Shown: piece by piece, positions 1-64,000 of the stretch
How the letters are laid out: every line of letters begins with the position of its first letter
How positions within the stretch are numbered: the first letter of the stretch is position 1
Source: Marinibacterium anthonyi
Lineage (GTDB): Bacteria; Pseudomonadota; Alphaproteobacteria; Rhodobacterales; Rhodobacteraceae
NCBI GenBank assembly: GCA_003217735.2
Contig: CP031585.1
Location: 682,001-746,000 of the forward strand
Reading direction: 5' to 3'
DNA length: 64,000 nt
Notes under the pieces: model-generated
What the model was told of the DNA's origin: nothing
Databases searched by the model: none
The model's input: only the letters and a program-made list of their open reading frames with translations
Position numbers and translations under genes: made by a program

Positions 1-35
1 TCTTCGTTTTTACCCCTGAATGGAAGATCCCTGAC

Positions 36-314
36 ATGAAATCCCTCATTCTCGCACTGCCCGTCGCCTTGTCCGCCACGGTTGCCCTGGCCGACAGCCA
101 CTATGTCAACGGCACGGTGACCAAGGTCGACACCCAGTGGAACCGGGTGACGATCGACCACGAGGCGCTGCAGGCGCTCTCGATGCCCGCCATGACCATG
201 GTGTTTGAACTGGCCGATCCCGCGATGATCGAAGGCCTGTCGGAAGGCCAGAACATCGCGTTCGTTGCCGATCGCGTCCAGGGCAGGCTGACGGTAACCG
301 AGATCAAGGAATAG
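36..314 (+). CDS. CusF-type periplasmic copper-binding protein
   Basis: A 92-residue protein with a signal peptide (about residues 1-19, ending ALA before DSHYVNG) followed by one small CusF-like OB-fold domain. In E. coli CusF the Cu(I)/Ag(I) ligands are a His, a Trp that caps the site, and two Met residues in a W-x-x-M-x-M block. Here the spacing is kept exactly: His42, Met50, Met53 and Met55 (SMPAMTM). The Trp position is occupied by Met50. The likely role is periplasmic copper chaperoning or sequestration. No CusCBA efflux genes are visible next to it, so it may stand alone or belong to genes upstream of the window. A strong hairpin lies just downstream. The fold family is fairly certain; the metal preference is inferred. 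Confidence 0.85.
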   Translation: MKSLILALPVALSATVALADSHYVNGTVTKVDTQWNRVTIDHEALQALSMPAMTMVFELADPAMIEGLSEGQNIAFVADRVQGRLTVTEIKE

Positions 315-343
315 GCTGTCGACGGATCAACTGCATCAAGCGT

Positions 344-366
344 GTGCCCCGGGATGGCCGGGGCAC
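344..366 (+). terminator. Hairpin downstream of the CusF-like gene
   Basis: A perfect 9-bp stem GTGCCCCGG / CCGGGGCAC with a 5-base loop lies 30 bases after the stop codon. No T-run follows, so it is a stable RNA stem and possible terminator rather than a textbook intrinsic one. Confidence 0.5.
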
Positions 367-375
367 GAGCTGGTC

Positions 376-573
376 TTGGGATTGGCTTGCAGGAGCGATC
401 ATGCGCCGGCGTCGCTGTTCATCGAGCAGAACTGGCCGCCGAAGAAGATCCAGGCGCTGCTCGGGCGCTCGTCGGTCAACATGACGCTGGACGTGTGCGG
501 CCACCTCTTCGAGAGCCCCGAAGACGGTATCGGGCTTTTCGCCAAGATGAAGCATGATCTGCTCGCGGCGTAA
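376..573 (+). pseudogene. C-terminal remnant of a tyrosine recombinase (integrase)
   Basis: The frame reads as the last ~60 residues of a phage-type integrase: ASLFIEQNWPPKKIQALLGR, then SSVNMTLDVCGHLFES and a short helical tail ending at a TAA stop. In intact family members the second block reads approximately T-x-D-x-YGHLF, where Tyr is the DNA-cleaving nucleophile. Here that position is Cys. The upstream catalytic domain, including the Arg and Lys residues, is missing. The fragment is therefore almost certainly non-functional. Its 3' end points to a tRNA-3'-like sequence 38 bases further on, the usual arrangement of int and att in integrative elements. Confidence 0.7.
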
Positions 574-610
574 GCAAGGCGCTGACTTTAAGGGACAATC
601 GTAATCCGCG

Positions 611-640
611 TGCCGGGGGCAAGTCCCTCCTCCGCTGCCA
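611..640 (+). other. tRNA 3'-end-like sequence, possible attachment-site remnant
   Basis: The stretch contains CAAGTCCCTCCTCCGCTGCC followed by A, resembling the T-loop, 3' T-stem, acceptor strand and CCA end of a bacterial tRNA (the TTCAAGT loop is altered to GGCAAGT). The 5' half of a tRNA is not present and the T-stem pairs only partly, so this is not a tRNA gene. Its position right after an integrase tail suggests a leftover att core. From here to base 782 nothing else is recognisable. Confidence 0.4.
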
Positions 641-782
641 TTGGCCTTCCCCTTGGAAGCGAATGCTGCAGGGGGCCAAGAGCATCGTGATGTGTTCTCT
701 ATGGTCAAGGCAGTCGCGACAGCGAGGCGACCTCGCTCGTGTCAGGCGGGTATTTCGCGTGGCGTGATCTTTGCAGGTCAGA

Positions 783-1814
783 TCAGAAGAACGTCCCGTT
801 CAGCCGTTCGAAGACCCAGAACGTTGCGATCGTTCCGATCCCGTAGGCCGCGGCGATGGGGGCCGTCCGAGGCAGAGCGATCAGGCGGCGCAGCAGGGCC
901 ACCAGCGTCAGCAGCACGGCGATGAAGGCCAGCTGGCCCAGCTCTACCCCGACATTGAAGAACAGCAGTGCCAGCGGGATGTCTCCTTGCGGCAGGCCGA
1001 TGTCGCCCAGTGCCCCGGCGAAGCCGAAGCCGTGCAGCAGGCCGAAGGCAAAGGCGATCAACCAGGGCCAGCGGGTGGCGAGGCTGGTCCGACCGCGGCG
1101 CAGGTGGATGGCCTCGACGGCGACCAGCACGATGCTGAGCGCGATCAGCGTCTCGACCGGGGGTGGCGGCAGCGAGACGAAGCCGAAGGTCGCGAGCGCC
1201 AGGGTGATGGAATGGGCCAGGGTGAAGGCCGTCACAGTCTTTAGCAGCATGGGCCAGCCGCGCACCACCAGCATCAAGGCCGCGACAAAGGCCAGGTGAT
1301 CGACGCCCTCGAGGATGTGCTGGAAGCCGAGGCGGGTGTAGCTTTGGACCACCGACCAGGTCGAAGGGCTCTGCGGGATCCTGACCGAGGCGTCGCGTGG
1401 GCGCAGGAGGAAGCTGTGATGCGTTCCGTCCAGCAGCGAGACATTGACCAGCGTTTCGATTGTCGTGCGGTCCAGGTTGTCGATGCGCAGGGTGGTGCCT
1501 GGCAGGCCTGTTGCGCCGGTCAGGCCATAGCGGAATATCACGAAGCCGTCGACAAGCGCTTCGCCCGGGCGCTGGGTCAGGGTGAGGGCCGGGTCGAAGG
1601 ATGGGCGGATGTCCTGCACCATTCCGTCTCTGGTCGGGACCTTCCACAGCAGTTCGTATCGATGCGGCGCAAGCTCGTCGATCTGCAGGAAGGCCGGGCG
1701 GATCTCGTGTGCTGTTGCCTGCAGAGCCAGAACGCAGAGGGCCCGAACGCAGAATGCCCGAGCGCAGAATGCCCGAGCGCTGAATGCCCGTGCGGAGAGC
1801 AGGCGCAGGATCAT
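783..1814 (-). CDS. HupE/UreJ-type membrane protein (cassette copy 1)
   Basis: 343 residues: an N-terminal export signal, an extracytoplasmic beta-rich domain (about 37-160), then about six membrane helices (about 166-340). The membrane part carries the HupE/UreJ hallmarks HILEGVDHL (His166, Asp172, His173), AHSITLA (His201) and HGFGFAGAL (His261). HupE/UreJ proteins are linked to nickel/cobalt import; this longer form, with an N-terminal domain, has no proven substrate that I know of. The ATG overlaps the stop of the isomerase gene (ATGA, 1811-1814), which fixes the start and indicates translational coupling. Oddly, residues 7-26 are a five-residue repeat (S/C-A/V-R-A-F/L) coded by a 15-bp tandem repeat, so Arg recurs through the region before the short hydrophobic core ALCVLAL. 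It is the last gene of the three-gene unit. Confidence 0.82.
   Translation of the reverse strand: MILRLLSARAFSARAFCARAFCVRALCVLALQATAHEIRPAFLQIDELAPHRYELLWKVPTRDGMVQDIRPSFDPALTLTQRPGEALVDGFVIFRYGLTGATGLPGTTLRIDNLDRTTIETLVNVSLLDGTHHSFLLRPRDASVRIPQSPSTWSVVQSYTRLGFQHILEGVDHLAFVAALMLVVRGWPMLLKTVTAFTLAHSITLALATFGFVSLPPPPVETLIALSIVLVAVEAIHLRRGRTSLATRWPWLIAFAFGLLHGFGFAGALGDIGLPQGDIPLALLFFNVGVELGQLAFIAVLLTLVALLRRLIALPRTAPIAAAYGIGTIATFWVFERLNGTFF
1731..1790. repeat. 15-bp tandem repeat, four units, within the HupE-like signal sequence
   Basis: Four consecutive 15-base units (aacgcagagggcccg, aacgcagaatgcccg, agcgcagaatgcccg, agcgctgaatgcccg) differ by one to three bases. Read on the minus strand they code for the pentapeptide repeat of the HupE-like N-terminus. 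The unit length keeps the frame, so copy-number change would lengthen or shorten the signal region without a frameshift. Confidence 0.85.
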
Positions 1815-2671
1815 GGCCGGACGTAGTCCTGCAGGATGGAGTCGGGTATGCCGTCGGCCTCGAACCGGATCTCGTAGCGGTCCAGCAAGTCGCGGTACAT
1901 GCGATCCTGGGCGTCGAGCACGGTGTAATATTCGTATTGCCGGGCGACATAATCGCGGATCTCGTCGAAGGAGGCCAGCTGTTCGGGCTGACCTTCGGTG
2001 ACCTGCACCAGGTGCAGGCCCAGCCCCGAGCGCACCGGGCCGGACCAGGTGCCCACGGGCAGCGTGCCAAGCGCCTTGGCAAAGCCGCCGCCAAAGGCGT
2101 TCTCCAGCGCCTGGGTCGAGGTCAGCGCCCAGTCGAGCGGGACCGACAGCTTGTTGCGCCGGTCCGGGGGAATCTCTGCGCCGCCCTGCAGGGCGGCAAG
2201 CGTGGTCTCGACCGCGTCGCCTGCCTCTGCCGGAAGATAAAGCACCTGACGGAAGGCGAAGGCCTGGGGCAGGGTGAAGAGGTCGGGCCGTGCGGCGTGG
2301 AAGGCGCGCAGCTGGTCTTCGGTCGGGGGCTGCATGAGGAGGCCAAGATCGCTCGACACGGCCTCCATCTTCTGGGCCAACCGTGTGCGGATGATGTCGT
2401 CGTCCTGGTCCAGCCCCATGCGCAGGGCTTCGCGGTAAAAGACTTCCTGCCGCAAGTGGCGGTCGATGATCGCCGCCCTGTCATCGTCGGCCGGCGCGCG
2501 TTTCCATTGTGCAGTCCAGAGCGTTTCCAGGTGGTCGAGCCGGGCCTGGTCGATGATGATCACCTCCGGCCCCACGTCGGGTTGCGGGGCCAGCCAGCTC
2601 CAGGCCGCGAAGAGCAGCCCGCCCAGCACGAGGAAATGGACGAGCGGCTCGCGGGCGATGGTCTTCAGCAT
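1811..2671 (-). CDS. Membrane-anchored parvulin-type peptidyl-prolyl isomerase (cassette copy 1)
   Basis: 286 residues with one N-terminal membrane anchor (REPLVHFLVLGGLLFAAW, about 7-28) and a periplasmic body like SurA/PpiC-family rotamases: an N-terminal helical part with LRQEVFYREALRMGLDQDD, then a rotamase-like domain (about 150-235) with FRQVLY, NAFGGGFAKAL and GLGLHLVQVTEG. It should act as a membrane-tethered foldase for exported proteins. The obvious candidate clients are its operon partners, the exported DUF3604 protein 9 bases upstream and the HupE-like protein whose start overlaps its stop. A paralogue with the same anchor pattern (PLVHFLxLGGLxF) sits at 46121-46963. The family call is good; the client is inferred. 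Confidence 0.83.
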   Translation of the reverse strand: MLKTIAREPLVHFLVLGGLLFAAWSWLAPQPDVGPEVIIIDQARLDHLETLWTAQWKRAPADDDRAAIIDRHLRQEVFYREALRMGLDQDDDIIRTRLAQKMEAVSSDLGLLMQPPTEDQLRAFHAARPDLFTLPQAFAFRQVLYLPAEAGDAVETTLAALQGGAEIPPDRRNKLSVPLDWALTSTQALENAFGGGFAKALGTLPVGTWSGPVRSGLGLHLVQVTEGQPEQLASFDEIRDYVARQYEYYTVLDAQDRMYRDLLDRYEIRFEADGIPDSILQDYVRP

Positions 2672-2680
2672 CTGGGAGCC

Positions 2681-4489
2681 TCAGTTCACCTCGTACCAGA
2701 TCGGTGAGGCCCAGGCGCGCTCGACCAGCTCGCGCTTGACGTCCTCGGCATAGGTGACGCCGTCGCGCAGCTCGTCATACAGCGTCCAGCGCGCGGTCGG
2801 CAGCTGCAGGACACGGGCGTAGTAGAAGGCCTCGACCTGCGGATCCCACTGCGGATCGGTCCAGACGCCGGCCAGCTCGGGATCGCCCTTGTCCGGGTTG
2901 AAGGCGCCCGTGGACATGTCGATCGGTGCGTCGATCGGTGTGACGCTGCCATCGGCCTGCAGGCGGTCGCCCGAGGCCACGACATCGTAAACGATGTCTT
3001 TCATCTCGCCGTCCTCGTACCAGCCCTTGATGATCTGGATCCGGTCGAGGTTCGGCCCGATCGGATCCTTCATCGCCCAGACGAGGAATTGCGGCGCCTT
3101 CGTCCCGGTATAATCGCCACCCATCGGCACGCCCTTGGCATATCCGTCGGTGACCAGCGCGTCGTAGCTGTCATAGCTGTCGGCGAATCCCTGGCCGGCA
3201 AAGACGCGCACTTTCATGCGGGGGCCGGAGGTAGCAAAGGTTTCCTTGGCCAGCATCGAATCCCAGATCGCGCCGCGCGTGTTCGAGACCGCCCAGACCG
3301 CCGTCAGCGCGCCGGGGTTGGCGTCCGAGATCAGCATCTCGCCCTCCAGCACCGAGGTTGACCGGATCTCGGCCGTCTGGTCGGCGTAGCCGTGGCTGCC
3401 GACGGTGTAATTGTCTTCCTCGACGTTGCTGGGCGTGCCGTTGTGGTTGTCGGTGCCGCCGACGAACCCGTATTTGAACGGGTTCACGCCGATCTCGGCG
3501 TTGTACTTGATTCCGCGTCCCAGCCCGTAACGGACAAAGTTCTCCTTCACGAAACCACGGCCGCTGAACTGCTGGATCGACACCGCGTTTTCGAAATCGG
3601 CGAATTCGTCGTTGGGCCAGAAGTTCGGGATGACCTCGGAATTGCCCTTCACCTGCATCATCTCGATCAGCGGCTCCATCGAGGCGCGCGTCTCGGCGTA
3701 GTCCTTGCCGATCGGCACGCCGGTCAGGCTCGCCTCGGCAAAGAGCAGGCCCTTGGATTCGTTGGAATTATGCGGGATGGCAAAGACCTTCTTGCCATCG
3801 TCCCGTTGCGTCTGCATCCAGGCCCAGAGCTGTTCGGGATCGTCCCCTTCGTTCGAGGAAAACGGCAGGTCAGGCACGTTGGTGTCGCGGAAGAAGACGT
3901 TGCGGTGCTGGTTCGACCCGCCCGGCGCCGAGGTCCATTCATAGGCGTGGATCGTGGTGAAGGTGCCGGGGGCGTAATGCGTCTCGGTCGCCTCGAAGTT
4001 CTTCTGCCAGGTGGACTTGATCGCCTCTTCGCCCTGGAAGAAGGCCGGATGCGGATCGCCGCCGCCGGCCAACGGGATCAGGACGTATTGGTTGTAAAGC
4101 CCAAGAGCCGTTTCAAGGTCGGGCGCGGTGCGGAAGGCCACGGCGATCTCGTCGTCATAACCCGGCGCCCCCGCGTTCATCAGGCTGTAAGCCTCGCCCA
4201 TGAACTCCGAATGGTCGGTGACGGCGACGAAATCCAGCGGGCGCTTGATCTTGTGAAGGCTGCCGTTGACCATGATCTCTTCGCCCTTGGCGAAGCGATA
4301 GGCGTCGTCGGGCGTCAGGCGGTTGCCGGCGATGAAGGCATCCATCGACACGCCGGTATGGACGTGTTCCTCGCCGAAATATGCCTCCTTCAGCGGGTTC
4401 GCGGGCGCGTCGGCCTCGGACGTCTGCGCGATCAACGGCGAGGCGGCCAGAACACCGCCAATAAGGGTTAACAGTCTTGCATGGGTCAT
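2681..4489 (-). CDS. Exported DUF3604 (PHP-like) protein, cassette copy 1
   Basis: 602 residues with a signal peptide (about 1-21, ending PLIAQ). Motifs recall metal-binding PHP/amidohydrolase-like folds: HVH (His42, His44), VTDHSE (Asp92-His93), YEWTSAPGG followed by QHRNVFF, AIPHNSN, and GGTDNHNG. This is the DUF3604 pattern, a family with no experimentally defined reaction that I can name; a periplasmic metal-dependent hydrolase is the natural guess. It is the first gene of a minus-strand unit with a foldase and a HupE-like membrane protein, and it faces a Crp/Fnr-type regulator across a 70-118 base gap containing a palindrome. A paralogue with the same partners lies at 46965-48881. The catalytic-type His/Asp residues are kept in both, which argues that both are active. 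Confidence 0.85.
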   Translation of the reverse strand: MTHARLLTLIGGVLAASPLIAQTSEADAPANPLKEAYFGEEHVHTGVSMDAFIAGNRLTPDDAYRFAKGEEIMVNGSLHKIKRPLDFVAVTDHSEFMGEAYSLMNAGAPGYDDEIAVAFRTAPDLETALGLYNQYVLIPLAGGGDPHPAFFQGEEAIKSTWQKNFEATETHYAPGTFTTIHAYEWTSAPGGSNQHRNVFFRDTNVPDLPFSSNEGDDPEQLWAWMQTQRDDGKKVFAIPHNSNESKGLLFAEASLTGVPIGKDYAETRASMEPLIEMMQVKGNSEVIPNFWPNDEFADFENAVSIQQFSGRGFVKENFVRYGLGRGIKYNAEIGVNPFKYGFVGGTDNHNGTPSNVEEDNYTVGSHGYADQTAEIRSTSVLEGEMLISDANPGALTAVWAVSNTRGAIWDSMLAKETFATSGPRMKVRVFAGQGFADSYDSYDALVTDGYAKGVPMGGDYTGTKAPQFLVWAMKDPIGPNLDRIQIIKGWYEDGEMKDIVYDVVASGDRLQADGSVTPIDAPIDMSTGAFNPDKGDPELAGVWTDPQWDPQVEAFYYARVLQLPTARWTLYDELRDGVTYAEDVKRELVERAWASPIWYEVN

Positions 4490-4545
4490 CGTTACTGGTC
4501 CTCGTTCGGGTTGGGCCCAGGGGCGCCGGTGCCGTCAGAATAGCA

Positions 4546-4562
4546 CATGATCACGTATCATG
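4546..4562. promoter_or_regulatory. Inverted repeat between the DUF3604 operon and its divergent regulator
   Basis: CATGAT-cacgt-ATCATG forms a 6-5-6 inverted repeat in the divergent intergenic region, about 57 bases upstream of the DUF3604 start. The symmetry and size suit a dimeric regulator such as the neighbouring Crp/Fnr-type protein. It overlaps an ATG at 4560, which is one reason to prefer the regulator start at 4608. Binding is inferred. Confidence 0.45.
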
Positions 4563-4607
4563 ACCGGGCATAGACTATCCGGCCAAAGCCGGTCACATTG
4601 CCCACCG

Positions 4608-5312
4608 ATGGGCATTTTAAGGCATACAGGCGTCACGGTCGGGGACAGGGCCAAGCTGGAGGGCCGAGGCTGGCTATGGGGCCAGTCCGAGGCGATCCGC
4701 ATGGCGGTTCTGGATGCCTGCCAGCCGCTGGAAATCGACGCCGGCCAAAGCGCTATCCATCTTGGCGGGGAGGAGGGCGGCCTTTTCGGGCTGATCGATG
4801 GCTGGATCGATGTCCTGATCTCGCCCGGTCCGTTGGAGCCTACGCTGGTTCACGTCGCGACGACCGGCTGGTGGTTTGGCGACAGTGCATTGATCACCCG
4901 GACCCCAAAGCGCGGCGCCCATGTCGCGCGCACGCCCTGCCGGATCGCGCATCTGCCGGCAGAGGCGGCAGATCGCCTTGCACGTGGCGGACTGGATATC
5001 TGGCGCAGCATCGCCTTCATCTCGGTCGGTGTCATCGACCATGCCTTCGCGGCGGTGGCGGCAAGCCGGATTCACCAGCCGCTCGCCCGGGCCAGACTGA
5101 CCCTGCGCATCCTTCTGGGCGAGGGGCTGTCCTTTGCCGCCGGCGCGCCGCTCGATCCGAGGGTGCTGCCGATCTCGCAGGCTGAATTCGCCGAGATCGC
5201 CGACCTCTCGCGCAATGCGGCGGGGGATGCGCTGCGAGCGCTTGCTCAGGCTGGGGTGATCCGGCTCGGGTATCGCGAGATCGAGGTGCTGGATGTGGCG
5301 CAGCTGAACTAA
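4608..5312 (+). CDS. Crp/Fnr-family transcriptional regulator
   Basis: About 234 residues. The first two thirds form a cyclic-nucleotide-binding-like beta roll (GGLFGLIDGWIDVLI, then GWWFGDSALI). A connecting helix follows, and the C-terminus is a winged helix with the Crp recognition pattern SQAEFAEIADLSRNAAGDAL. There is no cysteine cluster for an Fe-S centre, so an oxygen-sensing FNR role is unlikely. It is divergent from the DUF3604/PPIase/HupE unit and probably controls it. The start is uncertain: ATG at 4608 gives MGILRHTGV, while an in-frame ATG at 4560 would add 16 residues and overlap the palindrome. Neither has a strong Shine-Dalgarno sequence. Confidence 0.8.
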   Translation: MGILRHTGVTVGDRAKLEGRGWLWGQSEAIRMAVLDACQPLEIDAGQSAIHLGGEEGGLFGLIDGWIDVLISPGPLEPTLVHVATTGWWFGDSALITRTPKRGAHVARTPCRIAHLPAEAADRLARGGLDIWRSIAFISVGVIDHAFAAVAASRIHQPLARARLTLRILLGEGLSFAAGAPLDPRVLPISQAEFAEIADLSRNAAGDALRALAQAGVIRLGYREIEVLDVAQLN

Positions 5313-5846
5313 CGAGGGGGCGGTCTCATGGTCCGGTCGCCGGCGATCCGTCCGAGGGACAGGATGCTGCCTGTTCGCAGGCCAGCGCCGGGCACGGGTA
5401 TTGCGACGAAATGTCGGTAAGACCATCGCAGGTGGTTTGTCTTGCGTTGTGGCCCTGTCCAGGGAACATCGTGCGAGCACGGCTGGGCAGGGCCAGAGCA
5501 CCGGATGCCCATGCCTTCGCCCGATCTGCTGCGCGGCCTGCGCGCCGCCGCCGGCGAAACCGGCGCGGGCCGGCATATCCACCTTGGCGAACCCAAGAAC
5601 CCGGCACGCAAGATCACAGGCGATGGAGATCAGCACTTGACCAAGGCGATTGGAGAACGCGCTGGGGCATTATCCTCTGCGCTCTGAAGGCGTTTGCTAT
5701 GGCGGCTGTCCGAATACGGTTCGTCATGGGAATGTGGAAGGGTATCTGGCAAGCAATTGCCCTGGCGCGCTGTTGCGGGATCATGCGCTTTCGCGGCCTG
5801 TAACGGCCAATTCAGTTCTGTCTTTGCCGAATGTGCCGGGGACGTG
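5313..5846. other. Gene-free stretch
   Basis: About 530 bases between the regulator and cheB. Several short frames are open on both strands but none has a recognisable motif, a ribosome binding site or the codon pattern of its neighbours. No repeat or RNA structure stood out. It may be decayed sequence. Confidence 0.5.
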
Positions 5847-6959
5847 TCAGATCGGGTGGGCGCTTTTGCGTTTCGTTGCCCAAGTAAGGATGTCCGTGGG
5901 GATGCGGTTCAGGGGACGGGCCGTATCTGCGCCACCACAGGCAAGGGCTTCCTTGGGCATTCCGAAGACGACCGACGAGGCTTCGTCCTGGACCAAGGTG
6001 AATGCCCCGGCTTCGCGCATCTCGAGCAACCCTTTCGCGCCGTCGTCCCCCATGCCTGTCAGGATGATCCCCAAGGCCTTGTTCCCTGCGTTCTGGGCGA
6101 CTGACCGGAACAGGACGTCGACGGAAGGGCGGTGGCGCGACACACACTCTCCGGCCACGATGTCGAGAATGTATCCCGCACCGCTGCGACGCAGCAGCAT
6201 GTGGTGGTTGCCCGGGGCGATGAACACCCGATCCTTTTCTGGCCTGTCGCCGGATTGCGCTTCGGACACTGTCAGCCGGCATAGCCCGTCGAGCCGCTGT
6301 GCAAACGTCCGTGTGAAATGTTCGGGCATGTGCTGCACGATCAGGATCGGCGGCAGGCCCGTCGGCAGAGCCGAGAGAAGTTTGACCAGCGCCTCGGTTC
6401 CGCCGGTCGAGGCGCCGATGGCGATGACTTCACCGTTTGGCGGACCGGCGTTGGGCCTTGGGGGCAAGGGCGGCAGGATGACATCGGCGGTCAGCTTGGG
6501 GCCGGGGCTGAGCGTCTTCGGGGCCGGTTTGGCCTTGCGATGCGGATGGGTCGATGCCGCGGCCCGGACCGCGTCGCACAGCCTGACCTCGGCTTCGGCC
6601 CAGTCGGCATCGCTGGCTAGGCGCGGCTTGGCGACGACTTCGGCGGCGCCGGATTCAAGCGCGCGCATCGCGTTCTCGGACCCCTGCGCGGTGAAGCTGG
6701 AACAGACGACGACGGGCAGGGGGTGCTGTGCCATGATCCGGCGCAGAAAGACCAGCCCGTTCATGCGCGGCAGGGCGAGGTCCAGTATCATGACATCCGG
6801 CAGGGCGACGCGCATTTCCTCGGCCGCCTCGAAAGGGTCGCTTGCCGTAGCGGTCACGACAATGCCCTGGTCAGCGGAAAGCAATCGCTTCAACGCGGCG
6901 CGCGCCGCAGCGCTGTCATCGACGATCATCACGCGGATCGGCGCGCGGTTCGGGCTCAT
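5847..6959 (-). CDS. cheB: Chemotaxis protein-glutamate methylesterase CheB
   Basis: 370 residues. The N-terminal receiver domain (about 8-125) has the acidic pair VDD and the phospho-acceptor Asp60 in MILDLALP. A Pro/Lys-rich linker leads to the C-terminal methylesterase with the Ser-His-Asp triad visible in IGASTGG, VQHMPEHF and GMGDDGAKG. CheB removes methyl groups from receptor glutamates and deamidates glutamines; phosphorylation by CheA activates it. The start at 6959 overlaps the cheR stop by four bases. A much longer upstream extension in the same frame is ruled out because it would cover cheR on the same strand. It is the last gene of the che operon. Confidence 0.95.
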   Translation of the reverse strand: MSPNRAPIRVMIVDDSAAARAALKRLLSADQGIVVTATASDPFEAAEEMRVALPDVMILDLALPRMNGLVFLRRIMAQHPLPVVVCSSFTAQGSENAMRALESGAAEVVAKPRLASDADWAEAEVRLCDAVRAAASTHPHRKAKPAPKTLSPGPKLTADVILPPLPPRPNAGPPNGEVIAIGASTGGTEALVKLLSALPTGLPPILIVQHMPEHFTRTFAQRLDGLCRLTVSEAQSGDRPEKDRVFIAPGNHHMLLRRSGAGYILDIVAGECVSRHRPSVDVLFRSVAQNAGNKALGIILTGMGDDGAKGLLEMREAGAFTLVQDEASSVVFGMPKEALACGGADTARPLNRIPTDILTWATKRKSAHPI

Positions 6960-7807
6960 GCGTTCGCCTCCATTTTGCGAAAGACGGCCGGCGCGACCTG
7001 GTTCAGCCGCGGATCCTCGACGATCATGGACTCCGCATGCCCGACGAAGAGCCATCCGCCGGCACGCAGATGGTTCGTCACCTCGGCCACGACCCGGGCC
7101 TGCCGGTCCGTGTCGAAATAGATCAGCACGTTGCGCAGGAAGATCACGTCGATGTTGTGGGCAACCGGGTACGGCGGGTCGATCAGGTTCAGTTCCGCGA
7201 ACCGCGTTCTGCGGCGAAGTTCGGGCACGATGCGGGCCTGTCCGCTCCCGGCGCGACCGCGCCCGGTCATGACGTACCGCGCCCTGATATCCGCCGGAAC
7301 CGGCTGGAGCTGCTGGGCCGGGTAGATGGCACGTTCCGCCTGCGTGAGGACGTTCTTCGAGATGTCTGTCCCCAGGATGGCCCAATCCAGCCGGGCATCC
7401 ATCAGCGCGGCATTCGCCAGCACCATGGCCGCCGTATAGGCTTCGGCGCCGGTGGAGGCGGCCGCGCTCCACAGGCGGAAACGGGCGGCCGCACCGGGAC
7501 GGACACGGGCCAGGGCTTCGGGGACGGCCTGGTGAAGGAGGAAATCGAAATGGCGCGGCTCGCGGAAGAAGTCTGTCTTGTTGGTGGTCACCTGGTCGAC
7601 GATCAAGTCCCATTCGTCGCGCAGGGCGCCGGCGTCGAAGAGATGGCCGAGATAATCGTCGAACGTGCGGAAACCACCTTCGAGAAACCGTCGACGCAGA
7701 CGAGAAACCAGAAGATGATCCTTGTTTTCCGGCATCTTGATGCCAGTTTCCCGGTAGATCAGCTGACGGAGCCGCTGCCGATGCCCTGGCGCGGTCAACT
7801 CGGGCAA
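6956..7807 (-). CDS. cheR: Chemotaxis protein methyltransferase CheR
   Basis: 283 residues. An N-terminal helical domain precedes a Rossmann-type SAM-binding domain. Typical CheR blocks are visible: VTTNKTDFFREPRHFDFL, LWSAAASTGAEAY, ILGTDISKNVL, and NVLIYFDTDRQARV. It methylates receptor glutamates and is the counterpart of CheB. The first 13 bases overlap the end of the upstream cheW (stop at 7795), so the two are translationally coupled. The adjacent MCP does not end in a CheR-tethering pentapeptide, so CheR probably acts without C-terminal docking on it. Confidence 0.95.
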   Translation of the reverse strand: MPELTAPGHRQRLRQLIYRETGIKMPENKDHLLVSRLRRRFLEGGFRTFDDYLGHLFDAGALRDEWDLIVDQVTTNKTDFFREPRHFDFLLHQAVPEALARVRPGAAARFRLWSAAASTGAEAYTAAMVLANAALMDARLDWAILGTDISKNVLTQAERAIYPAQQLQPVPADIRARYVMTGRGRAGSGQARIVPELRRRTRFAELNLIDPPYPVAHNIDVIFLRNVLIYFDTDRQARVVAEVTNHLRAGGWLFVGHAESMIVEDPRLNQVAPAVFRKMEANA

Positions 7808-8298
7808 GGGGTGGTCCCGCCCAGGTTGTTTCGCGTCCGGGTCGCCGCCATGACCGTGGGATCAAAGATCGCCCGTATATCCAGGAGTGCCGTGATCACA
7901 CCGTCGCGGCGACCGATGCCAAGCAGCATTCTGGGATCCCAATCGAGCATTTTCGCTTCGCTGAGTGGAGCGACATGGCCATCGTCGTCCAATTGCGCCA
8001 CCTCGATCACGCGATCGACGCGCAATGCGATATAGTGCCTTTCGCCGTCGGCCTCGAAACAGAGTAACATGATGCGGGTGTCCTCGTCATCGGGGCGAGA
8101 CTCCTCGTCGAGCAGGCACCGCAGGTCCACAAGGGCGACCGATGTTCCCCGGACATCGATCAGCCCCTGCAGATATGGCGGTGCCTTCGGCAGGCGCGAT
8201 GGCTTCTGTGGTGACAGGATTTCCTGCACGATGCCGACCTCGACAGCGAAGAGGGAGTCCGCGACCGCGAAGGTCAAGACCGTATTGACGCGTTCCAT
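7795..8298 (-). CDS. cheW: CheW coupling protein (second copy in operon)
   Basis: 167 residues with a single CheW domain: LTFAVADSLFAVEV at the start, then PYLQGLIDVRGTSVALVDL, the classical G-x-I-x-x-RG block, and a C-terminal LLGIGRRDG. It links MCP signalling domains to CheA. The start is set at 8298, just after the MCP stop at 8309, where the conserved CheW start MERVNTVLTF begins; an upstream extension in the same frame reads as the MCP gene in another frame. It lies between mcp and cheR. The operon has another cheW (9980-10489) with a different sequence, so the two may favour different receptors. Confidence 0.93.
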   Translation of the reverse strand: MERVNTVLTFAVADSLFAVEVGIVQEILSPQKPSRLPKAPPYLQGLIDVRGTSVALVDLRCLLDEESRPDDEDTRIMLLCFEADGERHYIALRVDRVIEVAQLDDDGHVAPLSEAKMLDWDPRMLLGIGRRDGVITALLDIRAIFDPTVMAATRTRNNLGGTTPCPS

Positions 8299-8308
8299 GT
8301 CGCCACCC

Positions 8309-9970
8309 TTACGCGGCGTTGGTCTTGCCGGAGGACTGGCGCATGAAATCCGCGTCGAGGTCGTCTTCGGCGCCAGACATGTCAAAGTCGAATCCGCCGT
8401 CCTGGAGCATGGTGGACTTGCGCGGTGCTTTCGACGCAACTTTCGATTTTGCGGCCGGGGCCGCGGTGGCCCGAATGTTGTTGTCGATGCGAAAATACGA
8501 GATGGCGGCGCGAAGTGTCTCGGATTGGGCGGACAGTTCTTCGGCGGTTGCGGACATTTCCTCGGAGGCGGACGTGTTCTCCTGGGTGACCTTGTCGAGT
8601 TGCTGAATCGCCAGGTTCACCTGTGTCGCGCCCGAGGCAAGCTCCTGGCTGGCCGAGCTGATCTGGCTGACCAGTTCGGAGGTCCGCTCGATATCCGGCA
8701 CCAGGCCCTCCAGCATCTTCCCGGCCTCTTCGGCTGCGCGGACGGTGTCGCCCGAAAGCGAAGATATTTCGCCGGCGGCGGTCTGGCTACGCTCCGCCAG
8801 CTTGCGCACTTCCGAGGCGACAACGGCGAACCCGCGACCGTGTTCGCCGGCGCGCGCCGCTTCGACAGCGGCATTCAGCGCAAGAAGATCGGTCTGGCGA
8901 GCGATTTCCTGCACCACCATGATGCGTTCGGCGATGGTTTTCATCGCCTCGACGGCCTGGGTAACGGCGCGGCCGCTATCGCGGGCGTCAGAGGCCGACT
9001 TGCGGGCCATTTCCTCGGTCTGGGTCGCGTTATTTGCGGTCTGTTTGATGTTCGCGGTCATCTGCTCGACCGAACTCGACGCCTCTTCGGTCGACGAGGC
9101 CTGTTCGGTCGCGCCCTGGCTGAGCTGTTCGGCGGTCGAGGCCATTTCGGCAGACCCGGACGCAACCTGCCCGGCGCCGCTGGTGACTTCGCCCACGACG
9201 CGGCGCAGATTCTGGGTCATTTCGTTCATCGAGCCGAGAAGGTCCGAAATCTCGTCGTTGCTGTTGATGCTCGCGGTTTCGGTCAGATCGCCGGTGGCCA
9301 CCTTGCGCGATAAAGCAATCGCACGGGCAAGGCCTCGGGAAATGGTCATCACGATCCAAAGACCTGCCGCGGCGCTCACCGCGGAGATTGCGGCCATGAT
9401 CATGAACGTCAGGTTGCGCGCCTTCAGGTAGTTCGCTTTCGCGGTTTTTGCACCGTTCGCCAAACCTTCACGGTTGGTGGCAAGAATGGAATCGAGTTCC
9501 CCTTCCATATCGCGCCAGGCGCTCTTGCCCTCGCCGTTGACCAGCCGAAATGCTGACAGCGCCTCCCCCCGGTCGGCGATTTCCATCGCCCGGACGTTGA
9601 TATCGCGGATGTTGGCGAGGACGGCATCGTACTTGTCGAGGGCGCGGTGGCCCTCCTCGGACGCGATGGACCGCATATGCTGCATTATCTCGTCATGAGC
9701 CGATCGCGCGGACTCCATCGCCGCGCTCACCTCGCGCTTCGTGGCCGAAGTTTCGGCCAGAATATACTCGCGCACGTCCCGCTGGACCCGCATTTGCTCG
9801 CGGCCCAGCTCTTCGGCCAGCCTGACACGTTCGGCCTGCACGTTGACGACGTCGTCCATCCTGTTCTGCATGCCTGCCAGGCTGTTCAACGTCATGAAAC
9901 TGGCGCCAACGGACGCGGCGACCAGCACGATGAGGGTAATGGAAAGCTTGAGTTTCAGCGTAAGGCGCAT
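8309..9970 (-). CDS. Methyl-accepting chemotaxis protein
   Basis: 553 residues. TM1 is at about 9-28, followed by a four-helix-bundle-type periplasmic sensor of about 150 residues and TM2 ([19 protein letters not shown]). Then come a HAMP segment and a long coiled-coil signalling domain whose hairpin tip reads [20 protein letters not shown]. The protein ends in a Gly/Asn-rich tail without a CheR/CheB docking pentapeptide. The ligand is not predictable from sequence. Location inside the che operon, flanked by two cheW genes, suggests it is the dedicated receptor of this pathway. Confidence 0.95.
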
Positions 9971-9979
9971 GGCTGGTCC

Positions 9980-10489
9980 TTAATGTTGGAGTGCCGCGAT
10001 GTCGGAGCCAGCCAGGTGGTCCGCGAATATCGCATCGAGATCGGGAATGATGAAAAAGCGGGAGTCCTTGCGGCCGACCGCGTGGACGAACTGGCGGGGC
10101 CAGCGGGCCCCGACGCTTGGAACGTCTTCGAGGTTCGCCCCCGAAACATCCGTAACCTCATGCACCTGCTCGGCCAGGATGCCGACGACCGAGGGCCGGC
10201 CGTCCAGCACGAGTTCGAGCACGAGGATGCGGGTGTCGTCGTCCGGTGGACGGATCGGCATCCGGAGCGGGATGCGCAGGTCCGTCAGCGGAACGACCAT
10301 CCCACGAACGTTGATCAGGCCCTTCGCGAAACCGTGCGCATTGGGCACCCGGGTGATCGTCCCGGGTTCGATCACTTCGCGCAGGATGGCGGTCGGAACA
10401 GCGACAAGCCCGCCGCCCAGGCTGAGCGTGACCATGGTCCTGTCGCTGCGGCCCGAACCCTGGGCTGCGGCGGCGGCTCTCGGCTTCAT
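9980..10489 (-). CDS. cheW: CheW coupling protein (first copy in operon)
   Basis: 169 residues: an Ala/Gly-rich N-terminal tail (KPRAAAAAQGSG) and a CheW domain with MVTLSLGGGLVAVP, GFAKGLINVRGMVVPLTDL, and a divergent C-terminal HAVGRKDSRFFIIPD. It overlaps the cheA stop by one base (10489) and precedes the mcp gene by 9 bases. It bridges CheA and receptors. The C-terminal FFIIPDLDAIF is typical of CheW domains. Confidence 0.93.
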   Translation of the reverse strand: MKPRAAAAAQGSGRSDRTMVTLSLGGGLVAVPTAILREVIEPGTITRVPNAHGFAKGLINVRGMVVPLTDLRIPLRMPIRPPDDDTRILVLELVLDGRPSVVGILAEQVHEVTDVSGANLEDVPSVGARWPRQFVHAVGRKDSRFFIIPDLDAIFADHLAGSDIAALQH

Positions 10490-12375
10490 CAGGCGGCCTC
10501 CATGCTTTCCCGGTTCTGCCCGAAGGCGACCAATTGAGGGACGTCGAGGATCAGCGTAACGGACCCATCGCCAAGGATCGTCGCCCCGGAAAAGATCTTG
10601 AGTCCGCTGTGCAGTGGCGAAAGCTGCTTGATGACAGTCTGGCTGGAGCCGATGATCCGGTCGACGGTCAGGCCGACGCGCACCTCGCCGGCTGTCACCA
10701 CGATCACCTTCTGGAAGGGACCGGGCGTGCCGGAACTGTCCAGAAGGTCACGCATTCGCAGGAATGGCACCAGCTGATCGCGAATGTTCAGGAACCTCGT
10801 GCCGTCGTCGCGGGCCGCATGATCCTCGGGCAGTTCGATGATGTGCTCGACCGCCAGCAGGGGGATCGTGTATCTTTCCTCCCCGATTTCGACGAGAAGC
10901 CCGTCGATGATCGCCAGCGTCAGGGGGAGGCGCATGTGGATGTGGGTGCCGTGGCCGGGTTCGCTTTCGATGTCGATGGTGGCGCGCAGCTGTTCCATGG
11001 TGCGCTTGACCACGTCCATTCCGACACCGCGCCCGGAAAGTTCCGTGACGGTTTCGGCGGTGGAAAACCCGGGTTCCAGGATCAGGGCCTGTATCGCGGC
11101 GATATCCATTTCGGCATCCGGCGCGATCAGGCCGCGCGCCACGGCCCGGGCGCGGATACGGTCGGGGTCAAGGCCTCTTCCGTCGTCCGACAGCGTGATC
11201 ACCACCTCGGCCCCGGAATAGCGGGCGGCGAGCCTTACCGTGCCGGTATCGGGTTTGCCCATCGCCCGGCGATTTTCGACGTCTTCAAGGCCGTGATCAG
11301 CGGCGTTGCGGATCAAATGCATGAGGGGGTCGGCGAGCATCTCGATCACGGTCTTGTCGAGCTTTGTCTCTTCTCCGTCGGTCTCGAACTCGATTTGTTT
11401 GCCCAGCTTGGTGTTCAGATCGTGGATCAGGCGCCGGAACCGTCCGGTGATCGACCCGATCGGTGTCATCCGGATGGACATGGTCGTTTCGCGCATGCCG
11501 GTTGCCAGCCTCTGGATCTCCTCGGCGACGGCGACCAGTTGCGGATTGCCCGCCTGAGCGACCAGCTCCGACAGGCGCGCCTCGGCAATCACCAGTTCGC
11601 CGACCCGGTCCATCATTTCATCCAGCCGCTCTGCCGGGATGCGCATCATGGCGCGTTCCGGCGCAACCGAGCCGCCCTGCGGAGGCTTCGGCGTCTCCTT
11701 CCTGTCGGTCGGCGGATCGTCTTCCGCACGGGTGAGGTCGAAGATCAGGTCCGTTTCGTTGAAGACGAAGACCTCGCGGATCTGGTCCTGGGTCAACGTG
11801 CCGGGCAGGGACATGCGCCAGCCGATGTGCAGCAGGTCGGGCCGAAGGTCCGAGATATTCGGAAGGCTGTCTACCAGCGGTTCGACGTCCGATGCGCCCA
11901 TCTCGCGCAATTCATCGAGCAGGGCGTGCGGCTTGGCCCCCAGGACCAGGCAATCGGGCGCCAAGCGGAAGCTCAGCCGCCAATCGACCGGCACGTCGGT
12001 GTCGGGGGGCGCTGCGCTGGAAACCAGCGCCTCGAGCTCGGCCAGCAAGGGGGCTCCGGGGCCGGGCGGTCCGCCATCCAGCAGGCTGACCGCGTGATCC
12101 CGGGCCCGAAGGCCAAGGTTGATCAAGACCGGAGTGACCGGAAACTGACCGTCGCGCACCGCTTCGAACGCGGTTTCGAAATTGTGCAGGAACTGAGCGA
12201 GTTCAGTCCGGCCGAACATGGCCCCGGTGCCCTTGAGCGTGTGCAGATCACGGAACACGCTGTCGATCAGCGCCTTGTCGTCCGGCCGGGATTTCATGTC
12301 GAGAAGCCCGGCTTCGAGACTTTCGGCCAGTTGGTGGGCCTCGATCTGAAACAGCTCGTCGGTCTCGTCGGTCAT
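10489..12375 (-). CDS. cheA: Chemotaxis histidine kinase CheA
   Basis: 628 residues in the usual CheA order. The N-terminal Hpt domain has the phosphorylated His45 in DLHTLKGTGAMFG. A central P2-like region follows, then a dimerisation helix pair (RMDEMMDR-like ERLDEMMDRVGELV), a HATPase domain with LMHLIRNAADHGLE, DDGRGLD and GRGVGMDVV, and a C-terminal CheW-like domain. It phosphorylates CheY and CheB under receptor control. Its start overlaps the cheY stop (ATGA, 12372-12375). Confidence 0.96.
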   Translation of the reverse strand: MTDETDELFQIEAHQLAESLEAGLLDMKSRPDDKALIDSVFRDLHTLKGTGAMFGRTELAQFLHNFETAFEAVRDGQFPVTPVLINLGLRARDHAVSLLDGGPPGPGAPLLAELEALVSSAAPPDTDVPVDWRLSFRLAPDCLVLGAKPHALLDELREMGASDVEPLVDSLPNISDLRPDLLHIGWRMSLPGTLTQDQIREVFVFNETDLIFDLTRAEDDPPTDRKETPKPPQGGSVAPERAMMRIPAERLDEMMDRVGELVIAEARLSELVAQAGNPQLVAVAEEIQRLATGMRETTMSIRMTPIGSITGRFRRLIHDLNTKLGKQIEFETDGEETKLDKTVIEMLADPLMHLIRNAADHGLEDVENRRAMGKPDTGTVRLAARYSGAEVVITLSDDGRGLDPDRIRARAVARGLIAPDAEMDIAAIQALILEPGFSTAETVTELSGRGVGMDVVKRTMEQLRATIDIESEPGHGTHIHMRLPLTLAIIDGLLVEIGEERYTIPLLAVEHIIELPEDHAARDDGTRFLNIRDQLVPFLRMRDLLDSSGTPGPFQKVIVVTAGEVRVGLTVDRIIGSSQTVIKQLSPLHSGLKIFSGATILGDGSVTLILDVPQLVAFGQNRESMEAA

Positions 12376-12740
12376 CGGCCCAGCACCTTCTTCACGACAC
12401 TCATCAGCTTGCGGTCGTCAAAGGGCTTGGTCATCCAGCCGATCGCCCCCGCATCGCGGGCCTTTTGCTTCAAGATGTCCGCATTTTCCGTCGACAGGAA
12501 GATGACCGGCACGCCAGCGCTGCCCGGCAATTGCCGGAAGGCCCGGATGAACCCTATTCCGTCAAGGTTGGGCATATTCTGGTCGGTGATCACCGCAGAC
12601 GGCATTCTCGAGCGCGCCTTGTCCAGTCCGATCCGGCCGTCCGATGCCTCGACCGTTTGGTAGCCGGCCAGTCGCAGCGCCGAGGTGACCAGACGCCTGA
12701 CCGAATCGGAATCGTCGATGACCAGGATCTCGTCGCTCAT
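12372..12740 (-). CDS. cheY: Single-domain response regulator CheY
   Basis: 122 residues forming one receiver domain: acidic residues in VIDDSD (Asp9, Asp10), phospho-acceptor Asp53 in ITDQNMP, and the conserved Lys105 in MTKPFD. The start at 12740 fits the family and overlaps the stop of the STAS gene by four bases; an upstream extension in this frame reads a low-complexity HHRGRHHRGR stretch and is not likely coding. It should be the CheA-phosphorylated output that acts on the flagellar motor or another target. No cheZ is annotated in the operon, but the divergent gene at 13240 carries a DxxxQ helix. Confidence 0.94.
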   Translation of the reverse strand: MSDEILVIDDSDSVRRLVTSALRLAGYQTVEASDGRIGLDKARSRMPSAVITDQNMPNLDGIGFIRAFRQLPGSAGVPVIFLSTENADILKQKARDAGAIGWMTKPFDDRKLMSVVKKVLGR

Positions 12741-13045
12741 GGCGTGTCGCCCCCTGTGGTGCCGCCCCCTGTGGTGCCGCAGGCGTCGGGAACGGCTTTG
12801 GCGCGGCAGAACGCATCGAGACCAAGCGCGCGCCACAGGCGCAGCGCTTCGCCTCCCTCGGGCATCTCGATCGCCAGGTCCCTGCCTTGCGACCTGGCCG
12901 TCTGTACGGCACTTGCCAGCGCCTGCGCGCCAGATGTGTCGAATGAATCCGCCCCGGAGAGGCGTATCACCTCAGCCCCTTCATCCAGAAGAGCGGCAAG
13001 ACGCAGACGGCACTCCTCGATCCCGCCAATTGCGAACGATGCCAT
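12737..13045 (-). CDS. STAS-domain protein at head of che operon
   Basis: 102 residues with a STAS fold: an N-terminal beta strand, a long helix, VIRLSGADSFDTSGAQALAS (the loop with the Ser that anti-anti-sigma factors phosphorylate), and a C-terminal helix. Such small STAS proteins head many alphaproteobacterial che clusters; their role is not well defined. The tail is a perfect duplication GTTGG-GTTGG coded by a 15-bp tandem repeat. Start 13045 (MASFAIGG) is preferred over an upstream ATG at 13117, which would add a non-conserved 24 residues. Overlap with cheY is ATGA-like, at 12737-12740. Confidence 0.8.
   Translation of the reverse strand: MASFAIGGIEECRLRLAALLDEGAEVIRLSGADSFDTSGAQALASAVQTARSQGRDLAIEMPEGGEALRLWRALGLDAFCRAKAVPDACGTTGGGTTGGDTP
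12748..12777. repeat. Exact 15-bp tandem duplication in the STAS gene
   Basis: The unit CGCCCCCTGTGGTGC occurs twice in direct succession, followed by a third CGC. It codes the GTTGG repeat at the C-terminal tail of the STAS protein. It lies just upstream of the cheY start, so copy number would change the STAS tail but not the downstream frame. Confidence 0.85.
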
Positions 13046-13108
13046 GGAATCCCTCCTTGTGTGAAAAGGATGCGGAGTCACTAGCGGCAAATCCTTACCT
13101 GTTTCTGA

Positions 13109-13134
13109 ATCCGGCACCGGATTGATCGATCCGG
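13109..13134. promoter_or_regulatory. Three alternating ATCCGG half-sites in the che divergent promoter region
   Basis: The run reads ATCCGG-ca-CCGGAT-tgatcg-ATCCGG, giving two overlapping palindromes with spacers of 2 and 6 bases. It sits in the 194-base gap between the STAS gene (minus) and the DxxxQ coiled-coil gene (plus), in a position to act on both promoters. The binding protein is unknown. Confidence 0.45.
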
Positions 13135-13239
13135 TCTAACCAACCGTTAAGACCCCTGCTCTATCCTGCCCTCTCAAGAGCGATCCGACGCCTATCGGGC
13201 CGATTGCGCTGGCAAAGCAAGAACAAGGATCTTGACCGA

Positions 13240-14937
13240 ATGCTGAACTCGGCCAGCCCGGCGTCCGGCCCACCTGACGTTCCTGCGGGGTGCGACGAAG
13301 AAATTCGCGCGGTCGAGGCCGTTTTTACGGAGGCGGCGGACGCCCTTGCCTCGGGGCAGGCACAGCTGTTCGATCTCGTCCGTGTGCTTGATGCCTATCG
13401 CGACGGCCTGGTGGCCATGTCCGGTGAAGATATCGAAGCCGGCGTCAAGGCCATGGCAGGCAAATTCGTTCAGACCCGTGACGCCTTTGGCCGCGAATGC
13501 GCCGCCATTTCCAAGATCGAAAGCAACCTGCAGGCCGCGCTGCAGCCTCTGGCGCGGCTTCAGGACCGGGTTCAGACGCTGCAGGTCTTCACCAGCACCG
13601 CAAGGGTGGTCGAGGAAGAGTTCGGCGTGGATGGCGAACACGCGTTCTCGCACAAGATCCGGGAACTGACCGCCAGCAGCAGGACCGGATACGAGGAATT
13701 GCACCATTACAGCCAGGCGATCCTGGGGCAGACCGTTGAAGTGCGGGCCAGGCAGGCGAGTTTCGCCGGGTCCGGGCTCGACGCGCTCGCCAGGTTGAGC
13801 GACGAGCTGCTGGACCTGGCCGAGACGGTCGTGCCGCGGCTGCATGCCGCCAAGCAGGACGCCGCCCATGTGGCCGTGGTGATCACGCAGTTGTCCGATC
13901 TGATGTCCCGCGCAATCTCGGCCCTTCAGGTCGGCGACAGTTTCCGCCAGAGGCTGGAACACGCGCGCGCGGGCATCGCGTCCTGCCCCCCGAAAAGCGA
14001 AGCACCAGAGGCGCATGACCTGGTTGTGCTGCTCGTTTCGGCGCAGCTTTCCGCGGCCGGACGGGCACTGGACGCCGATCTGGACCGCGTGGCGACCGCA
14101 ATGTCGGAGGTGTCGGCGAAAACCGGCGGGCTGGTCGAATGGGGGCGGTCGAACCTGGCCGGGTCCGACACGGCGGACTTGCTGGGGTCGCTGCAGGATC
14201 TGTGCGGATCCAGCCTGGCCAAGCTTTATGGCTCGCAGGCCGAACGGCGCATACTGGACGGGCAATTGCGCAAATTGCGGCACATCACGGGCAACATGCA
14301 GCGGGTCATGGCCGAGCAATCGGCTGTCGACATCGAGATGAAGCTGGGAAGCTACAATGTGTCCCTGCGCAGCCGTGCGTCCACCGAGAAGGGCGCGGCG
14401 ATGGCTTATGTCGCCAAGCAGATCGGCGAACTGGTCGATCATTGCCTTGCCGCCCGCCACGAGATTGTCGACTGCCTTGAAACGGTCAGGACGACGATCA
14501 TGGGAACGATCGAGAAGAACGAAGGCAGTGTCGCGGGCGATCTGGAAAGCATTGGAGACCGGCTTGCGGGACTGGGCCGGATGATGCGCCTGTGGCGGGA
14601 TTTCGAAAGTAACCTCAAGACGCTGACGGACATAGGCCCTTCCGCGATCGCCGATTTCTCACGCTGCGCCCAACAGATGCGCGCGCAGCGGTCGGCGGCG
14701 CGGTCCGTGCAGCTCCTCGCCGAGACGCTGTCGGATGGCCTGTCATTCTCGGACGCGGCCGCCTTGCTGAACGATCCGCGGGCGCGAGAGGCCTCCGAAG
14801 CGCTGCGGGCGCTCTATTCGGTCCCCGAGGAACGCGAGATCCACGACATGCTGTGCGGCGGATCGACCGAAGTCCCGGTTCCGGCCCCCGTCGCGGGGAC
14901 CGAGGAAGACAGCGAGGACGCGTTCGAATGGTTCTGA
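13240..14937 (+). CDS. Soluble coiled-coil protein beside the che operon, with CheZ-like DxxxQ helix
   Basis: 565 residues, almost entirely predicted helix, with no signal peptide or membrane segment, so it is cytoplasmic. It has no HAMP domain and no MCP hairpin tip. A helix near the middle reads AISALQVGDSFRQRLEHA: Asp233 and Gln237 match the D-x-x-x-Q spacing that CheZ-type phosphatases use to dephosphorylate CheY. Other parts look like structural helices (for example YNVSLRSRAS). ATG 13240 is preferred over an in-frame TTG at 13204 because AAGGA lies 10 bases upstream. It is divergent from the che operon and followed after 28 bases by a globin gene. I do not recognise the full-length family; a CheY-P phosphatase or signalling scaffold is an inference. 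Confidence 0.7.
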   Translation: MLNSASPASGPPDVPAGCDEEIRAVEAVFTEAADALASGQAQLFDLVRVLDAYRDGLVAMSGEDIEAGVKAMAGKFVQTRDAFGRECAAISKIESNLQAALQPLARLQDRVQTLQVFTSTARVVEEEFGVDGEHAFSHKIRELTASSRTGYEELHHYSQAILGQTVEVRARQASFAGSGLDALARLSDELLDLAETVVPRLHAAKQDAAHVAVVITQLSDLMSRAISALQVGDSFRQRLEHARAGIASCPPKSEAPEAHDLVVLLVSAQLSAAGRALDADLDRVATAMSEVSAKTGGLVEWGRSNLAGSDTADLLGSLQDLCGSSLAKLYGSQAERRILDGQLRKLRHITGNMQRVMAEQSAVDIEMKLGSYNVSLRSRASTEKGAAMAYVAKQIGELVDHCLAARHEIVDCLETVRTTIMGTIEKNEGSVAGDLESIGDRLAGLGRMMRLWRDFESNLKTLTDIGPSAIADFSRCAQQMRAQRSAARSVQLLAETLSDGLSFSDAAALLNDPRAREASEALRALYSVPEEREIHDMLCGGSTEVPVPAPVAGTEEDSEDAFEWF

Positions 14938-14965
14938 AAATGAGAGAAAGCGAGGAAGATCCAAC

Positions 14966-15370
14966 ATGCTGACACAGACCGAAATCGCATCTATCCGATC
15001 CAGCTGGCTTGCTGTCGCGACGGATCGTGATCGTGCAGGGGAAGTCTTTTATGACAACCTGTTCCGCACGGCGCCCGAGACGAAATCGATGTTCAACACG
15101 TCGGCTCGGGTCCAGGGGCGCAAACTGATGGAAACGCTGGCGATCGTGGTGGACGGGTTGGATCAGTTCGATGCGCTCCTGCCGACTCTGCGCCACCTGG
15201 GAAAGACCCACGCCGCGCTTGGTGTGCGGCCCGAACACTATGACATCGTCGGTGCGACCCTGATCAAGACCTTGCGGGACACCGCCGGAGGCAAGTTTGG
15301 TCCGCAAGATGATGCTGCCTGGCGCAAGGCTTACGGGACGATCGCCGATATCATGAAGGCAGCCGATTAG
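14966..15370 (+). CDS. Single-domain globin
   Basis: 134 residues with the full eight-helix globin pattern of bacterial Vgb-like and sensor-type globins: SWLAVATDRDRAGEVFYDNL, then a CD region FNTSARVQ with Gln50 at the likely E7 position, and HLGKTHAALGVRPEHYDIVG in which His82 is the proximal heme ligand. It ends soon after the H helix, so there is no reductase or signalling domain. GAGGA sits 9 bases before the ATG. It is co-directional with the DxxxQ coiled-coil gene (28-base gap). Oxygen or NO sensing feeding into the neighbouring chemotaxis pathway is possible; oxygen storage or NO detoxification would be the default view. Confidence 0.9.
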   Translation: MLTQTEIASIRSSWLAVATDRDRAGEVFYDNLFRTAPETKSMFNTSARVQGRKLMETLAIVVDGLDQFDALLPTLRHLGKTHAALGVRPEHYDIVGATLIKTLRDTAGGKFGPQDDAAWRKAYGTIADIMKAAD

Positions 15371-16205
15371 CGCGGCGTCTGGAGGCGCGCGAATGAAACC
15401 TGGGCTTTCCGCGAAACAGTGGAGAGCACCGACTGAGGGACCAGAAGGTATTCTATGGCTATCGGCATCGGACCGACGCCACCGGCCGCTGCATCAGAGA
15501 TACATCAATCGCGAAAGCCTGGCGCCTTGCGTCGCGCCGAGGGTTGAAGCAGGCGATGTCACAGACATGGAAGATTGAACGTGGTGACGGACGCGTTCGT
15601 CAAGGCCATCACACCGGAGATGCGGTGGCCCTTCGCATCGCAAATCCGCAAAGCGGCCGAAATCGCCATCGCCAGAAACATCGACGGCGTCTGCCATCCT
15701 GTCGGGCGGCTTCTTCGCTCGACGTCCTGATCCCGGCTGCGTTTCGAGCGAAAGGCGCAGGGCGTGCGCCATGCGCCTTGCACCAATTCCGGGCAAGTCC
15801 AGTGTGTGGACGCGCGAAGGCTGGCTCTCCCTTTCGGTCATCCTCGACCTGCCGCCCAGGCCGGGTCCCGATGCTGCGTTTGTCGCGGGTTCAACGCAAT
15901 CTGCGCCGGATGTTTCGGATATACCACAGTGTTAACGGCTTCGGTGAACAGCGCTTGTTTTCATCTTGTTATACGTGTGCCCGGCCGTAACAGGATTGTG
16001 ATCTGGGTCAGGCCGTCGCGGCTCGACCGGTTCCTTCCCACGGGCCGGACGCCGAGCGTTCGGAGCGGCAATCGCGTTGGCATCTTTGCGGGGCCGGACG
16101 CGGGTCCGGACGCGGGGGCGGAAAGCCGGTTGGTCGCTTTGGCCGTGGGGCAAAGGTCGTTTCGCGTGGGGACGCGCAATCGGCTTCAGCAATTACGGAG
16201 TGTCC
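15371..16205. other. Long gene-poor stretch before the autotransporter gene
   Basis: About 830 bases without a convincing gene. Short frames exist on both strands, for example a 49-codon GTG frame from about 15580 and an opposing frame over 15559-15786, but none shows a known motif. The AT-richer part around 15905-15990 (cggatataccacagtgttaa and further) is the best candidate for the autotransporter promoter. GGAG at 16197-16200, five bases before the ATG at 16206, is the ribosome binding site. Confidence 0.45.
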
Positions 16206-19200
16206 ATGTTCGGCATCACGTCTTTCAAAACAGCCAGGCCGGCATCTGTTCTGGCGATCCTGATGTCGACCACGGCGATATCGCCGGCGCTGGCGGATTG
16301 CACATCGGACGGGAACAGCCCCGCTTCGGTGACCTGCACCGGTGACGTGTCCGAGATCTTTTACGGGGTGAACGATCAGGACGTAATCTCAATCACGGTG
16401 AATGCGCTGACGTCCGACATGACCGGTGACAGTGACGATTATGCGCTCATCCTGCTGGATCGGGACCAGGCCTCGGACGACCGGACGATCACGGTGGATC
16501 TGGACGGCGGCTATAGTCTGGATAGTTCCACCGGGGCGATCTACTCGCATGTGACGGGTGTGGACGGGACGGACAACAGCGACAAGGACAACGAGGGCTA
16601 CGACACGCGGACCGGAGCTGCGGGCGGTGACGGCAGCGATGCGCCGGCCCTGACGATCACCATCAGCGGCACGCAGGTGAACGGCGAAGGGGCTGCCGTG
16701 AAAGCGGGCTCTCGTCAGCTGTTCGATTTGAGTTACACGGGCGGGATGGGCGGCGGCGGTGGCGAGGGCCACACGACGTCGGGCATCCACCAGGGGACCG
16801 GCGGCAAAGGCGGGGACGGCGGGGTTGGCGGCGACATTACCGTCACATTGAAGGACGACGTCTATCTGGACGGGATCACCACGCCCCTTACGAACGGTTC
16901 AACGATGCTGACGACGGGCGGCACAGGCGGAAACGGCGGCGAAGGGCGGTCGAACGGCGCCCCGCCGGCCCATGGCGGTGACGGCGGTGCCGGGGGGAAC
17001 GGCGGCGACATTCACGTGACCGCCACCTCGGCCAACAATGCGATTTCGGTCAGCACGGGCCGTGGGATCATGTTGGTGTCGCAGGGCGGCGATGGCGGGG
17101 ACGGTGGCAAGGCGACGACATCGGGCCACGCCTATCCGGGCAATGGGGGAGGTGCGGGCAGTGGCGGCGACATCACCCTGGACTGGGGCGGATCGGTCAC
17201 GACGACAGGCGACGACAATGTCGGCATCTATGTCCAGTCCCACGGCGGAATCCAGGGGCAGGAGGGCAACTCGGGCGGCTGGTTGTTCAAGAAAACCGAA
17301 CCTGCGTCCTCGGGCGATCCGGGTGAGGGGGGCGCCGTCACCGTCACCCTGCAGGGCGCCAGCGTCAGCACGGATGGGGCATCCGCCTTCGGGCTCCTGG
17401 CGCACAGTGTCGGGGGTATGGGAAATGCCGGCACCGACGAAAGCAGCATCGTGTCCTACGGCGAAAGCGGCGGAAGCGGCGGGGCGGGGGGCGACGTCAC
17501 CGTCAGCGTGGCCGACAGCACGGTCGCGACGTCCGGCGATGCGGGCATAGGCATCATTGTCAATTCGTCCGGCGGTGGCGGGGGATCCGGCGGGTCGTCT
17601 TCGGGCCTGGACGCGATCGGTGGGTCCAGCGGCGCCGGCGGGAATGGTGGAAAGGTGTCCCTTTCGCTGGATGCGTCGACCGTTACGACCGAAGGGCAAT
17701 ATGGCGATGGCGTCGTCGTGCTGAGCGTCGGCGGTGGCGGTGGCAATTCGGGCGGATCGTCGGGCATCATCAGTTCAGGCGGAACTGACGGGCAAGGCGG
17801 CGCCGGCCAGTCTGCCACGCTGGACATATCGGGCAGCACAGTCAGCACCAAGGACGCCGAGGCCGCTGCAATCCTGGTGGCGTCCGTCGGCGGCGGCGGC
17901 GGCAATGCGCATTCCTCCTCCGGGCTTGACGCCATCGGCGCTTCGGGGGGCGACGGCGGAAGCGGCGGCACGGTCACCTATACCTCGACCGGGGACAGCG
18001 ACAGCGGCAATGGAACCACCGTATCGACCAGCGGATCGATATCCGAGGGAATCGCCCTGATCTCGGTCGGCGGCGGCGGCGGCAAGGCCAGCGCGTCCTT
18101 CAAGCTGAGCGTCTTTGGCGGCAGCCAGCGGATCGGGGCGAAAGGCGCGATCGGCGGCGACGGCGGCGATATCACCTTCGCGATGTCGGACGCGGATTCC
18201 ATATCGACCGCGGGGCATGCCTCGGAAGGGATCCTGGCGGTCTCGGTCGGCGGCGGCGGCGGCAAGAGCGGGTCCGTCACGACGGTCGACGTGATCAACG
18301 ACGGGAATGCGGTCAATCAGGCGATGGGCGCTACGGGCGGGGCCGCCGGCAAGGGCGGCGATATCACCGGGACGGTGGCCGGGACCATCACGACGACCGG
18401 TACGGCCTCGTCCGGGGTGCTGGCGCTGTCGGTGGGCGGCGGCGGCGGTGTGGCCGGAAACCAGACGGACGTGACGGTGGGCGTGTCGCTCAACAGCGAT
18501 GTCGGCGCCGATGGCGGTTCGGGCGGAGACGCCGGCAAGGTCGATCTGACCTCTTCGGCGACGATTTCCACGTCCGAGGACCTGTCGGAAGGCATTGTCG
18601 CGGCTTCGGTCGGCGGTGGGGGCGGGCATTCCAGCAACGTGACCAACGTCACGGTCGGCGAGGACGTCAGCGACCTGACGGTCAGTGGCGGCGTCGGCGC
18701 ATCGGGCGGGGCCGCCGGGGCGGGCGGCGATGTCACCGTCAAGCTGGACGACGGCAGCAGCATCAAGACCAAGGGTGACGGTTCGGCCGGTGTCGTGGCG
18801 CTGTCGGTCGGCGGGGCGGGCGGCAATGCCGGGACGGTCGTGGATGCGGACGTCAGCCTGCTGAACCTGGGTGTCACCACGGGCTCGGCGGGCAGTTCCG
18901 GAGGCGATGCCGGTGCCGTGACCATTTCCAATGGCGGTGTCATCGAGACCGGCGGCCATCTGGGCATGGGGATCCTGGCGGCTTCGGTCGGCGGCAGCGG
19001 CGGCAGGTCGTCGACCGTTGTCAGCGGAACGTTGTCCGCCGCCGCGATCGACATGACCTTCGGCGGCAACGCAGGGGCTGGCAGTTCGTCGGGCGCGGTT
19101 TCGGTCACCAACGACGGATCGATCACCACGGCCGGCGATCTTGCGTTCGGGATCCTGGCCACCTCGGTCGGCGGCGGTGGCGGCGTCGGGGGCGTTGTTG

Positions 19201-22200
19201 TCTCGGGATCCGCCGGCGTCGCGTCGGCGGATATGACAATGGGTTCCTCCGGTGGCGTGGGCGGGAATGCGTCCACGGTAACCCTGTCCAGTTCCGCGGA
19301 CGTGTCCACAACCGGCAACCTGGCCGCCGGCATTGCGGCCCTGTCGATTGGCGGGCAGGGCGGCGCGGCCGGGCTGACCGTCAATGGCTCCGGGGATGCG
19401 GGTCCGGTTTCCGGGTCGGTTTCGTTGGCGGTCGGCGGCGTCGGCGGCGACGGGGGAACGGCCGACACGGTCTTGATCAGCACGACGGCGGGCACGATCA
19501 GCACGACGGGCTTTGGTTCCTTCGGGATCGAGGCCCTGTCCTATGGCGGCCACGGCGGTGCCGGCGGCACGGCCATCGCGGGCGCCTTGAATGCGTCCGA
19601 GGATGGTTCGGGGAACTTCTCGGTCACGGTCGGCGGGGCGGGCGGCGATGGCGGGACCGGGGGCGAAGTCCAGATCGGCAACGCGGCCGATATCACCACC
19701 AGCGGGCACTATTCCTACGGGATCGTCGCGATTTCCGCGGGTGGCAGCGGCGGCAACGGCGGGTCCAGCTATTCCGGATCGATGACCGTGACCACGGGAA
19801 CCAACGTCGAGGCCTCGGTCGTGGTCGGCGGCGATGGCGGCAACGGCGGCACCGCGGACGACGTGACGGTGACCAATACCGGCGACATCACCACCACCGG
19901 CGGCAATGCCTACGGAATCTACGCGAACTCGATCGGGGGCAGTGGCGGCACCGGCGGGTCCGGTGTGTCCTACCTGTTCAATTTCGGATCCACGAAGAAC
20001 AGCAAGGTGTCGTTCAGCGGCAACGTCTATGTCGGCGGCTCCGGCGGCACGGGCAGCACCGGCGGCAAGGTCACCGTCGAAAACAGCGCCGCCATCAGCA
20101 CGGGGCAGGATACGTCCTACGGGATCTATGCCCATTCCATCGGTGGCAGCGGCGGCGACGGCGGCAACGCGGGCGCCTTCACCGTTGGATATACCTCGCA
20201 AACCAAGGGGACGGATCCTCTTGAGCTGAATTACAGTGTGACCATCGGCGGTGACGGCGGCGGCGGGTCGACCGGGGGCGACGTGTCGGTGACCAATGAC
20301 GCAAGCGCGTCCATCTCGACCCAGGGATTGGCGTCGTACGGCATTTACGCGCAGTCGGTCGGCGGCAACGGCGGCAATGGCGGCAATGGCGAACCCGATG
20401 CCGAAGGCTGGGTCGCCGACATCTACGACGTCTACGAGGACGTGAATTCCGTCAAGGAACAGTACGAGCAGATCAAGGAAGCCAAGGAGAACATCTTCAA
20501 CCTCCTGAAAAGCTTCACGCTGGACATCGGAGGGTCAAGCGGGGATGGCGCCGTCGGCGGCGATGTCACGGTGTCGAACGCGGGCACGATTTCCACCATC
20601 GGCGACAGCGCCACGGCCATCTATGCCCAGTCGGTCGGGGGCGGCGGCGGTTCCGGCGGCGACGGTTCGCAGGATCTTATGACCTCGCTGGCGATTTCCG
20701 GGTCCAGCGGCGAAGGCGGCGACAGCGGCGACATCGCCATCGCCAACAGCGCCACGATCACCACGACGGGTGACGGGGCGCTGGGGATCTATGCCCAGGC
20801 GGTCGGCGGCGGGGGCGGCAGCGCGGGCGACATCGAAGGGTCGATCGTGCACGAGATCACCGACCTGGCCGAAACCTTCGGCTCGCAGATCTTCGGCGGC
20901 GCGGATGGCGGCGGCGGCGGGGATGGCGGGGACATCACGGTCACGCTGGACAGCGGGTCGTCGATTTCGACCACGGGCGAGAATGCGCATGCCATCTGGG
21001 TCCAGTCCGTCGGCGGCGGCGGCGGCGCGATGGGGGAACTGTCGAACGAGGCCGAGACCGCGTCGGCTGCGATCGGCAGCTACGGGAACGCGGGCGACAG
21101 CGGCTTCATCGATCTGACGATCGACGGCGACATCAACGTCACCGGCGACGGATCCCACGGCGTCTTCGCGCAGAGCGCGTCGGGCGGCTCGGGCGGGGAC
21201 ACGTCGGGCGGGGTCCGGATCACCGTGTCGGGCAGCATCAAGGCCGAGGGCGGGAACGCCCGCGCGATCCTGGTGCAGGCCGACGGGCAGACGCTGGACG
21301 ACGGCAATTCCGGGACCTGCACCGGAAGCAACGCGACCACCGCCATGTGCAACGGCACGTCCCATGTCCTGGTCGAAGCGGGCGCCACGGTCCAGACCAC
21401 GAATTCGGGATCCTACGGCACCATCGCCTTCATGAGCGGCCTGCAGAGTTACAAGAGTGACGGGTCGATCTACGTGTCGAACCTGCTGGATAACTACGGC
21501 ACCGTGTCGGCCGGCTATCTCGACCACGCGGTGATCGCGTCGGACGGCACAGCGTCGCTGAGGATCGACAACCAGTCGGGCGGCAAGATCATCGGATCCA
21601 TCGTCCTGACGGGCAACGCGGATACCTATGACAGCGACTATCGGACGGAACTTTCGAACAATTCCGGGGCCACCCTGGAAGCCGGAAATACGGTCAACCT
21701 GGGCAGCAAGGGGTATTACACCGGCGCGTCCGGCAGCACGATATCGCCGCATGCGGACAAGTATATCGGCACCACGGTCTTCTTCCTGGGCGGCAGCTAT
21801 TCCGAGGAAGGGACCTACAGCGTCGGCCTGTCCCAGGTCACGGATCAAAGCACCGGCACGAATTCGGTGATAAACGACCTGATCAGCATCCAGGACAAGA
21901 CGTCTGCGGCCCCGGACGTGACCTTTTCGGCGGTGGTCACCCCAAGCTGGCTGACGGCGCCGACGGACAGTTCGCTGATGTCGGGAACGGTGAAGATCGC
22001 CGATAGCGACACGACCGGCACGTTCGACGCCACCGGCGCGACGGTCGCGACGGCCTCGGCGGCGTCTTACACGCTGGATGCCGACAACAGGTCCGGCCAG
22101 CTGAACATGAGCTATTCCATCGACTATACCGGACAGGCGACGGGCGCCGTGCTAAGCGACAATGCGCGGGAATACGGGCGCTACTTTAGCGATGCGCTGA

Positions 22201-23267
22201 CGTCCATCGGCGGCGGTGCGACAGACGAAGGGACCGGGGAGGTGCTTCAGGCGCTGGGGGCCGATTATCTGAACGCCACGTCCGATGACGCACTTGAAAC
22301 GATGTACCGGCATCAAATGCCCGACGAGGCGCTGATCGGCGTGGCCGAAGCGGTGCAGTCGGCGCATGCCCTGCACAACCTCCTGCAAAGCTGCCCGACC
22401 ATCGACCCCACCGCCGGGCTCGACTTTCTGCATCAGAACGAATGCACCTGGGTCCAAGCCACCGGGTCGAAGCGCCATCAGGACGCCACCAGCGAAAGCC
22501 CGGATTACGATACCTCCGCCTGGGGCCTGGCGATCGGGTCGCAGCACGAGATCGGCCAGGACCTGTTCCTGGAATTCGGCGGCCAGATCGAAACCCTTTC
22601 GATCAGCGGAGACAACTTCGGCCAGGATGGCAATCGCTATTCCTTCGGCGCTGCCCTGAAGAAGGAAATCGGCCGCGTCACGGTGTCGACGACGGTCGCC
22701 GGCGGTCTGTACGGGCTGGATTACGACCGCCGCTACACCGCAAGCGGAGCGGGCTACACGGCCAATTCGGATATCGACGGACGCTACCTGGGGGCCGAAG
22801 TGCGGGCGTCGGCGGTCTACCTTGGCCAGGGCGGGTTCTATGCCAAGCCGTCGGCGGCGCTGGCCTATACCCATACCTGGCAGGATGGGTTCACCGAAAG
22901 CGGCACCGGGTCCCAGAACTGGGATGTGTCCGCGACCGACGACAGCTGGCTGACCTTCACGCCGATGGTCGAACTGGGCAAGGCGTTCACAATGCAGAAC
23001 CGGGCATCGCTGGCCTTCGTGCGGGCGGGCGTGACGATGGCGCTGAACGACCCCGCCACATCGCTGAGCAGTTCGCTGCTGGGCGCGGACGCCTCGGTGT
23101 CGGATCTGAACAGCGTTCTAACCACGGATCGCTACCAGGGGGACCTGTCCCTGGGCGTCGAGATCATGGTGCGCGACAACCTGTCGATGTCCCTTCTGGG
23201 GCAGACCTCGATGTCGCGGAACAGCTATGACTACGGCGGAACGGCCCGGATCGAATTCCGGTTCTGA
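16206..23267 (+). CDS. Giant glycine-rich autotransporter (type Va secretion)
   Basis: 2353 residues. A signal peptide (about 1-30, ending SPALA) is followed by a very long passenger of at least 20 related modules of about 60 residues. Each module pairs a V-x-[NS]-x-G-x-I-x-T-x-G-like strand with YAQSVGGGGGxGG-like glycine loops, as in beta-helix adhesins. The C-terminal ~270 residues form an autotransporter barrel with QxDxxxxxxG-like strands, ending EFRF (terminal Phe). Cys pairs occur near the start, in GTCTGSNATTAMC and just before the barrel. It should display or release a long stalk outside the cell, for adhesion or aggregation. GGAG precedes ATG 16206; an upstream in-frame ATG at 16077 would spoil the signal peptide. 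Neighbouring genes are unrelated, so it is probably monocistronic. Substrate and partner are unknown. Confidence 0.9.
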   Translation: MFGITSFKTARPASVLAILMSTTAISPALADCTSDGNSPASVTCTGDVSEIFYGVNDQDVISITVNALTSDMTGDSDDYALILLDRDQASDDRTITVDLDGGYSLDSSTGAIYSHVTGVDGTDNSDKDNEGYDTRTGAAGGDGSDAPALTITISGTQVNGEGAAVKAGSRQLFDLSYTGGMGGGGGEGHTTSGIHQGTGGKGGDGGVGGDITVTLKDDVYLDGITTPLTNGSTMLTTGGTGGNGGEGRSNGAPPAHGGDGGAGGNGGDIHVTATSANNAISVSTGRGIMLVSQGGDGGDGGKATTSGHAYPGNGGGAGSGGDITLDWGGSVTTTGDDNVGIYVQSHGGIQGQEGNSGGWLFKKTEPASSGDPGEGGAVTVTLQGASVSTDGASAFGLLAHSVGGMGNAGTDESSIVSYGESGGSGGAGGDVTVSVADSTVATSGDAGIGIIVNSSGGGGGSGGSSSGLDAIGGSSGAGGNGGKVSLSLDASTVTTEGQYGDGVVVLSVGGGGGNSGGSSGIISSGGTDGQGGAGQSATLDISGSTVSTKDAEAAAILVASVGGGGGNAHSSSGLDAIGASGGDGGSGGTVTYTSTGDSDSGNGTTVSTSGSISEGIALISVGGGGGKASASFKLSVFGGSQRIGAKGAIGGDGGDITFAMSDADSISTAGHASEGILAVSVGGGGGKSGSVTTVDVINDGNAVNQAMGATGGAAGKGGDITGTVAGTITTTGTASSGVLALSVGGGGGVAGNQTDVTVGVSLNSDVGADGGSGGDAGKVDLTSSATISTSEDLSEGIVAASVGGGGGHSSNVTNVTVGEDVSDLTVSGGVGASGGAAGAGGDVTVKLDDGSSIKTKGDGSAGVVALSVGGAGGNAGTVVDADVSLLNLGVTTGSAGSSGGDAGAVTISNGGVIETGGHLGMGILAASVGGSGGRSSTVVSGTLSAAAIDMTFGGNAGAGSSSGAVSVTNDGSITTAGDLAFGILATSVGGGGGVGGVVVSGSAGVASADMTMGSSGGVGGNASTVTLSSSADVSTTGNLAAGIAALSIGGQGGAAGLTVNGSGDAGPVSGSVSLAVGGVGGDGGTADTVLISTTAGTISTTGFGSFGIEALSYGGHGGAGGTAIAGALNASEDGSGNFSVTVGGAGGDGGTGGEVQIGNAADITTSGHYSYGIVAISAGGSGGNGGSSYSGSMTVTTGTNVEASVVVGGDGGNGGTADDVTVTNTGDITTTGGNAYGIYANSIGGSGGTGGSGVSYLFNFGSTKNSKVSFSGNVYVGGSGGTGSTGGKVTVENSAAISTGQDTSYGIYAHSIGGSGGDGGNAGAFTVGYTSQTKGTDPLELNYSVTIGGDGGGGSTGGDVSVTNDASASISTQGLASYGIYAQSVGGNGGNGGNGEPDAEGWVADIYDVYEDVNSVKEQYEQIKEAKENIFNLLKSFTLDIGGSSGDGAVGGDVTVSNAGTISTIGDSATAIYAQSVGGGGGSGGDGSQDLMTSLAISGSSGEGGDSGDIAIANSATITTTGDGALGIYAQAVGGGGGSAGDIEGSIVHEITDLAETFGSQIFGGADGGGGGDGGDITVTLDSGSSISTTGENAHAIWVQSVGGGGGAMGELSNEAETASAAIGSYGNAGDSGFIDLTIDGDINVTGDGSHGVFAQSASGGSGGDTSGGVRITVSGSIKAEGGNARAILVQADGQTLDDGNSGTCTGSNATTAMCNGTSHVLVEAGATVQTTNSGSYGTIAFMSGLQSYKSDGSIYVSNLLDNYGTVSAGYLDHAVIASDGTASLRIDNQSGGKIIGSIVLTGNADTYDSDYRTELSNNSGATLEAGNTVNLGSKGYYTGASGSTISPHADKYIGTTVFFLGGSYSEEGTYSVGLSQVTDQSTGTNSVINDLISIQDKTSAAPDVTFSAVVTPSWLTAPTDSSLMSGTVKIADSDTTGTFDATGATVATASAASYTLDADNRSGQLNMSYSIDYTGQATGAVLSDNAREYGRYFSDALTSIGGGATDEGTGEVLQALGADYLNATSDDALETMYRHQMPDEALIGVAEAVQSAHALHNLLQSCPTIDPTAGLDFLHQNECTWVQATGSKRHQDATSESPDYDTSAWGLAIGSQHEIGQDLFLEFGGQIETLSISGDNFGQDGNRYSFGAALKKEIGRVTVSTTVAGGLYGLDYDRRYTASGAGYTANSDIDGRYLGAEVRASAVYLGQGGFYAKPSAALAYTHTWQDGFTESGTGSQNWDVSATDDSWLTFTPMVELGKAFTMQNRASLAFVRAGVTMALNDPATSLSSSLLGADASVSDLNSVLTTDRYQGDLSLGVEIMVRDNLSMSLLGQTSMSRNSYDYGGTARIEFRF
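17395..21200 (+). repeat. ~180-bp modules encoding the autotransporter passenger
   Basis: A diverged tandem array in which the codons for SVGGGGG recur mostly every 177-200 bases (for example near 18064, 18244, 18427, 18607, 18805, 18985, 19165, 19345), giving about 21 modules. Modules in the second half have YAQS/YAHS/YANS before the glycine run, whereas those in the first half have LAVS/LALS/VAAS, so the array falls into two subfamilies. Confidence 0.8.
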
Positions 23268-23271
23268 TGCC

Positions 23272-23289
23272 GGGGCCATGGCAGGCCCC
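23272..23289 (+). terminator. Hairpin after the autotransporter gene
   Basis: GGGGCC / GGCCCC with a 6-base loop begins 5 bases after the stop codon. There is no T-run. It is a plausible RNA stem at the end of a long transcript, with modest support. Confidence 0.35.
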
Positions 23290-23476
23290 CCAGACCGGCG
23301 CGACGCGTTTCGCGTGCCGCTTTGGCCGAAGCCGTGGATCCTGGTGCGCGCCATGTCGCAGGCGACCCGCATGTCCCGGTCCAGGCCGGCCTTGGCGTCG
23401 ACCTATTGCCCACCACCTACCGGCGCGGGATCTGATCCGATATCCCGCGCCTTCTGCCCCGCGAAGGACTTCTGCC

Positions 23477-24097
23477 ATGACCGGCGTCACCATCCGCCAG
23501 GCCCGTGAAAGCGATCACGATGCCCTGCTTGATATCTGCCTGAAGACCGCCCTGCACGGCGAGGACGCCACCGCGACAGAGGACGATCCCAACCTCGTCG
23601 GCCTCATCTTCGCGGTGCCCTACCAGGTCTTCGCCCCCGAACACGCCTTCGTGCTGGAAGACGCGGACGGCGTCTGTGGCTACGTGCTGGGCGTGCCGGA
23701 TTCGCGGGTCTTCTACGACTGGCAGCACAACGACTGGTTCGCCCGGCTCCGCCCCGGTCTGAAGGACCCCGGCACCGACGAAAGCACGTGGACCGGCAGC
23801 GACCGGGCCCGCGCCCATATCCTGCGCCCGCCCGCCATGCCCGCCATCGACCTGGCGCGGTTTCCGGCGCATGGCCATATCGACCTGCTGCCAAGGGCGC
23901 AGGGCGGCGGCATGGGCCGCGCGGCGATCTTCACGCTGATGCGGTCGCTGCACGACACCGGCGCGCCGGGCCTGCACCTGGGCGTCAGCCCGCGAAACGC
24001 CAATGCGCTTGGGTTCTATCGCCACCTGGGGTTCCGCGACAGTGGCGTGGGCGGCAAGGACGAGGCGGTGATGACGATCGCGCTGGACGATCTGTGA
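23477..24097 (+). CDS. GNAT-family N-acetyltransferase
   Basis: 206 residues. The N-terminus IRQARESDHDALLDICLKT and the C-terminal blocks LLPRAQGGGMGRAAI (acetyl-CoA pyrophosphate loop, here QGGGMGR) and LHLGVSPRNANALGFYRHLGF identify a GNAT acetyltransferase. A long insert between the strands (about 85-130) resembles the acetyltransferase-like domains found with O-GlcNAcase, and the neighbouring regulator and nagB deal with amino sugars, so a sugar amine could be the acceptor. This is inference only. GAAGGA precedes the ATG at 23477. It converges with the downstream regulator across two hairpins. Confidence 0.85.
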   Translation: MTGVTIRQARESDHDALLDICLKTALHGEDATATEDDPNLVGLIFAVPYQVFAPEHAFVLEDADGVCGYVLGVPDSRVFYDWQHNDWFARLRPGLKDPGTDESTWTGSDRARAHILRPPAMPAIDLARFPAHGHIDLLPRAQGGGMGRAAIFTLMRSLHDTGAPGLHLGVSPRNANALGFYRHLGFRDSGVGGKDEAVMTIALDDL

Positions 24098-24108
24098 TGC
24101 ACATCCGC

Positions 24109-24162
24109 CGCCAGGGAAACCTGGCGCCCCCGGGGGTGTTGCGGCGGGCCGGGAAGGCCCGC
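24109..24162. terminator. Two hairpins between convergent genes
   Basis: CGCCAGG-gaaa-CCTGGCG (24109-24126) and GCGGGCC-gggaa-GGCCCGC (24144-24162) sit between the ends of the acetyltransferase and the regulator genes. Both are perfect stems and could end transcripts from either side. Neither has a clear T-run. Confidence 0.5.
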
Positions 24163-24265
24163 TGGGACACTGGACATCATCCGTCCTGGTCTTTCGCATC
24201 TTTGTCGTTCCGAAACATCTTCAGCCACGCCGTGTCACGGCCCGACCTGCCGTCACGGCCTGTCG

Positions 24266-25117
24266 TCACCCCGGATCCGGCGATCCCGCCACCGTCGACA
24301 CCACGCGCACCCCGGCGTCGCGCAGCGCGCCCAGTTCCGGCGCCTGCTCGGGCAGGTTGGTCACCAGCACGTCGATCCGGTCCGACCGGGCGATCCGGTG
24401 CAGCCGGGGCTGGCCGAACTTGCGCACGTCGGCCAGGATGATCAGCCGGGCCGAGGAATCGATCATCCTGCGGTTCAGCTCGGCCTCGGCCTCGCTGAAG
24501 GTCGAAATGCCGAAATGCGGATCGATGCTGTCGGCGCTGAGGACGCAGATGTCGAAATGCATCTCGGACAGGGTCCGTTCCGCCAGGCTGCCGCCCACCG
24601 ACGCCGTTTCCGGCCGCAACCGCCCGCCCGGCAGCAGCACGTCGTGCACGCCCTGCCGCAGCAGGATCCGCGCGACGTCGATGCCGGTTGTCATCACGGT
24701 GCTGGGCTGTGCGGCGTGCAACTCCCCGGCCAGCGCCTCGAGCGTGGAGCCGTTGTCGAAGATCAGCGCCTTGGCGCCGGCAAGTTCGGGCAGGGCGGCG
24801 CGCGCGATCTCCTGCTTGTCGCGAAAGTTCAGGCTGCGGCTGTCCTCGCGGCTGGGTTCCACGGAATGCGTCCCGCGGGCGGCCAGCGCCAGGGCCAGGT
24901 CGATGCGGAACTGCGCCAGGCCGCTGCGGCCGAACATCTGGCAGAACCGGATCAGCGTGGGTTCGGATGTGCCGACCCCCTGGCACAGCTGGCGCGAGGA
25001 CGACCGGATGAAGGCGACCGGATCATCCAGTGCATGGCGGCAGATCCGGCGCAGCTTCGGGGACAGGCCGGGCTCTGCCTGCCGGAGCGTGTCGATCAGA
25101 TTGTCTGCCTGGGTCAT
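24266..25117 (-). CDS. Hybrid regulator: RpiR-type HTH fused to DeoR-type sensor domain
   Basis: 283 residues. Residues about 10-85 match the RpiR HTH domain (LSPKLRRICRHALDDPVAF and then GTSEPTLIRFCQMFGRSGLA). RpiR proteins normally carry a SIS sugar-binding domain after this. Here the rest (about 100-275) instead matches the DeoR C-terminal sensor: ALIFDNGSTLEALAGEL, VLLPGGRLRPETASVGG, DICVLSADSIDPHFGIST and LIILADVRKFG. DeoR sensors bind phosphosugars. The gene is divergent from nagB with a clear operator-like palindrome between them, so glucosamine-6-phosphate or a related ester is the likely effector. It is a genuine two-family chimera, not a frameshift, since one open frame covers both parts. 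Confidence 0.85.
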   Translation of the reverse strand: MTQADNLIDTLRQAEPGLSPKLRRICRHALDDPVAFIRSSSRQLCQGVGTSEPTLIRFCQMFGRSGLAQFRIDLALALAARGTHSVEPSREDSRSLNFRDKQEIARAALPELAGAKALIFDNGSTLEALAGELHAAQPSTVMTTGIDVARILLRQGVHDVLLPGGRLRPETASVGGSLAERTLSEMHFDICVLSADSIDPHFGISTFSEAEAELNRRMIDSSARLIILADVRKFGQPRLHRIARSDRIDVLVTNLPEQAPELGALRDAGVRVVSTVAGSPDPG

Positions 25118-25138
25118 TCCGGTTCCGTGGCCGTATTG

Positions 25139-25197
25139 TTTAGCTTGGCTAAAATCATGATTGATTTAAGCGCATATTCCATGCAAGCAAAGCTAAA
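25139..25197. promoter_or_regulatory. Operator-like palindrome and half-site between the hybrid regulator and nagB
   Basis: TTTAGC-ttg-GCTAAA (25139-25153) is a perfect 6-3-6 inverted repeat. A second GCTAAA half-site occurs at 25192-25197, 44 bases on, near the nagB start. The region around them is AT-richer than its surroundings, as expected for promoters. Control by the RpiR/DeoR hybrid is inferred from position. Confidence 0.55.
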
Positions 25198-25221
25198 GTC
25201 ACGCGGGAATCGAGGCCAGGC

Positions 25222-26028
25222 ATGCGGATAGTGATCAAGGACGGCGCGCAGGAGGCGGCGGCGTATTGCGCGGCGCTTCTGACCGAGGCGATCCGGCTGC
25301 ATCCCGCGATCACCCTTGGCCTTGCCACCGGCGGCACGATGGAGCCGGTCTATGCCACGCTGCGATCCGAACACGCGGCCGGACGGCTGAGCTTTGCGGC
25401 GTGCCGGACCTTCAACCTGGACGAATATGTCGGCCTGCCGTCAAGCCACCCGCAAAGTTACCGGCACTACATGCAGACCCATCTTTTCGACCACATCGAC
25501 ATCCCGCCGGGGGCGACGTACCTGCCGGACGGCAACGCGGCGGACCCCAGGGCCGCGGCGCGGGATTACGACCGGCTGATCGCGCTGAAGGGGCCGATCG
25601 GGCTGCAGCTTCTGGGGCTGGGGACCAACGGGCACATCGGGTTCAACGAACCGTCAAGCTCGCTGACCTCGCGCAGCCGGGTCAAGACGCTGACGCGGGA
25701 TACCGTGCAGGCCAACAGCCGGTTCTTCGGCGAAACCGAAGCGCAGCCGTTGCTGGCGATCACCATGGGTATCGGCACGATCATGGATGCCCAGCGGATC
25801 GTGTTGCTGGCCACCGGCGCGACCAAGGCGCAGGCCGTCGCGGCCATGGTCGAAGGCCCGGTGTCGGCCCGGTGTCCGGCCAGCATGCTGCAGATGCATG
25901 CGGACGCGACGGTCATCGTCGATGCCGCCGCCGCGACGAATCTGGAAGACCGGGATTATTATGTCTGGGTCGAGGAACAGCGCGCGCGGATGGAAACGGA
26001 CGCACCCCACCCGCAGACCGGGGCCTGA
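25222..26028 (+). CDS. nagB: Glucosamine-6-phosphate deaminase
   Basis: 268 residues with all NagB landmarks: the phosphate-binding LATGGTMEPVY, FNLDEYVGL (catalytic Asp67), HPQSYRHYM, and LGTNGHIGFNEP (His138 and Glu143 of the active site). The position that is Asp141 in E. coli is Asn136 here, as in many other bacterial NagBs. It converts glucosamine-6-phosphate to fructose-6-phosphate and ammonia. GAGG precedes ATG 25222 by six bases. The nagA gene that would supply its substrate is 37 kb away in this window, heading a sugar ABC operon. Confidence 0.94.
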   Translation: MRIVIKDGAQEAAAYCAALLTEAIRLHPAITLGLATGGTMEPVYATLRSEHAAGRLSFAACRTFNLDEYVGLPSSHPQSYRHYMQTHLFDHIDIPPGATYLPDGNAADPRAAARDYDRLIALKGPIGLQLLGLGTNGHIGFNEPSSSLTSRSRVKTLTRDTVQANSRFFGETEAQPLLAITMGIGTIMDAQRIVLLATGATKAQAVAAMVEGPVSARCPASMLQMHADATVIVDAAAATNLEDRDYYVWVEEQRARMETDAPHPQTGA

Positions 26029-26030
26029 CC

Positions 26031-26067
26031 GGGCCCGGTGACGGATTGCATGGATGCCGCCGGGCCC
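26031..26067 (+). terminator. Hairpin downstream of nagB
   Basis: GGGCCCGG (26031-26038) pairs with CCGGGCCC (26060-26067) across a 21-base loop, immediately after the nagB stop. The following 110 bases to the end of the cyclase gene contain an open minus-strand frame (APKVNDVALVPLF) that I could not assign. Confidence 0.35.
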
Positions 26068-26179
26068 TGCAGCCAGGCTTCCAGGTGCGGCTTGCCAATG
26101 GCCGGCCCGAACTGCCAGCCGGCCAAACGGAACAGCGGGACCAGCGCGACATCGTTCACCTTCGGCGCGGCGATCCGGA

Positions 26180-27214
26180 TCAGGACGCCAGCGACGTGAC
26201 CGGGCGGCGTTCGGAAAGGGTCGCGATCGAAACCTCGCCGAACCCGCGCAAGGTCTCGGTGCGCTGTGGCGAGATCTCGAAGTAATCGATCAGCGATCCG
26301 ACGAGGGTCCCGCAGATGGTGATCTCCATCGGTTCGGATATGGATTGCAGCCGGGACGCCCGGTTCACCGCCGGCCCGAACACGTCATAGACGTATTTCT
26401 GGATCCCCACGACGGACCCGACGACAGGCCCCGACGCGATGCCGATCCGCGCCCGCCACCGGTGCTGGTGCGTGGCATTGCGCCGGTCGAGATAGCGCAT
26501 CATCTTGACCGCGCAGCGGGCCGCGGCAAGGGCATGGTCCGGGTTGGCATGGGGCAGGCCGGCGACGGCCATGTAGCAATCGCCGATGGTCTTGATCCGC
26601 TCGCAGCCAAAGCGTTCGGCGATCCGGTCGAAGGCGGTGAAGATGTCGTTCAGCTCGCCCACCGTCACGGTCGGATCGGCCGCCGCCGCCATTTCGGTAA
26701 AGCCCACGAAATCCAGCATCAGCACCGACACCGGTTCAAACAGACGCGGGGCGACGCAGCCGAAGGTGAGGTATTCCTCGTAGACCGACCTGGGCATGAT
26801 GTTCAGCAACAGCTTTTCCACCTGGGTCTTTTCGCGTTCCAGGTCGCGTGTGCGCCGGTCGACCATGGCGGCATAGCTGTCGATCATCGCCTCGGTCTCG
26901 CGCAGGCGGGACACGTTCTGCGCCTCGATGACCAGCAGGGGCCGGCCATCGTGATCGGCGACGCGGACCTGCAAGTCGATCACCAGCGTGCGGCGCTTGA
27001 CCTTGGTCTGCACTTCGAACGGCGCGCCGGGGGCAAGCCGCGCGCCATCAAGCCCCGCGACCGCCTCCGGCAGGCGCGCCCCGGCACAGGCGTCGGGAAA
27101 CCAGCCCAGGAAGGTGGGGTTGGCGAACAGAACGGCGTGATCCGCCGCATCGACCAGGCAGACGCCCACGCCGATGGATTTGATCAGCCGCGCGCTCAGA
27201 TCTTCGGGAAACAT
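26180..27214 (-). CDS. Class III adenylate cyclase with PAS-like input domain
   Basis: 344 residues. Residues about 10-105 look like a PAS domain (GVGVCLVDAADHAVLFANPT). A coiled-coil signalling helix (about 106-145) with the linker NIMPRSVYEEYL, typical of heme-regulated cyclases, precedes a class III catalytic domain. Metal ligands are Asp168 (MLDFVGFT) and Asp212 (TIGDCYM). The purine-selecting positions are Lys208 (ERIKTIG) and Asp277 (VYDVFG), the adenylate-cyclase pair, and the transition-state Asn284/Arg288 (NRASR) are present. So it should make cAMP. Start 27214 follows the hemoglobin stop by 10 bases; an upstream in-frame extension overlaps that gene. The NIMP-type linker and the hemoglobin partner suggest gas or redox control. 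Confidence 0.9.
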   Translation of the reverse strand: MFPEDLSARLIKSIGVGVCLVDAADHAVLFANPTFLGWFPDACAGARLPEAVAGLDGARLAPGAPFEVQTKVKRRTLVIDLQVRVADHDGRPLLVIEAQNVSRLRETEAMIDSYAAMVDRRTRDLEREKTQVEKLLLNIMPRSVYEEYLTFGCVAPRLFEPVSVLMLDFVGFTEMAAAADPTVTVGELNDIFTAFDRIAERFGCERIKTIGDCYMAVAGLPHANPDHALAAARCAVKMMRYLDRRNATHQHRWRARIGIASGPVVGSVVGIQKYVYDVFGPAVNRASRLQSISEPMEITICGTLVGSLIDYFEISPQRTETLRGFGEVSIATLSERRPVTSLAS

Positions 27215-27224
27215 GGCATGCACC

Positions 27225-27605
27225 TCATGAAACGATGATGGACCGCCGCGCCTCGATCGCGGCCATGACGATGTCACGGTCGTCGGGGGCAAACCCCGCG
27301 GCGTCGAGCGTTTCGGCCAGGATGCGCCCGACCTCGTCGAAATGCGCATGCGTCAGGCACAGGTGGGCATGCGCCCGGGCCAGACGGTCGTCGGAAAACT
27401 CGGCCGGACCGCCCAGCAGCATGGCAAAGAACTTTGTCTGGTGGTCGATCAGCCGCGCCATGTCCACGTCGTCGAAGAAATGCCCGATCACGTCGCTGTC
27501 CAGGACCGCGTCGTAGAACATCATGATGACCGACCGCAGCGCGCTGATGCCGCCGTACCTTGTGAAAAGCGATCCCTGCGGAAGGTGGGCTGCCGGGCTG
27601 GTCAT
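27225..27605 (-). CDS. Truncated hemoglobin (TrHb, group I-like)
   Basis: 126 residues with the 2-over-2 truncated globin pattern: LFTRYGGISALRSVI, then FYDAVLDSDVIGHFF with Tyr31 at the B10 distal position, HQTKFFAMLLGG, and THAHFDEVGRILAETL in which His88 is the likely proximal heme ligand. It binds oxygen, NO or CO. It lies 10 bases upstream of an adenylate cyclase on the same strand, so the two are co-transcribed. A signalling partnership is therefore more interesting than plain detoxification, though neither is proven. ATG 27605 (MTSPAAHL) is preferred over a longer in-frame start at 27671. Confidence 0.88.
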   Translation of the reverse strand: MTSPAAHLPQGSLFTRYGGISALRSVIMMFYDAVLDSDVIGHFFDDVDMARLIDHQTKFFAMLLGGPAEFSDDRLARAHAHLCLTHAHFDEVGRILAETLDAAGFAPDDRDIVMAAIEARRSIIVS

Positions 27606-27681
27606 GGCGTTCTCCGATCGGACACGAGGGGGCCCCGGCCGCGCGACGGGCGGCCGGGGCAGGGGGCACACACAGGGCGTT

Positions 27682-28521
27682 TCAGGCCCGGCGGATGACG
27701 ATCTCGGCGTATTCGGCCGGAACGATCATCTGCGTGGCGTCGCGCGACCGCGCGGCGGCCAGCGCCACCAGATCCACTTCCAGCGCGGCGGCGCCTGACG
27801 GCCCCACCGCTTCGAAGGCCTTTGCCATGGGTCCGTAGATCCGGCTCCAGCTTTCGACCCAGAAGGCGGGCGACCGGTAGCGGAACACGAAGGTGCGGCG
27901 GGTCAGGGTGATCTCGGCGGCGGTGTCGCCGAACAGTTCCTCGATCCGGGCCTCGGTGCCCCATTGCAGGGGCGACCGGACGCCGGCCGGGGGCGGGACA
28001 TGCTGGCCGATGGTGCGAAAGACCTCGCCGATAAAGCCCTCGGGCGTCCAGTTGACCAGCCCGATCCGCCCGCCAGACCGGCAGACCCGCGCCAGTTCCC
28101 CGGCGGCGGCCTCCTGGTCGGCGGTGAACATGACGCCGAAGGTGGACATGACGGCGTCGAAGGATCCGGCCTCGAACGGCAGGTCCTCGGCATCGGCTTC
28201 GCGGAAGGCCACGGTCAGGCGTTCCGCTTCGGCCCTTGCCATGCCGGCCTTCAGCCAGGCCGGGACGTAGTCGGTCGAGACCACGTTGCAGCCGCGCCGG
28301 GCGGCGGCCAGCGTGGCATTGCCGTTGCCGGCGGCGACGTCCAGCACCCTTGCGTCGGGGCGCAGGTCCATGGCTTCGGCCAGGCGTTCGCCCACGATCT
28401 GAAGCGACGTGCCGATGGCGGGGTAATCGCCGGTCGACCATGTGACCTGCTGTTTCGTCTTGACCGCGACCAGATCGGGGGCCCGGTCGGGCGCCTGCGC
28501 GGTGTCTGCTGCAATGTTCAT
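27682..28521 (-). CDS. Class I SAM-dependent methyltransferase
   Basis: 279 residues. SAM motifs are clear: VLDVAAGNGNATLAAARRG (motif I), ADAEDLPFEAGSFDAVMSTF (motif II/III) and ARVCRSGGRIGLVNWTPEGF. The shape resembles UbiE/COQ5 and related small-molecule methyltransferases, but the substrate cannot be read off. The start at 28521 follows from length and the conserved N-terminus; an in-frame extension upstream overlaps the promoter of the divergent regulator. It is 76 bases upstream of the hemoglobin gene on the same strand. Confidence 0.85.
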   Translation of the reverse strand: MNIAADTAQAPDRAPDLVAVKTKQQVTWSTGDYPAIGTSLQIVGERLAEAMDLRPDARVLDVAAGNGNATLAAARRGCNVVSTDYVPAWLKAGMARAEAERLTVAFREADAEDLPFEAGSFDAVMSTFGVMFTADQEAAAGELARVCRSGGRIGLVNWTPEGFIGEVFRTIGQHVPPPAGVRSPLQWGTEARIEELFGDTAAEITLTRRTFVFRYRSPAFWVESWSRIYGPMAKAFEAVGPSGAAALEVDLVALAAARSRDATQMIVPAEYAEIVIRRA

Positions 28522-28748
28522 TTGGGTCTCCAATGTCTTTTTACGGTAGTGACGCCGTTGTGCCGAAACGGGCGCCGCGTTGCTTGCAGAAGGGGTGCAG
28601 AGAAGGTGGAGATGCCTGCAGATCCGGTGGATTATGGCCAAGATCGCCGCTTGCGCGGGATTGCCCCGGTGGCGATGCCCCCGGGACGCGCATGCAGATT
28701 GGAGAAATGGCCGTTTCAGCGTATGGTGTCCGGCAGGCAGGGATCCCG

Positions 28749-30320
28749 ATGACCTACGTGTTCGCCGATTTCGAACTGGACGCCGACCGCGCGGAGCTGC
28801 GGCGGAGCGGTCAGGTCGTGCGGATCGAACCGCAGGTGTTCGACCTGATCCGGCTGCTGGTGTCGGCGCGCGACCGGGTGGTCACCCGCGACGAGATCTT
28901 CGAACAGATCTGGGGCAACCGGATCGTGTCCGACGCCGCCCTGTCCAGCCGGATCCGCGATGCCCGCAAGGCGCTGGGCGACGATGGCAGCACCCAGCGG
29001 TTCATCCGCACGGTCCAGCGCCGTGGCGTCCGTTTCGTCGGCGAGGCGCAGGAACGGCCCCCGGCGGCTGCGACCGCCCCCGCCGATCCCCCGCCACCGG
29101 TCAGCCCGGACGCGCATCCGTTCGACCGGCCCGCCGTTGCCGTCCTGCCGTTTCGGGATCTTTCGGACGGCACAAGGTCCGACGCGCTGGCATGCGGCCT
29201 GACCGACGAGCTGGTCGCGGCGTTGTCGGCCTGGCGGTATTTCCCGGTGATCGCGCGCAACTCGGCCCAGAAGTTCGCCGAAGCGGGCCTTGGCGCCCGC
29301 GACCTGGGCCAGGCGCTGAACGCGCGCTACCTGGTCGACGGCAGATTTCGCAGCGTCGGCACACGCGTGAAGGTCCAGGTCAGCCTGACCGACGCCGAAG
29401 CGGGATGCCAGATCTGGAGCCACCGGATCCTGTGCGACAGGGGCGACCTGATCGACATGGAAGAAGACATCGCGGCCCGGATCGCCACGGTCATCGCCCC
29501 CGAACTGGAAGGCGCCGAGGCGCGGCGCGTCCTGCGCAAGGGCCCCGACGACATGACGGCGTGGGAATTGTGCATGCGCGCCGCCTGGCTGGTGGGCCAG
29601 CGTGATCACGCCGGCCTGATCGAGGCCGAGACGCTGGCCGCCCGCGCCGCCGAACGCAGCCCCGACTGGTCCGTGCCCCTGTGCCTTGTGGCGGTGGCGC
29701 GGTTCCAGCAGGCGATGGGCGGGTTTTCGGCGTCCGACAGTTCCACCGCCTTCACATCCACGCTGGAGGCGGCGCGCCAGGCGCTGACCATAGATCGCGG
29801 CGCCTGGATCGCCCATGCGCTGTCGGCGGTGGGCGAGCTTTGGACCAACCGCAATCACGACCTGGCGCTGCTGCATGTGGAACGCGCCATCGAACTGAAC
29901 CCGAGTGCGGCGATGAACTATCATTTCGGCGGCTGCATCACCGGGTTCTCGGGCGAACCCGCCAAGGCGCGGAGCTACCAGGAACGGCTGTTCCGGGTCG
30001 ATCCGGTCTATGCCTACCGCGCGGTGATCGAGGCGGACCTGGGCCTGTGGCACATGCTTGACGCCGAGTTCGACAAGGCCGACAGCCGCCTGGACCGCGC
30101 CCTGTCGTGTGATCCGACCTATGGGCGCGCCCTGCAGCGGCGGATCGCGCTGTCGGGGCTGATGGGCGACCGCGACGCCGCGCGCGCCGCGGCGGCGCAG
30201 CTGATGGCGCAGGGCATGCAGTTCACCCCCGAGGTCATCGCCACGTCCTATCCGTTCCGCGTGGCCGATCATCGCGAGATGTTCCTGGACGGTCTGCGCC
30301 GGTCGGGCGTCAATCTGTGA
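28749..30320 (+). CDS. CadC-like regulator: winged helix, TolB-N-like and TPR domains
   Basis: 523 residues. The N-terminal ~95 residues form an OmpR-type winged helix (TYVFADFELDADRAELRRSG and RIEPQVFDLIRLL, ending RFIRTVQRRGVRFVG). A Pro-rich linker follows, then PAVAVLPFRDLSDGTRSD and GLTDELVAALSAW, the domain common in CadC-like and adenylate-cyclase-associated proteins. The remainder is TPR-type helices. No transmembrane segment is evident, so unlike CadC it is soluble. The trigger is unknown. It is divergent from the methyltransferase and may regulate it. ATG 28749 fits the family start; in-frame ATGs at 28692 and 28707 are alternatives. Confidence 0.85.
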   Translation: MTYVFADFELDADRAELRRSGQVVRIEPQVFDLIRLLVSARDRVVTRDEIFEQIWGNRIVSDAALSSRIRDARKALGDDGSTQRFIRTVQRRGVRFVGEAQERPPAAATAPADPPPPVSPDAHPFDRPAVAVLPFRDLSDGTRSDALACGLTDELVAALSAWRYFPVIARNSAQKFAEAGLGARDLGQALNARYLVDGRFRSVGTRVKVQVSLTDAEAGCQIWSHRILCDRGDLIDMEEDIAARIATVIAPELEGAEARRVLRKGPDDMTAWELCMRAAWLVGQRDHAGLIEAETLAARAAERSPDWSVPLCLVAVARFQQAMGGFSASDSSTAFTSTLEAARQALTIDRGAWIAHALSAVGELWTNRNHDLALLHVERAIELNPSAAMNYHFGGCITGFSGEPAKARSYQERLFRVDPVYAYRAVIEADLGLWHMLDAEFDKADSRLDRALSCDPTYGRALQRRIALSGLMGDRDAARAAAAQLMAQGMQFTPEVIATSYPFRVADHREMFLDGLRRSGVNL

Positions 30321-30928
30321 CATGGGCGGATGCCGACCGGCACGCGCTTTGGACATGACCGGCCACGCGACGCGATCGGATGCAGCGGGACGGGACATCC
30401 CGGAGAGGCCGTCCGGGCCGTCCGGTTGACAGCCATCGCCGCACAGTCCCAAAGGGACACCAGCGCCGGGCGCCGCTGGCGGCAGCCCTGATCGCGTTCC
30501 TGGCCGTCTGGTCGCCTGGCCACCTGGCAATTGTTCGACGAACGTCAGGCGCAGCCGGCGCGGGAGTCCCGTCCGTGAACGACGCAACCCGTTGGGCGCG
30601 CGCCCGATCCCCGGGACCGGTCAGCGCCGGAAATACGCCCTGCGATCCCTTCGGACGGTTGGATTTGCCAAACCTTGCTGCCCGTTGAACACACTTTGCC
30701 CGGCCGTGGCGCTGTCCGGCGGTCTGTTGGGGCGTGATACTCGATCTCTCGAAAACGGGGTGCTAGGGTCCCACGATCTGCCGGCCTGCGGCGCGAATGT
30801 GGGCCAAGTCACCGGCGGCAAACGCATTTCGAACCTTCTGGGGGACAAGAGTGAAAGACATCTTCGCAGCCTGGCATTCCCTGCCTGCGATCCGTACCCG
30901 CCGCGGTCCGGCACGCGACAAAGCCACC
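30321..30928. other. Gene-free stretch upstream of the MscS gene
   Basis: About 600 bases with no recognised gene on either strand. The last ~80 bases contain GGGGA at 30841 followed by GTG at 30851, in frame with the channel gene, which is an alternative start. The remainder looks like ordinary non-coding sequence. Confidence 0.4.
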
Positions 30929-32902
30929 ATGACCCGGTTTCCGATCCCGACACTGTCCCTCAAGCTGGTCCCGATTTTGGCCCTGACCGCCCTGCTTCTG
31001 GCCGGCATGGTCGGCCCGGCACTGGCACAGGCGACCGACAGCACCTCCGCCCCGGCCCCATCCCCGGCGGCCAACGCCAACCCGGCGTCCGATCCCGCTA
31101 CGACCACGACAACGAACCTGATCCGCACGATGATGCAGGCGGTCGGCGAAAGCCGCGAGATGAAGGCGGAATACGACCGCATCGTCAACAACCCCATCGC
31201 GCCCCCCGACACCCGTAGCCCGCGCGCCACGCTGGGCAGCTTCCTTCTGATCATGCAGGAGGCCAACCGCCTCTGGCTGGACACGCGCGACAGCTACCTG
31301 CAGACAAGCAAACTCAAGCTCACTCCCGAAGAGATGGAGAACGTGGCCGAGGTGAAGGCGCTGATCGAGAAGGCGTCGCAGACGATGGACCTGTCGGGCA
31401 TTCCGGCGGCGACCCGGCACCGGACCAGCATCGAACTGGTGCTGCAGCTGCAGGAGATCTTTGACCGCATCTTCCTGCCCGAGCTGACCGACATTCCCGG
31501 CGTCGATGCCGGGGGCGTGCAGGTGGATGGCGGCACGCTGCGCGACAAGTGGATCATCCCCGGCACCGGCCTGACCATCGCGCGCATGGCCGATGGCCCC
31601 CGGCAGGGCGAATTCCTGTTCACCGCCGCCTCCGTCGATCGCATCCCCGAGGATTACTTCACGATCGAAACCCTGCCGATGACCTCGGACAAGGGCGAAG
31701 ATTTCTATGCGTATTACATCTACACCCCGGGCAACCTGATCCCGCCGCAATGGTACGAATACATCATGGACGGACCCGAATGGCTGAAGCTGCATTTCGG
31801 CGGACAGACGGTCTGGCAGTGGATGGGGATGGCGCTGACCATCGCCGTGCTGCTGCTGTGCTGCATCGCCTATATCCGGTGGAATTCGTTCCGCCCGGTG
31901 CCTTTGAACCTGGCCCGCCGGCAGATGCGCAGCATCCTCCACCCGGTGCTTCTGCTGCTGGCGGTGTGGCTGGCGGTCTATGTCTGCAACGAACAGATCA
32001 ACATCACCGGTTCGCTGCTGCTGTATCTCAGCACCCTCAGCGGCGTGGTCTTCTGGGTCACCTCGGCCTGGCTGACCTACCAGGTGCTGCAGCTGATCTA
32101 TATCTGGGCGGTGCACAACCCGTCGCTGAACAAGACCAGCCTTGATGCCAGCCTTCTGCGCACCGGGTTCAAGGTGCTGTCGCTGGCGATATCGATCATC
32201 GTGCTGGGGTATGGGGCCACGCAGATCGGCATTCCGATCTATGGTGTCGTCGCCGGTCTTGGTGTCGGTGGTCTGGCCATCGCGCTGGCTGCCCAGCCGA
32301 CGCTGGAAAACTTCATCGGCGGTCTGATCCTTTATGCCGACGGCATCGTGCGGGTGGGCGAATTCTGTGAATTCGACGACCTTGCCGGCACGGTCGAGGA
32401 AATCGGCATCCGGTCCACCCGGATCCGGGCGCTGGACCGCACGCTGATCACCGTGGCCAACGGCGACCTGTCCAAGCGCAAGATCGTCAACTATTCCAAG
32501 CGCGACGTCTTCCTGTTCCGTCACAAGATCGGCCTGCGCTACGAAACACCGTCCGACGTGCTCAAGGCGGTGTCGTCGCAGGTGCACGATTACATGGTCG
32601 CCCATGACCGCGTGTCCGAAGACCCGCTGCGCGTTCGGCTGGTGGAATACGGCGACTACGCGATCCTGATCGACGTCTATGCCAATATCCGGGCGTCCAC
32701 GATGGACGAATTCCTCATGCTGCAGGAAGACCTGCTGTACGAGATCCGCGCCCTGGTCGAAGCCAACGGCGCCGAATTCGCCTTCCCGTCGTCGACCGTC
32801 TACCTGGCCCGCGACGGAGACGGCGCCGAGCCCGAGACCCTGTCGCCGCCCGAAGTCGCCACCGGCGCGAACGGCAACCGGCGCTGGACGGCCACGGCCT
32901 GA
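30929..32902 (+). CDS. MscS-family mechanosensitive channel protein
   Basis: 657 residues from ATG 30929, with a clean signal peptide (LVPILALTALLLAGMVGPALAQ, broken here as the h-region plus ALAQ). A periplasmic region of about 270 residues precedes four to five membrane helices. The MscS pore helix and cytoplasmic beta domain are visible: YGVVAGLGVGGLAIALAAQP, then NFIGGLILYADGIVRVGEF and GTVEEIGIRSTRIRALD. MscS homologues relieve turgor on osmotic down-shift. GTG at 30851 has a good Shine-Dalgarno (GGGGA) and would add 26 residues, so the start is uncertain. No obvious operon partner. Confidence 0.9.
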   Translation: MTRFPIPTLSLKLVPILALTALLLAGMVGPALAQATDSTSAPAPSPAANANPASDPATTTTTNLIRTMMQAVGESREMKAEYDRIVNNPIAPPDTRSPRATLGSFLLIMQEANRLWLDTRDSYLQTSKLKLTPEEMENVAEVKALIEKASQTMDLSGIPAATRHRTSIELVLQLQEIFDRIFLPELTDIPGVDAGGVQVDGGTLRDKWIIPGTGLTIARMADGPRQGEFLFTAASVDRIPEDYFTIETLPMTSDKGEDFYAYYIYTPGNLIPPQWYEYIMDGPEWLKLHFGGQTVWQWMGMALTIAVLLLCCIAYIRWNSFRPVPLNLARRQMRSILHPVLLLLAVWLAVYVCNEQINITGSLLLYLSTLSGVVFWVTSAWLTYQVLQLIYIWAVHNPSLNKTSLDASLLRTGFKVLSLAISIIVLGYGATQIGIPIYGVVAGLGVGGLAIALAAQPTLENFIGGLILYADGIVRVGEFCEFDDLAGTVEEIGIRSTRIRALDRTLITVANGDLSKRKIVNYSKRDVFLFRHKIGLRYETPSDVLKAVSSQVHDYMVAHDRVSEDPLRVRLVEYGDYAILIDVYANIRASTMDEFLMLQEDLLYEIRALVEANGAEFAFPSSTVYLARDGDGAEPETLSPPEVATGANGNRRWTATA

Positions 32903-32926
32903 CCCCGCGCAGACCCCGATGACCGG

Positions 32927-32947
32927 CCGGGGCATCCCATGCCCCGG
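32927..32947 (+). terminator. Hairpin after the MscS gene
   Basis: CCGGGGCAT-ccc-ATGCCCCGG is a perfect 9-bp stem with a 3-base loop, 24 bases after the MscS stop. It lacks a T-run but is well placed to end the transcript before the monooxygenase gene. Confidence 0.5.
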
Positions 32948-33064
32948 TCGTCCCCGAGCCGTGCATAGGCATAGCCTAAGCGTCAGCCACGAAATCCATT
33001 GTTTACAAACCGCAAGGCCCGGGGCCACACCATGGGGCGCAACAATAACGGCAACGAAAGTCCC

Positions 33065-34396
33065 ATGGCGAAGAAGCAGATTGCCCTGAGCTGCCTGTTC
33101 CAGGCAAACGGATACCACAAGGGCGCCTGGCGCACCCCCGAGGCCGAGCCGGGCGCCGATACCGATATCAACCACTACATCCGCTACGCGAAACGGCTGG
33201 AAGAGGGCCTGTTCGACCTGTTCTTCATTGCCGATACCCCGGCCACCCGGACCGAAAACCTGGACATCTGGACGAAATCGCCGATCTACTCCAACGGGCT
33301 GGAACCGATCACGCTGCTGACCGCGCTGGCGCTGAACACGAAACACATCGGCTTGGGCGGCACCGTCTCGACCAGCTTCTTCGAGCCGTTCAACATCGCC
33401 CGCCAGTTCGCGTCGCTCGATCATATCTCGAAGGGGCGGGTGGCCTGGAACGTGGTGACCTCGGCCAACGACTACGCCGCGCGCAACTTCGGGCTGGACC
33501 GCCTGCCGCCTCATGGCGAACGCTACGAGAAGGCGCGCGAATGCGTCGAACTGGTCAAGGCCTACTGGGACACCTGGGAAGACGACGCCTTCGTCTATGA
33601 CAAGGCTGCCGCGATGCAGTTCGACCCGGCGAAGTTCCACGCGGTCGACCACCAGGGCAAGTTCTTCAAGGTGCACGGCGGCATGAACGTGGCCCGTTCG
33701 CCCCAGGGCCATCCCGTCATCATCCAGGCCGGCGCGTCGTCCCAGGGCAAGGACCTGGCCGCCCAGCACGCCGAAGTGGTCTTTGGCACCGGATCGGGCA
33801 TGGACGCGGCGAAGGCCTTTTATGACGACCTGAAAGGGCGGATGGCCAAGTTCGGGCGGCCCACCGATCAGCTGCACGTCCTGTCCGGCTTCGACGCCGT
33901 CATCGGCGAGACCGAGGCCGAGGCCGAGGAGAAGTTCCAGTACCTGCAGTCGCTGGTGCCGGTGGAACTGTCGGTGATGTACCTGTCCATGGACCTGGAA
34001 GCGAAACTGTTGGACCTGCCGCTGGACGAACCGGTGCCCGAAGACCGCATTCCCGCCGCGTCGAACCACCACACCGTCTACTTCAACCAGATCGGCGCCC
34101 TGATCCGCGAAGGCCGCACCCTGCGCGACATCGCCACCACCTATCGGCGCGGCAACCGGGTCATGCGCGGCACGGCGGAACAGGTGGCCGATTTCATGCA
34201 GACCTGGGTCGAAGCCGGCTGCGGCGACGGCTTCATGCTGCCGCTGGGCTATTACCCCGGCAACCTGGACGATTTCATCGACAAGGTCATCCCGATCCTG
34301 CAGGAGCGTGGCCTTTACAAGACCGAATACACCGGCACCACGCTGCGCGAGAACCTGGGCCTGACCCGCCCGGCGAACACCAACCTGGCCGGCTGA
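33065..34396 (+). CDS. FMN-dependent monooxygenase (LLM class, NtaA/SnaA/DszA-like)
   Basis: 443 residues matching luciferase-like flavin monooxygenases of the NtaA/SnaA/SoxA-DszA branch: LFDLFFIADTPATR, LEPITLLTALALNTKHIGLG, DHISKGRVAWNVVTS, NFGLDRLPPHGERY, and GHPVIIQAGASSQGKDLAA. These enzymes use reduced FMN from a partner reductase to oxidise small substrates such as chelators or sulfur heterocycles. The substrate is not predictable. It converges on the peptide locus and is not in its operon, although an oxidative peptide/amine role would fit. ATG 33065 matches the family start; an ATG at 33032 is an alternative. No flavin reductase is nearby. Confidence 0.9.
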   Translation: MAKKQIALSCLFQANGYHKGAWRTPEAEPGADTDINHYIRYAKRLEEGLFDLFFIADTPATRTENLDIWTKSPIYSNGLEPITLLTALALNTKHIGLGGTVSTSFFEPFNIARQFASLDHISKGRVAWNVVTSANDYAARNFGLDRLPPHGERYEKARECVELVKAYWDTWEDDAFVYDKAAAMQFDPAKFHAVDHQGKFFKVHGGMNVARSPQGHPVIIQAGASSQGKDLAAQHAEVVFGTGSGMDAAKAFYDDLKGRMAKFGRPTDQLHVLSGFDAVIGETEAEAEEKFQYLQSLVPVELSVMYLSMDLEAKLLDLPLDEPVPEDRIPAASNHHTVYFNQIGALIREGRTLRDIATTYRRGNRVMRGTAEQVADFMQTWVEAGCGDGFMLPLGYYPGNLDDFIDKVIPILQERGLYKTEYTGTTLRENLGLTRPANTNLAG

Positions 34397-34443
34397 TCCC
34401 GCCGCAGGCGCGGCGCATGTTTCGCGCCGCGCCCCGGGGCGTT

Positions 34444-35244
34444 CTATCCGATCACGACAAACCGCACCGCGCGCTGGATCTCAAAGAAATCATCCGAGGT
34501 GAATTCCAGCACGCGGGGTTCGGGGTGCGTCATGCCCGGATACCAGCTGCCGTCGTAGGCTTCCCACGGGTTGGTGAATTCGATCCGCAGGTGCCAATGC
34601 GGCGTTATTTCTGGCACCCCGCCCGCGGTCCCGCGCAGCGCCGCCTCGACACCCTCGCGGATCGCCTCGACCGCGCGCGCCGGGCTCATCGATTTCGTCG
34701 CCGGGCCGAACCCTTCCGACGTCGCCACCGTCGCGATCCCGGGCACCAGCGCGGCCGCCTCGCCGCACATGCCCTTGTCGCCCGACAGGAACACCGACGG
34801 CACGCCATAGCGCGCCGCGCACAGCGCGTTCAGCGTGAATTCGGATGCCACCCTGCCGTTGATCAGCAACCGCGACACCCGGCCCGTCAGCGTATGCGCC
34901 AGCGGGTTCGTGTCCGATCCGGCCTGGTTGTGGTAGCCGGTGTAAAGCGCCGCATCGAAACTGTCATCCAGCCCGAACATCATCAGGTCTGGATGCCCGC
35001 TCCACCCGCGCAGGATCTGCACGTAGGACGGCAGGCGCGACAGGATCAGGTTGCGGGCGCTGGAATGGGCGTCCTTGACCAGGATCTCGGTCGCCCCCGC
35101 CGCGCGCGCGCCTTCGCAGGCGGCGACCAGTTCGTCGGTCATGTAGTCCCGGAACTCGGGGTATTCCGGCTTGTCCTTCTGGGCCTCGCTCCAGTCGGTG
35201 ATGCCGGCGGTGCCTTCGATATCGGCGCTGATGAAGACCTTCAT
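34444..35244 (-). CDS. M55 family D-aminopeptidase (DppA-like)
   Basis: 266 residues with the zinc-binding pattern of the M55 family: KVFISADIEGTAGI (Asp8, Glu10), ILVKDAHSSARN (Asp58, His60), ALYTGYHNQAG (His~105) and VASEFTLNA (Glu). DppA of Bacillus is a D-specific aminopeptidase that releases N-terminal D-amino acids such as D-Ala. It is the last gene of a minus-strand operon with a dipeptide-type ABC transporter, a serine hydrolase and a PLP enzyme. That context supports cytoplasmic processing of imported D-amino-acid peptides. Confidence 0.9.
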   Translation of the reverse strand: MKVFISADIEGTAGITDWSEAQKDKPEYPEFRDYMTDELVAACEGARAAGATEILVKDAHSSARNLILSRLPSYVQILRGWSGHPDLMMFGLDDSFDAALYTGYHNQAGSDTNPLAHTLTGRVSRLLINGRVASEFTLNALCAARYGVPSVFLSGDKGMCGEAAALVPGIATVATSEGFGPATKSMSPARAVEAIREGVEAALRGTAGGVPEITPHWHLRIEFTNPWEAYDGSWYPGMTHPEPRVLEFTSDDFFEIQRAVRFVVIG

Positions 35245-35260
35245 GATACTGTCCCTGTTG

Positions 35261-36358
35261 TCATGCCAGTTCGGCCATGGCCGCGATCAGCCGGTCGATC
35301 TGGTCCGTGGTGTGTTCCGAAAAGACCGCGATCCGCATCGAAGCCCGGTCTTGCGGCGCATCGGAATACCCGCCCGGCGCCATCGCCTTGACCATGATGT
35401 CCCGCTTGGCCAGCGCCGCGCCGATCGCCTCGTAATCCGGGCCCTTGTCCTTCAGCGTCACGATGGGCACCGGCGTGTCGGCCACGTCATGGCCCAGCCC
35501 GCGCAGCCCGTCGCGCATTCGCCTGACGTTCGCGCCCAGCCGCGCCCGGATCGTCGGATCCGCCTTCAGCATCCGCATTGCCGCCAGCCCTGCGGCAGCG
35601 GCAGCCGGCGGCGGCATCGACGCCCCCCGCATGATCAGCGCGCGGTCCCTGATGCGGTCGCGCAGGACGTCATCGCCGGGAATGATCCCGCCCAGCCCGC
35701 CGAACGCCTTGGACAATGTCCCCGCCACGTGGCTGCGCGGCCCTTCGGCCCCGAAATGTTCCAGCGCGCCGCGCCCATTGGCGCCCATGACCCCCACGCC
35801 ATGGCTGTCATCGACGATCAGCCTGCCGTCCGGATACCGGTCCAGGATCGCCCGGTAGGCGTCCAGCGGCGCCAGATCCCCGCTGGACGGGAACACGCCG
35901 TCGGTCACCACCACCGGCCTTTGTCCGGGGGCCAGGGCGGTCAGCGCGTCCTCCAGCCCCGAGGGATCCATATGCGCAAACGTCACCACCTTCGCGCCCA
36001 GCGTCGGCAGGGCATCGCGGATGCTGTAATGGGTCGCGTCGTCCATCAGCAGCAGGTCGTCGGGCTCGCAGACCCCCTGCAGCAGGGCCATCGGACCGGA
36101 ATAGCCCGAGACCATGTAGGTCACGTGCTCGGCCGAGAACCAGTCGCGCAATGCTTCCTGCAGGTCGGCGTAGACCTGCATCGCCGCCAGCGTCCCGGGC
36201 CCCATCCCGAACCGCCGCGTGGCGTCGCAGGCGGCCTCGATCACCTGCGCGCGTCCGTGCATCACGTAATAGCTGGTCCCGCAAAAGTAATCGACCTCGC
36301 GCCCGTCGACCCGCATCCGCGCGCCGATCGGGCCTTCCATGGTCATGATCGCGGCCAT
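35261..36358 (-). CDS. Alpha-oxoamine synthase-like PLP enzyme
   Basis: 365 residues of fold type I, subfamily of 2-amino-3-ketobutyrate CoA ligase / 8-amino-7-oxononanoate synthase. Blocks include YFCGTSYYVMHGRAQVI, DGVFPSSGDLAPLDAY, VDDSHGVGVMG and the PLP-binding Lys217 in AGTLSKAFGG. Such enzymes join an amino acid to an acyl-CoA with loss of CO2, or cleave 2-amino-3-ketobutyrate. The true substrate is unknown. The start at 36358 directly follows the serine hydrolase stop at 36360; a shorter start at MTMEGP (36346) is possible. Its place between a serine hydrolase and a D-aminopeptidase is unusual for this family. Confidence 0.85.
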   Translation of the reverse strand: MAAIMTMEGPIGARMRVDGREVDYFCGTSYYVMHGRAQVIEAACDATRRFGMGPGTLAAMQVYADLQEALRDWFSAEHVTYMVSGYSGPMALLQGVCEPDDLLLMDDATHYSIRDALPTLGAKVVTFAHMDPSGLEDALTALAPGQRPVVVTDGVFPSSGDLAPLDAYRAILDRYPDGRLIVDDSHGVGVMGANGRGALEHFGAEGPRSHVAGTLSKAFGGLGGIIPGDDVLRDRIRDRALIMRGASMPPPAAAAAGLAAMRMLKADPTIRARLGANVRRMRDGLRGLGHDVADTPVPIVTLKDKGPDYEAIGAALAKRDIMVKAMAPGGYSDAPQDRASMRIAVFSEHTTDQIDRLIAAMAELA

Positions 36359-36359
36359 C

Positions 36360-38009
36360 TCAGCCCCGACGTTGCAGGAACATCGGCCCGACGCGGATGC
36401 CCTTGCGCCCTTCGTCATCCACCGCACCCAGTTCCAGCACCTCTTCCTCGTACAGCAACCCGTGCATGCGGAACCGGTCCTTGTCGATGGGCTCGCAGGA
36501 ATGGGTGCAGAAATATTCGATCAGGCACAACAGCTTGCCATGGCGAAAGCTCAGGTAGGTCACGTTGAAATCCGGCCCGTATTCGCCCAGGTGCGGCGCG
36601 ATCTCGGGCGGCGGCGCGTCGTCGGGCAGGTCCGTCGTGAGCGTCCAGTCGGTGTCCTTCCAGCGCAACTTGCCCGGTTCCGGAAAGCTCAGATCCAGGT
36701 GAGGGTAATCGGCCCCCTTGCCATAGATCCGCCCGTCGATGACGAAATCCTTGCCGCCCTTGGGCCGGATCTGCAGCGGCACGCCGTCGCCCATCAGGTA
36801 CAGCTTGCCGTCCTGCGCCTTGACCTCGACCACCTCGCCACTTGCTGCGTCCAGGTAATTCCCCGGCAGTTCGGCGAACTGGTCTTCGGTGATCGGCGCG
36901 GGGCGTTGGTTGCGCGACGGCGCTTTGCCCATCTTGCGTTCCGCCAGCGCCACGCGCAGCCCCTCGGCGCCCAGCCGCTTGGTGATCTGGTTGGCGAAAT
37001 CCAGCGTCGCGAAGATCAGCACGCCGATGCCCGCCGAGGGGATCAGCGACATCTCGGACGCATATCCGTAAACCGCCCCGCCATGGCCCACCGTCGTCCA
37101 GCCGTCCATCACGCCCACCCCGTAGCACAGCCCATAGCCGTTGATCACCTTGCCATGCGCCTTCCGCTCGCCGACCGGCGTCCACATCTCGCGCAGCGAT
37201 GCGGGCGAAACCACCGGCGTGCCATCCGGCGCGAACCCGCCGCGCAGCAGGCATTGGGCATAAGCGCCCATGTCTCCGGTGGTGGAAAAGATGTTGCCCG
37301 CGGGCGATCCGCCCAGATCGAAGACCGGCGCCGGGCTGTCGCCTTCGATGGTCCACATGTCCGCCGGGGCCAGCCTTTCGCGGATGCCCGGGGCCATGCC
37401 GGATGAGGTCTGCGTCATCCCCAAGGGCGTCAGGATATGGCGCTGCACGTAATCGGAATAGCTGAGCTTGCTGACCTTCTCGATCACCATCCCCACCACC
37501 GCGATCCCGGCGTTGGAATAATGCATGATCCCCGCGCTCGGGTCCTGCTTCAGCGTGGTCTGCGCCAGCTCGGCCACCGTTTCCTCCAGCGGCGGGCGGT
37601 GGGCATCAAGGTAATGGCCGCTTTTCGGTTCGCGGACCAGACCGGCGGTATGGCTCATCAGCTTTCGCAGGGTGATGTTGGACCCGAACGGCCCGCTTTC
37701 CCGCCCCGCAAACGGGTTCGTGGGCGTGAAGCCCGGTAGGTAGGTGGTGATGTCGGCGTCGATATCCACCTTGCCCTGTTCCACCAGCTGCATGATCGCC
37801 ATGGACGTGAAGGTCTTGGTGATCGACCCGATGCGGAAACAGGTGTCGTCGGCCATCGGGAAGGATCGGTCGGACCGCTGGATATGCCCCTGCGCCAGCA
37901 GCCCGTCGCGGTCGACCAGCGCGTAGGAAATGGACGGGATCGCCTTGTCCTCGACCTCGTAGGCGATGAGGTCCTGAAAGAGGCCTTTCGCCTCGGTGGA
38001 AAGTGACAT
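36360..38009 (-). CDS. Beta-lactamase-fold serine hydrolase (D-aminopeptidase/PBP4*-like)
   Basis: 549 residues. The class C/penicillin-binding motifs are all present: SITK (Ser62 nucleophile, Lys65), YSN in GIMHYSNAGIAVVG, and HGG in TVGHGGAVYG. The last ~200 residues are beta-rich, similar to the extra domains of D-aminopeptidase DmpA/DAP and PBP4*. There is no signal peptide, so it is probably cytoplasmic. It sits 12 bases downstream of the permease genes of a peptide transporter, and upstream of a D-aminopeptidase, so hydrolysis of D-peptides, amides or esters is likely. True beta-lactamase activity is less likely. Confidence 0.88.
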   Translation of the reverse strand: MSLSTEAKGLFQDLIAYEVEDKAIPSISYALVDRDGLLAQGHIQRSDRSFPMADDTCFRIGSITKTFTSMAIMQLVEQGKVDIDADITTYLPGFTPTNPFAGRESGPFGSNITLRKLMSHTAGLVREPKSGHYLDAHRPPLEETVAELAQTTLKQDPSAGIMHYSNAGIAVVGMVIEKVSKLSYSDYVQRHILTPLGMTQTSSGMAPGIRERLAPADMWTIEGDSPAPVFDLGGSPAGNIFSTTGDMGAYAQCLLRGGFAPDGTPVVSPASLREMWTPVGERKAHGKVINGYGLCYGVGVMDGWTTVGHGGAVYGYASEMSLIPSAGIGVLIFATLDFANQITKRLGAEGLRVALAERKMGKAPSRNQRPAPITEDQFAELPGNYLDAASGEVVEVKAQDGKLYLMGDGVPLQIRPKGGKDFVIDGRIYGKGADYPHLDLSFPEPGKLRWKDTDWTLTTDLPDDAPPPEIAPHLGEYGPDFNVTYLSFRHGKLLCLIEYFCTHSCEPIDKDRFRMHGLLYEEEVLELGAVDDEGRKGIRVGPMFLQRRG

Positions 38010-38021
38010 TGCTAGGGTCCT

Positions 38022-38894
38022 TCAGACTTGATGGCGCGGGTCCAGGACATCGCGCAGCGCATCGCCCACGAGGTTCCAGGCCAGAACGAAGAGAAAGATT
38101 GCCGCCCCCGGGAAGGCCAGCGTGTACCAGAACTGGAACGGGTTGCCGGCCTGGCCGACAATCCAGTTGCGGGAATAGGCGATGAAGTTGCCCCAGTCGG
38201 CATAGCCTTCCTCGGTCCCCACCCCCAGGAACGACAGGGCCGAGGCCGACAGAACCATGGACCCCGTCGCCATGCTGGCCATCACCAGCACCGGGAAGAA
38301 GGCGTTGGGCAGGATGTGCAGCACGATCAGCCGCAGGTCGGATGCGCCATAGGCGCGGGCGGCCGAGACGTAATCCATCTCGCGGATCCTCAGGATCTCG
38401 GACCGCACCACGCGCGCGTAACCCATCCATCCGAACGCGGTCAGCGCGATGATGATCGGCACCAGCCCCTTGCCGAGAATGACGCTCAGCACCAGCGCCG
38501 CGATCAGGAAGGGCACGGCCAGAAAGACATCCACCAGCCGCATCAGCACCTCGTCGACGATCCCGCCGTAATAGGCCGCCACCGCGCCGATGGCCGTGCC
38601 GATCAGCGCGGAAATGGCCACCACGCCGAGGCCAATCTTGAACGCCGTCCGGGTGCCCCAGACCACGGCGTAATAGATGTCGTACTGGCCCTGCGTCGTG
38701 CCGAACAGCGCGTCGGGCGACGGCGGCTGCGGCGTCGCCCAGAACCCGGCGCGGGGCGTGTCATAGGCGGTGATCTGGAAATCGGTCGGCGGGGCCAGCA
38801 GGGGCGCGAACACCGCCACCAGCACGAAGGCAAGCAGCAACAGCAGACCGAACAGCGACATCGGGTTCGCCAGCAGGTAACGCAGCACTCTCAT
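38022..38894 (-). CDS. Peptide ABC transporter permease (DppC type)
   Basis: 290 residues with about six membrane helices, an N-terminal cytoplasmic tail, and the EAA-like loop ARAYGASDLRLIVLHILPN that contacts the ATPases. It pairs with the DppB-type permease, whose stop it overlaps by four bases (38891-38894). It moves peptides or similar solutes inward. Confidence 0.93.
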   Translation of the reverse strand: MRVLRYLLANPMSLFGLLLLLAFVLVAVFAPLLAPPTDFQITAYDTPRAGFWATPQPPSPDALFGTTQGQYDIYYAVVWGTRTAFKIGLGVVAISALIGTAIGAVAAYYGGIVDEVLMRLVDVFLAVPFLIAALVLSVILGKGLVPIIIALTAFGWMGYARVVRSEILRIREMDYVSAARAYGASDLRLIVLHILPNAFFPVLVMASMATGSMVLSASALSFLGVGTEEGYADWGNFIAYSRNWIVGQAGNPFQFWYTLAFPGAAIFLFVLAWNLVGDALRDVLDPRHQV

Positions 38895-39928
38895 CGTGTC
38901 TTCACCCGCGGATCAAGCATCGGATAGATCAGGTCGACGATCAGGTTCAGCACCACCAGCACCAGCGCGAAGTAGATCGCAAACCCCAGAACGGCGGGAA
39001 AATCCAGCCCCGCCGCGGACTTGGCCGCGAACTGCCCCAGCCCGGGGAAGTCGAATATCGTCTCGGTGATCACAACGCCGCCCATCATGTAGGCCAGTTC
39101 CATCCCCGCGATGGTCACCACCGGCAGCAAAGCATTCCGCCTTGCATGGCGCAGGTCCACCACCTTGCGCGGCATCCCCTTGGCCCGCGCGGTGCGCACG
39201 TAATCCTGTTTCAGCGTCTCCAGCATCGAGGTCCGCATCACCCGCGTGATGCTGGCCACGTTCACGTACATCAGCGTGACAACCGGCGCGATCAGGTGGC
39301 GCATCGCATCCCAGAACACGGCCAGGTTCCCGTTCAGCAGCGCATCCACCGTATTGGCCCCGGTATAGCGGGTGAACCCGCCGCCATTGACCTCGGTCAG
39401 CGCCCATTGGCTCAGCCGTCCGGGCGGGAACCAGTCCAGCGTGGAATAGAAGATCAGCAGCATCATCAACCCGAAGACATAGGTCGGGAAGGACCAGCCG
39501 AGGATGGCGAAGATCCGGATCGCGTGATCCTGCCACTTGTTGTGATGGATCCCCGCGCGCGAGCCCAGCCAGATCGCCAGCAGCAGCCCCGGCACGAAGG
39601 CCAGGATCACCAGCTCCATCGTCGCGGGAAACAGGGAAGACAGCGCCTGCGCCACCGGCTGGCGCGCGGTCTCGGACCAGCCCAGGTTGCCGTGCAGGAT
39701 ATTCCCGATCCAGCGCGAATATTGCGCCAGGAACGGATCATCCAGCCCGTATTCCTGGATCATCATGCGGATGCTGTCCTGCCCGCCCTTCAGGTAATCG
39801 TCCGACGGCGCATAGGCGGCCAGTCTCTGGGTCGGGCTTAGCGACATCTGCAGGCCGAAGATCATCAGGGACAGGGCGAAAAGCACGACGGGCAGCATCA
39901 ACAGCCGCCTCAGGGCATAGGTCAACAT
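38891..39928 (-). CDS. Peptide ABC transporter permease (DppB type)
   Basis: 345 residues with about six membrane helices. The start MLTYALRRLLMLPVVLFALS is typical for DppB/OppB. It contains an EAA-like motif near RTARAKGMPRKVVDLRHARRN. It overlaps the DppC-type gene at its 3' end and follows the binding protein after 69 bases. Together with 38022-38894 it forms the membrane channel. Confidence 0.93.
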   Translation of the reverse strand: MLTYALRRLLMLPVVLFALSLMIFGLQMSLSPTQRLAAYAPSDDYLKGGQDSIRMMIQEYGLDDPFLAQYSRWIGNILHGNLGWSETARQPVAQALSSLFPATMELVILAFVPGLLLAIWLGSRAGIHHNKWQDHAIRIFAILGWSFPTYVFGLMMLLIFYSTLDWFPPGRLSQWALTEVNGGGFTRYTGANTVDALLNGNLAVFWDAMRHLIAPVVTLMYVNVASITRVMRTSMLETLKQDYVRTARAKGMPRKVVDLRHARRNALLPVVTIAGMELAYMMGGVVITETIFDFPGLGQFAAKSAAGLDFPAVLGFAIYFALVLVVLNLIVDLIYPMLDPRVKTR

Positions 39929-39997
39929 CGCAGGGCCGGGTCCATTCGGGGAAAGTCAGGGATGCGCCGGGCAGGGGGACCCGCCCGGCGCAAGCGG

Positions 39998-41923
39998 TCA
40001 GTCGGCCTTGGTGATCGGATAGAAATCCCAGGCGCCATAGGTGATCATGTTGTGGACATAGCCGTCGATATTGTCGCGCACGACGATGTAACCGAACTCC
40101 TCGTACAGGAAGATCGTCGTGGCATAATCATGCGACATCTCCTGCAGCTTGGCATAGATCGGCTCGCGCACGTCCGGGTCCGACGATGCCCAGGCCTCGT
40201 CCAGCAGCGGCTGGAACTTTTCGGCCATCAGGTCGCGATACCCCTGGCCCGAGAAGCCCCCGACCAGGCCCGTCGGCGACAGGTAATAGGTGGCGGCGCC
40301 CAGCGGGCCGCCCGGGTCGGAATAATCGGGGCCCCAACCCATGTACATCAGCGGCGCGGCGGGCTTTTCCCGGTTGTTGCGCAGCGCCGACAGCGACGAG
40401 GGCGGCAGCGACTGGATCTTCAGCTTGAACTTGGGATTGATCCGCTGCAGCCCCTGCTGAAGGATCGACAGCGCGGCAATGCCGTTGGTCGCCCCCTCCT
40501 GCACATAGGCGGTCATCTCGAACCCCACGTCCCAGAGCTTGCCGTCATAGGCCGCCTTGAAATGCTCGGCCGCCTTCTCGGGATCCCATTCGTAGACGGG
40601 CGAATCCTCGCGGTAGCCCATGATCCCGCGCACGGTGGGCCCGCGCGATTGCACCGTCCGGCCCAGCAGAACCTGGTCCAGCAGGATGTCGTAGTTCATC
40701 GCATAGCTGAAGCCCTGCCGCACATCCAGATCGCCGAAGAAATCCGGCGGGATCCCCTTGCCGTCCAGCTGGCCCGACCCGATCGCCGGGTTGTCGACCT
40801 CGTCCAGCGGCCAGAAGAAGAACAGCCCGCGCCCGAACACCTTGGGCAGGCTGTCGATCACCTTCACCCCGTCGGTCGCGGCCATCTCGTCCAGGAATTC
40901 CACCGGGGTTTCCGCGAAATCCGCGTCGCCGTTGATCAGCTGCAGCCGCCGCGTGGTCCATTCCGGCACGGTCCGGATCACCACCCGTTCCAGCGACGCC
41001 GGCTTGTCCCAATACCCTTCGAACCGCTTCAGCGTGATGCGCCGGTCGGTCTTGTCCCAGTCTTCCAGCATGAAGGGACCGGACCCGTTTTCCACGTCGA
41101 ACAGCGCATCCTCGCTCAGCTCCGGGCGGTAGTAATCGTACCAGGTATCGCCATCGCCGTCCCAGCCGCCCACGTCCGCGGTCCATTCCGCATCGACGAT
41201 CGACGTGCCGAAGGGCAGTGCCATGATGCCCAGCGTCGCCGGAAAGGACGACGGGATCGTCAGCGTCACGGTGTCCCCATCGACCACGATCTGCGACGCC
41301 AGCGCGTCATAGACCTCGCGCAGCGCCTCGGGGCTGGCGTTGGCGATGTCGTCCACCCCGGCCACGTCCTTCACCCAGGCGGTGATCGACGTGTACTGCC
41401 CCGCCGTCACCACCTCGGTGATCGCGTTCGACATCCAGCTTTGGCCCATCAGCATCGCGCGCAGCAGCGAATACCTGACGTCCTCGGCGGTGATCTCGCC
41501 ATAGCCCGGTTCGATCGCCGCCTTCTCGTCGTCGCTCAGCTCGTCGTAGAATTTCCACGCGATCGCGCCGTCGGCGCCTTTGACGCCCACCTTGTGCGTG
41601 TGCACGTCGGCGCGGATCGGAAAGCTGTAGCTGACCGACCCGTCATCGTTCTGGACGATCAGCCCGTTGTCCAGCGACGGCACCTCGGTCGACAGCGCCG
41701 GCACGAATTCGGAAATCTCCGAGCCCTTGAAGTTCAGCAGCCGGTTGTAGACGTTCAGCACCCCGTAGGAACTGGGCGTGTCGGCGATATAGGCAGGGTC
41801 GAACGACTGGACATCGCTTGACCACAGAAAGACGAAGGTCCCGGGGTTCTTTGTCTCGGCCAGGGCGGGCGCGGCCGCCAGTCCCAGACAAAGGCCCAGC
41901 GACGTGACGAGGGCACGTTTCAT
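39998..41923 (-). CDS. Peptide ABC transporter substrate-binding protein (family 5)
   Basis: 641 residues with signal peptide (MKRALVTSLGLCLGLAAAPA, cleaved after ALA). It shows the SBP_bac_5 pattern: WSSDVQSFDPAYIADTP, RADVHTHKVG, FWPLDEVDN and others. The length is above the usual 500-550, owing to inserted segments in the second lobe (for example GWDGDGDTWYDYY). It binds oligopeptides or similar solutes for the DppBC-type permease. A 6-5-6 palindrome lies just upstream of its start and the LysR regulator is divergent. Confidence 0.93.
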   Translation of the reverse strand: MKRALVTSLGLCLGLAAAPALAETKNPGTFVFLWSSDVQSFDPAYIADTPSSYGVLNVYNRLLNFKGSEISEFVPALSTEVPSLDNGLIVQNDDGSVSYSFPIRADVHTHKVGVKGADGAIAWKFYDELSDDEKAAIEPGYGEITAEDVRYSLLRAMLMGQSWMSNAITEVVTAGQYTSITAWVKDVAGVDDIANASPEALREVYDALASQIVVDGDTVTLTIPSSFPATLGIMALPFGTSIVDAEWTADVGGWDGDGDTWYDYYRPELSEDALFDVENGSGPFMLEDWDKTDRRITLKRFEGYWDKPASLERVVIRTVPEWTTRRLQLINGDADFAETPVEFLDEMAATDGVKVIDSLPKVFGRGLFFFWPLDEVDNPAIGSGQLDGKGIPPDFFGDLDVRQGFSYAMNYDILLDQVLLGRTVQSRGPTVRGIMGYREDSPVYEWDPEKAAEHFKAAYDGKLWDVGFEMTAYVQEGATNGIAALSILQQGLQRINPKFKLKIQSLPPSSLSALRNNREKPAAPLMYMGWGPDYSDPGGPLGAATYYLSPTGLVGGFSGQGYRDLMAEKFQPLLDEAWASSDPDVREPIYAKLQEMSHDYATTIFLYEEFGYIVVRDNIDGYVHNMITYGAWDFYPITKAD

Positions 41924-41944
41924 GGCATTCCCTGTTGCTGTTTT

Positions 41945-41961
41945 TTCGCTTGTGCAGCGAA
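41945..41961. promoter_or_regulatory. Inverted repeat upstream of the peptide-binding protein gene
   Basis: TTCGCT-tgtgc-AGCGAA is a 6-5-6 inverted repeat 22 bases upstream of the binding-protein ATG. A second symmetric element, ATGC-N7-GCAT (42011-42025), lies at the regulator start. Both are candidate sites for the divergent LysR protein, which typically binds T-N11-A type sequences; binding is inferred. Confidence 0.4.
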
Positions 41962-42035
41962 GGATGAAACGGCGCTTGCCGGGCTGTCCAATGCTAAGAT
42001 AGGGATTGATATGCAAAAAACGCATGAGGTTTGGC

Positions 42036-42977
42036 GTGGAACTGGATTGGCTGGAGGATTTCATCGAGTTCATCGCGACGCGAAATTTCTCCACCGCCGC
42101 CGCGTCGCGCAACATTTCGCAATCCGCCTTCAGCCGCAGGATCAAGGCGCTTGAGGCTTGGCTGGGCGCCGACCTGATCGACCGCAGCACCTATCCCGCG
42201 CGCCTGACGGGGGCCGGAAACCTCTTTGTTCCACGGGCCGAAGAACTGGTGCGCACCATGTACCAGGTCCGGTCCGAATGCCGGAACCTGTCGGGTGTCG
42301 ATGTCTCGCCGCTGTCGTTTTCGGCGTTGCACACGCTGGCGATCTACTTCTTCCCGCGCTGGCTGCACGGGTTGTCGCAATCGCCCGAACCCGTCCATTG
42401 CACCATGCAGGCGGGCGATTTTCTCGACTCCATCGAACAGCTTACTGCCCGGAAATGCGACTTTGCGCTGGTCTATGACCACCCCGGCAGCCTGCCTGTC
42501 CTGCAATCCGGCCCGTTCGAGTCGGTGCAGGTGGGCACCGACCGTCTGATCCTGGTCAGCGGCTGCGACGGGGACGGCAAACCGCTTTATTCCGTGGACG
42601 AAGACGACATCGCCACGCCCATCCCCTACCTCGCCTATGCCTGGAGCGACGGCTATCTTGGCAAGCTGATCAGCCTGATCCAGTCGCGCCGCTCGCCCGA
42701 ACTGCCGCTGTCGACGGTCTACCAATCCTCGCTGGCCGAGGCGATCAAGCAGATGGCCATCGTCGGCAACGGCATCGCCTGGCTGCCCCAGATCTGCGTG
42801 CGCGACGCGCTGGCCAATGGCGAACTGGTCCAGATCGGCGGCACCCAGATGACGATGGAAATCCAGATCCGCCTGTTCCGCCGGTCCGGCCGGCAAAGCC
42901 CGGCGGTCGAAGCCTTCTGGCGCCACCTGGTCGCGGCCAGGGGCGACCGGCAGGGCAGCGTGCCGATTCGCCCCTGA
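42036..42977 (+). CDS. LysR-family transcriptional regulator
   Basis: About 313 residues. The N-terminal HTH (WLEDFIEFIATRNFSTAAAS, then SQSAFSRRIKALEAWLG) and a substrate-binding-like effector domain are clear. The start is uncertain: GTG 42036 gives the family-typical MELDWLEDF-like start with GAGG nearby, while an ATG at 42024 would add four residues. It is divergent from the peptide-binding protein and co-directional with the two ATPase genes, so it most likely controls the split transporter locus. Confidence 0.88.
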   Translation: MELDWLEDFIEFIATRNFSTAAASRNISQSAFSRRIKALEAWLGADLIDRSTYPARLTGAGNLFVPRAEELVRTMYQVRSECRNLSGVDVSPLSFSALHTLAIYFFPRWLHGLSQSPEPVHCTMQAGDFLDSIEQLTARKCDFALVYDHPGSLPVLQSGPFESVQVGTDRLILVSGCDGDGKPLYSVDEDDIATPIPYLAYAWSDGYLGKLISLIQSRRSPELPLSTVYQSSLAEAIKQMAIVGNGIAWLPQICVRDALANGELVQIGGTQMTMEIQIRLFRRSGRQSPAVEAFWRHLVAARGDRQGSVPIRP

Positions 42978-43259
42978 ACGGGCCGCGAACCGGGTGGGCG
43001 GCGCTCAGGAATTGGGCAATCGTTGTTCCGGTCTGCGGAAAATTGCATCCTCATGCGTAATGCGCATAGTCTTCTCCATTTTTCACGCCACACCGCCTTT
43101 GGGCGCACCGGGCACGGCAGATCCCCAAGCCGGGGCGCCCCCAGCGCGACAGGTTCGGCCCGCTGTGCCCAAGGCATCGCCACAACGGCGCACCAGCTGC
43201 CCGGTTGACAGCTCCGGGCCCCCCGTGCCTGCATTCGCACAAACACTCTGCACCACGGG

Positions 43260-44176
<917 letters not shown>

Positions 44177-44180
<4 letters not shown>

Positions 44181-45127
44181 CCGCCCCGGCCAAGGAAACC
44201 GAAACCGGCCGCCCCCTGGTCGAGGTCCGCGACCTTGTCACCCGCTACGATCTGAAATCCGGCCTGTTCGGCAAGGTCGCCGGCCGGGTCCACGCGGTCG
44301 AAGGCGTGACCTTCGACATCGCCCCCGGCGAAACGCTGGCGCTGGTGGGGGAATCCGGCTGCGGCAAGTCCACCGTGGCCCGCAGCCTGATGCAGCTGGA
44401 AAAGATCACCGCCGGGTCGATCCGTTACGATGGCGTCGAACTGGTCGGCGCCGACCGCAAGACCGTCCTGCAGTTCCGGCGCGAGGTTCAGATGGTCTTT
44501 CAGGACCCGTTTTCGTCGCTGAACCCCCGCATGACGATCGGGCGCGCCATGATGGACCCGATGCGCGTGCATGGCCTTGGCAAGCCCGCCGACCTGCGCG
44601 CCCGCGCCGCCGACCTGCTGGAACGGGTCGGCCTGTCCGGCGACCACCTCGACAGGTTCCCGCATGCCTTTTCCGGCGGCCAGCGTCAGCGGATCTGCAT
44701 CGCGCGCGCCCTGTCGCTGGACCCGCGCCTGATCATCGCCGACGAAGCCGTGGCCTCGCTGGATGTCACGATCCAGGCGCAGGTGATCAACCTGCTGATC
44801 GACTTGCAGCGCGACCTTGGCATATCGATCCTGTTCATCAGCCACGACATGGCCGTTGTCGAACGCATGGCCCACCGCGTCGCCGTCATGTACCTGGGCG
44901 AGATCGTGGAAATCGGCGATCGCCGGTCGGTGTTCACCAACCCCCAGCACCCCTATACGCGCAAGCTGTTGTCGACCATTCCCATCGCCGACCCCACGCG
45001 CCGCCCCAAGGATCGGATGCTGATGACCGAAGAAATCCCATCCGCCGTGCGCCCCCCCGATTTCGTGCCGGTCAAACGCCCGATGCACCAGGTCGGGCCC
45101 ACCCACATGGTGCGCGAAAGCGCCTGA
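44177..45127 (+). CDS. Peptide ABC transporter ATP-binding protein (DppF type)
   Basis: 316 residues with Walker A GESGCGKST, signature FSGGQRQRI, Walker B LIIADEAVASLD and FISHDMAVV. The C-terminus has the DppF/OppF-type NPQHPYTRKLLSTIP. With DppD-type 43260-44180 it forms the ATPase pair for the permeases at 38022-39928. It ends 5 bases before the convergent HupE-like gene. Confidence 0.95.
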
Positions 45128-45131
45128 GGGA

Positions 45132-46124
45132 TCAGAACCCGCTTAGCCGTTGGATCACCCAGAACGCCGCCAGGCTGCCGATCCCGTAACTCGCCACGCG
45201 CGACAGCGCCGGGCCGTGCGCCGCCAGCACCGGAACCAGCCGCCGGGCAAGATAGCCGAAGGCCAGGCAGGCCGCGATGAACATCACCTGACCCAGCTCC
45301 ACGCCGACGTTGAATGAAAACAGCGCCAGCGGGATGTCCCCCCGCGGCAGCCCGATGTCACGCAGGGCACCCGCAAAGCCCAGCCCGTGGATCAACCCGA
45401 ACCCAAAGGACACCAGCGCCGGATAGCGCATCGCCAGCGGATCGCGGCGATCCGGCGGCAGGGCCAGTTCCCAGGCCAGGAACACGATCGACAGCGCGAT
45501 CACCACTTCGACCGGGGCAGGGGGCAGGCGCAGCCAGCCCATCGTCGCGGCGGCCAGCGTGATGCTGTGCGCCAGCGTGAAGGCGGTGATCGTCCACAGC
45601 AGCCGGCGCGGATCGCGGATCAGCAACAGCAGCGCCAGCACGAACATCAGGTGATCGGCCCCTTCCAGGATATGCACCACCCCCAGCGATACATACGCCC
45701 CCAGCACCCCCAAGGGGCCGGGATTGTCGGGCAACGCCACCTCGGGTGCACCCGGTGTCAGCCGCAGGCCCTGGCCGTCGCCCGGCTCCAGCTCATAGCG
45801 CAGCAGCGTGTCGGTCCCGGTGCGCTCAAGCCCCTCGATCCGCACCACCCCGCCGGCCAGCCCGGCAGGGCACAGGGCCTCGAACGTCGTGCTCCAGCCG
45901 CGCCCGTCAAAGACCGGCGGCGGCGGCACATAGGAACACCCCTCGGGCAGGCGCGGCGTCAGCGCCATCGGTTGCCCGACCACGTCCGGCACCCGCCAGA
46001 TCACGCGCCAGCGGTCATCGCCCATCGCCGTCAGCTCTAGGTAGGCCGGGTCCAGAGCATGGGCGCGGGCCAGCGCCGGGCACAGCGCCAGCAGCGCCGC
46101 CAGAAGCAGGATCAGCCGTTTCAC
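45132..46124 (-). CDS. HupE/UreJ-type membrane protein (cassette copy 2)
   Basis: 330 residues from a GTG start that overlaps the isomerase stop (GTGA, 46121-46124). It has an ordinary signal peptide (KRLILLLAALLALCPALARA), an extracytoplasmic domain (about 22-140) with two Cys (Cys63, Cys85), and then six or so membrane helices. HupE hallmarks repeat copy 1: HILEGADHL (His151, Asp157, His158), AHSITLA (His186) and HGLGFAGAL (His246). Unlike copy 1, the N-terminus has no tandem repeat. Nickel/cobalt transport is suggested by the family but not proven. It is the last gene of the unit and converges with the DppF-type gene. Confidence 0.85.
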   Translation of the reverse strand: MKRLILLLAALLALCPALARAHALDPAYLELTAMGDDRWRVIWRVPDVVGQPMALTPRLPEGCSYVPPPPVFDGRGWSTTFEALCPAGLAGGVVRIEGLERTGTDTLLRYELEPGDGQGLRLTPGAPEVALPDNPGPLGVLGAYVSLGVVHILEGADHLMFVLALLLLIRDPRRLLWTITAFTLAHSITLAAATMGWLRLPPAPVEVVIALSIVFLAWELALPPDRRDPLAMRYPALVSFGFGLIHGLGFAGALRDIGLPRGDIPLALFSFNVGVELGQVMFIAACLAFGYLARRLVPVLAAHGPALSRVASYGIGSLAAFWVIQRLSGF

Positions 46125-46963
46125 GGTTGCAGCACATCCGCAAGCGGGGGTTGATCGACGCTGAACCGCGACATGAGCCTGTCGATGTATTCCTCGCGCA
46201 GCGTCCGCGCCTGATCGGCGCGCCAGTCGGCGATGACGCGGTCTCGGATCTGGTTCAGGGGCGGCAGCGCCGGGGCCGCGCGGGCTTCGACCCGCACAAG
46301 GTGGCGGCCATAGGCGCTGTCGACCGGGCCGGCCCATGCGCCTTCGGGCAAGGTGGTCAGCGCCGCGCCGAAACCCGCGCCAAAGACCCGGTCCGCCGCG
46401 CCCCCGGCCATCCCGTCCAGGCGCCCCGGCAACAGCGTCGCCTGGCCCAGCTGCGCCGGATCCGCCCCGCCCGCCAGCGCCTGCAACAGCGCGTCCACGG
46501 CGGCGTCATCAGCCCCGTCGGGCAACAGCACCTGGGCAAAGCTCACCTCTGCGGGCCGCTCGTACAGGTCTGAATTGTCATCGTAATATTCCGCGATGGT
46601 CGCCTCGTCCGGGACCAGGCCGGCCACCGGCGCTTCGGCCAGGAACAGCATCTTCTGGCGCAACCGGGCGCGCACGATGGCATCCCCCTGGTCCAGCCCC
46701 AGCGTCCTGGCCTCGCGCACCAGCGCCTCTTCCACGATCCAGTCCTGCATCAGCCCGTCCAGCTCCTCCAGGCTGGGCAGGCGTCCCCAGGTGTCGACAA
46801 AGCCCTGCGCCAGCCGGTCGGCCTCATCCAGGCTCAGCACGATCCGGTCCTCGGGCACCGCCGCCTGCGGCGGGTTCATCGCGCCATAGGCCACGAAGAT
46901 CAGCCCGCCCAGCCCAAGGAAATGCACCAGCGGGGACCGCACAACCGCGCGAAGCAGCGTCAT
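46121..46963 (-). CDS. Membrane-anchored parvulin-type peptidyl-prolyl isomerase (cassette copy 2)
   Basis: 280 residues with an N-terminal anchor (RSPLVHFLGLGGLIFVAY, about 9-27) and a rotamase-like periplasmic part. Shared blocks with copy 1 include the anchor, LGLDQGDAIVRARLRQKM and the C-terminal layout. A key rotamase region is GGAADRVFGAGFGAAL, then YGRHLVRV. It is separated from the DUF3604 gene by only one base and its stop overlaps the HupE-like start. It should fold exported clients, most simply its neighbours. Confidence 0.84.
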   Translation of the reverse strand: MTLLRAVVRSPLVHFLGLGGLIFVAYGAMNPPQAAVPEDRIVLSLDEADRLAQGFVDTWGRLPSLEELDGLMQDWIVEEALVREARTLGLDQGDAIVRARLRQKMLFLAEAPVAGLVPDEATIAEYYDDNSDLYERPAEVSFAQVLLPDGADDAAVDALLQALAGGADPAQLGQATLLPGRLDGMAGGAADRVFGAGFGAALTTLPEGAWAGPVDSAYGRHLVRVEARAAPALPPLNQIRDRVIADWRADQARTLREEYIDRLMSRFSVDQPPLADVLQP

Positions 46964-46964
46964 G

Positions 46965-48881
46965 TCACCCCGCCGGCCCGTACCAGATGGGCGAGGTATA
47001 GGCCCGTTCGGTCACGATCATGGTCGCATCGTCGGGAAAGGCCGCGTCCTCGAAATAGACCGCGTCATAGGCTGTCCAGCGCGGCGTCGGGATCTCGATC
47101 ACCCGCGCATAATAGAACGCCTTCAGCCCCGGATCGAAATCCGGATCGCTCCAGACGGTGATCAGTTCCGGCGCGCCGATCGTGTTGGTCCAGGTCGCGG
47201 TCGTCAGATCGACGGTGCTGCCCACCTCCGCCAGCTTGCCCTCGCTGTCCGGTTCCCGATCCCCCGACCAGGCCACGTCGTAAACCTTTTCCTGCAGAGC
47301 ACCGTCGCCATCCACCCAGCCCTTGACGATCTGGATCCGGTCCAGGTTCCCCGACAGCGGATCCTTCAGCGCCGCGACCAGGAAGCTGGGGCCGCCCGCC
47401 CCCTCCGGCGCCGGCGGCAGGTCGCCGCCCATCGGCACGCCCTTGCCATAGCCGATCGCGCCCGGATTGCGCCCCAGCGCATCCTCGGCCACGAAATCCC
47501 AGCCCCCGAAGAACCGCACGAACATGCGCGGCCCGGTGGTGCCATAGACCTCCTTGCGCTTCATCGCGTCCCAGATCGACGCCCGCGTGTTTTCTTCTGC
47601 CCAGACCGCCGTCAGCCCCGATGCGCCCAGCTGCCAGTCCTTCACCGTGCGCCCCTCGAAGTCAAAGGCATTGCCCGTCGACCGCTCCGGCCCCGGTTCG
47701 CTGGTCGGGAACTTGCCGAAGAAATTGTTCTCCTCGGCCGACGAAATCCCCGTGTGATCGTCCGTCGACCCCAGCAGCCCGAACTTGAACGGGTTCACCC
47801 CGAATTCATCCTCCAGCTTCAGCCCCCGCTTCAGCGCCTCGCGGGCATATTCGTACTGGATCATGCCGGGTTCCTTGGGCACCACGTTCAGGTTGCCCTT
47901 GTCCCAGATCTCGAAATTGGCGAATTCGTCCTGCGGCGCCAGCGACGGATGCTGCTCCGACGTGCCCTTGGACTGGGTGATCTCGTACAGCGGTTCCCAC
48001 CGGGCGCGGGCGGCGGCCCATTGCGCGTCAATCGGGTTTCCATCCGGCGTCTCGATGGAAAACATCAGCCCGTTGGACAGGTTGCCGTTGTGCGGGATCG
48101 CCAGAAGCCGCCCGCCGGTCTTGTCCTCGTAGCCCGCCATCCAGTCCCACAGCTCGCGCGGCAGTTCCGTGTCGAACGTGGTCAGCGGGCGCACCTGGTC
48201 GGCCAGCGCCTTGCCGTCGCGATAGATGACATTGCGGTGCAGGTTGTTGCCGCCGCCATAATTCGACGTCCATTCATAGCCGATCAGCGCGGTGAACCGG
48301 CCCGGATCGTTATGGCTTTCGACGATCCCGGTCATCGTCTGCCACATGTCCATCTGGGTGCCGGGGTCGGTCATCGCGGGCGGGATCTTGCCCTCGCCCT
48401 GCAGGGTGATCATCTCCATCACCACCGCCGACGCGGCGTCGCCCCCCTGTTTCATCCCGTCGTGCCAGCGTTTCAGGATCGGGTCCGCCATCAGCGCGGG
48501 ATCGCCTTCGTAGATGTTGGCCACGACGCCAAGCGCGTCGGAATGATCGGCCACCACCATCCAGTCATAGGGCCGCGACAGCCGGACCGGTTGCCCGGTG
48601 CTTGACGTGATCTCGCCGCCTTCGGCATATTTCAGCGCCTCGTCCGGCCCCACCCGCGTGCCGCCGGCAAAGGCGTCCGGGGACCACGACGTATGCAGGT
48701 GCTGTTCCCCCCACAGCGGGCGCGACGGAAAGGACCGGCCCGCGTAGGGCGAATAGCCCGGCTGATTGAAGAACCGTTCGATCCGGGCCGGGTCGATCGT
48801 TCCGGCATCGGTGGTGACCTGGGCGGCGACGGGCATGGCAAGAAGCGCGGTGCCGGCGGCGATAAGGGCGCGAAGGGGCAT
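46965..48881 (-). CDS. Exported DUF3604 (PHP-like) protein, cassette copy 2
   Basis: 638 residues with a signal peptide (about 1-21, ending MPVAAQ). The metal-type motifs match copy 1: HLH (His61, His63), VVADHSD (Asp112-His113), YEWTSNYGGG then LHRNVIY, AIPHNGN, and GSTDDHTG. There are differences: TDHSE is ADHSD, and an extra ~40 N-terminal residues (RIERFFNQPGYSPYAGRS) precede the first motif. That points to divergence of substrate rather than loss of activity. It heads copy 2 of the unit. No regulator gene or CATGAT palindrome lies next to it, unlike copy 1. ATG 48881 suits the signal peptide; an upstream start at 48941 does not. The 293 bases from here to the RTX gene hold no recognisable gene. 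Confidence 0.86.
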   Translation of the reverse strand: MPLRALIAAGTALLAMPVAAQVTTDAGTIDPARIERFFNQPGYSPYAGRSFPSRPLWGEQHLHTSWSPDAFAGGTRVGPDEALKYAEGGEITSSTGQPVRLSRPYDWMVVADHSDALGVVANIYEGDPALMADPILKRWHDGMKQGGDAASAVVMEMITLQGEGKIPPAMTDPGTQMDMWQTMTGIVESHNDPGRFTALIGYEWTSNYGGGNNLHRNVIYRDGKALADQVRPLTTFDTELPRELWDWMAGYEDKTGGRLLAIPHNGNLSNGLMFSIETPDGNPIDAQWAAARARWEPLYEITQSKGTSEQHPSLAPQDEFANFEIWDKGNLNVVPKEPGMIQYEYAREALKRGLKLEDEFGVNPFKFGLLGSTDDHTGISSAEENNFFGKFPTSEPGPERSTGNAFDFEGRTVKDWQLGASGLTAVWAEENTRASIWDAMKRKEVYGTTGPRMFVRFFGGWDFVAEDALGRNPGAIGYGKGVPMGGDLPPAPEGAGGPSFLVAALKDPLSGNLDRIQIVKGWVDGDGALQEKVYDVAWSGDREPDSEGKLAEVGSTVDLTTATWTNTIGAPELITVWSDPDFDPGLKAFYYARVIEIPTPRWTAYDAVYFEDAAFPDDATMIVTERAYTSPIWYGPAG

Positions 48882-49174
48882 GGTCTGTCCAACTCGTTGA
48901 AGCACTGGCGCCAGCCTAACACGAGCGGTCGCGATTTCCATCCGGCGGTTCGATCATCGCGGATCCCAAGCCTGTCCCGCGGGGCGGTGAATACCCGCAT
49001 TCCCCGCGCTGGTCCGACGCGCCCAAAGGGCCATCACCCCGGTCGTCGCAACCGGAACCGGCCAATGCGCAACAGGCGGAAAATCTCGGAACGCCAAGGC
49101 GTTGACCCGGCAAATCCCGCTCCATACGGTGCCGCCGGCACATTGGTGCGAAAAATGGAGTTATCGGATTTTCA

Positions 49175-50761
49175 ATGACGACCATCAACGTGAATTCGGT
49201 TTCGGATCATTCGGGAACCTCCGGTGACGATCTCTTTGTCATCAATGCGATTTCGTCGGGATATCCGACGGCCACGCTGAATGGAGGCGGAGGGACCGAT
49301 ACGCTCGATGCGTCGAATGTCTTCGTCGGGTACTCGACGATGTACTTTCAGGATACCGAGGTGAACGGCGTGGCCGGTTTTTCGTTCGGGGATTACGAGG
49401 CGACCAGTTTCGAGGTGATCTACGGCAGCGCCACATCGAACAATTGGTTCTTGGTTCAATACGTCGATTGCGCGGTCACCTTGCATGGGGGCAGTGGTGA
49501 CGACTGGTTCGCAGCCTCGTTTGGACCAACCGGCAGCCGAACTGCCGATACCTTTTATGGTTATGGCGGGAATGATGAATTCGATGTGCGGCCACTGGAC
49601 AAGGCCTACGGTGGAAGCGGAAATGACACATTTGATTTGTATGCAACATCCGAAGACGTAACCGGCTCCATTGCCGACGGTGGATCCGGCATAGACACGC
49701 TCGACCTGTCCTTCGGCTGGACGGTCGATCTTCGGGACGAATATGCCGACAGCGTCTTCGCGGGATCCGACGACCGCTATACCGTCCTGAACATTGAAAA
49801 CGTGACCGTCTACGCTTGGCGCAGCTACGAAACCCAGGTCTGGGGCACCTCCGGCGCCAACGTATTCAGCGTGAACAGCGATTTCGACGACGGCTCTGTC
49901 GGCGTCTATTTCGACGGTCGCGGCGGCAATGATACCCTCACCGGCAGCGCCGGCGCGGACACCCTGATCGGCGGCAACGGCAATGACCTGATCGACGGCA
50001 GGAAAGGCATCGACGACGCCTTTGGCGGTGCCGGGGATGACACGATCCTTGTCAACAGCCTGAACGACATCGCCGATGGCGGCGCGGGGACCGACACGCT
50101 GGATGCCTCGGGTGTCAGGCAGGACCTGTTCCTCAATATGCCCAGTGCCACCAGCAACTTCACCGGCTTCGAAATCGTCCTTGGCGGCAGTGGCGACGAC
50201 AAGATCCGGGGCACCAACGGATCGGTCACCATTGACGGCGGCGCGGGCAACGACAACCTGCGTGGTCGGCCCGGCGACGATATCCTGCGCGGCGGCACCG
50301 GCGACGACGCCATTCGCGGTGATGGCGGCAGCGATACGATCGACGGTGGCGACGGCGACGACGAACTGTTCGGCAACAACGGCGCGGACACGATCATCGG
50401 CGGCGCGGGCAGTGACCGGATCGAAGGCGGCACCGGGCAGGACACCCTGACCGGTGGCGCGGATGCCGACCGGTTCGTCTTTGCCGGTGCCTGGCAGCGC
50501 GACACCATCACGGATTTCGAACAGGGGCTCGACCGGATCGTGCTGCGCGATCTGCGCGACGTGAACGGTGGCGATGCGGTGGGCTTCGATCAGCTTCTGG
50601 TGCAGCAGGTCGGCGCTCTGGTGCGGATCGGCCTGGACCTGGATCGCGACGGGGTCGAGGACAAGCTCGACCTGGGCGGTGCGGGCGACCTGTCCTATGC
50701 CCGGATCGATATCCTCAACAGCACGGTCGCTGATTTCTCGGGCGCCGATTTCATCTTCTGA
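49175..50761 (+). CDS. RTX (hemolysin-type calcium-binding repeat) secreted protein
   Basis: 528 residues with no N-terminal signal peptide. Calcium-binding nonapeptide repeats of the GGxGxDxUx type occupy about 245-285 and 335-435 (for example GGNGNDLIDG, GGTGDDAIRG, GGDGDDELFG), with looser copies before. The C-terminus has TDFEQGLDRIVL and DFSGADFIF, resembling type I secretion signals. Type I secretion is expected, but no HlyBD genes are visible in the window. The N-terminal half shows no enzyme motif, so it could be structural or adhesive. It faces the cellulose operon across a shared terminator, which hints at an extracellular-matrix role. Confidence 0.85.
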   Translation: MTTINVNSVSDHSGTSGDDLFVINAISSGYPTATLNGGGGTDTLDASNVFVGYSTMYFQDTEVNGVAGFSFGDYEATSFEVIYGSATSNNWFLVQYVDCAVTLHGGSGDDWFAASFGPTGSRTADTFYGYGGNDEFDVRPLDKAYGGSGNDTFDLYATSEDVTGSIADGGSGIDTLDLSFGWTVDLRDEYADSVFAGSDDRYTVLNIENVTVYAWRSYETQVWGTSGANVFSVNSDFDDGSVGVYFDGRGGNDTLTGSAGADTLIGGNGNDLIDGRKGIDDAFGGAGDDTILVNSLNDIADGGAGTDTLDASGVRQDLFLNMPSATSNFTGFEIVLGGSGDDKIRGTNGSVTIDGGAGNDNLRGRPGDDILRGGTGDDAIRGDGGSDTIDGGDGDDELFGNNGADTIIGGAGSDRIEGGTGQDTLTGGADADRFVFAGAWQRDTITDFEQGLDRIVLRDLRDVNGGDAVGFDQLLVQQVGALVRIGLDLDRDGVEDKLDLGGAGDLSYARIDILNSTVADFSGADFIF

Positions 50762-50773
50762 TCCCGCATGAAA

Positions 50774-50804
50774 AAGGCGCGCGGAGCCTTCCCCCGCGCG
50801 CCTT
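50774..50804. terminator. Bidirectional terminator between the RTX gene and the cellulose operon
   Basis: AAGGCGCGCGG (50774-50784) pairs with CCGCGCGCCTT (50794-50804) around a 9-base loop. On the minus strand the stem is followed by a T-run (complement of AAAAA at 50771-50775), so it is a good intrinsic terminator for the cellulose operon. On the plus strand it follows the RTX stop by 12 bases. Confidence 0.75.
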
Positions 50805-50927
50805 CCCCATCGGTTCGACGACGTCCAGATCCTAACAGAAGGTAAAACCGCCTCTGTAAGCCCTTGATTCATATGGGCTGCGACATGTCCCACGCGTGGG
50901 ACATGCCGTGGGACGATGCCTGTCAGA

Positions 50928-52250
50928 TCAATTGTCCGACCCCCTTCGCGCGGCCCCCAGCGCCCTGAGCGAATCCGGCCCGGGCGCGCTTTCCTGCACG
51001 GCGGAAAACACCTGCATCGCCGCGGCCCGTTCGCCCAGGTTGTGATAGGACCAGCCCTGCAGCATCAACTGCCCCCGGCTCAGCGGCCCGACCGAGGCCT
51101 TGTATTCATCCAGGTACTGCAGCGTCTGACGATACTGGCCCTTCTGGAACGCCTCGTTCGCCTGCGCGCCCAGCAGCGCCTTGTTCACCACCTTGCTCTG
51201 CCCGCTGGTCAGCGGCGCCGACTTCACCACCCGCTCCGCCGCGCCCGGCTTGCCGGCGGCGATCAGGACCAGGCTCTGGCCGTATTTCGCCTCGCGCGCC
51301 TGGCTCGCGTTGCCCTTCGCCTCGGCCGCCGAAAACGCCTTGGTCGCGGCATCGTACTGGCCCAGGTTATGCGCGCACCAGCCCCGCTGCAGTTCCGCCG
51401 CGGCCGAACTCTGCCCCGACAGCGCCGAAAGGCAGCCCGCGAAATCCTCGCGCTTGGCCAGCGCGGCGGCGCGGGCGACGGGCCCGGTGGGTGCCGCTGG
51501 GGCCGGGGCGGGGGTGCCGGCCTTGGCCGGCGGGCCCATCAATTCGTCCTTCAGGGCGGCCAGTGTCTGGGCATAGGCCGGATGAATCTGGCCCGCGGTG
51601 TCGAAAAGCGCGCTCATCTGGTCCTTGTCGGCATGGGCGCTGGCCTTCTGCAGCGTGGTCACGACGATGGCTTCGGACGGGCAGGTGGCCAGCACGCTCT
51701 GGTAGATCCCAAGCGCGGCGGCCGGCCCGTTGACCGTCCCGGCCAGTTCCGCCAGCCGCCAGGGGTTGTTGATCCGTCCGCAGGCCATCAGCTCCGGCGT
51801 GGCTTGGGCGATTTCAAGCACGGTGCCCAGGTCCTGGGCGTCAAATGCGGTGTCCAGCCGGGCCTGGCCTTCGCGTTCGGCAAGCACGTTCATCAGGTGC
51901 TGCGGCGGCGTCCATTCGGGCGCGGCGCGGCGGGTGGCGTCGATCGCGGCGCGGGCACCGGCGAAATCGTCGGCATTGATGCGGTCCCAGATCGGCGTCG
52001 TGTCGATTTCGGGACCGGCGGTCATCGCGGCGATGATCGCGTCGATATCGGTGCCGGGAAACAGCGTCGTCAGACGGCGCGTTTCGGCGGCGGCGGCCTC
52101 GGTATCGCCGGCCGTCACGAAGTACCGCAGCGCGGCCAGATCCTTGTCGGTCGGCGTATCCTGGGCGGTGGCCGGAATCGCCGCAAGAACAAGGGCTGAA
52201 ACCGCCAGGCAGCGGGCGACATGTTTCAGGTACGTGTTACTACGGATCAC
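50928..52250 (-). CDS. Exported TPR protein of the cellulose operon
   Basis: 440 residues from a GTG start overlapping the bcsZ stop (GTGA, 52247-52250). The N-terminus has a signal peptide (CLAVSALVLAAIPATAQ) and the rest is TPR-like helical repeats, with a Pro/Ala-rich hinge (PAKAGTPAPAPAAPTG) in the middle. It lacks the C-terminal beta-barrel of BcsC, so export through the outer membrane would need another partner. The position suggests it is the periplasmic scaffold of this cellulose synthase, equivalent to the TPR half of BcsC. Confidence 0.78.
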   Translation of the reverse strand: MIRSNTYLKHVARCLAVSALVLAAIPATAQDTPTDKDLAALRYFVTAGDTEAAAAETRRLTTLFPGTDIDAIIAAMTAGPEIDTTPIWDRINADDFAGARAAIDATRRAAPEWTPPQHLMNVLAEREGQARLDTAFDAQDLGTVLEIAQATPELMACGRINNPWRLAELAGTVNGPAAALGIYQSVLATCPSEAIVVTTLQKASAHADKDQMSALFDTAGQIHPAYAQTLAALKDELMGPPAKAGTPAPAPAAPTGPVARAAALAKREDFAGCLSALSGQSSAAAELQRGWCAHNLGQYDAATKAFSAAEAKGNASQAREAKYGQSLVLIAAGKPGAAERVVKSAPLTSGQSKVVNKALLGAQANEAFQKGQYRQTLQYLDEYKASVGPLSRGQLMLQGWSYHNLGERAAAMQVFSAVQESAPGPDSLRALGAARRGSDN

Positions 52251-53359
52251 AATCTGCACTCCAATTTGGTTTCCGCCGCGGCGACCAGCGCCAGCAGGTG
52301 AAGCGTGGAGGGATAATAGGCCTGCGCCACCTGGAAATCGGGCATGGCGACCGGTTCGGACCCCAGCGTGCTGGGCGTGCCGGAGGCGCATAGGCTGAGC
52401 GAGGCAAGCGCGTGATATCCCGGCGCGGCTGAGGTTTCGATGATCTTCCAGCTGTCCACATTGGTGACGACGGGCGTCTTGGCGGCCCCGGACGCGCGCT
52501 GGCTGAGCAGCGCCTCGCGGTAGAGCCGTGCCGCCTGCAGTACCGCAGAAGAATTGAACCGGCCCGACCAGATGTCGAAGAGGGGCGCGCGCATCGCTTC
52601 ATAGCCGAAGACCGCCGGTCGGTCCGACGCGGCCCGGATTCCGTTCTGCCCGACCTCGATCCAGTCGGGCGGCAGGCTGTTTTCGCACAGCGCATCCAGG
52701 ATCGCCGAGGACATGCGGGCGCAGGAGGCCAGGTGCGGCAACCCGTAGCGGGCCGCCAGCGCATCCAGCGCGCGCGGCATCGGGTAGGCGGTGTTCAGCA
52801 CCACGCGGTCGTCGAAGCGGAACCCGTCGACGCCGGGCAGCAGCACCGGCCAGCCCGGACGATCGGGGAATTCGTAAAGGCACAGCCGGTCCAGGTCGGC
52901 GGCAATCGCGCGCGCGGCCGCGGCATGTTCGGGCGCGTTCCAGGTGTCGGCGGCGCTTGTCAGCGCCCAGGCGATGAACAGGTCGCCGTCGCTGGCATTG
53001 TTCATGTCCTCGACCTTGCCGCCATTGGCCGGATCCCAGCGCCAGGCGTGCAGCGCGTCATTCTCGCGGATGGCCAGGGTCTTGCGGGTCCAGGCGGCCA
53101 TGGCCTCGAACCGGTCGCGGTCCCCCAGCGCCACGGCCAGCAACATGCCATAGCCCTGGCCCTCGGAATGGCTGACCCCGTCCTGCAGGTCGTCGATCAC
53201 CCGGCCCGCCGGGTCGAAATGCTGGCTGATCCAGACCTGCCAGTATTCGTTCAGATCTTCGGGCCGGGCGGCGGCGCCGCGCGCGCCCAGACCCGTCAGG
53301 GCGGCGCCGCCCAGAAGGCCAAGCGCGCCGCGACGGTTGATGATTGCAGGGGGCGTCAC
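52247..53359 (-). CDS. bcsZ: GH8 endoglucanase (BcsZ type)
   Basis: 370 residues. The N-terminus has an arginine pair and hydrophobic stretch (NRRGALGLLGGAALTGLG), similar to a Tat signal. The GH8 motifs are HSEGQGYGML (Glu66, the general acid) and NNASDGDLFIAWAL (Asp126 region), as in BcsZ. BcsZ trims cellulose during synthesis and is usually periplasmic. It overlaps bcsAB by four bases (53356-53359) and the TPR gene at its end. Confidence 0.92.
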   Translation of the reverse strand: MTPPAIINRRGALGLLGGAALTGLGARGAAARPEDLNEYWQVWISQHFDPAGRVIDDLQDGVSHSEGQGYGMLLAVALGDRDRFEAMAAWTRKTLAIRENDALHAWRWDPANGGKVEDMNNASDGDLFIAWALTSAADTWNAPEHAAAARAIAADLDRLCLYEFPDRPGWPVLLPGVDGFRFDDRVVLNTAYPMPRALDALAARYGLPHLASCARMSSAILDALCENSLPPDWIEVGQNGIRAASDRPAVFGYEAMRAPLFDIWSGRFNSSAVLQAARLYREALLSQRASGAAKTPVVTNVDSWKIIETSAAPGYHALASLSLCASGTPSTLGSEPVAMPDFQVAQAYYPSTLHLLALVAAAETKLECRL

Positions 53360-56300
53360 TTCACGCGCTCCCGCGTTCGCAGCAGGCCAACGACCGCGAT
53401 TGCCGCGGCAAGGGCCGCGAAGGCAAGGACGGCAAGCACGAAGATCTGCGGGCGAGCCGAGAAATAGCTGCCGATGATGGCGTGGATATTGCTTGGACGG
53501 ATCCGTTCCCGCAGGACCGGCAGCCGCGACTGGTCGGCCCAGACGGACCAGCCGGTGCCGGGGCGCCAGACGGCGACATGGCCGTCCAGGCGGGCGTTTT
53601 CGGCCCGCGCCTCGGTTACGGCGGCCACGACGCTGGCAGGGGTCGCACGGGCGCCCATCACCAGGTAGGCGGTGTCGGGTTTCGTGGGATCAAGCTGCAG
53701 CATCATGGCGCCGTCTTCGGCCAGGCCATAGCGGTCGATATCGGTGCGCAGCCAGTTGCGCAGGTCCGCCGCTGGATCGTTGGCGAGCCGGGCGAACATG
53801 CTGGTCATCCCGTGAACCAGAGACGGGGGCAGCACCGACACGACGGTGGCAAGCGACGCCGACAGCGGTCCGGCGGACGCCCGGTCAAGCGGACCGGCAT
53901 CGGCAGCGGCAGCAGAAGGCTTGGCCGAAGGCACGACGCCGCCGGACTTCGCCATCTCGAAGAGGCTGCCGGGCTGGGTCTGTTGGGCCGCGGGATCCTG
54001 AACCGGGGCAGAGGCCGGGGGCTGGACAACGCCGGCGCCCATCAGGCGGGCCAGGATCGCAGCCTCGCCGGTGAAATCGCCCAGGTCCAGCGCGGCCATG
54101 TGATCCGAGATCAGCACGCGCAGCAGGTTGTTCCGGTTCGCCGTGGACCCCGTGAAGGGCAGCGTGCTGGCCACCTGGCGGGCAAGGCTTTCCGCCTCGA
54201 GGCTGGCGCCGATGGTCAGTTCGGGCCAGGCCGCCACGTCGCCGGGGTTCAGGTGGCGCAGCACGGGGCCCAGGCCGGGGCGCACCATTGCCGGGGTTCT
54301 GGGGACGGTGATGGTGCTGGTGGGCGCGATCTCGGCGGCCAGGACGGTGGTCGCGGGGCAGGCCAGCCCGGTCTGCGCGCCGGGGCGGGCCACTTCGAAG
54401 CCCAGCGTGTTGATGCCGGCCTGCAGCAGGCCCGCGTCGAAGCGGACTTTCAGCCCGTGTTCGACAACGAAATCATTGGTGTCGAGCGGGATCGTCCGCA
54501 CCGCCGTGCCATTGACCAGCAGCCGCATGACCGAGCCCTTGGACAGGCCGGCGACATGGGCATGATCCAGCGTGATCAGGGCCCGCCCGCCGGTCGCGGG
54601 GAAATAGGTGTCGGGCAGCGAGAAGCGGATCGTGTCGCGCCACAGGTGGCTCCGGACCTCGGCCCCGGCATAGCCGAGCTGGGCCAGGGTGGTGGTCTTG
54701 CCGGGAACGACGGCGACGGGGCCGGGCGCGGCATCCTGCACCAGGCCGACCAGCGACAGGTCCCCGACGGGGCTGGCGATCAGGCCGAGACCGTCGGGCG
54801 CGGTGTCCAGGCGCGGTTGCGGTCCGGTTGTGATGTGCAGGACCGGCGCGTCCAGCGGCGCGCGGCCGGGGCTTGCCACGGGCAGCGGGCCGCCGATGGC
54901 GCTGCGCAGGGCGGCCAGGGCCGTGTTGGCGGTGGCATCCGGGATGCCGTCGGCGTCCAGGACCAGCGGCTGGCCTTCGCCCAGAGCCACCGCGATGCGG
55001 GGCAGGGTGACGGCCAGGCTGTCGCCCGTGAAGGCGCCCGACGGCAGGTCGATGCCGGACATGCCCATGAAGACATCGGTCCACAGGTCATAAGTCGCAT
55101 CGGCGCCGCAATGGATCCGGTGGGTCTGGGACAGCTCGAGCCGGACCTGGTTGCGCGCGGCCAGCGGCACGTAGGGCGGCAGGTCGAACCGCACCTCGCC
55201 GGCGCCGGCGATCTGGTCCAGCGGCATGGTTCCGATGGAAAAGCCGTTGACGAAAGCCTCGACCGAGGAGCGTTCGGGCAGGACATAGGCCGAAGTCTGC
55301 AGCGTGATGGCAAGTGTATCGGCGCGGGCGTCGGGCGGCAGCAGCAGGAGGAAGTCGGCGGCGGCCCGTTCGCCGGTCAGGCGCAGCGGTTCCTGTCCGG
55401 CGGCGCTGGCCGGCGACCGCAGGGGGCTGCGCAGCGTGGCATGGGCCAGTTGCGGCACGCTCGACACGCCGAGATCGGGCAGCGGGATCAGGCCGCCGGA
55501 GGGCGCGGGAGAGGGCGACGCCGTCAGCGCGTCAAGCGGGATGAGGGTCGCGTCGCCCGGCGCCGCGTCCGGCGCCGCATCCGGGGGGGTGTCCGAAGAC
55601 GGGGTCGAAATGCCCGCCGCTTCAGCCATGGCCTCGATGCTGTCCGGACGCTCCTTGGGGCGGACTTCGTCGGTGACGTCAGCGGCATTGCCGGTGTCGG
55701 GGGTGGTCAGGCTGCCCAGGTCGGGCAGCGCGATGGTCTGGGCCTGGACCTGGCCGGGCAGGCCAAAGCCCTGCAGGCAAAGCGCAATGGCGATGGCGCC
55801 AAGGCCGGTGGGCACCGAAGGGACCTTCTGACGCGGTGTTTCCGGCTTTTCCTCGACCGGGCGGGACGGCGCGGCATAGCGTTGCGGCGCAAGGCTGGTG
55901 TTGGCAGTGGGAATGGTGGTCAGCTTGGTCGGCACATTGACGGGCGTCGGCCCCGAGGACAGGAAGGCCTGGTCCGCGATCGGGCGCGCTTCGTCCCAGA
56001 TCTCGGTCTTCGGTTCGACCCGGCGCGAGCCGAGCAACGCGGAGGCCACGGCCACCGGGCCGCGCAGCGACAGGCCGATGGTCCAGAGCGTGCCGCGGAA
56101 CAATCCGCGCGGCTGGCAGGACCGGTCGCGCAGATCGACCCAGCGGCTGCTGTCGCCGTGCAGCAGGGCGGCCAGCGCACGGTCGGCCGAGGCCACGCGG
56201 TCGGTGAAGAATTCAAGACCCACAAGCAGCTTGCCCTGGCGGGGGAACACATCGGTGATCCGCGCGGGGATGGCTGCTTCGACGCCGGTGACGCCGGTCA

Positions 56301-58191
56301 GCAGTTCCACCCGCATGTCGCGGCGCAGACCCAGCGCCGCGGACGGCGCGTCGATCATCACGCCGCCCCCGGTGCTGGAAATGTCGACGAAGCGGGCGGG
56401 GATCGCGGCTTCGGTGTCGCCGACCAGGCGCAGGCCGGCGTCGCCTTCGATCGGCACCCGGGGGGCGCCACGGCGCTGGCGGCTGTCGACCACGGCGCGC
56501 ATGGCGGCGCCGGTCAGCAGCAGGTTCACGATGGCCCAGCCGCCCACCAGGGACAGCGCGGCGCGGTCGCCCGGCGCATGGATCCAGCGCCAGCCGGCCC
56601 AGGCGACGCCTGCCGCCAGGACCCCGAAGAGGATGATCAGGGGCCAGGCGATTTCGCTTACACGGGTGTTGGCGACGAATTCATCCTTGCTGGTCACGTT
56701 GAACCGGGCGCCGCGCGGCTTGATGAGCGTGCCGAAGACGGCCTTCATCAGGTAGGGCGACAGCGCGATTTCGAAGATCTCGGACTGGAAGGGCCAGCGG
56801 GTGCGGGCGAACATGGCGTTCTGCACCACCATCGACACGCCGATATAGGCCAGCATGTGGGCCAGCGCTTCGGCCCGGGTGGTGACGAAGAGTTCGACGT
56901 TGAAGAAGATGTAGACCAGCGGCGTCAGCAGCAGCGCCATGCGGGTGACCGGGAAGAACCAGAAGGACATCGAGTTCAGGTAGCTCAGCCGCTGGCGCAG
57001 GGTCAGGCCCTTGACGAACAGCGGGTTGCGCAGGCGGAACAGCTGGATCATGCCGGTGGCCCAGCGGCCCCGCTGCTTGACGAGCGAGGCGAAGGTTTCC
57101 GGCTGCAGGCCGGCGATCATGGCGCGGTTCAGGTAACGGCTGGTCCAGCCGCGGCCGTGCAGTTCCAGCGCGGTTTCGGCGTCTTCGGTGATGGTCTGTC
57201 CCGCGATGCCGCCCACTTCGTCCAGCGCCTTGCGCCGCAGCAGTGCGGCGGATCCGCAGAAAAACGCGCCGCCCCAGCGGTTCAGGCCTTCGTGCAGGGT
57301 GCCGTAGAACATCTCGTTCTCGGGCGGGCAGCCTTCGGGCATCATCAGGTTCCGCGCGATCGGATCGGCGTTCAGGAACATGTGCGGCGTCTGCAGCAGG
57401 AACAGCTTGGGCTCTTCCGCGAAATAGCCGACGGTGCGGGCCAGGAAATCGGGGGTGGGCGCGTGGTCGGCGTCGAAGATGGCGACCAGGTCGCCGTCCA
57501 GCTTGGCCATGGCGTCGTTCAGGTTGCCGGCCTTGGCGCCGGTATTGGCCGGGCGCGCCTGATAGATGACGCCCAGCCGTTCGCACAGCGCCGACAGCCG
57601 CCAGCGCCGTTCCCGCGCGGCGGCGGCCTTGGCCGGATCGGGGTCGTTGCAGCGCTGGTCGGTGCCGCCGTCATCGCACAGGACGACGCGCAGCTTGTCC
57701 TTGGGATAGTCGATCTGGCTGGCGGCGGCGAGCGTCACGGCCAGCATGTCGAAGGGTTCGTTCAGCGAGGGCACCAGGATGTCGACCTTGGGCAGGTCGG
57801 CCACCGCCTGCCGCGCCGGGCGATAGGGCTTCGACGGATCGGCCATCATGAAGCCGCCCAGCATGAAGATGACGATCATGTAGGTCTCGACGCCCAGCAG
57901 CGCCACGGCGGCGACAAAGGACACCGGATCGTCGAGGCTGGGCAGCGTTTCGGTCACCCGCCAGTACCAGTAGCGCGCCATCACCAACCCGGTCAGGATC
58001 AGCAGGAAGTTCCGGGCGGCCACGTTCTTGACAAAGGGCCGGGCGGCCAAGGCGACGAGCACGAGGCAGATCGCCAGGATGGTTTCGACCGCGGTCGTGG
58101 CCGGGATCGTGGCCACGAAGATCGCCCCGATCAGTGCCACGCACCACAGGATCGTCAGAAGGCGGGCACGTTTTGGAGCGGGAACAGACAT
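53356..58191 (-). CDS. Fused cellulose synthase BcsA-BcsB
   Basis: 1611 residues in one frame. The BcsA part spans about 1-760, with eight or so membrane helices. The GT2 catalytic residues are visible: Asp173-Asp174 (LCDDGGTDQ), Asp240-x-Asp242 (FDADHAP), TED 335-337 and QRGRW 373-377. A PilZ domain follows, with Arg574-x3-Arg578 and DISSTGG (603-609), the c-di-GMP binding pattern. Residues 791-818 form a hydrophobic segment ending VQAQ that looks like a buried signal peptide, and after it comes the BcsB-like periplasmic part (about 890-1580) with a final membrane anchor. Such fusions are known in cellulose producers. ATG 58191 fits the first membrane helices. c-di-GMP control is expected. 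Confidence 0.92.
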   Translation of the reverse strand: MSVPAPKRARLLTILWCVALIGAIFVATIPATTAVETILAICLVLVALAARPFVKNVAARNFLLILTGLVMARYWYWRVTETLPSLDDPVSFVAAVALLGVETYMIVIFMLGGFMMADPSKPYRPARQAVADLPKVDILVPSLNEPFDMLAVTLAAASQIDYPKDKLRVVLCDDGGTDQRCNDPDPAKAAAARERRWRLSALCERLGVIYQARPANTGAKAGNLNDAMAKLDGDLVAIFDADHAPTPDFLARTVGYFAEEPKLFLLQTPHMFLNADPIARNLMMPEGCPPENEMFYGTLHEGLNRWGGAFFCGSAALLRRKALDEVGGIAGQTITEDAETALELHGRGWTSRYLNRAMIAGLQPETFASLVKQRGRWATGMIQLFRLRNPLFVKGLTLRQRLSYLNSMSFWFFPVTRMALLLTPLVYIFFNVELFVTTRAEALAHMLAYIGVSMVVQNAMFARTRWPFQSEIFEIALSPYLMKAVFGTLIKPRGARFNVTSKDEFVANTRVSEIAWPLIILFGVLAAGVAWAGWRWIHAPGDRAALSLVGGWAIVNLLLTGAAMRAVVDSRQRRGAPRVPIEGDAGLRLVGDTEAAIPARFVDISSTGGGVMIDAPSAALGLRRDMRVELLTGVTGVEAAIPARITDVFPRQGKLLVGLEFFTDRVASADRALAALLHGDSSRWVDLRDRSCQPRGLFRGTLWTIGLSLRGPVAVASALLGSRRVEPKTEIWDEARPIADQAFLSSGPTPVNVPTKLTTIPTANTSLAPQRYAAPSRPVEEKPETPRQKVPSVPTGLGAIAIALCLQGFGLPGQVQAQTIALPDLGSLTTPDTGNAADVTDEVRPKERPDSIEAMAEAAGISTPSSDTPPDAAPDAAPGDATLIPLDALTASPSPAPSGGLIPLPDLGVSSVPQLAHATLRSPLRSPASAAGQEPLRLTGERAAADFLLLLPPDARADTLAITLQTSAYVLPERSSVEAFVNGFSIGTMPLDQIAGAGEVRFDLPPYVPLAARNQVRLELSQTHRIHCGADATYDLWTDVFMGMSGIDLPSGAFTGDSLAVTLPRIAVALGEGQPLVLDADGIPDATANTALAALRSAIGGPLPVASPGRAPLDAPVLHITTGPQPRLDTAPDGLGLIASPVGDLSLVGLVQDAAPGPVAVVPGKTTTLAQLGYAGAEVRSHLWRDTIRFSLPDTYFPATGGRALITLDHAHVAGLSKGSVMRLLVNGTAVRTIPLDTNDFVVEHGLKVRFDAGLLQAGINTLGFEVARPGAQTGLACPATTVLAAEIAPTSTITVPRTPAMVRPGLGPVLRHLNPGDVAAWPELTIGASLEAESLARQVASTLPFTGSTANRNNLLRVLISDHMAALDLGDFTGEAAILARLMGAGVVQPPASAPVQDPAAQQTQPGSLFEMAKSGGVVPSAKPSAAAADAGPLDRASAGPLSASLATVVSVLPPSLVHGMTSMFARLANDPAADLRNWLRTDIDRYGLAEDGAMMLQLDPTKPDTAYLVMGARATPASVVAAVTEARAENARLDGHVAVWRPGTGWSVWADQSRLPVLRERIRPSNIHAIIGSYFSARPQIFVLAVLAFAALAAAIAVVGLLRTRERVK

Positions 58192-58700
58192 TGGGTACCT
58201 TGGAACTTTAGTGACGGGACGTAAAAGCAAGTAACAGTTAACGTTAATATAGCGATAGGCGCAGAGGTGCGATCCCTTGATCCCATGCTGGACACTGGCA
58301 TATCCGTTTGGGTAGGTTTCGCTATGCTTCGTGGCCTATCTCATTGATCTTTGCGGCCAAAATCGGGCAAAATTTTAGGCATTCGGTCACGTTTCCGAAT
58401 TTGGTGAACTGGGCGTCACCGGGTGTTTCGAGTGCCTGAATGCTGCGCGGCTGCATGAACTGGGACTCAGGCGTTAACCTTGTCCGGCGATCATCGCGCA
58501 GGGGGCGCAGGGGGCGCGGTGCCGGGCGCCCGGGGCCGGAGAACCCCTGAATCACATGCTATTGACACATGCGTGCCGCGGGCACGGGTATGCCCCAGGC
58601 GATGTCCCGGACGCAAATCGGTCGCGGACCGGATGCGCGCGTGCATGCGCAGGGGTCCGATGCGGGCGCCGGGGCCATGATCGCCCCGGTCCCCCGGATA
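58192..58700. other. Intergenic region upstream of the cellulose operon, with AT-rich palindrome
   Basis: About 500 bases without a convincing gene. TTAACGTTAA at 58238-58247 is a perfect 10-bp palindrome within an AT-rich tract 47 bases upstream of the bcsAB start. On the minus strand TATATT is a candidate -10 element. A 77-codon minus frame (58322-58555) has no family signal and is not called. This is the most likely promoter region of the cellulose operon. Confidence 0.5.
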
Positions 58701-59759
58701 TCAGATGCGATGCCCGTCGGGGTTGAAAAGATGGACATCGTCCGCCGCGACGGAAATGGTCACGCCGTCCCCCACCGCGAACGGGTGATCGGGGCGCTGT
58801 TCGACCACCATTGTGGCATTTTCAGGGAGCGAAATGCGCAGGTAGCTAAGGTTGCCGAGATAGTCGATGTCGATGACCTGCGGCGTCTCGGGGCCGTCCA
58901 TGGCGGCGAGCCGCAGGCCCAGGCCATTGGCGCGCAGGCCGACCGTCACCCTGTCGGGCAGCGCCTTGTCCGCCGGGGCGGCGATGGGGGGCAGGCCGGG
59001 CGCGTGGATCATCCCGTCCTGCAGCCGTGCGTCAAACATGTTCATCCGGGGCGAACCGATGAAGCCCGCGACGAAGGTGTTGGCCGGGCTCTGGTACAGG
59101 TCGCGCGGGGTGCCGATCTGCTGGATGACACCGTCGTGCATGACGACGATCCGATCGGCCAGCGTCATCGCTTCGACCTGGTCGTGGGTGACGTACAGCA
59201 TCGTCGCGCCAAGGCGGCGGTGCAGGTCGGCGATCTCCATCCGGACCTGGTCGCGCAGGGCGGCGTCCAGGTTCGACAGCGGCTCGTCGAAAAGAAACAC
59301 CTGCGGATGCCGCGAGATCGCGCGCCCGATGGCCACCCGCTGCCGCTGCCCGCCCGACAACTGGCCGGGTTTGCGTTTCAGGTAGGGTTCCAGCGCCAGG
59401 ATCCGCGTGGCCTCGGCGATGCGTTCCTTGATGACAGTCTTAGGGGTGCGGGCCTGTTTGAGGCCAAGGCTCATGTTCCCTTCGACCGTCAGGTGCGGAT
59501 AAAGCGCGTAGGACTGGAAGACCATGGCGATGGCCCGCTTGGCGGGCGGCGCCAGCGACACGTCGGTGCCGCCGATGATGACCTGGCCCTCGCTCTGGTC
59601 CTCAAGCCCGGCGGCGATGCGCAGAAGGGTGGACTTGCCGCAGCCCGACGGGCCGACGATCACGACGAATTCCCCGTCCTCGATCTGAAAGTCGATGTGG
59701 CGCAGGACCTCGGTCTTGTCGAAGCGCTTGGTGATGTTGCGGAAGGCGAGTTCGCCCAT
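58701..59759 (-). CDS. Sugar ABC transporter ATP-binding protein (UgpC/MalK type)
   Basis: 352 residues with Walker A GPSGCGKST, signature LSGGQRQRV, Walker B FLFDEPLSNLD and the switch His in YVTHDQVEA. The C-terminal TOBE-like regulatory part (about 235-352) is that of MalK/UgpC ATPases. It is the last gene of a five-gene minus-strand operon with nagA. Confidence 0.95.
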   Translation of the reverse strand: MGELAFRNITKRFDKTEVLRHIDFQIEDGEFVVIVGPSGCGKSTLLRIAAGLEDQSEGQVIIGGTDVSLAPPAKRAIAMVFQSYALYPHLTVEGNMSLGLKQARTPKTVIKERIAEATRILALEPYLKRKPGQLSGGQRQRVAIGRAISRHPQVFLFDEPLSNLDAALRDQVRMEIADLHRRLGATMLYVTHDQVEAMTLADRIVVMHDGVIQQIGTPRDLYQSPANTFVAGFIGSPRMNMFDARLQDGMIHAPGLPPIAAPADKALPDRVTVGLRANGLGLRLAAMDGPETPQVIDIDYLGNLSYLRISLPENATMVVEQRPDHPFAVGDGVTISVAADDVHLFNPDGHRI

Positions 59760-59813
59760 CAGAGGTCTCCGTGGTGGATGGCGGGGTGGGACGAATAGGT
59801 CATTTCACGGCTC

Positions 59814-60659
59814 TCATTTCACTGCGCCCGAGGTGATGCCCCGGATGATCTGGCGCGAGAACAGCAGGTAGAGTACCAGCATCGGCACGATGGCCAGCGA
59901 CAGGGCGGCCAGGACCGCGCTCCAGTTCGTGACGAACTGGCCGATGAAGAACTGCGCGCCCAGGGTCACGGTGCGGGTCTGTTCCGACGGGGCCAGCACC
60001 AGCGGGAACCACAGGTCGTTCCAGATCGGGATCATGGTGAAGACGGCGATGGTGGCGATGGCCGGGCGCATCACCGGCATGACCAGCCGGAACAGGATGC
60101 GGTATTCCGACAGCCCGTCGATGCGCGCGGCGTTCTTCAGATCGTCCGAGACCTGGCGCATCAGCTCGGACATCACAAAGATCGCCAGCGGCAGGTGCTG
60201 GGCGGTGTAGACCAGGATCAGCGCGGTCAGCGTGTTCGAGATCCCGGCGGCGGCCATCATGTTGAGGATGCCCACGGTGCCCAGCCGGATCGGCACCATC
60301 AGCCCGAGGATCATGTAAAGCGTCAGGATCTCGCGCCCGCGGTAGCGGTATTCCGACAGGGCAAAGGCCGCCATGGCGCCAAAGACCACCGTCAGCACCA
60401 GCGACACGATGGTGACGATCAGGCTGTTCTGGAAATACAGCGGAAAGTTCCCGATGGTGAAAACGGTTTCGTATCCGTCCAGCGAAAAGGTCTTGCCCAC
60501 GGGCCATTCCAGCGGGGCGCCGAAGATGCCGTGCCGGGACTTGAAGGAATTCATGACGATCAGCAGGATCGGCGCGACGCAGATCAGTGCATAGATCACC
60601 AGGATCAGGTGCAGCGCGGTGGAACGCAGCGGGTTCTGGCGGGCGGAGGTCCGGAACAT
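59814..60659 (-). CDS. Sugar ABC transporter permease (MalG type)
   Basis: 281 residues with about six membrane helices and the EAA loop ARIDGLSEYRILFRLVMPV. The ATPase gene follows after 54 bases and the MalF-type permease lies 12 bases upstream. It forms the membrane channel with that partner. Confidence 0.94.
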   Translation of the reverse strand: MFRTSARQNPLRSTALHLILVIYALICVAPILLIVMNSFKSRHGIFGAPLEWPVGKTFSLDGYETVFTIGNFPLYFQNSLIVTIVSLVLTVVFGAMAAFALSEYRYRGREILTLYMILGLMVPIRLGTVGILNMMAAAGISNTLTALILVYTAQHLPLAIFVMSELMRQVSDDLKNAARIDGLSEYRILFRLVMPVMRPAIATIAVFTMIPIWNDLWFPLVLAPSEQTRTVTLGAQFFIGQFVTNWSAVLAALSLAIVPMLVLYLLFSRQIIRGITSGAVK

Positions 60660-60671
60660 CTGTGTCGCCCC

Positions 60672-61622
60672 TTACATCTGGTAATAGGTCAGGCGGCGCT
60701 GGATCCCGAACAGATACAGCAGGACGCCGATGACGATGATGCCGAACATGGCGGTCGCGATGGTGGCCCCCATGTAGGGATCCCCCAGTTGCGAGGTCGA
60801 CCCGAAGAAGGTGCGGAAGAGGAACGTGCCCAGCAGGTCCGTCGACCCGTCCGGCGCGGCGAACGGCCCCTGGGTTACGTAGACCAGGTCGAAGGCGTTG
60901 AAATTGCCCACGAAGGTCAGGATCGAAATGATCCCGATCGATGGCCAGAGCAGCGGCAGCTTGATCTTGAAGAACTGCGCGACGCCGGTGATGCCGTCGC
61001 ATTCGGCGGCCTCGATCAATTCGTCCGGGATCGACAGTAGGGCGGCGTAGATCAGCATCATCGGGATGCCGATGAACTGCCAGACGGAAATCAGCGACAG
61101 GGTGATCAGCGCGGTATCGGTCTGCCCCAGCCAGGGCTGATACAGGAATCCCAGCCCGATGCGGCCCAGCAGGTCCGGCGCGATGCCCCAGGTGGGCGAC
61201 AGGATCAGGCGCCACACAAAGCCGACGATGACATAGGACAGTACGGCGGGGATGAAGAAGACGGTGCGATAGACGGTCTTGCCGCGCAGCGTCGGCAGCG
61301 ACAGGATCGCGGCCAGCGCGATGCCCACCGGGTTCTGCACCAGCATGTGGATGGCGAAGAATTCGAAGTTGTTGACCAGCGCGTTCCAGAACTGGCCCCA
61401 CCACAGGTCGCTGCCGAACAGCGCCCGGTAATTGGCCAGTCCGACAAAGATCCGCTGGCCCGGCTCGCCCTCGTCGTAGAAGGACAGGCGCAGGCTGTCG
61501 ATCAGCGGCCAGATCATGACCAGGGTGTAGATGATCGCCGCCGGGGCCAGAAGCAGCGGGATGTGCCAGCGACGCGGGCGTTTGCCGGCCGCGGCCGGCG
61601 GTGTCTGATCTGTCATCGCCAT
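60672..61622 (-). CDS. Sugar ABC transporter permease (MalF type)
   Basis: 316 residues with about six membrane helices and the EAA loop ECDGITGVAQFFKIKLPLL. ATG 61622 is chosen because GGAGG lies about 10 bases upstream; an ATG at 61643 would add seven residues. It follows the binding-protein gene after 71 bases. Confidence 0.93.
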   Translation of the reverse strand: MAMTDQTPPAAAGKRPRRWHIPLLLAPAAIIYTLVMIWPLIDSLRLSFYDEGEPGQRIFVGLANYRALFGSDLWWGQFWNALVNNFEFFAIHMLVQNPVGIALAAILSLPTLRGKTVYRTVFFIPAVLSYVIVGFVWRLILSPTWGIAPDLLGRIGLGFLYQPWLGQTDTALITLSLISVWQFIGIPMMLIYAALLSIPDELIEAAECDGITGVAQFFKIKLPLLWPSIGIISILTFVGNFNAFDLVYVTQGPFAAPDGSTDLLGTFLFRTFFGSTSQLGDPYMGATIATAMFGIIVIGVLLYLFGIQRRLTYYQM

Positions 61623-61693
61623 CTGGCTGCCTGCCTCCTTCATGTGACCGGACCCGGGGTGGTCCCGGGGCCGGCAATGTCATGGAACGTGAC

Positions 61694-62959
61694 TTAGTCC
61701 TGCTGCGGCGCGTACCAGTCCGACAGCGCGGTCTGCATGCGTTCGGCGGCCCCTTCCGGCGTTTCGGTGCCGGCGATGACGGCGGCCGACACGACCTTGT
61801 TCAGCTCTTCCAGGCTCTGATCGCCGCGCGACAGGATCTGGTAGAACGGCCGGATCGTCGTTTCGCATTCGTCGCGCATGGCCAGGAAGTCCTGCGCCAG
61901 CGGGTTGTCGACGGTAATGTCGGCGTCGGCCAGCGGGAAGAAGCCCGGCAGGTTGGTCGCGTAGATCTGCGCGAACTCGTCCGAGGCGACCCAGCTGAGG
62001 AAGGTCTTCACCGCCTCGGGGTGTTTGGTGGCCGCGTTCATGCCAAGCGCGATGTCGGGGTGGTCGGTGACATAGCAGGGCTCGTCCGCGCTCAGGCGCG
62101 GGGGCGGGAAGGCGCCCATTTCGAAATCGACGCCCTGGCCTTCGAACGGCGCGGTTTCCCACGATCCGCCGGGGAACATGGCGGCGCGGCCCAGGGTGAA
62201 CATGTTCTGGCTGTCGGCATAGGATTGCGCGGAATAGCCGGGGCCCAGGTAGTCGGCCCAGCGGGCCAGCACGCGATAGGGTTCGACCCAGGGCTCGTCG
62301 GTCAGCTTCTCGGTGCCTTCGATCACGGCCTTCCGGCCGGCTTCGCCCTTGTAATAGGTCGGGCCGATGTTCTGGTATCCCATCGATGCCGTGCCCCATT
62401 CGTCGGCCACGCCGATGGTCATGGGACTATAGCCGCCGTCTTCCTTGATCGCGTCGGCCACGGCCCAGAATTCGTCGATCGTGGTGGGCGGTTCCAGCCC
62501 CAGTTCGGCAAAGGCGTCCTTGTTGTAGATGAACCCGTGCAGCACCGACGCCATCGGGACGCAGAAGGTCGATGCGCCGTCGTCGGTCGACCAGGCGACC
62601 TTGGCCAGGTCCGAGAAATTGTCCATGCCGTCCAGATCGGTCAGGTCGGCCAGCTGGCCGCGCTGGAACATCGACAGCGACAGGTCAAAAGGCCGGCACG
62701 TGATGATGTCGCCGGCGGTGCCGCTGTCGAGTTTGGCGTTCAGCGAGGCATTGTACTGTGTCGACACGGTGGGCGCGAAGGTCACGTTGATATCTGGGTG
62801 GGCCGCGTTGAAGGCCGGCAGGATTTCGTTCCGCCAGATCAACAGGTCGTCGTTGCGCCAGCTTTCAATGGTCAGTTCGGCCACGTCCTGAGCGAGAGCG
62901 GGACCGGCGGCAGCGACGAGCACTGCTACCGATACGGCAGAGAGACGGTCTTTCTTCAT
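61694..62959 (-). CDS. Sugar ABC transporter substrate-binding protein (family 1)
   Basis: 421 residues with a signal peptide (SAVSVAVLVAAAGPALAQ). The MalE-like pattern includes ESWRNDDLLIWRNEILPAFN, GDIITCRPFD and FPGGSWETAPF. It lacks a lipobox. The operon with nagA suggests N-acetylglucosamine or chito-oligosaccharides as the substrate, but the sequence does not prove it. Confidence 0.92.
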   Translation of the reverse strand: MKKDRLSAVSVAVLVAAAGPALAQDVAELTIESWRNDDLLIWRNEILPAFNAAHPDINVTFAPTVSTQYNASLNAKLDSGTAGDIITCRPFDLSLSMFQRGQLADLTDLDGMDNFSDLAKVAWSTDDGASTFCVPMASVLHGFIYNKDAFAELGLEPPTTIDEFWAVADAIKEDGGYSPMTIGVADEWGTASMGYQNIGPTYYKGEAGRKAVIEGTEKLTDEPWVEPYRVLARWADYLGPGYSAQSYADSQNMFTLGRAAMFPGGSWETAPFEGQGVDFEMGAFPPPRLSADEPCYVTDHPDIALGMNAATKHPEAVKTFLSWVASDEFAQIYATNLPGFFPLADADITVDNPLAQDFLAMRDECETTIRPFYQILSRGDQSLEELNKVVSAAVIAGTETPEGAAERMQTALSDWYAPQQD

Positions 62960-62992
62960 CGGATTCGGTTCCCTTGCGAAGGTATTGTGACG

Positions 62993-63060
62993 CCGATTTC
63001 AAACCAGCCTGCCGCAATTATCAACCGATAAGATGCCAAAAAGTGACCAATTTGAAACCA
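62993..63060. promoter_or_regulatory. Pair of 14-bp direct repeats between nagA and the binding-protein gene
   Basis: CCGATTTCAAACCA (62993-63006) and CCAATTTGAAACCA (63047-63060) match at 12 of 14 positions and start 54 bases apart, about five helical turns. The gap is 122 bases and AT-richer than its surroundings, so an internal promoter or operator is plausible. Confidence 0.45.
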
Positions 63061-63081
63061 AGGGGCGAATTGCCCGCAAAT

Positions 63082-64000
63082 TCACAGGATCGGATTGCCC
63101 CTGACAAAGGCCTGGGCAAGCTCCAGGCCGTCATCCAGGACGACCAGCGATGCCGCCCGGCCCGGCAGGATCCGGCCGAGGTCCGCAAACCCAAGGTAAT
63201 CCGCTGCCCGGGTCGAGGTCATGGCCGACACCAGTTCCATCGGCAGGCCCAGCGACATCAGCGACTGGAACACCCTGATCATCGTCGCGGCACTGCCGGC
63301 GCGGGTTTCGGGGTGGTCCTTCAGGTGGATATCCAGGCCATTCTTGATCACGGTCCGTCGCCCGCCCCGGGTGACGATTTCGCCATCGGGCAGCCCGGCG
63401 ACGCCGACCGCATCGGTAATCGCATAAAGTTGGGGGATGGCGCGGACGGCGGCCAGCAGCGTGGTGGGTTTCACATGGCGCAGGTCGCCCACGATCTCGG
63501 CATGGGTGGCATGGGCCAGCGCCCAGGACGCAACGCCGGGGTCCTTGTGATCCACCGGGGTCATGGCGTTGAACAGGTGGGTAAAACCGGTGAACCCGGC
63601 CGCAAAGGCGCTGTCGATCGTCGCCAGGTCGGCCACCGAATGGCCGATCTGGACCCGGGTGCCGCCTGCCGCCAGCAACCGGGCAACCTCCATTCCGCGG
63701 GGGATCTCGGGCGCGACCGTGGCCACGCGCAGCGGCACCATCGCCGCCCATTTCGCCGCCAGGTCCGTGTCGCCGTCCATCGGGGCATCCTGCGCGCCCA
63801 GCCGTTTGGGGTTGATGAACGGGCCTTCCAGGTGGGCGCCGCGGATCTCGGCTTCGCCCGCCCGCGGATCGGCCATCGCGCCGGCAATGGCATCCAGCGT
63901 GCCTTCGATCACCTCGGCGGTCGAGGTCGAGGTTGTCGGCAGGATCGCGACGGTGCCGTTTTGCGCATGAAACCGGACCATTGTGCGCACGGCTTCGACC
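63082..64000 (-). CDS. nagA: N-acetylglucosamine-6-phosphate deacetylase, C-terminal part
   Basis: The last 306 residues of NagA, cut by the window edge; the frame stays open to base 64000, so the true start lies beyond it. Motifs of the amidohydrolase fold: GAHLEGPF (metal-binding Glu), GHSVADLATI and FTHLFNAMTP (metal His), and AITDAVGVAGLPDGE (catalytic Asp). NagA removes the acetyl group from GlcNAc-6-phosphate; its product feeds NagB, coded at 25222. It is the first visible gene of the operon with the sugar ABC transporter. Confidence 0.94.
   Translation of the reverse strand, partial: VEAVRTMVRFHAQNGTVAILPTTSTSTAEVIEGTLDAIAGAMADPRAGEAEIRGAHLEGPFINPKRLGAQDAPMDGDTDLAAKWAAMVPLRVATVAPEIPRGMEVARLLAAGGTRVQIGHSVADLATIDSAFAAGFTGFTHLFNAMTPVDHKDPGVASWALAHATHAEIVGDLRHVKPTTLLAAVRAIPQLYAITDAVGVAGLPDGEIVTRGGRRTVIKNGLDIHLKDHPETRAGSAATMIRVFQSLMSLGLPMELVSAMTSTRAADYLGFADLGRILPGRAASLVVLDDGLELAQAFVRGNPIL

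Follow-up and report, generated by a model that had tools for sequence, protein, structure and literature searches.

Introduction

Sec-dependent export of metalloenzymes can involve a membrane metal protein together with a tethered parvulin-type foldase, as in TerC (MeeF/MeeY) and PrsA of Bacillus subtilis, and TerC proteins are reported to load metal into exoenzymes and to be recovered together with SecY and PrsA on purification (PMC10550928). The anglerases Ang-1 and Ang-2 (PF13795) consist of a signal peptide, a periplasmic beta domain and a HupE/UreJ_2 membrane domain, and carry a predicted mature N-terminal histidine; a role in capturing and assimilating metal has been proposed for them (PMC12537917). 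With classical HupE or UreJ, nickel builds up in E. coli cells (PMC5557971). In CehA, according to a review, four histidines are important, two of them spaced as HxH (His313, His315) (PMC8292978).

Here we describe two three-gene units of Marinibacterium anthonyi in which an exported DUF3604 protein is encoded with a membrane-tethered foldase and a HupE_UreJ_2 protein that shares the anglerase layout; the pair thus resembles TerC and PrsA in joining a membrane metal protein to a tethered parvulin-type foldase. We know of no reaction assigned to DUF3604, and our literature search met the name only in a transposon list.

Results

The stretch of DNA that was analysed, referred to as the window, is 64,000 nucleotides long and contains the following features:

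783..1814, minus strand: unit 1 HupE_UreJ_2 gene, 343 aa
1811..2671, minus strand: unit 1 PpiC/Rotamase_2 (foldase) gene, 286 aa
2681..4489, minus strand: unit 1 DUF3604 gene, 602 aa
4546..4562, no strand assigned: palindrome CATGATCACGTATCATG, perfect over 17 bp, between the divergent genes
4560..5312, plus strand: Crp-type regulator gene, divergent from unit 1
45132..46124, minus strand: unit 2 HupE_UreJ_2 gene, GTG start
46121..46963, minus strand: unit 2 PpiC/Rotamase_2 (foldase) gene, 280 aa
46965..48941, minus strand: unit 2 DUF3604 gene, 658 aa

An earlier note on this DNA had proposed a unit of DUF3604, membrane-tethered foldase and HupE genes spanning 783-5312. The open reading frames, strands and Pfam domains of the trio are as it described (E-values of 2.8e-199 for DUF3604, 1.1e-13 for Rotamase_2 and 2.1e-49 for HupE_UreJ_2), and the ATGA overlap it reported between the last two genes can be read directly at 1811-1814, where the foldase gene meets the HupE gene. 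The trio lies on the minus strand, but the proposed span also takes in the Crp-type gene at 4560-5312 on the plus strand. The note had overlooked a second complete unit at 45132-48941, which has the same gene order and strand and a GTGA overlap of the HupE GTG start with the foldase stop. These two units hold the only DUF3604 matches in the genome at E 0.001. A recent tandem duplication is ruled out by the identities between the units (38% for DUF3604, 32% for the foldase and 43-44% for HupE) and by the placement of the two HupEs in different subclades of the tree. In unit 1 the closest relatives of DUF3604 and foldase are from Bacteroidota and those of HupE are a mixture, so we make no claim that the DUF3604 gene was exchanged within the unit.

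The divergent gene encodes HTH_Crp_2 and cNMP_binding domains. Homologues of it were found in just 3 of 116 other loci (L073, L077 and L056, at 22-29% identity), and L046, among the same 116, gave a 44-residue match. The regulator that had been claimed for the unit does stand beside unit 1, but these counts rule it out as a standard part, and it is a local accessory outside the general unit. The palindrome in the gap is a possible operator; on its own it does not go beyond chance.

Both DUF3604 proteins match PF12228 over nearly or all of its length and above the curated cut-off, with 663.8 bits for unit 1 (positions 2-590 of 591) and 771.4 bits for the full-length match of unit 2. The predicted structure (pLDDT 94.7) has a PHP-like fold, in agreement with the PHP-type protein suggested earlier: its best PDB match by Foldseek is 3e38 (E 1.1e-6, probability 1.00), and 2anu also matches (E 1e-3, probability 1.00). 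Normalised to the target, the TM-scores are only 0.45 for 3e38 and 0.61 for 2anu; normalised to the query, they are 0.28 and 0.25. The PHP ligand set consists of HxH, DH, E, H, H and DxH. The predicted ligands in unit 1 DUF3604 are H42, H44, D92, H93, E184, H195, H240, D347 and H349, and none but H349 varies among the 91 sequences compared. The residues already pointed out from the sequence hold in this set (His42, His44, Asp92, His93 and His240 in 91/91, His349 in 90/91). Asp347, Glu184 and His195, which had not been named, are likewise invariant in 91/91.

DUF3604 shares the PHP fold by Foldseek, and a weak profile similarity, with the CehA/McbA metallohydrolases (NF038032), 3e38 and 2anu. 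The relation is a distant one: the CehA/McbA model was matched at E up to 5 by 18 of 34 members, the best at 2.6e-4, and the unit 1 protein (P0001) had no match in NCBIfam, NF038032 included. A PDB sequence search with DUF3604 returned no useful match, and P0001 had no relative in a single viral-contig scan. A twin-arginine look was seen in 0 of 91 N-termini and a lipobox-like stretch in 36 of 91 (regular expressions on uncurated starts), from which we infer Sec export. DUF3604 is therefore, going by the model and these N-termini, probably an exported metal-dependent hydrolase of the PHP superfold.

The unit 1 foldase has an N-terminal hydrophobic (membrane) stretch followed by a parvulin-like domain (PF13145, 52.5 bits against a cut-off of 27), and its profile matches include Cell-binding factor 2, HP_0175, SurA and PrsA. 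Within this genome the unit foldases are a distinct type, scoring 309 and 295 bits on the profile; the next PpiC protein scores 36 bits. Parvulin domains have two conserved histidines. The C-terminal one is invariant in 27 of 27 unit-type foldases; the position aligned with the first is His in 11/27 and Gln in 16/27, with Gln in both window foldases, and isomerase activity is for this reason doubtful.

Unit 1 HupE begins with a signal peptide (assigned by eye) and a beta domain of about 110 residues, followed by a helical membrane part that carries HX5DH (H166, D172, H173). A motif of this type is characteristic of HupE nickel permeases and is shared by the HupE/UreJ family PF04955. Unit HupE differs from these permeases in its extra periplasmic domain, and its PF04955 score of 21.6 bits is under the cut-off of 23; for PF13795 it scores 167.6 bits against 24.5. 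No hydrogenase or urease genes came to notice around the two units. No significant match to solved structures was obtained by PDB sequence search or Foldseek. All 59 distinct rows of the alignment share seven residues, H166, D172, H173, H201, E234, H261 and E291.

The resemblance to anglerases extends to the predicted mature N-terminal residue, which is His in most unit HupEs, both window HupEs included (45 His, 13 Asp and 1 Asn in 59 distinct rows, with the cleavage site placed by eye). In Ang-1 this His is reported to be invariant, in contrast to 45/59 here, and the periplasmic domain measures about 175 residues, against about 110 in our model (PMC12537917). In the HupE tree one branch (support 100/99) parts 39 other HupE_UreJ_2 proteins from the unit HupEs, the row of L072 having an extremely long branch that makes its own placement meaningless. 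The unit HupEs form a clade separate from the Ang-1-like protein of this genome, L168, which served as a stand-in for the published Ang-1 sequence. The L168 gene is flanked by DUF4198, PfkB and IndA genes, and the 61 linked loci contain no relatives of these. We therefore reject the identification of unit HupE with Ang-1, on the grounds of its separate clade, its gene neighbours and an N-terminal residue that varies. In two Flavobacteriaceae loci (L072, L079) a polytopic protein of 708-720 aa adjoins the foldase; its match to the HupE profile is weak (71 bits in L072 and 65 bits in L079, the latter over the periplasmic part only) and it has no HX5DH. Another protein may therefore be able to take the place of the metal permease in the module.

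The distribution of the three genes was followed in two genome samples. In the first (398 genomes, phylum sample) all 24 genomes that have a full-length DUF3604 also had unit-type HupE, against 2 of 374 others (Fisher p 1.6e-36). Unit-type HupE scored 362-454 bits and everything else found at most 216 bits, high values that are partly by construction because the HupE profile (A2) was made from unit HupEs of the same sample, those of G262, G301 and G348 not included. One of the two exceptions, G162, has its unit-type HupE beside a DUF3604 remnant; G348 has one without a strong DUF3604. The foldase-HupE pair was found for all 24 genomes, sharing a fetched stretch with a DUF3604 in 22 and lying elsewhere in the genome in two (G262, G301), and DUF3604 genes are hence not mostly without their partners. 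In the second sample, made up mostly of new genomes, unit-type HupE was present in 42 of 44 DUF3604 genomes and in 5 of 128 others at a score of at least 235 bits, a line set afterwards where there was no clean score gap; two weaker matches raise the latter to 7/128. This count leaves out G070 and G174, the only positives of the second sample used in the profile. The two DUF3604 genomes in which unit-type HupE was not found, G420 and G465, are 91% and 87% complete, and five to seven genomes have a unit-type HupE without a strong DUF3604. Some DUF3604-free genomes are common to both samples, and genomes with weak or partial DUF3604 were placed with the others (G122, G031, G162, G243 and G130 in the first sample; G122, G533 and G130 in the second). 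The best 3 or 5 first-look candidates per genome were scored in the first sample and the best 7 or 12 in the second, which makes gene numbers per genome lower bounds and misses possible.

The pair may accompany many DUF3604 genes: the complete genome G534 has 13 full-length ones of at least 500 bits and one unit-type HupE among the best 12 candidates scored, and a single locus with one pair holds up to 5. The order DUF3604-foldase-HupE occurs in 28 of 60 loci scored, the foldase and HupE genes, with the starts and stops that were called, have 1 or 4 nt in common in 29 of 58 pairs, and DUF3604 is alone in the fetched stretch, the part of the genome covered by this count, in 44 of 80 named loci. 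Over 56 loci the foldase and HupE distances correlate most (Mantel r 0.70, against 0.54 and 0.51 for the other two pairings, uncorrected for shared species history). Forty loci of one set were hand-picked from a longer list, neighbour genes were called by a crude longest-ORF rule, and the clusters of neighbour proteins brought no conspicuous metal-specific neighbour to light. Phylogenetic chance as the source of the linkage is rejected on the basis of both genome samples and the differing gene orders, and the trio is a real system.

Discussion

Foldase and HupE almost certainly form a dedicated module that accompanies Sec-exported DUF3604 enzymes and, by analogy with TerC, the module likely metallates them. 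The reading as a whole, an exported PHP-type enzyme with its own folding-and-metallation pair, is one that we hold with slightly more belief than doubt. The logic offered earlier, of a metal enzyme, its foldase and a metal permease, fits these sequence data and is partly supported by them.

In such a scheme DUF3604 would pass the inner membrane unfolded via Sec and end as a periplasmic protein or lipoprotein, and the PpiC-like foldase, on the periplasmic side of its one-helix anchor, would hold or fold the emerging chain. HupE/UreJ_2 would supply metal via a membrane path of HX5DH and the further invariant His and Glu residues, and its periplasmic beta domain may help to raise the metal or hand it over where DUF3604 folds. 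A single foldase-HupE pair could suffice for many DUF3604 enzymes that differ in specificity within one cell. Physical interaction of the three proteins would be expected, and metal flow towards the periplasm is favoured because the client is exported. The uptake direction of classical HupE/UreJ, opposite to the need of an exported client, counts against outward metallation, as does the capture and assimilation proposed for the anglerases.

The likeness to TerC and PrsA is drawn as an analogy: TerC serves several clients, whereas here the foldase and HupE accompany DUF3604. To our knowledge TerC is not encoded with one client family. We would also consider, at somewhat less than an even chance, that the unit HupEs are a third class of HupE/UreJ_2 proteins with a periplasmic domain, in which metal is moved outward to clients, co-translocationally and with a tethered chaperone of their own, as a Gram-negative counterpart of TerC and PrsA for one enzyme family.

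It could instead be that DUF3604 acts on an external complex and releases from it a metal, or a ligand carrying one, the metal then being imported by an anglerase-like HupE and the foldase only folding the enzyme. Uptake is the known direction of HupE/UreJ, and the N-terminal His of 45/59 HupE rows would suit it, but Asp or Asn in 14/59 means that this His is not required. One HupE for 13 DUF3604 paralogues suits a service role better than a single metal source, and no metallophore gene was recognised in a scan of 19 different proteins, neighbours or variants, which cover a minor share of all neighbours; we regard this explanation as unlikely, though it keeps some weight. A folding platform in which the linkage is real and metal has no direct role, the periplasmic domain and foldase folding the client and the membrane part anchoring them, would account for the L072 and L079 proteins with their HupE-like periplasmic domain and changed membrane part, as well as for the closer correlation of foldase and HupE. 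It is improbable given a membrane His/Asp/Glu set invariant in 59/59 rows, unexpected for an anchor. Least probable is a catabolic cassette with HupE_UreJ_2 importing an organic or anionic DUF3604 product: the 13-copy expansion looks catabolic, some loci lie near Phenol_MetA_deg porin-like proteins or a sulfatase and some members are weakly similar to the CehA/McbA model, but HX5DH and four further membrane His/Glu are kept in 59/59 rows and one permease is unlikely to serve many enzymes with presumably different products.

Returning to the folding-and-metallation pair, our data concern a family that is widespread but unstudied and that, in the genomes sampled, nearly always comes with one foldase and one permease-like protein. 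This suggests that the helpers fold DUF3604 and load its metal as the enzyme leaves the cell. Should activity depend on the pair, DUF3604 produced without it would come out apo or misfolded, and co-expression with the pair would make the family testable. If the proposal is true, it would represent a dedicated Gram-negative answer to the correct metal supply of Sec-exported metalloenzymes, and HupE/UreJ_2 proteins would have a wider role than uptake.

Results

Two DUF3604 units in the window

The earlier note had described a tightly coupled three-gene unit beside a divergent Crp-type gene, and this was borne out at 783-4489 and 4560-5312, where the foldase and HupE genes of unit 1 overlap by ATGA. 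Its inventory was right for unit 1 but overlooked a second complete unit:

Within 783-4489, minus strand: DUF3604 protein, 602 aa, first gene transcribed of unit 1
Within 783-4489, minus strand: PpiC/Rotamase_2 protein (foldase), 286 aa, second gene of unit 1
Within 783-4489, minus strand: HupE_UreJ_2 protein, 343 aa, third gene of unit 1
4560-5312: Crp-type gene, divergent from unit 1
45132-48941: second complete DUF3604-PpiC-HupE unit, order as in unit 1, GTGA overlap

These units hold the only two DUF3604 matches in the M. anthonyi genome (6.8 Mb, 13 contigs). Identity between them is 38% for DUF3604, 32% for the foldase and 43-44% for HupE; as judged from sequence, they are diverged copies. 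A gene for a CusF-type periplasmic copper-binding protein (36-314) runs convergently towards the end of unit 1, and unit 2 lies beside peptide-type ABC transporter genes (ATPases assigned by eye), a beta-lactamase-fold hydrolase and a LysR regulator (36360-45127).

A perfect 17-bp palindrome (4546-4562) sits in the divergent gap that separates DUF3604 from the Crp-type gene, and a second, shorter one lies at 4599-4614. The pattern of the former occurs three times in the M. anthonyi genome, this copy included, and had no match within two mismatches in unit 2. As a regulatory element it is only suggestive, since 18% of shuffles of the stretch yielded one or more palindromes with arms of this kind. 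Homologues of the Crp-type regulator were found in 3 of 116 other loci searched.

The foldase-HupE pair accompanies DUF3604

The view that the three genes belong together held up in a genome-neighbourhood survey of DUF3604. Full-length DUF3604 (at least 650 bits) was present in 24 of 398 genomes of the phylum, and every one of the 24 had the foldase-HupE pair, 22 in one fetched stretch together with a DUF3604 and two (G262, G301) elsewhere in the genome. The profile built from unit HupEs gave 31 hits of 362-454 bits, spread over 26 genomes, with the next match at 216 bits; these 26 include all 24 DUF3604 genomes, the others being G162, where the pair adjoins a DUF3604 remnant, and G348. A second sample, comprising 174 genomes around G070, had DUF3604 (E below 1e-100) in 46. 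Omitting G070 and G174, which had contributed to the HupE profile, HupE at 235 bits or more was found in 42/44 DUF3604 genomes against 5/128 others, or 7/128 if matches of 228 and 211 bits are included, scores here having no clean gap. Fisher tests gave p 1.6e-36 in the first sample and 6e-32 or 3e-30 in the second, values that are too small owing to genome relatedness, which leaves the contrast itself unaffected. In 40 HupE_UreJ_2 loci of our own choosing, mostly from genomes lacking DUF3604, the foldase adjoins HupE in three (G262, G301, G348).

Among 80 named loci of the matches listed, drawn from one collection scan with at least 582 relatives, 35 had all three genes in the stretch examined (two with a divergent HupE-like protein), 44 had DUF3604 alone and one DUF3604 with HupE; for 36 phylum-sample regions the counts were 25 with all three, nine with DUF3604 alone and two other. 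Gene order, scored in 60 loci, was DUF3604-foldase-HupE in 28 and foldase-HupE-DUF3604 in eight, the rest being arrays, inversions and mixtures. Unit HupEs are known from Pseudomonadota, Bacteroidota, Acidobacteriota, Gemmatimonadota and Thermodesulfobacteriota. Two to five full DUF3604 genes share a single pair in 15 loci, the window not counted, and the complete genome G534 has 13 DUF3604 genes (at least 500 bits) with one HupE of the unit subfamily. Many DUF3604 genes occur in G534, G400, G424 and G436, all of one order, along with weak matches in frames of about 430-800 aa. An in-frame ORF of G031 (L046 8037-9023, minus) joins a DUF3604 lipoprotein-like N-terminus to the C-terminal half of a unit HupE; this natural chimera is probably the scar of one deletion that removed the rest of the unit.

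Recurrent DUF3604 neighbours (L050, L070, L071, L073, L075, L077) are DUF1254/DUF1214, Phenol_MetA_deg porin-like, DUF2092, DUF6515, DUF748 and sulfatase genes. L056 comes from a relative of the window's family; there, a HupE_UreJ (PF04955) gene at 13438-14025 separates the DUF3604 array from the PpiC-HupE pair.

The three proteins

DUF3604 was modelled with AlphaFold2 (mean pLDDT 94.7, pTM 0.93). Compared with the PDB by Foldseek, the model matched best to two PHP proteins, 3e38 (E 1.1e-6) and 2anu (E 1e-3), both at modest TM-scores. His42, His44, Asp92, His93, Glu184, His195, His240 and Asp347 are invariant in 91/91 sequences and His349 in 90/91; in the model the predicted ligand residues lie at or just past predicted strand ends, His195 just ahead of a strand. 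The predicted fold agrees with the PHP-like metal site proposed earlier, whose predicted ligands would gather into a single centre. A CehA/McbA metallohydrolase model matched 18 of 34 members at E up to 5 (best 2.6e-4) and gave no match to the unit 1 protein. DUF3604 would be exported unfolded via Sec, because a regular expression run on uncurated starts found a twin-arginine pattern in 0/91 N-termini and a lipobox-like stretch in 36/91.

The foldase has a hydrophobic N-terminal stretch; its parvulin-like domain has relatives in Cell-binding factor 2, HP_0175, SurA and PrsA. A foldase profile that includes both M. anthonyi unit foldases scored them at 309 and 295 bits, and the next PpiC protein of that genome at 36. 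At the alignment position of the first parvulin His, 16 of 27 foldases have Gln and 11 have His, so the protein may serve mainly as a chaperone and less as an isomerase.

The unit 1 HupE model (pLDDT 90.0, pTM 0.79) places a beta domain at 41-145, with long helices after it. H166, D172, H173, H201, E234, H261 and E291 are invariant in 59/59 distinct aligned unit HupEs, and H166-X5-D172-H173 fits the HX5DH motif of HupE. Of the 59, 45 have His as the predicted mature N-terminal residue, 13 have Asp and one has Asn. Among 104 HupE_UreJ_2 membrane domains placed on a tree, the 39 others are split off by a branch with 100/99 support; the unit label needs two changes on the tree, because L121, beside DUF3604 on a short contig with the foldase absent, clusters with unit HupEs.

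In the published anglerases an N-terminal His domain is fused to HupE/UreJ_2, and Ang-1 is described with DUF4198, PfkB and Indigoidine_A neighbours (PMC12537917). Such neighbours surround the third HupE_UreJ_2 of M. anthonyi (L168 4198-7999, G000:C1 at about 2832000), whereas no relatives of its three neighbour genes were found in 61 linked loci. Judged by the variable residue at the predicted mature N-terminus, unit HupEs are a different class.

Discussion

In the literature searched, which lay outside most subscription journals, DUF3604 was named only in a Chlamydia transposon list, and titles and abstract openings on HupE/UreJ with peptidyl-prolyl isomerase, PHP domain or operon held no description of the unit. 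We propose that the putatively Sec-exported DUF3604, with its predicted multi-ligand site, would be a client, and the membrane-tethered foldase and HupE, with its invariant metal-type path, its maturation module. This would best explain why a multi-ligand exported enzyme, a tethered foldase and such a HupE occur together, and a service role of the pair is suggested by one pair accompanying many DUF3604 clients. A precedent for the proposed metallation is found in Bacillus, where TerC proteins load exoenzymes with metal and co-purify with both SecY and PrsA (PMC10550928).

This reading is weakened by the reported accumulation of nickel in E. coli with HupE or UreJ (PMC5557971) and by two Flavobacteriaceae loci (L072 4232-6394, L079 14761-16887), in which the foldase is followed by a 708-720-aa polytopic protein that keeps the HupE-like periplasmic domain without HX5DH. 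Weighing the fit of client and module and the TerC precedent against the nickel accumulation and the Flavobacteriaceae variant, we consider that DUF3604, foldase and HupE almost certainly form a module and that its HupE probably has a metal role; that HupE might metallate DUF3604 outward, by analogy with TerC, we hold to be about evenly balanced.
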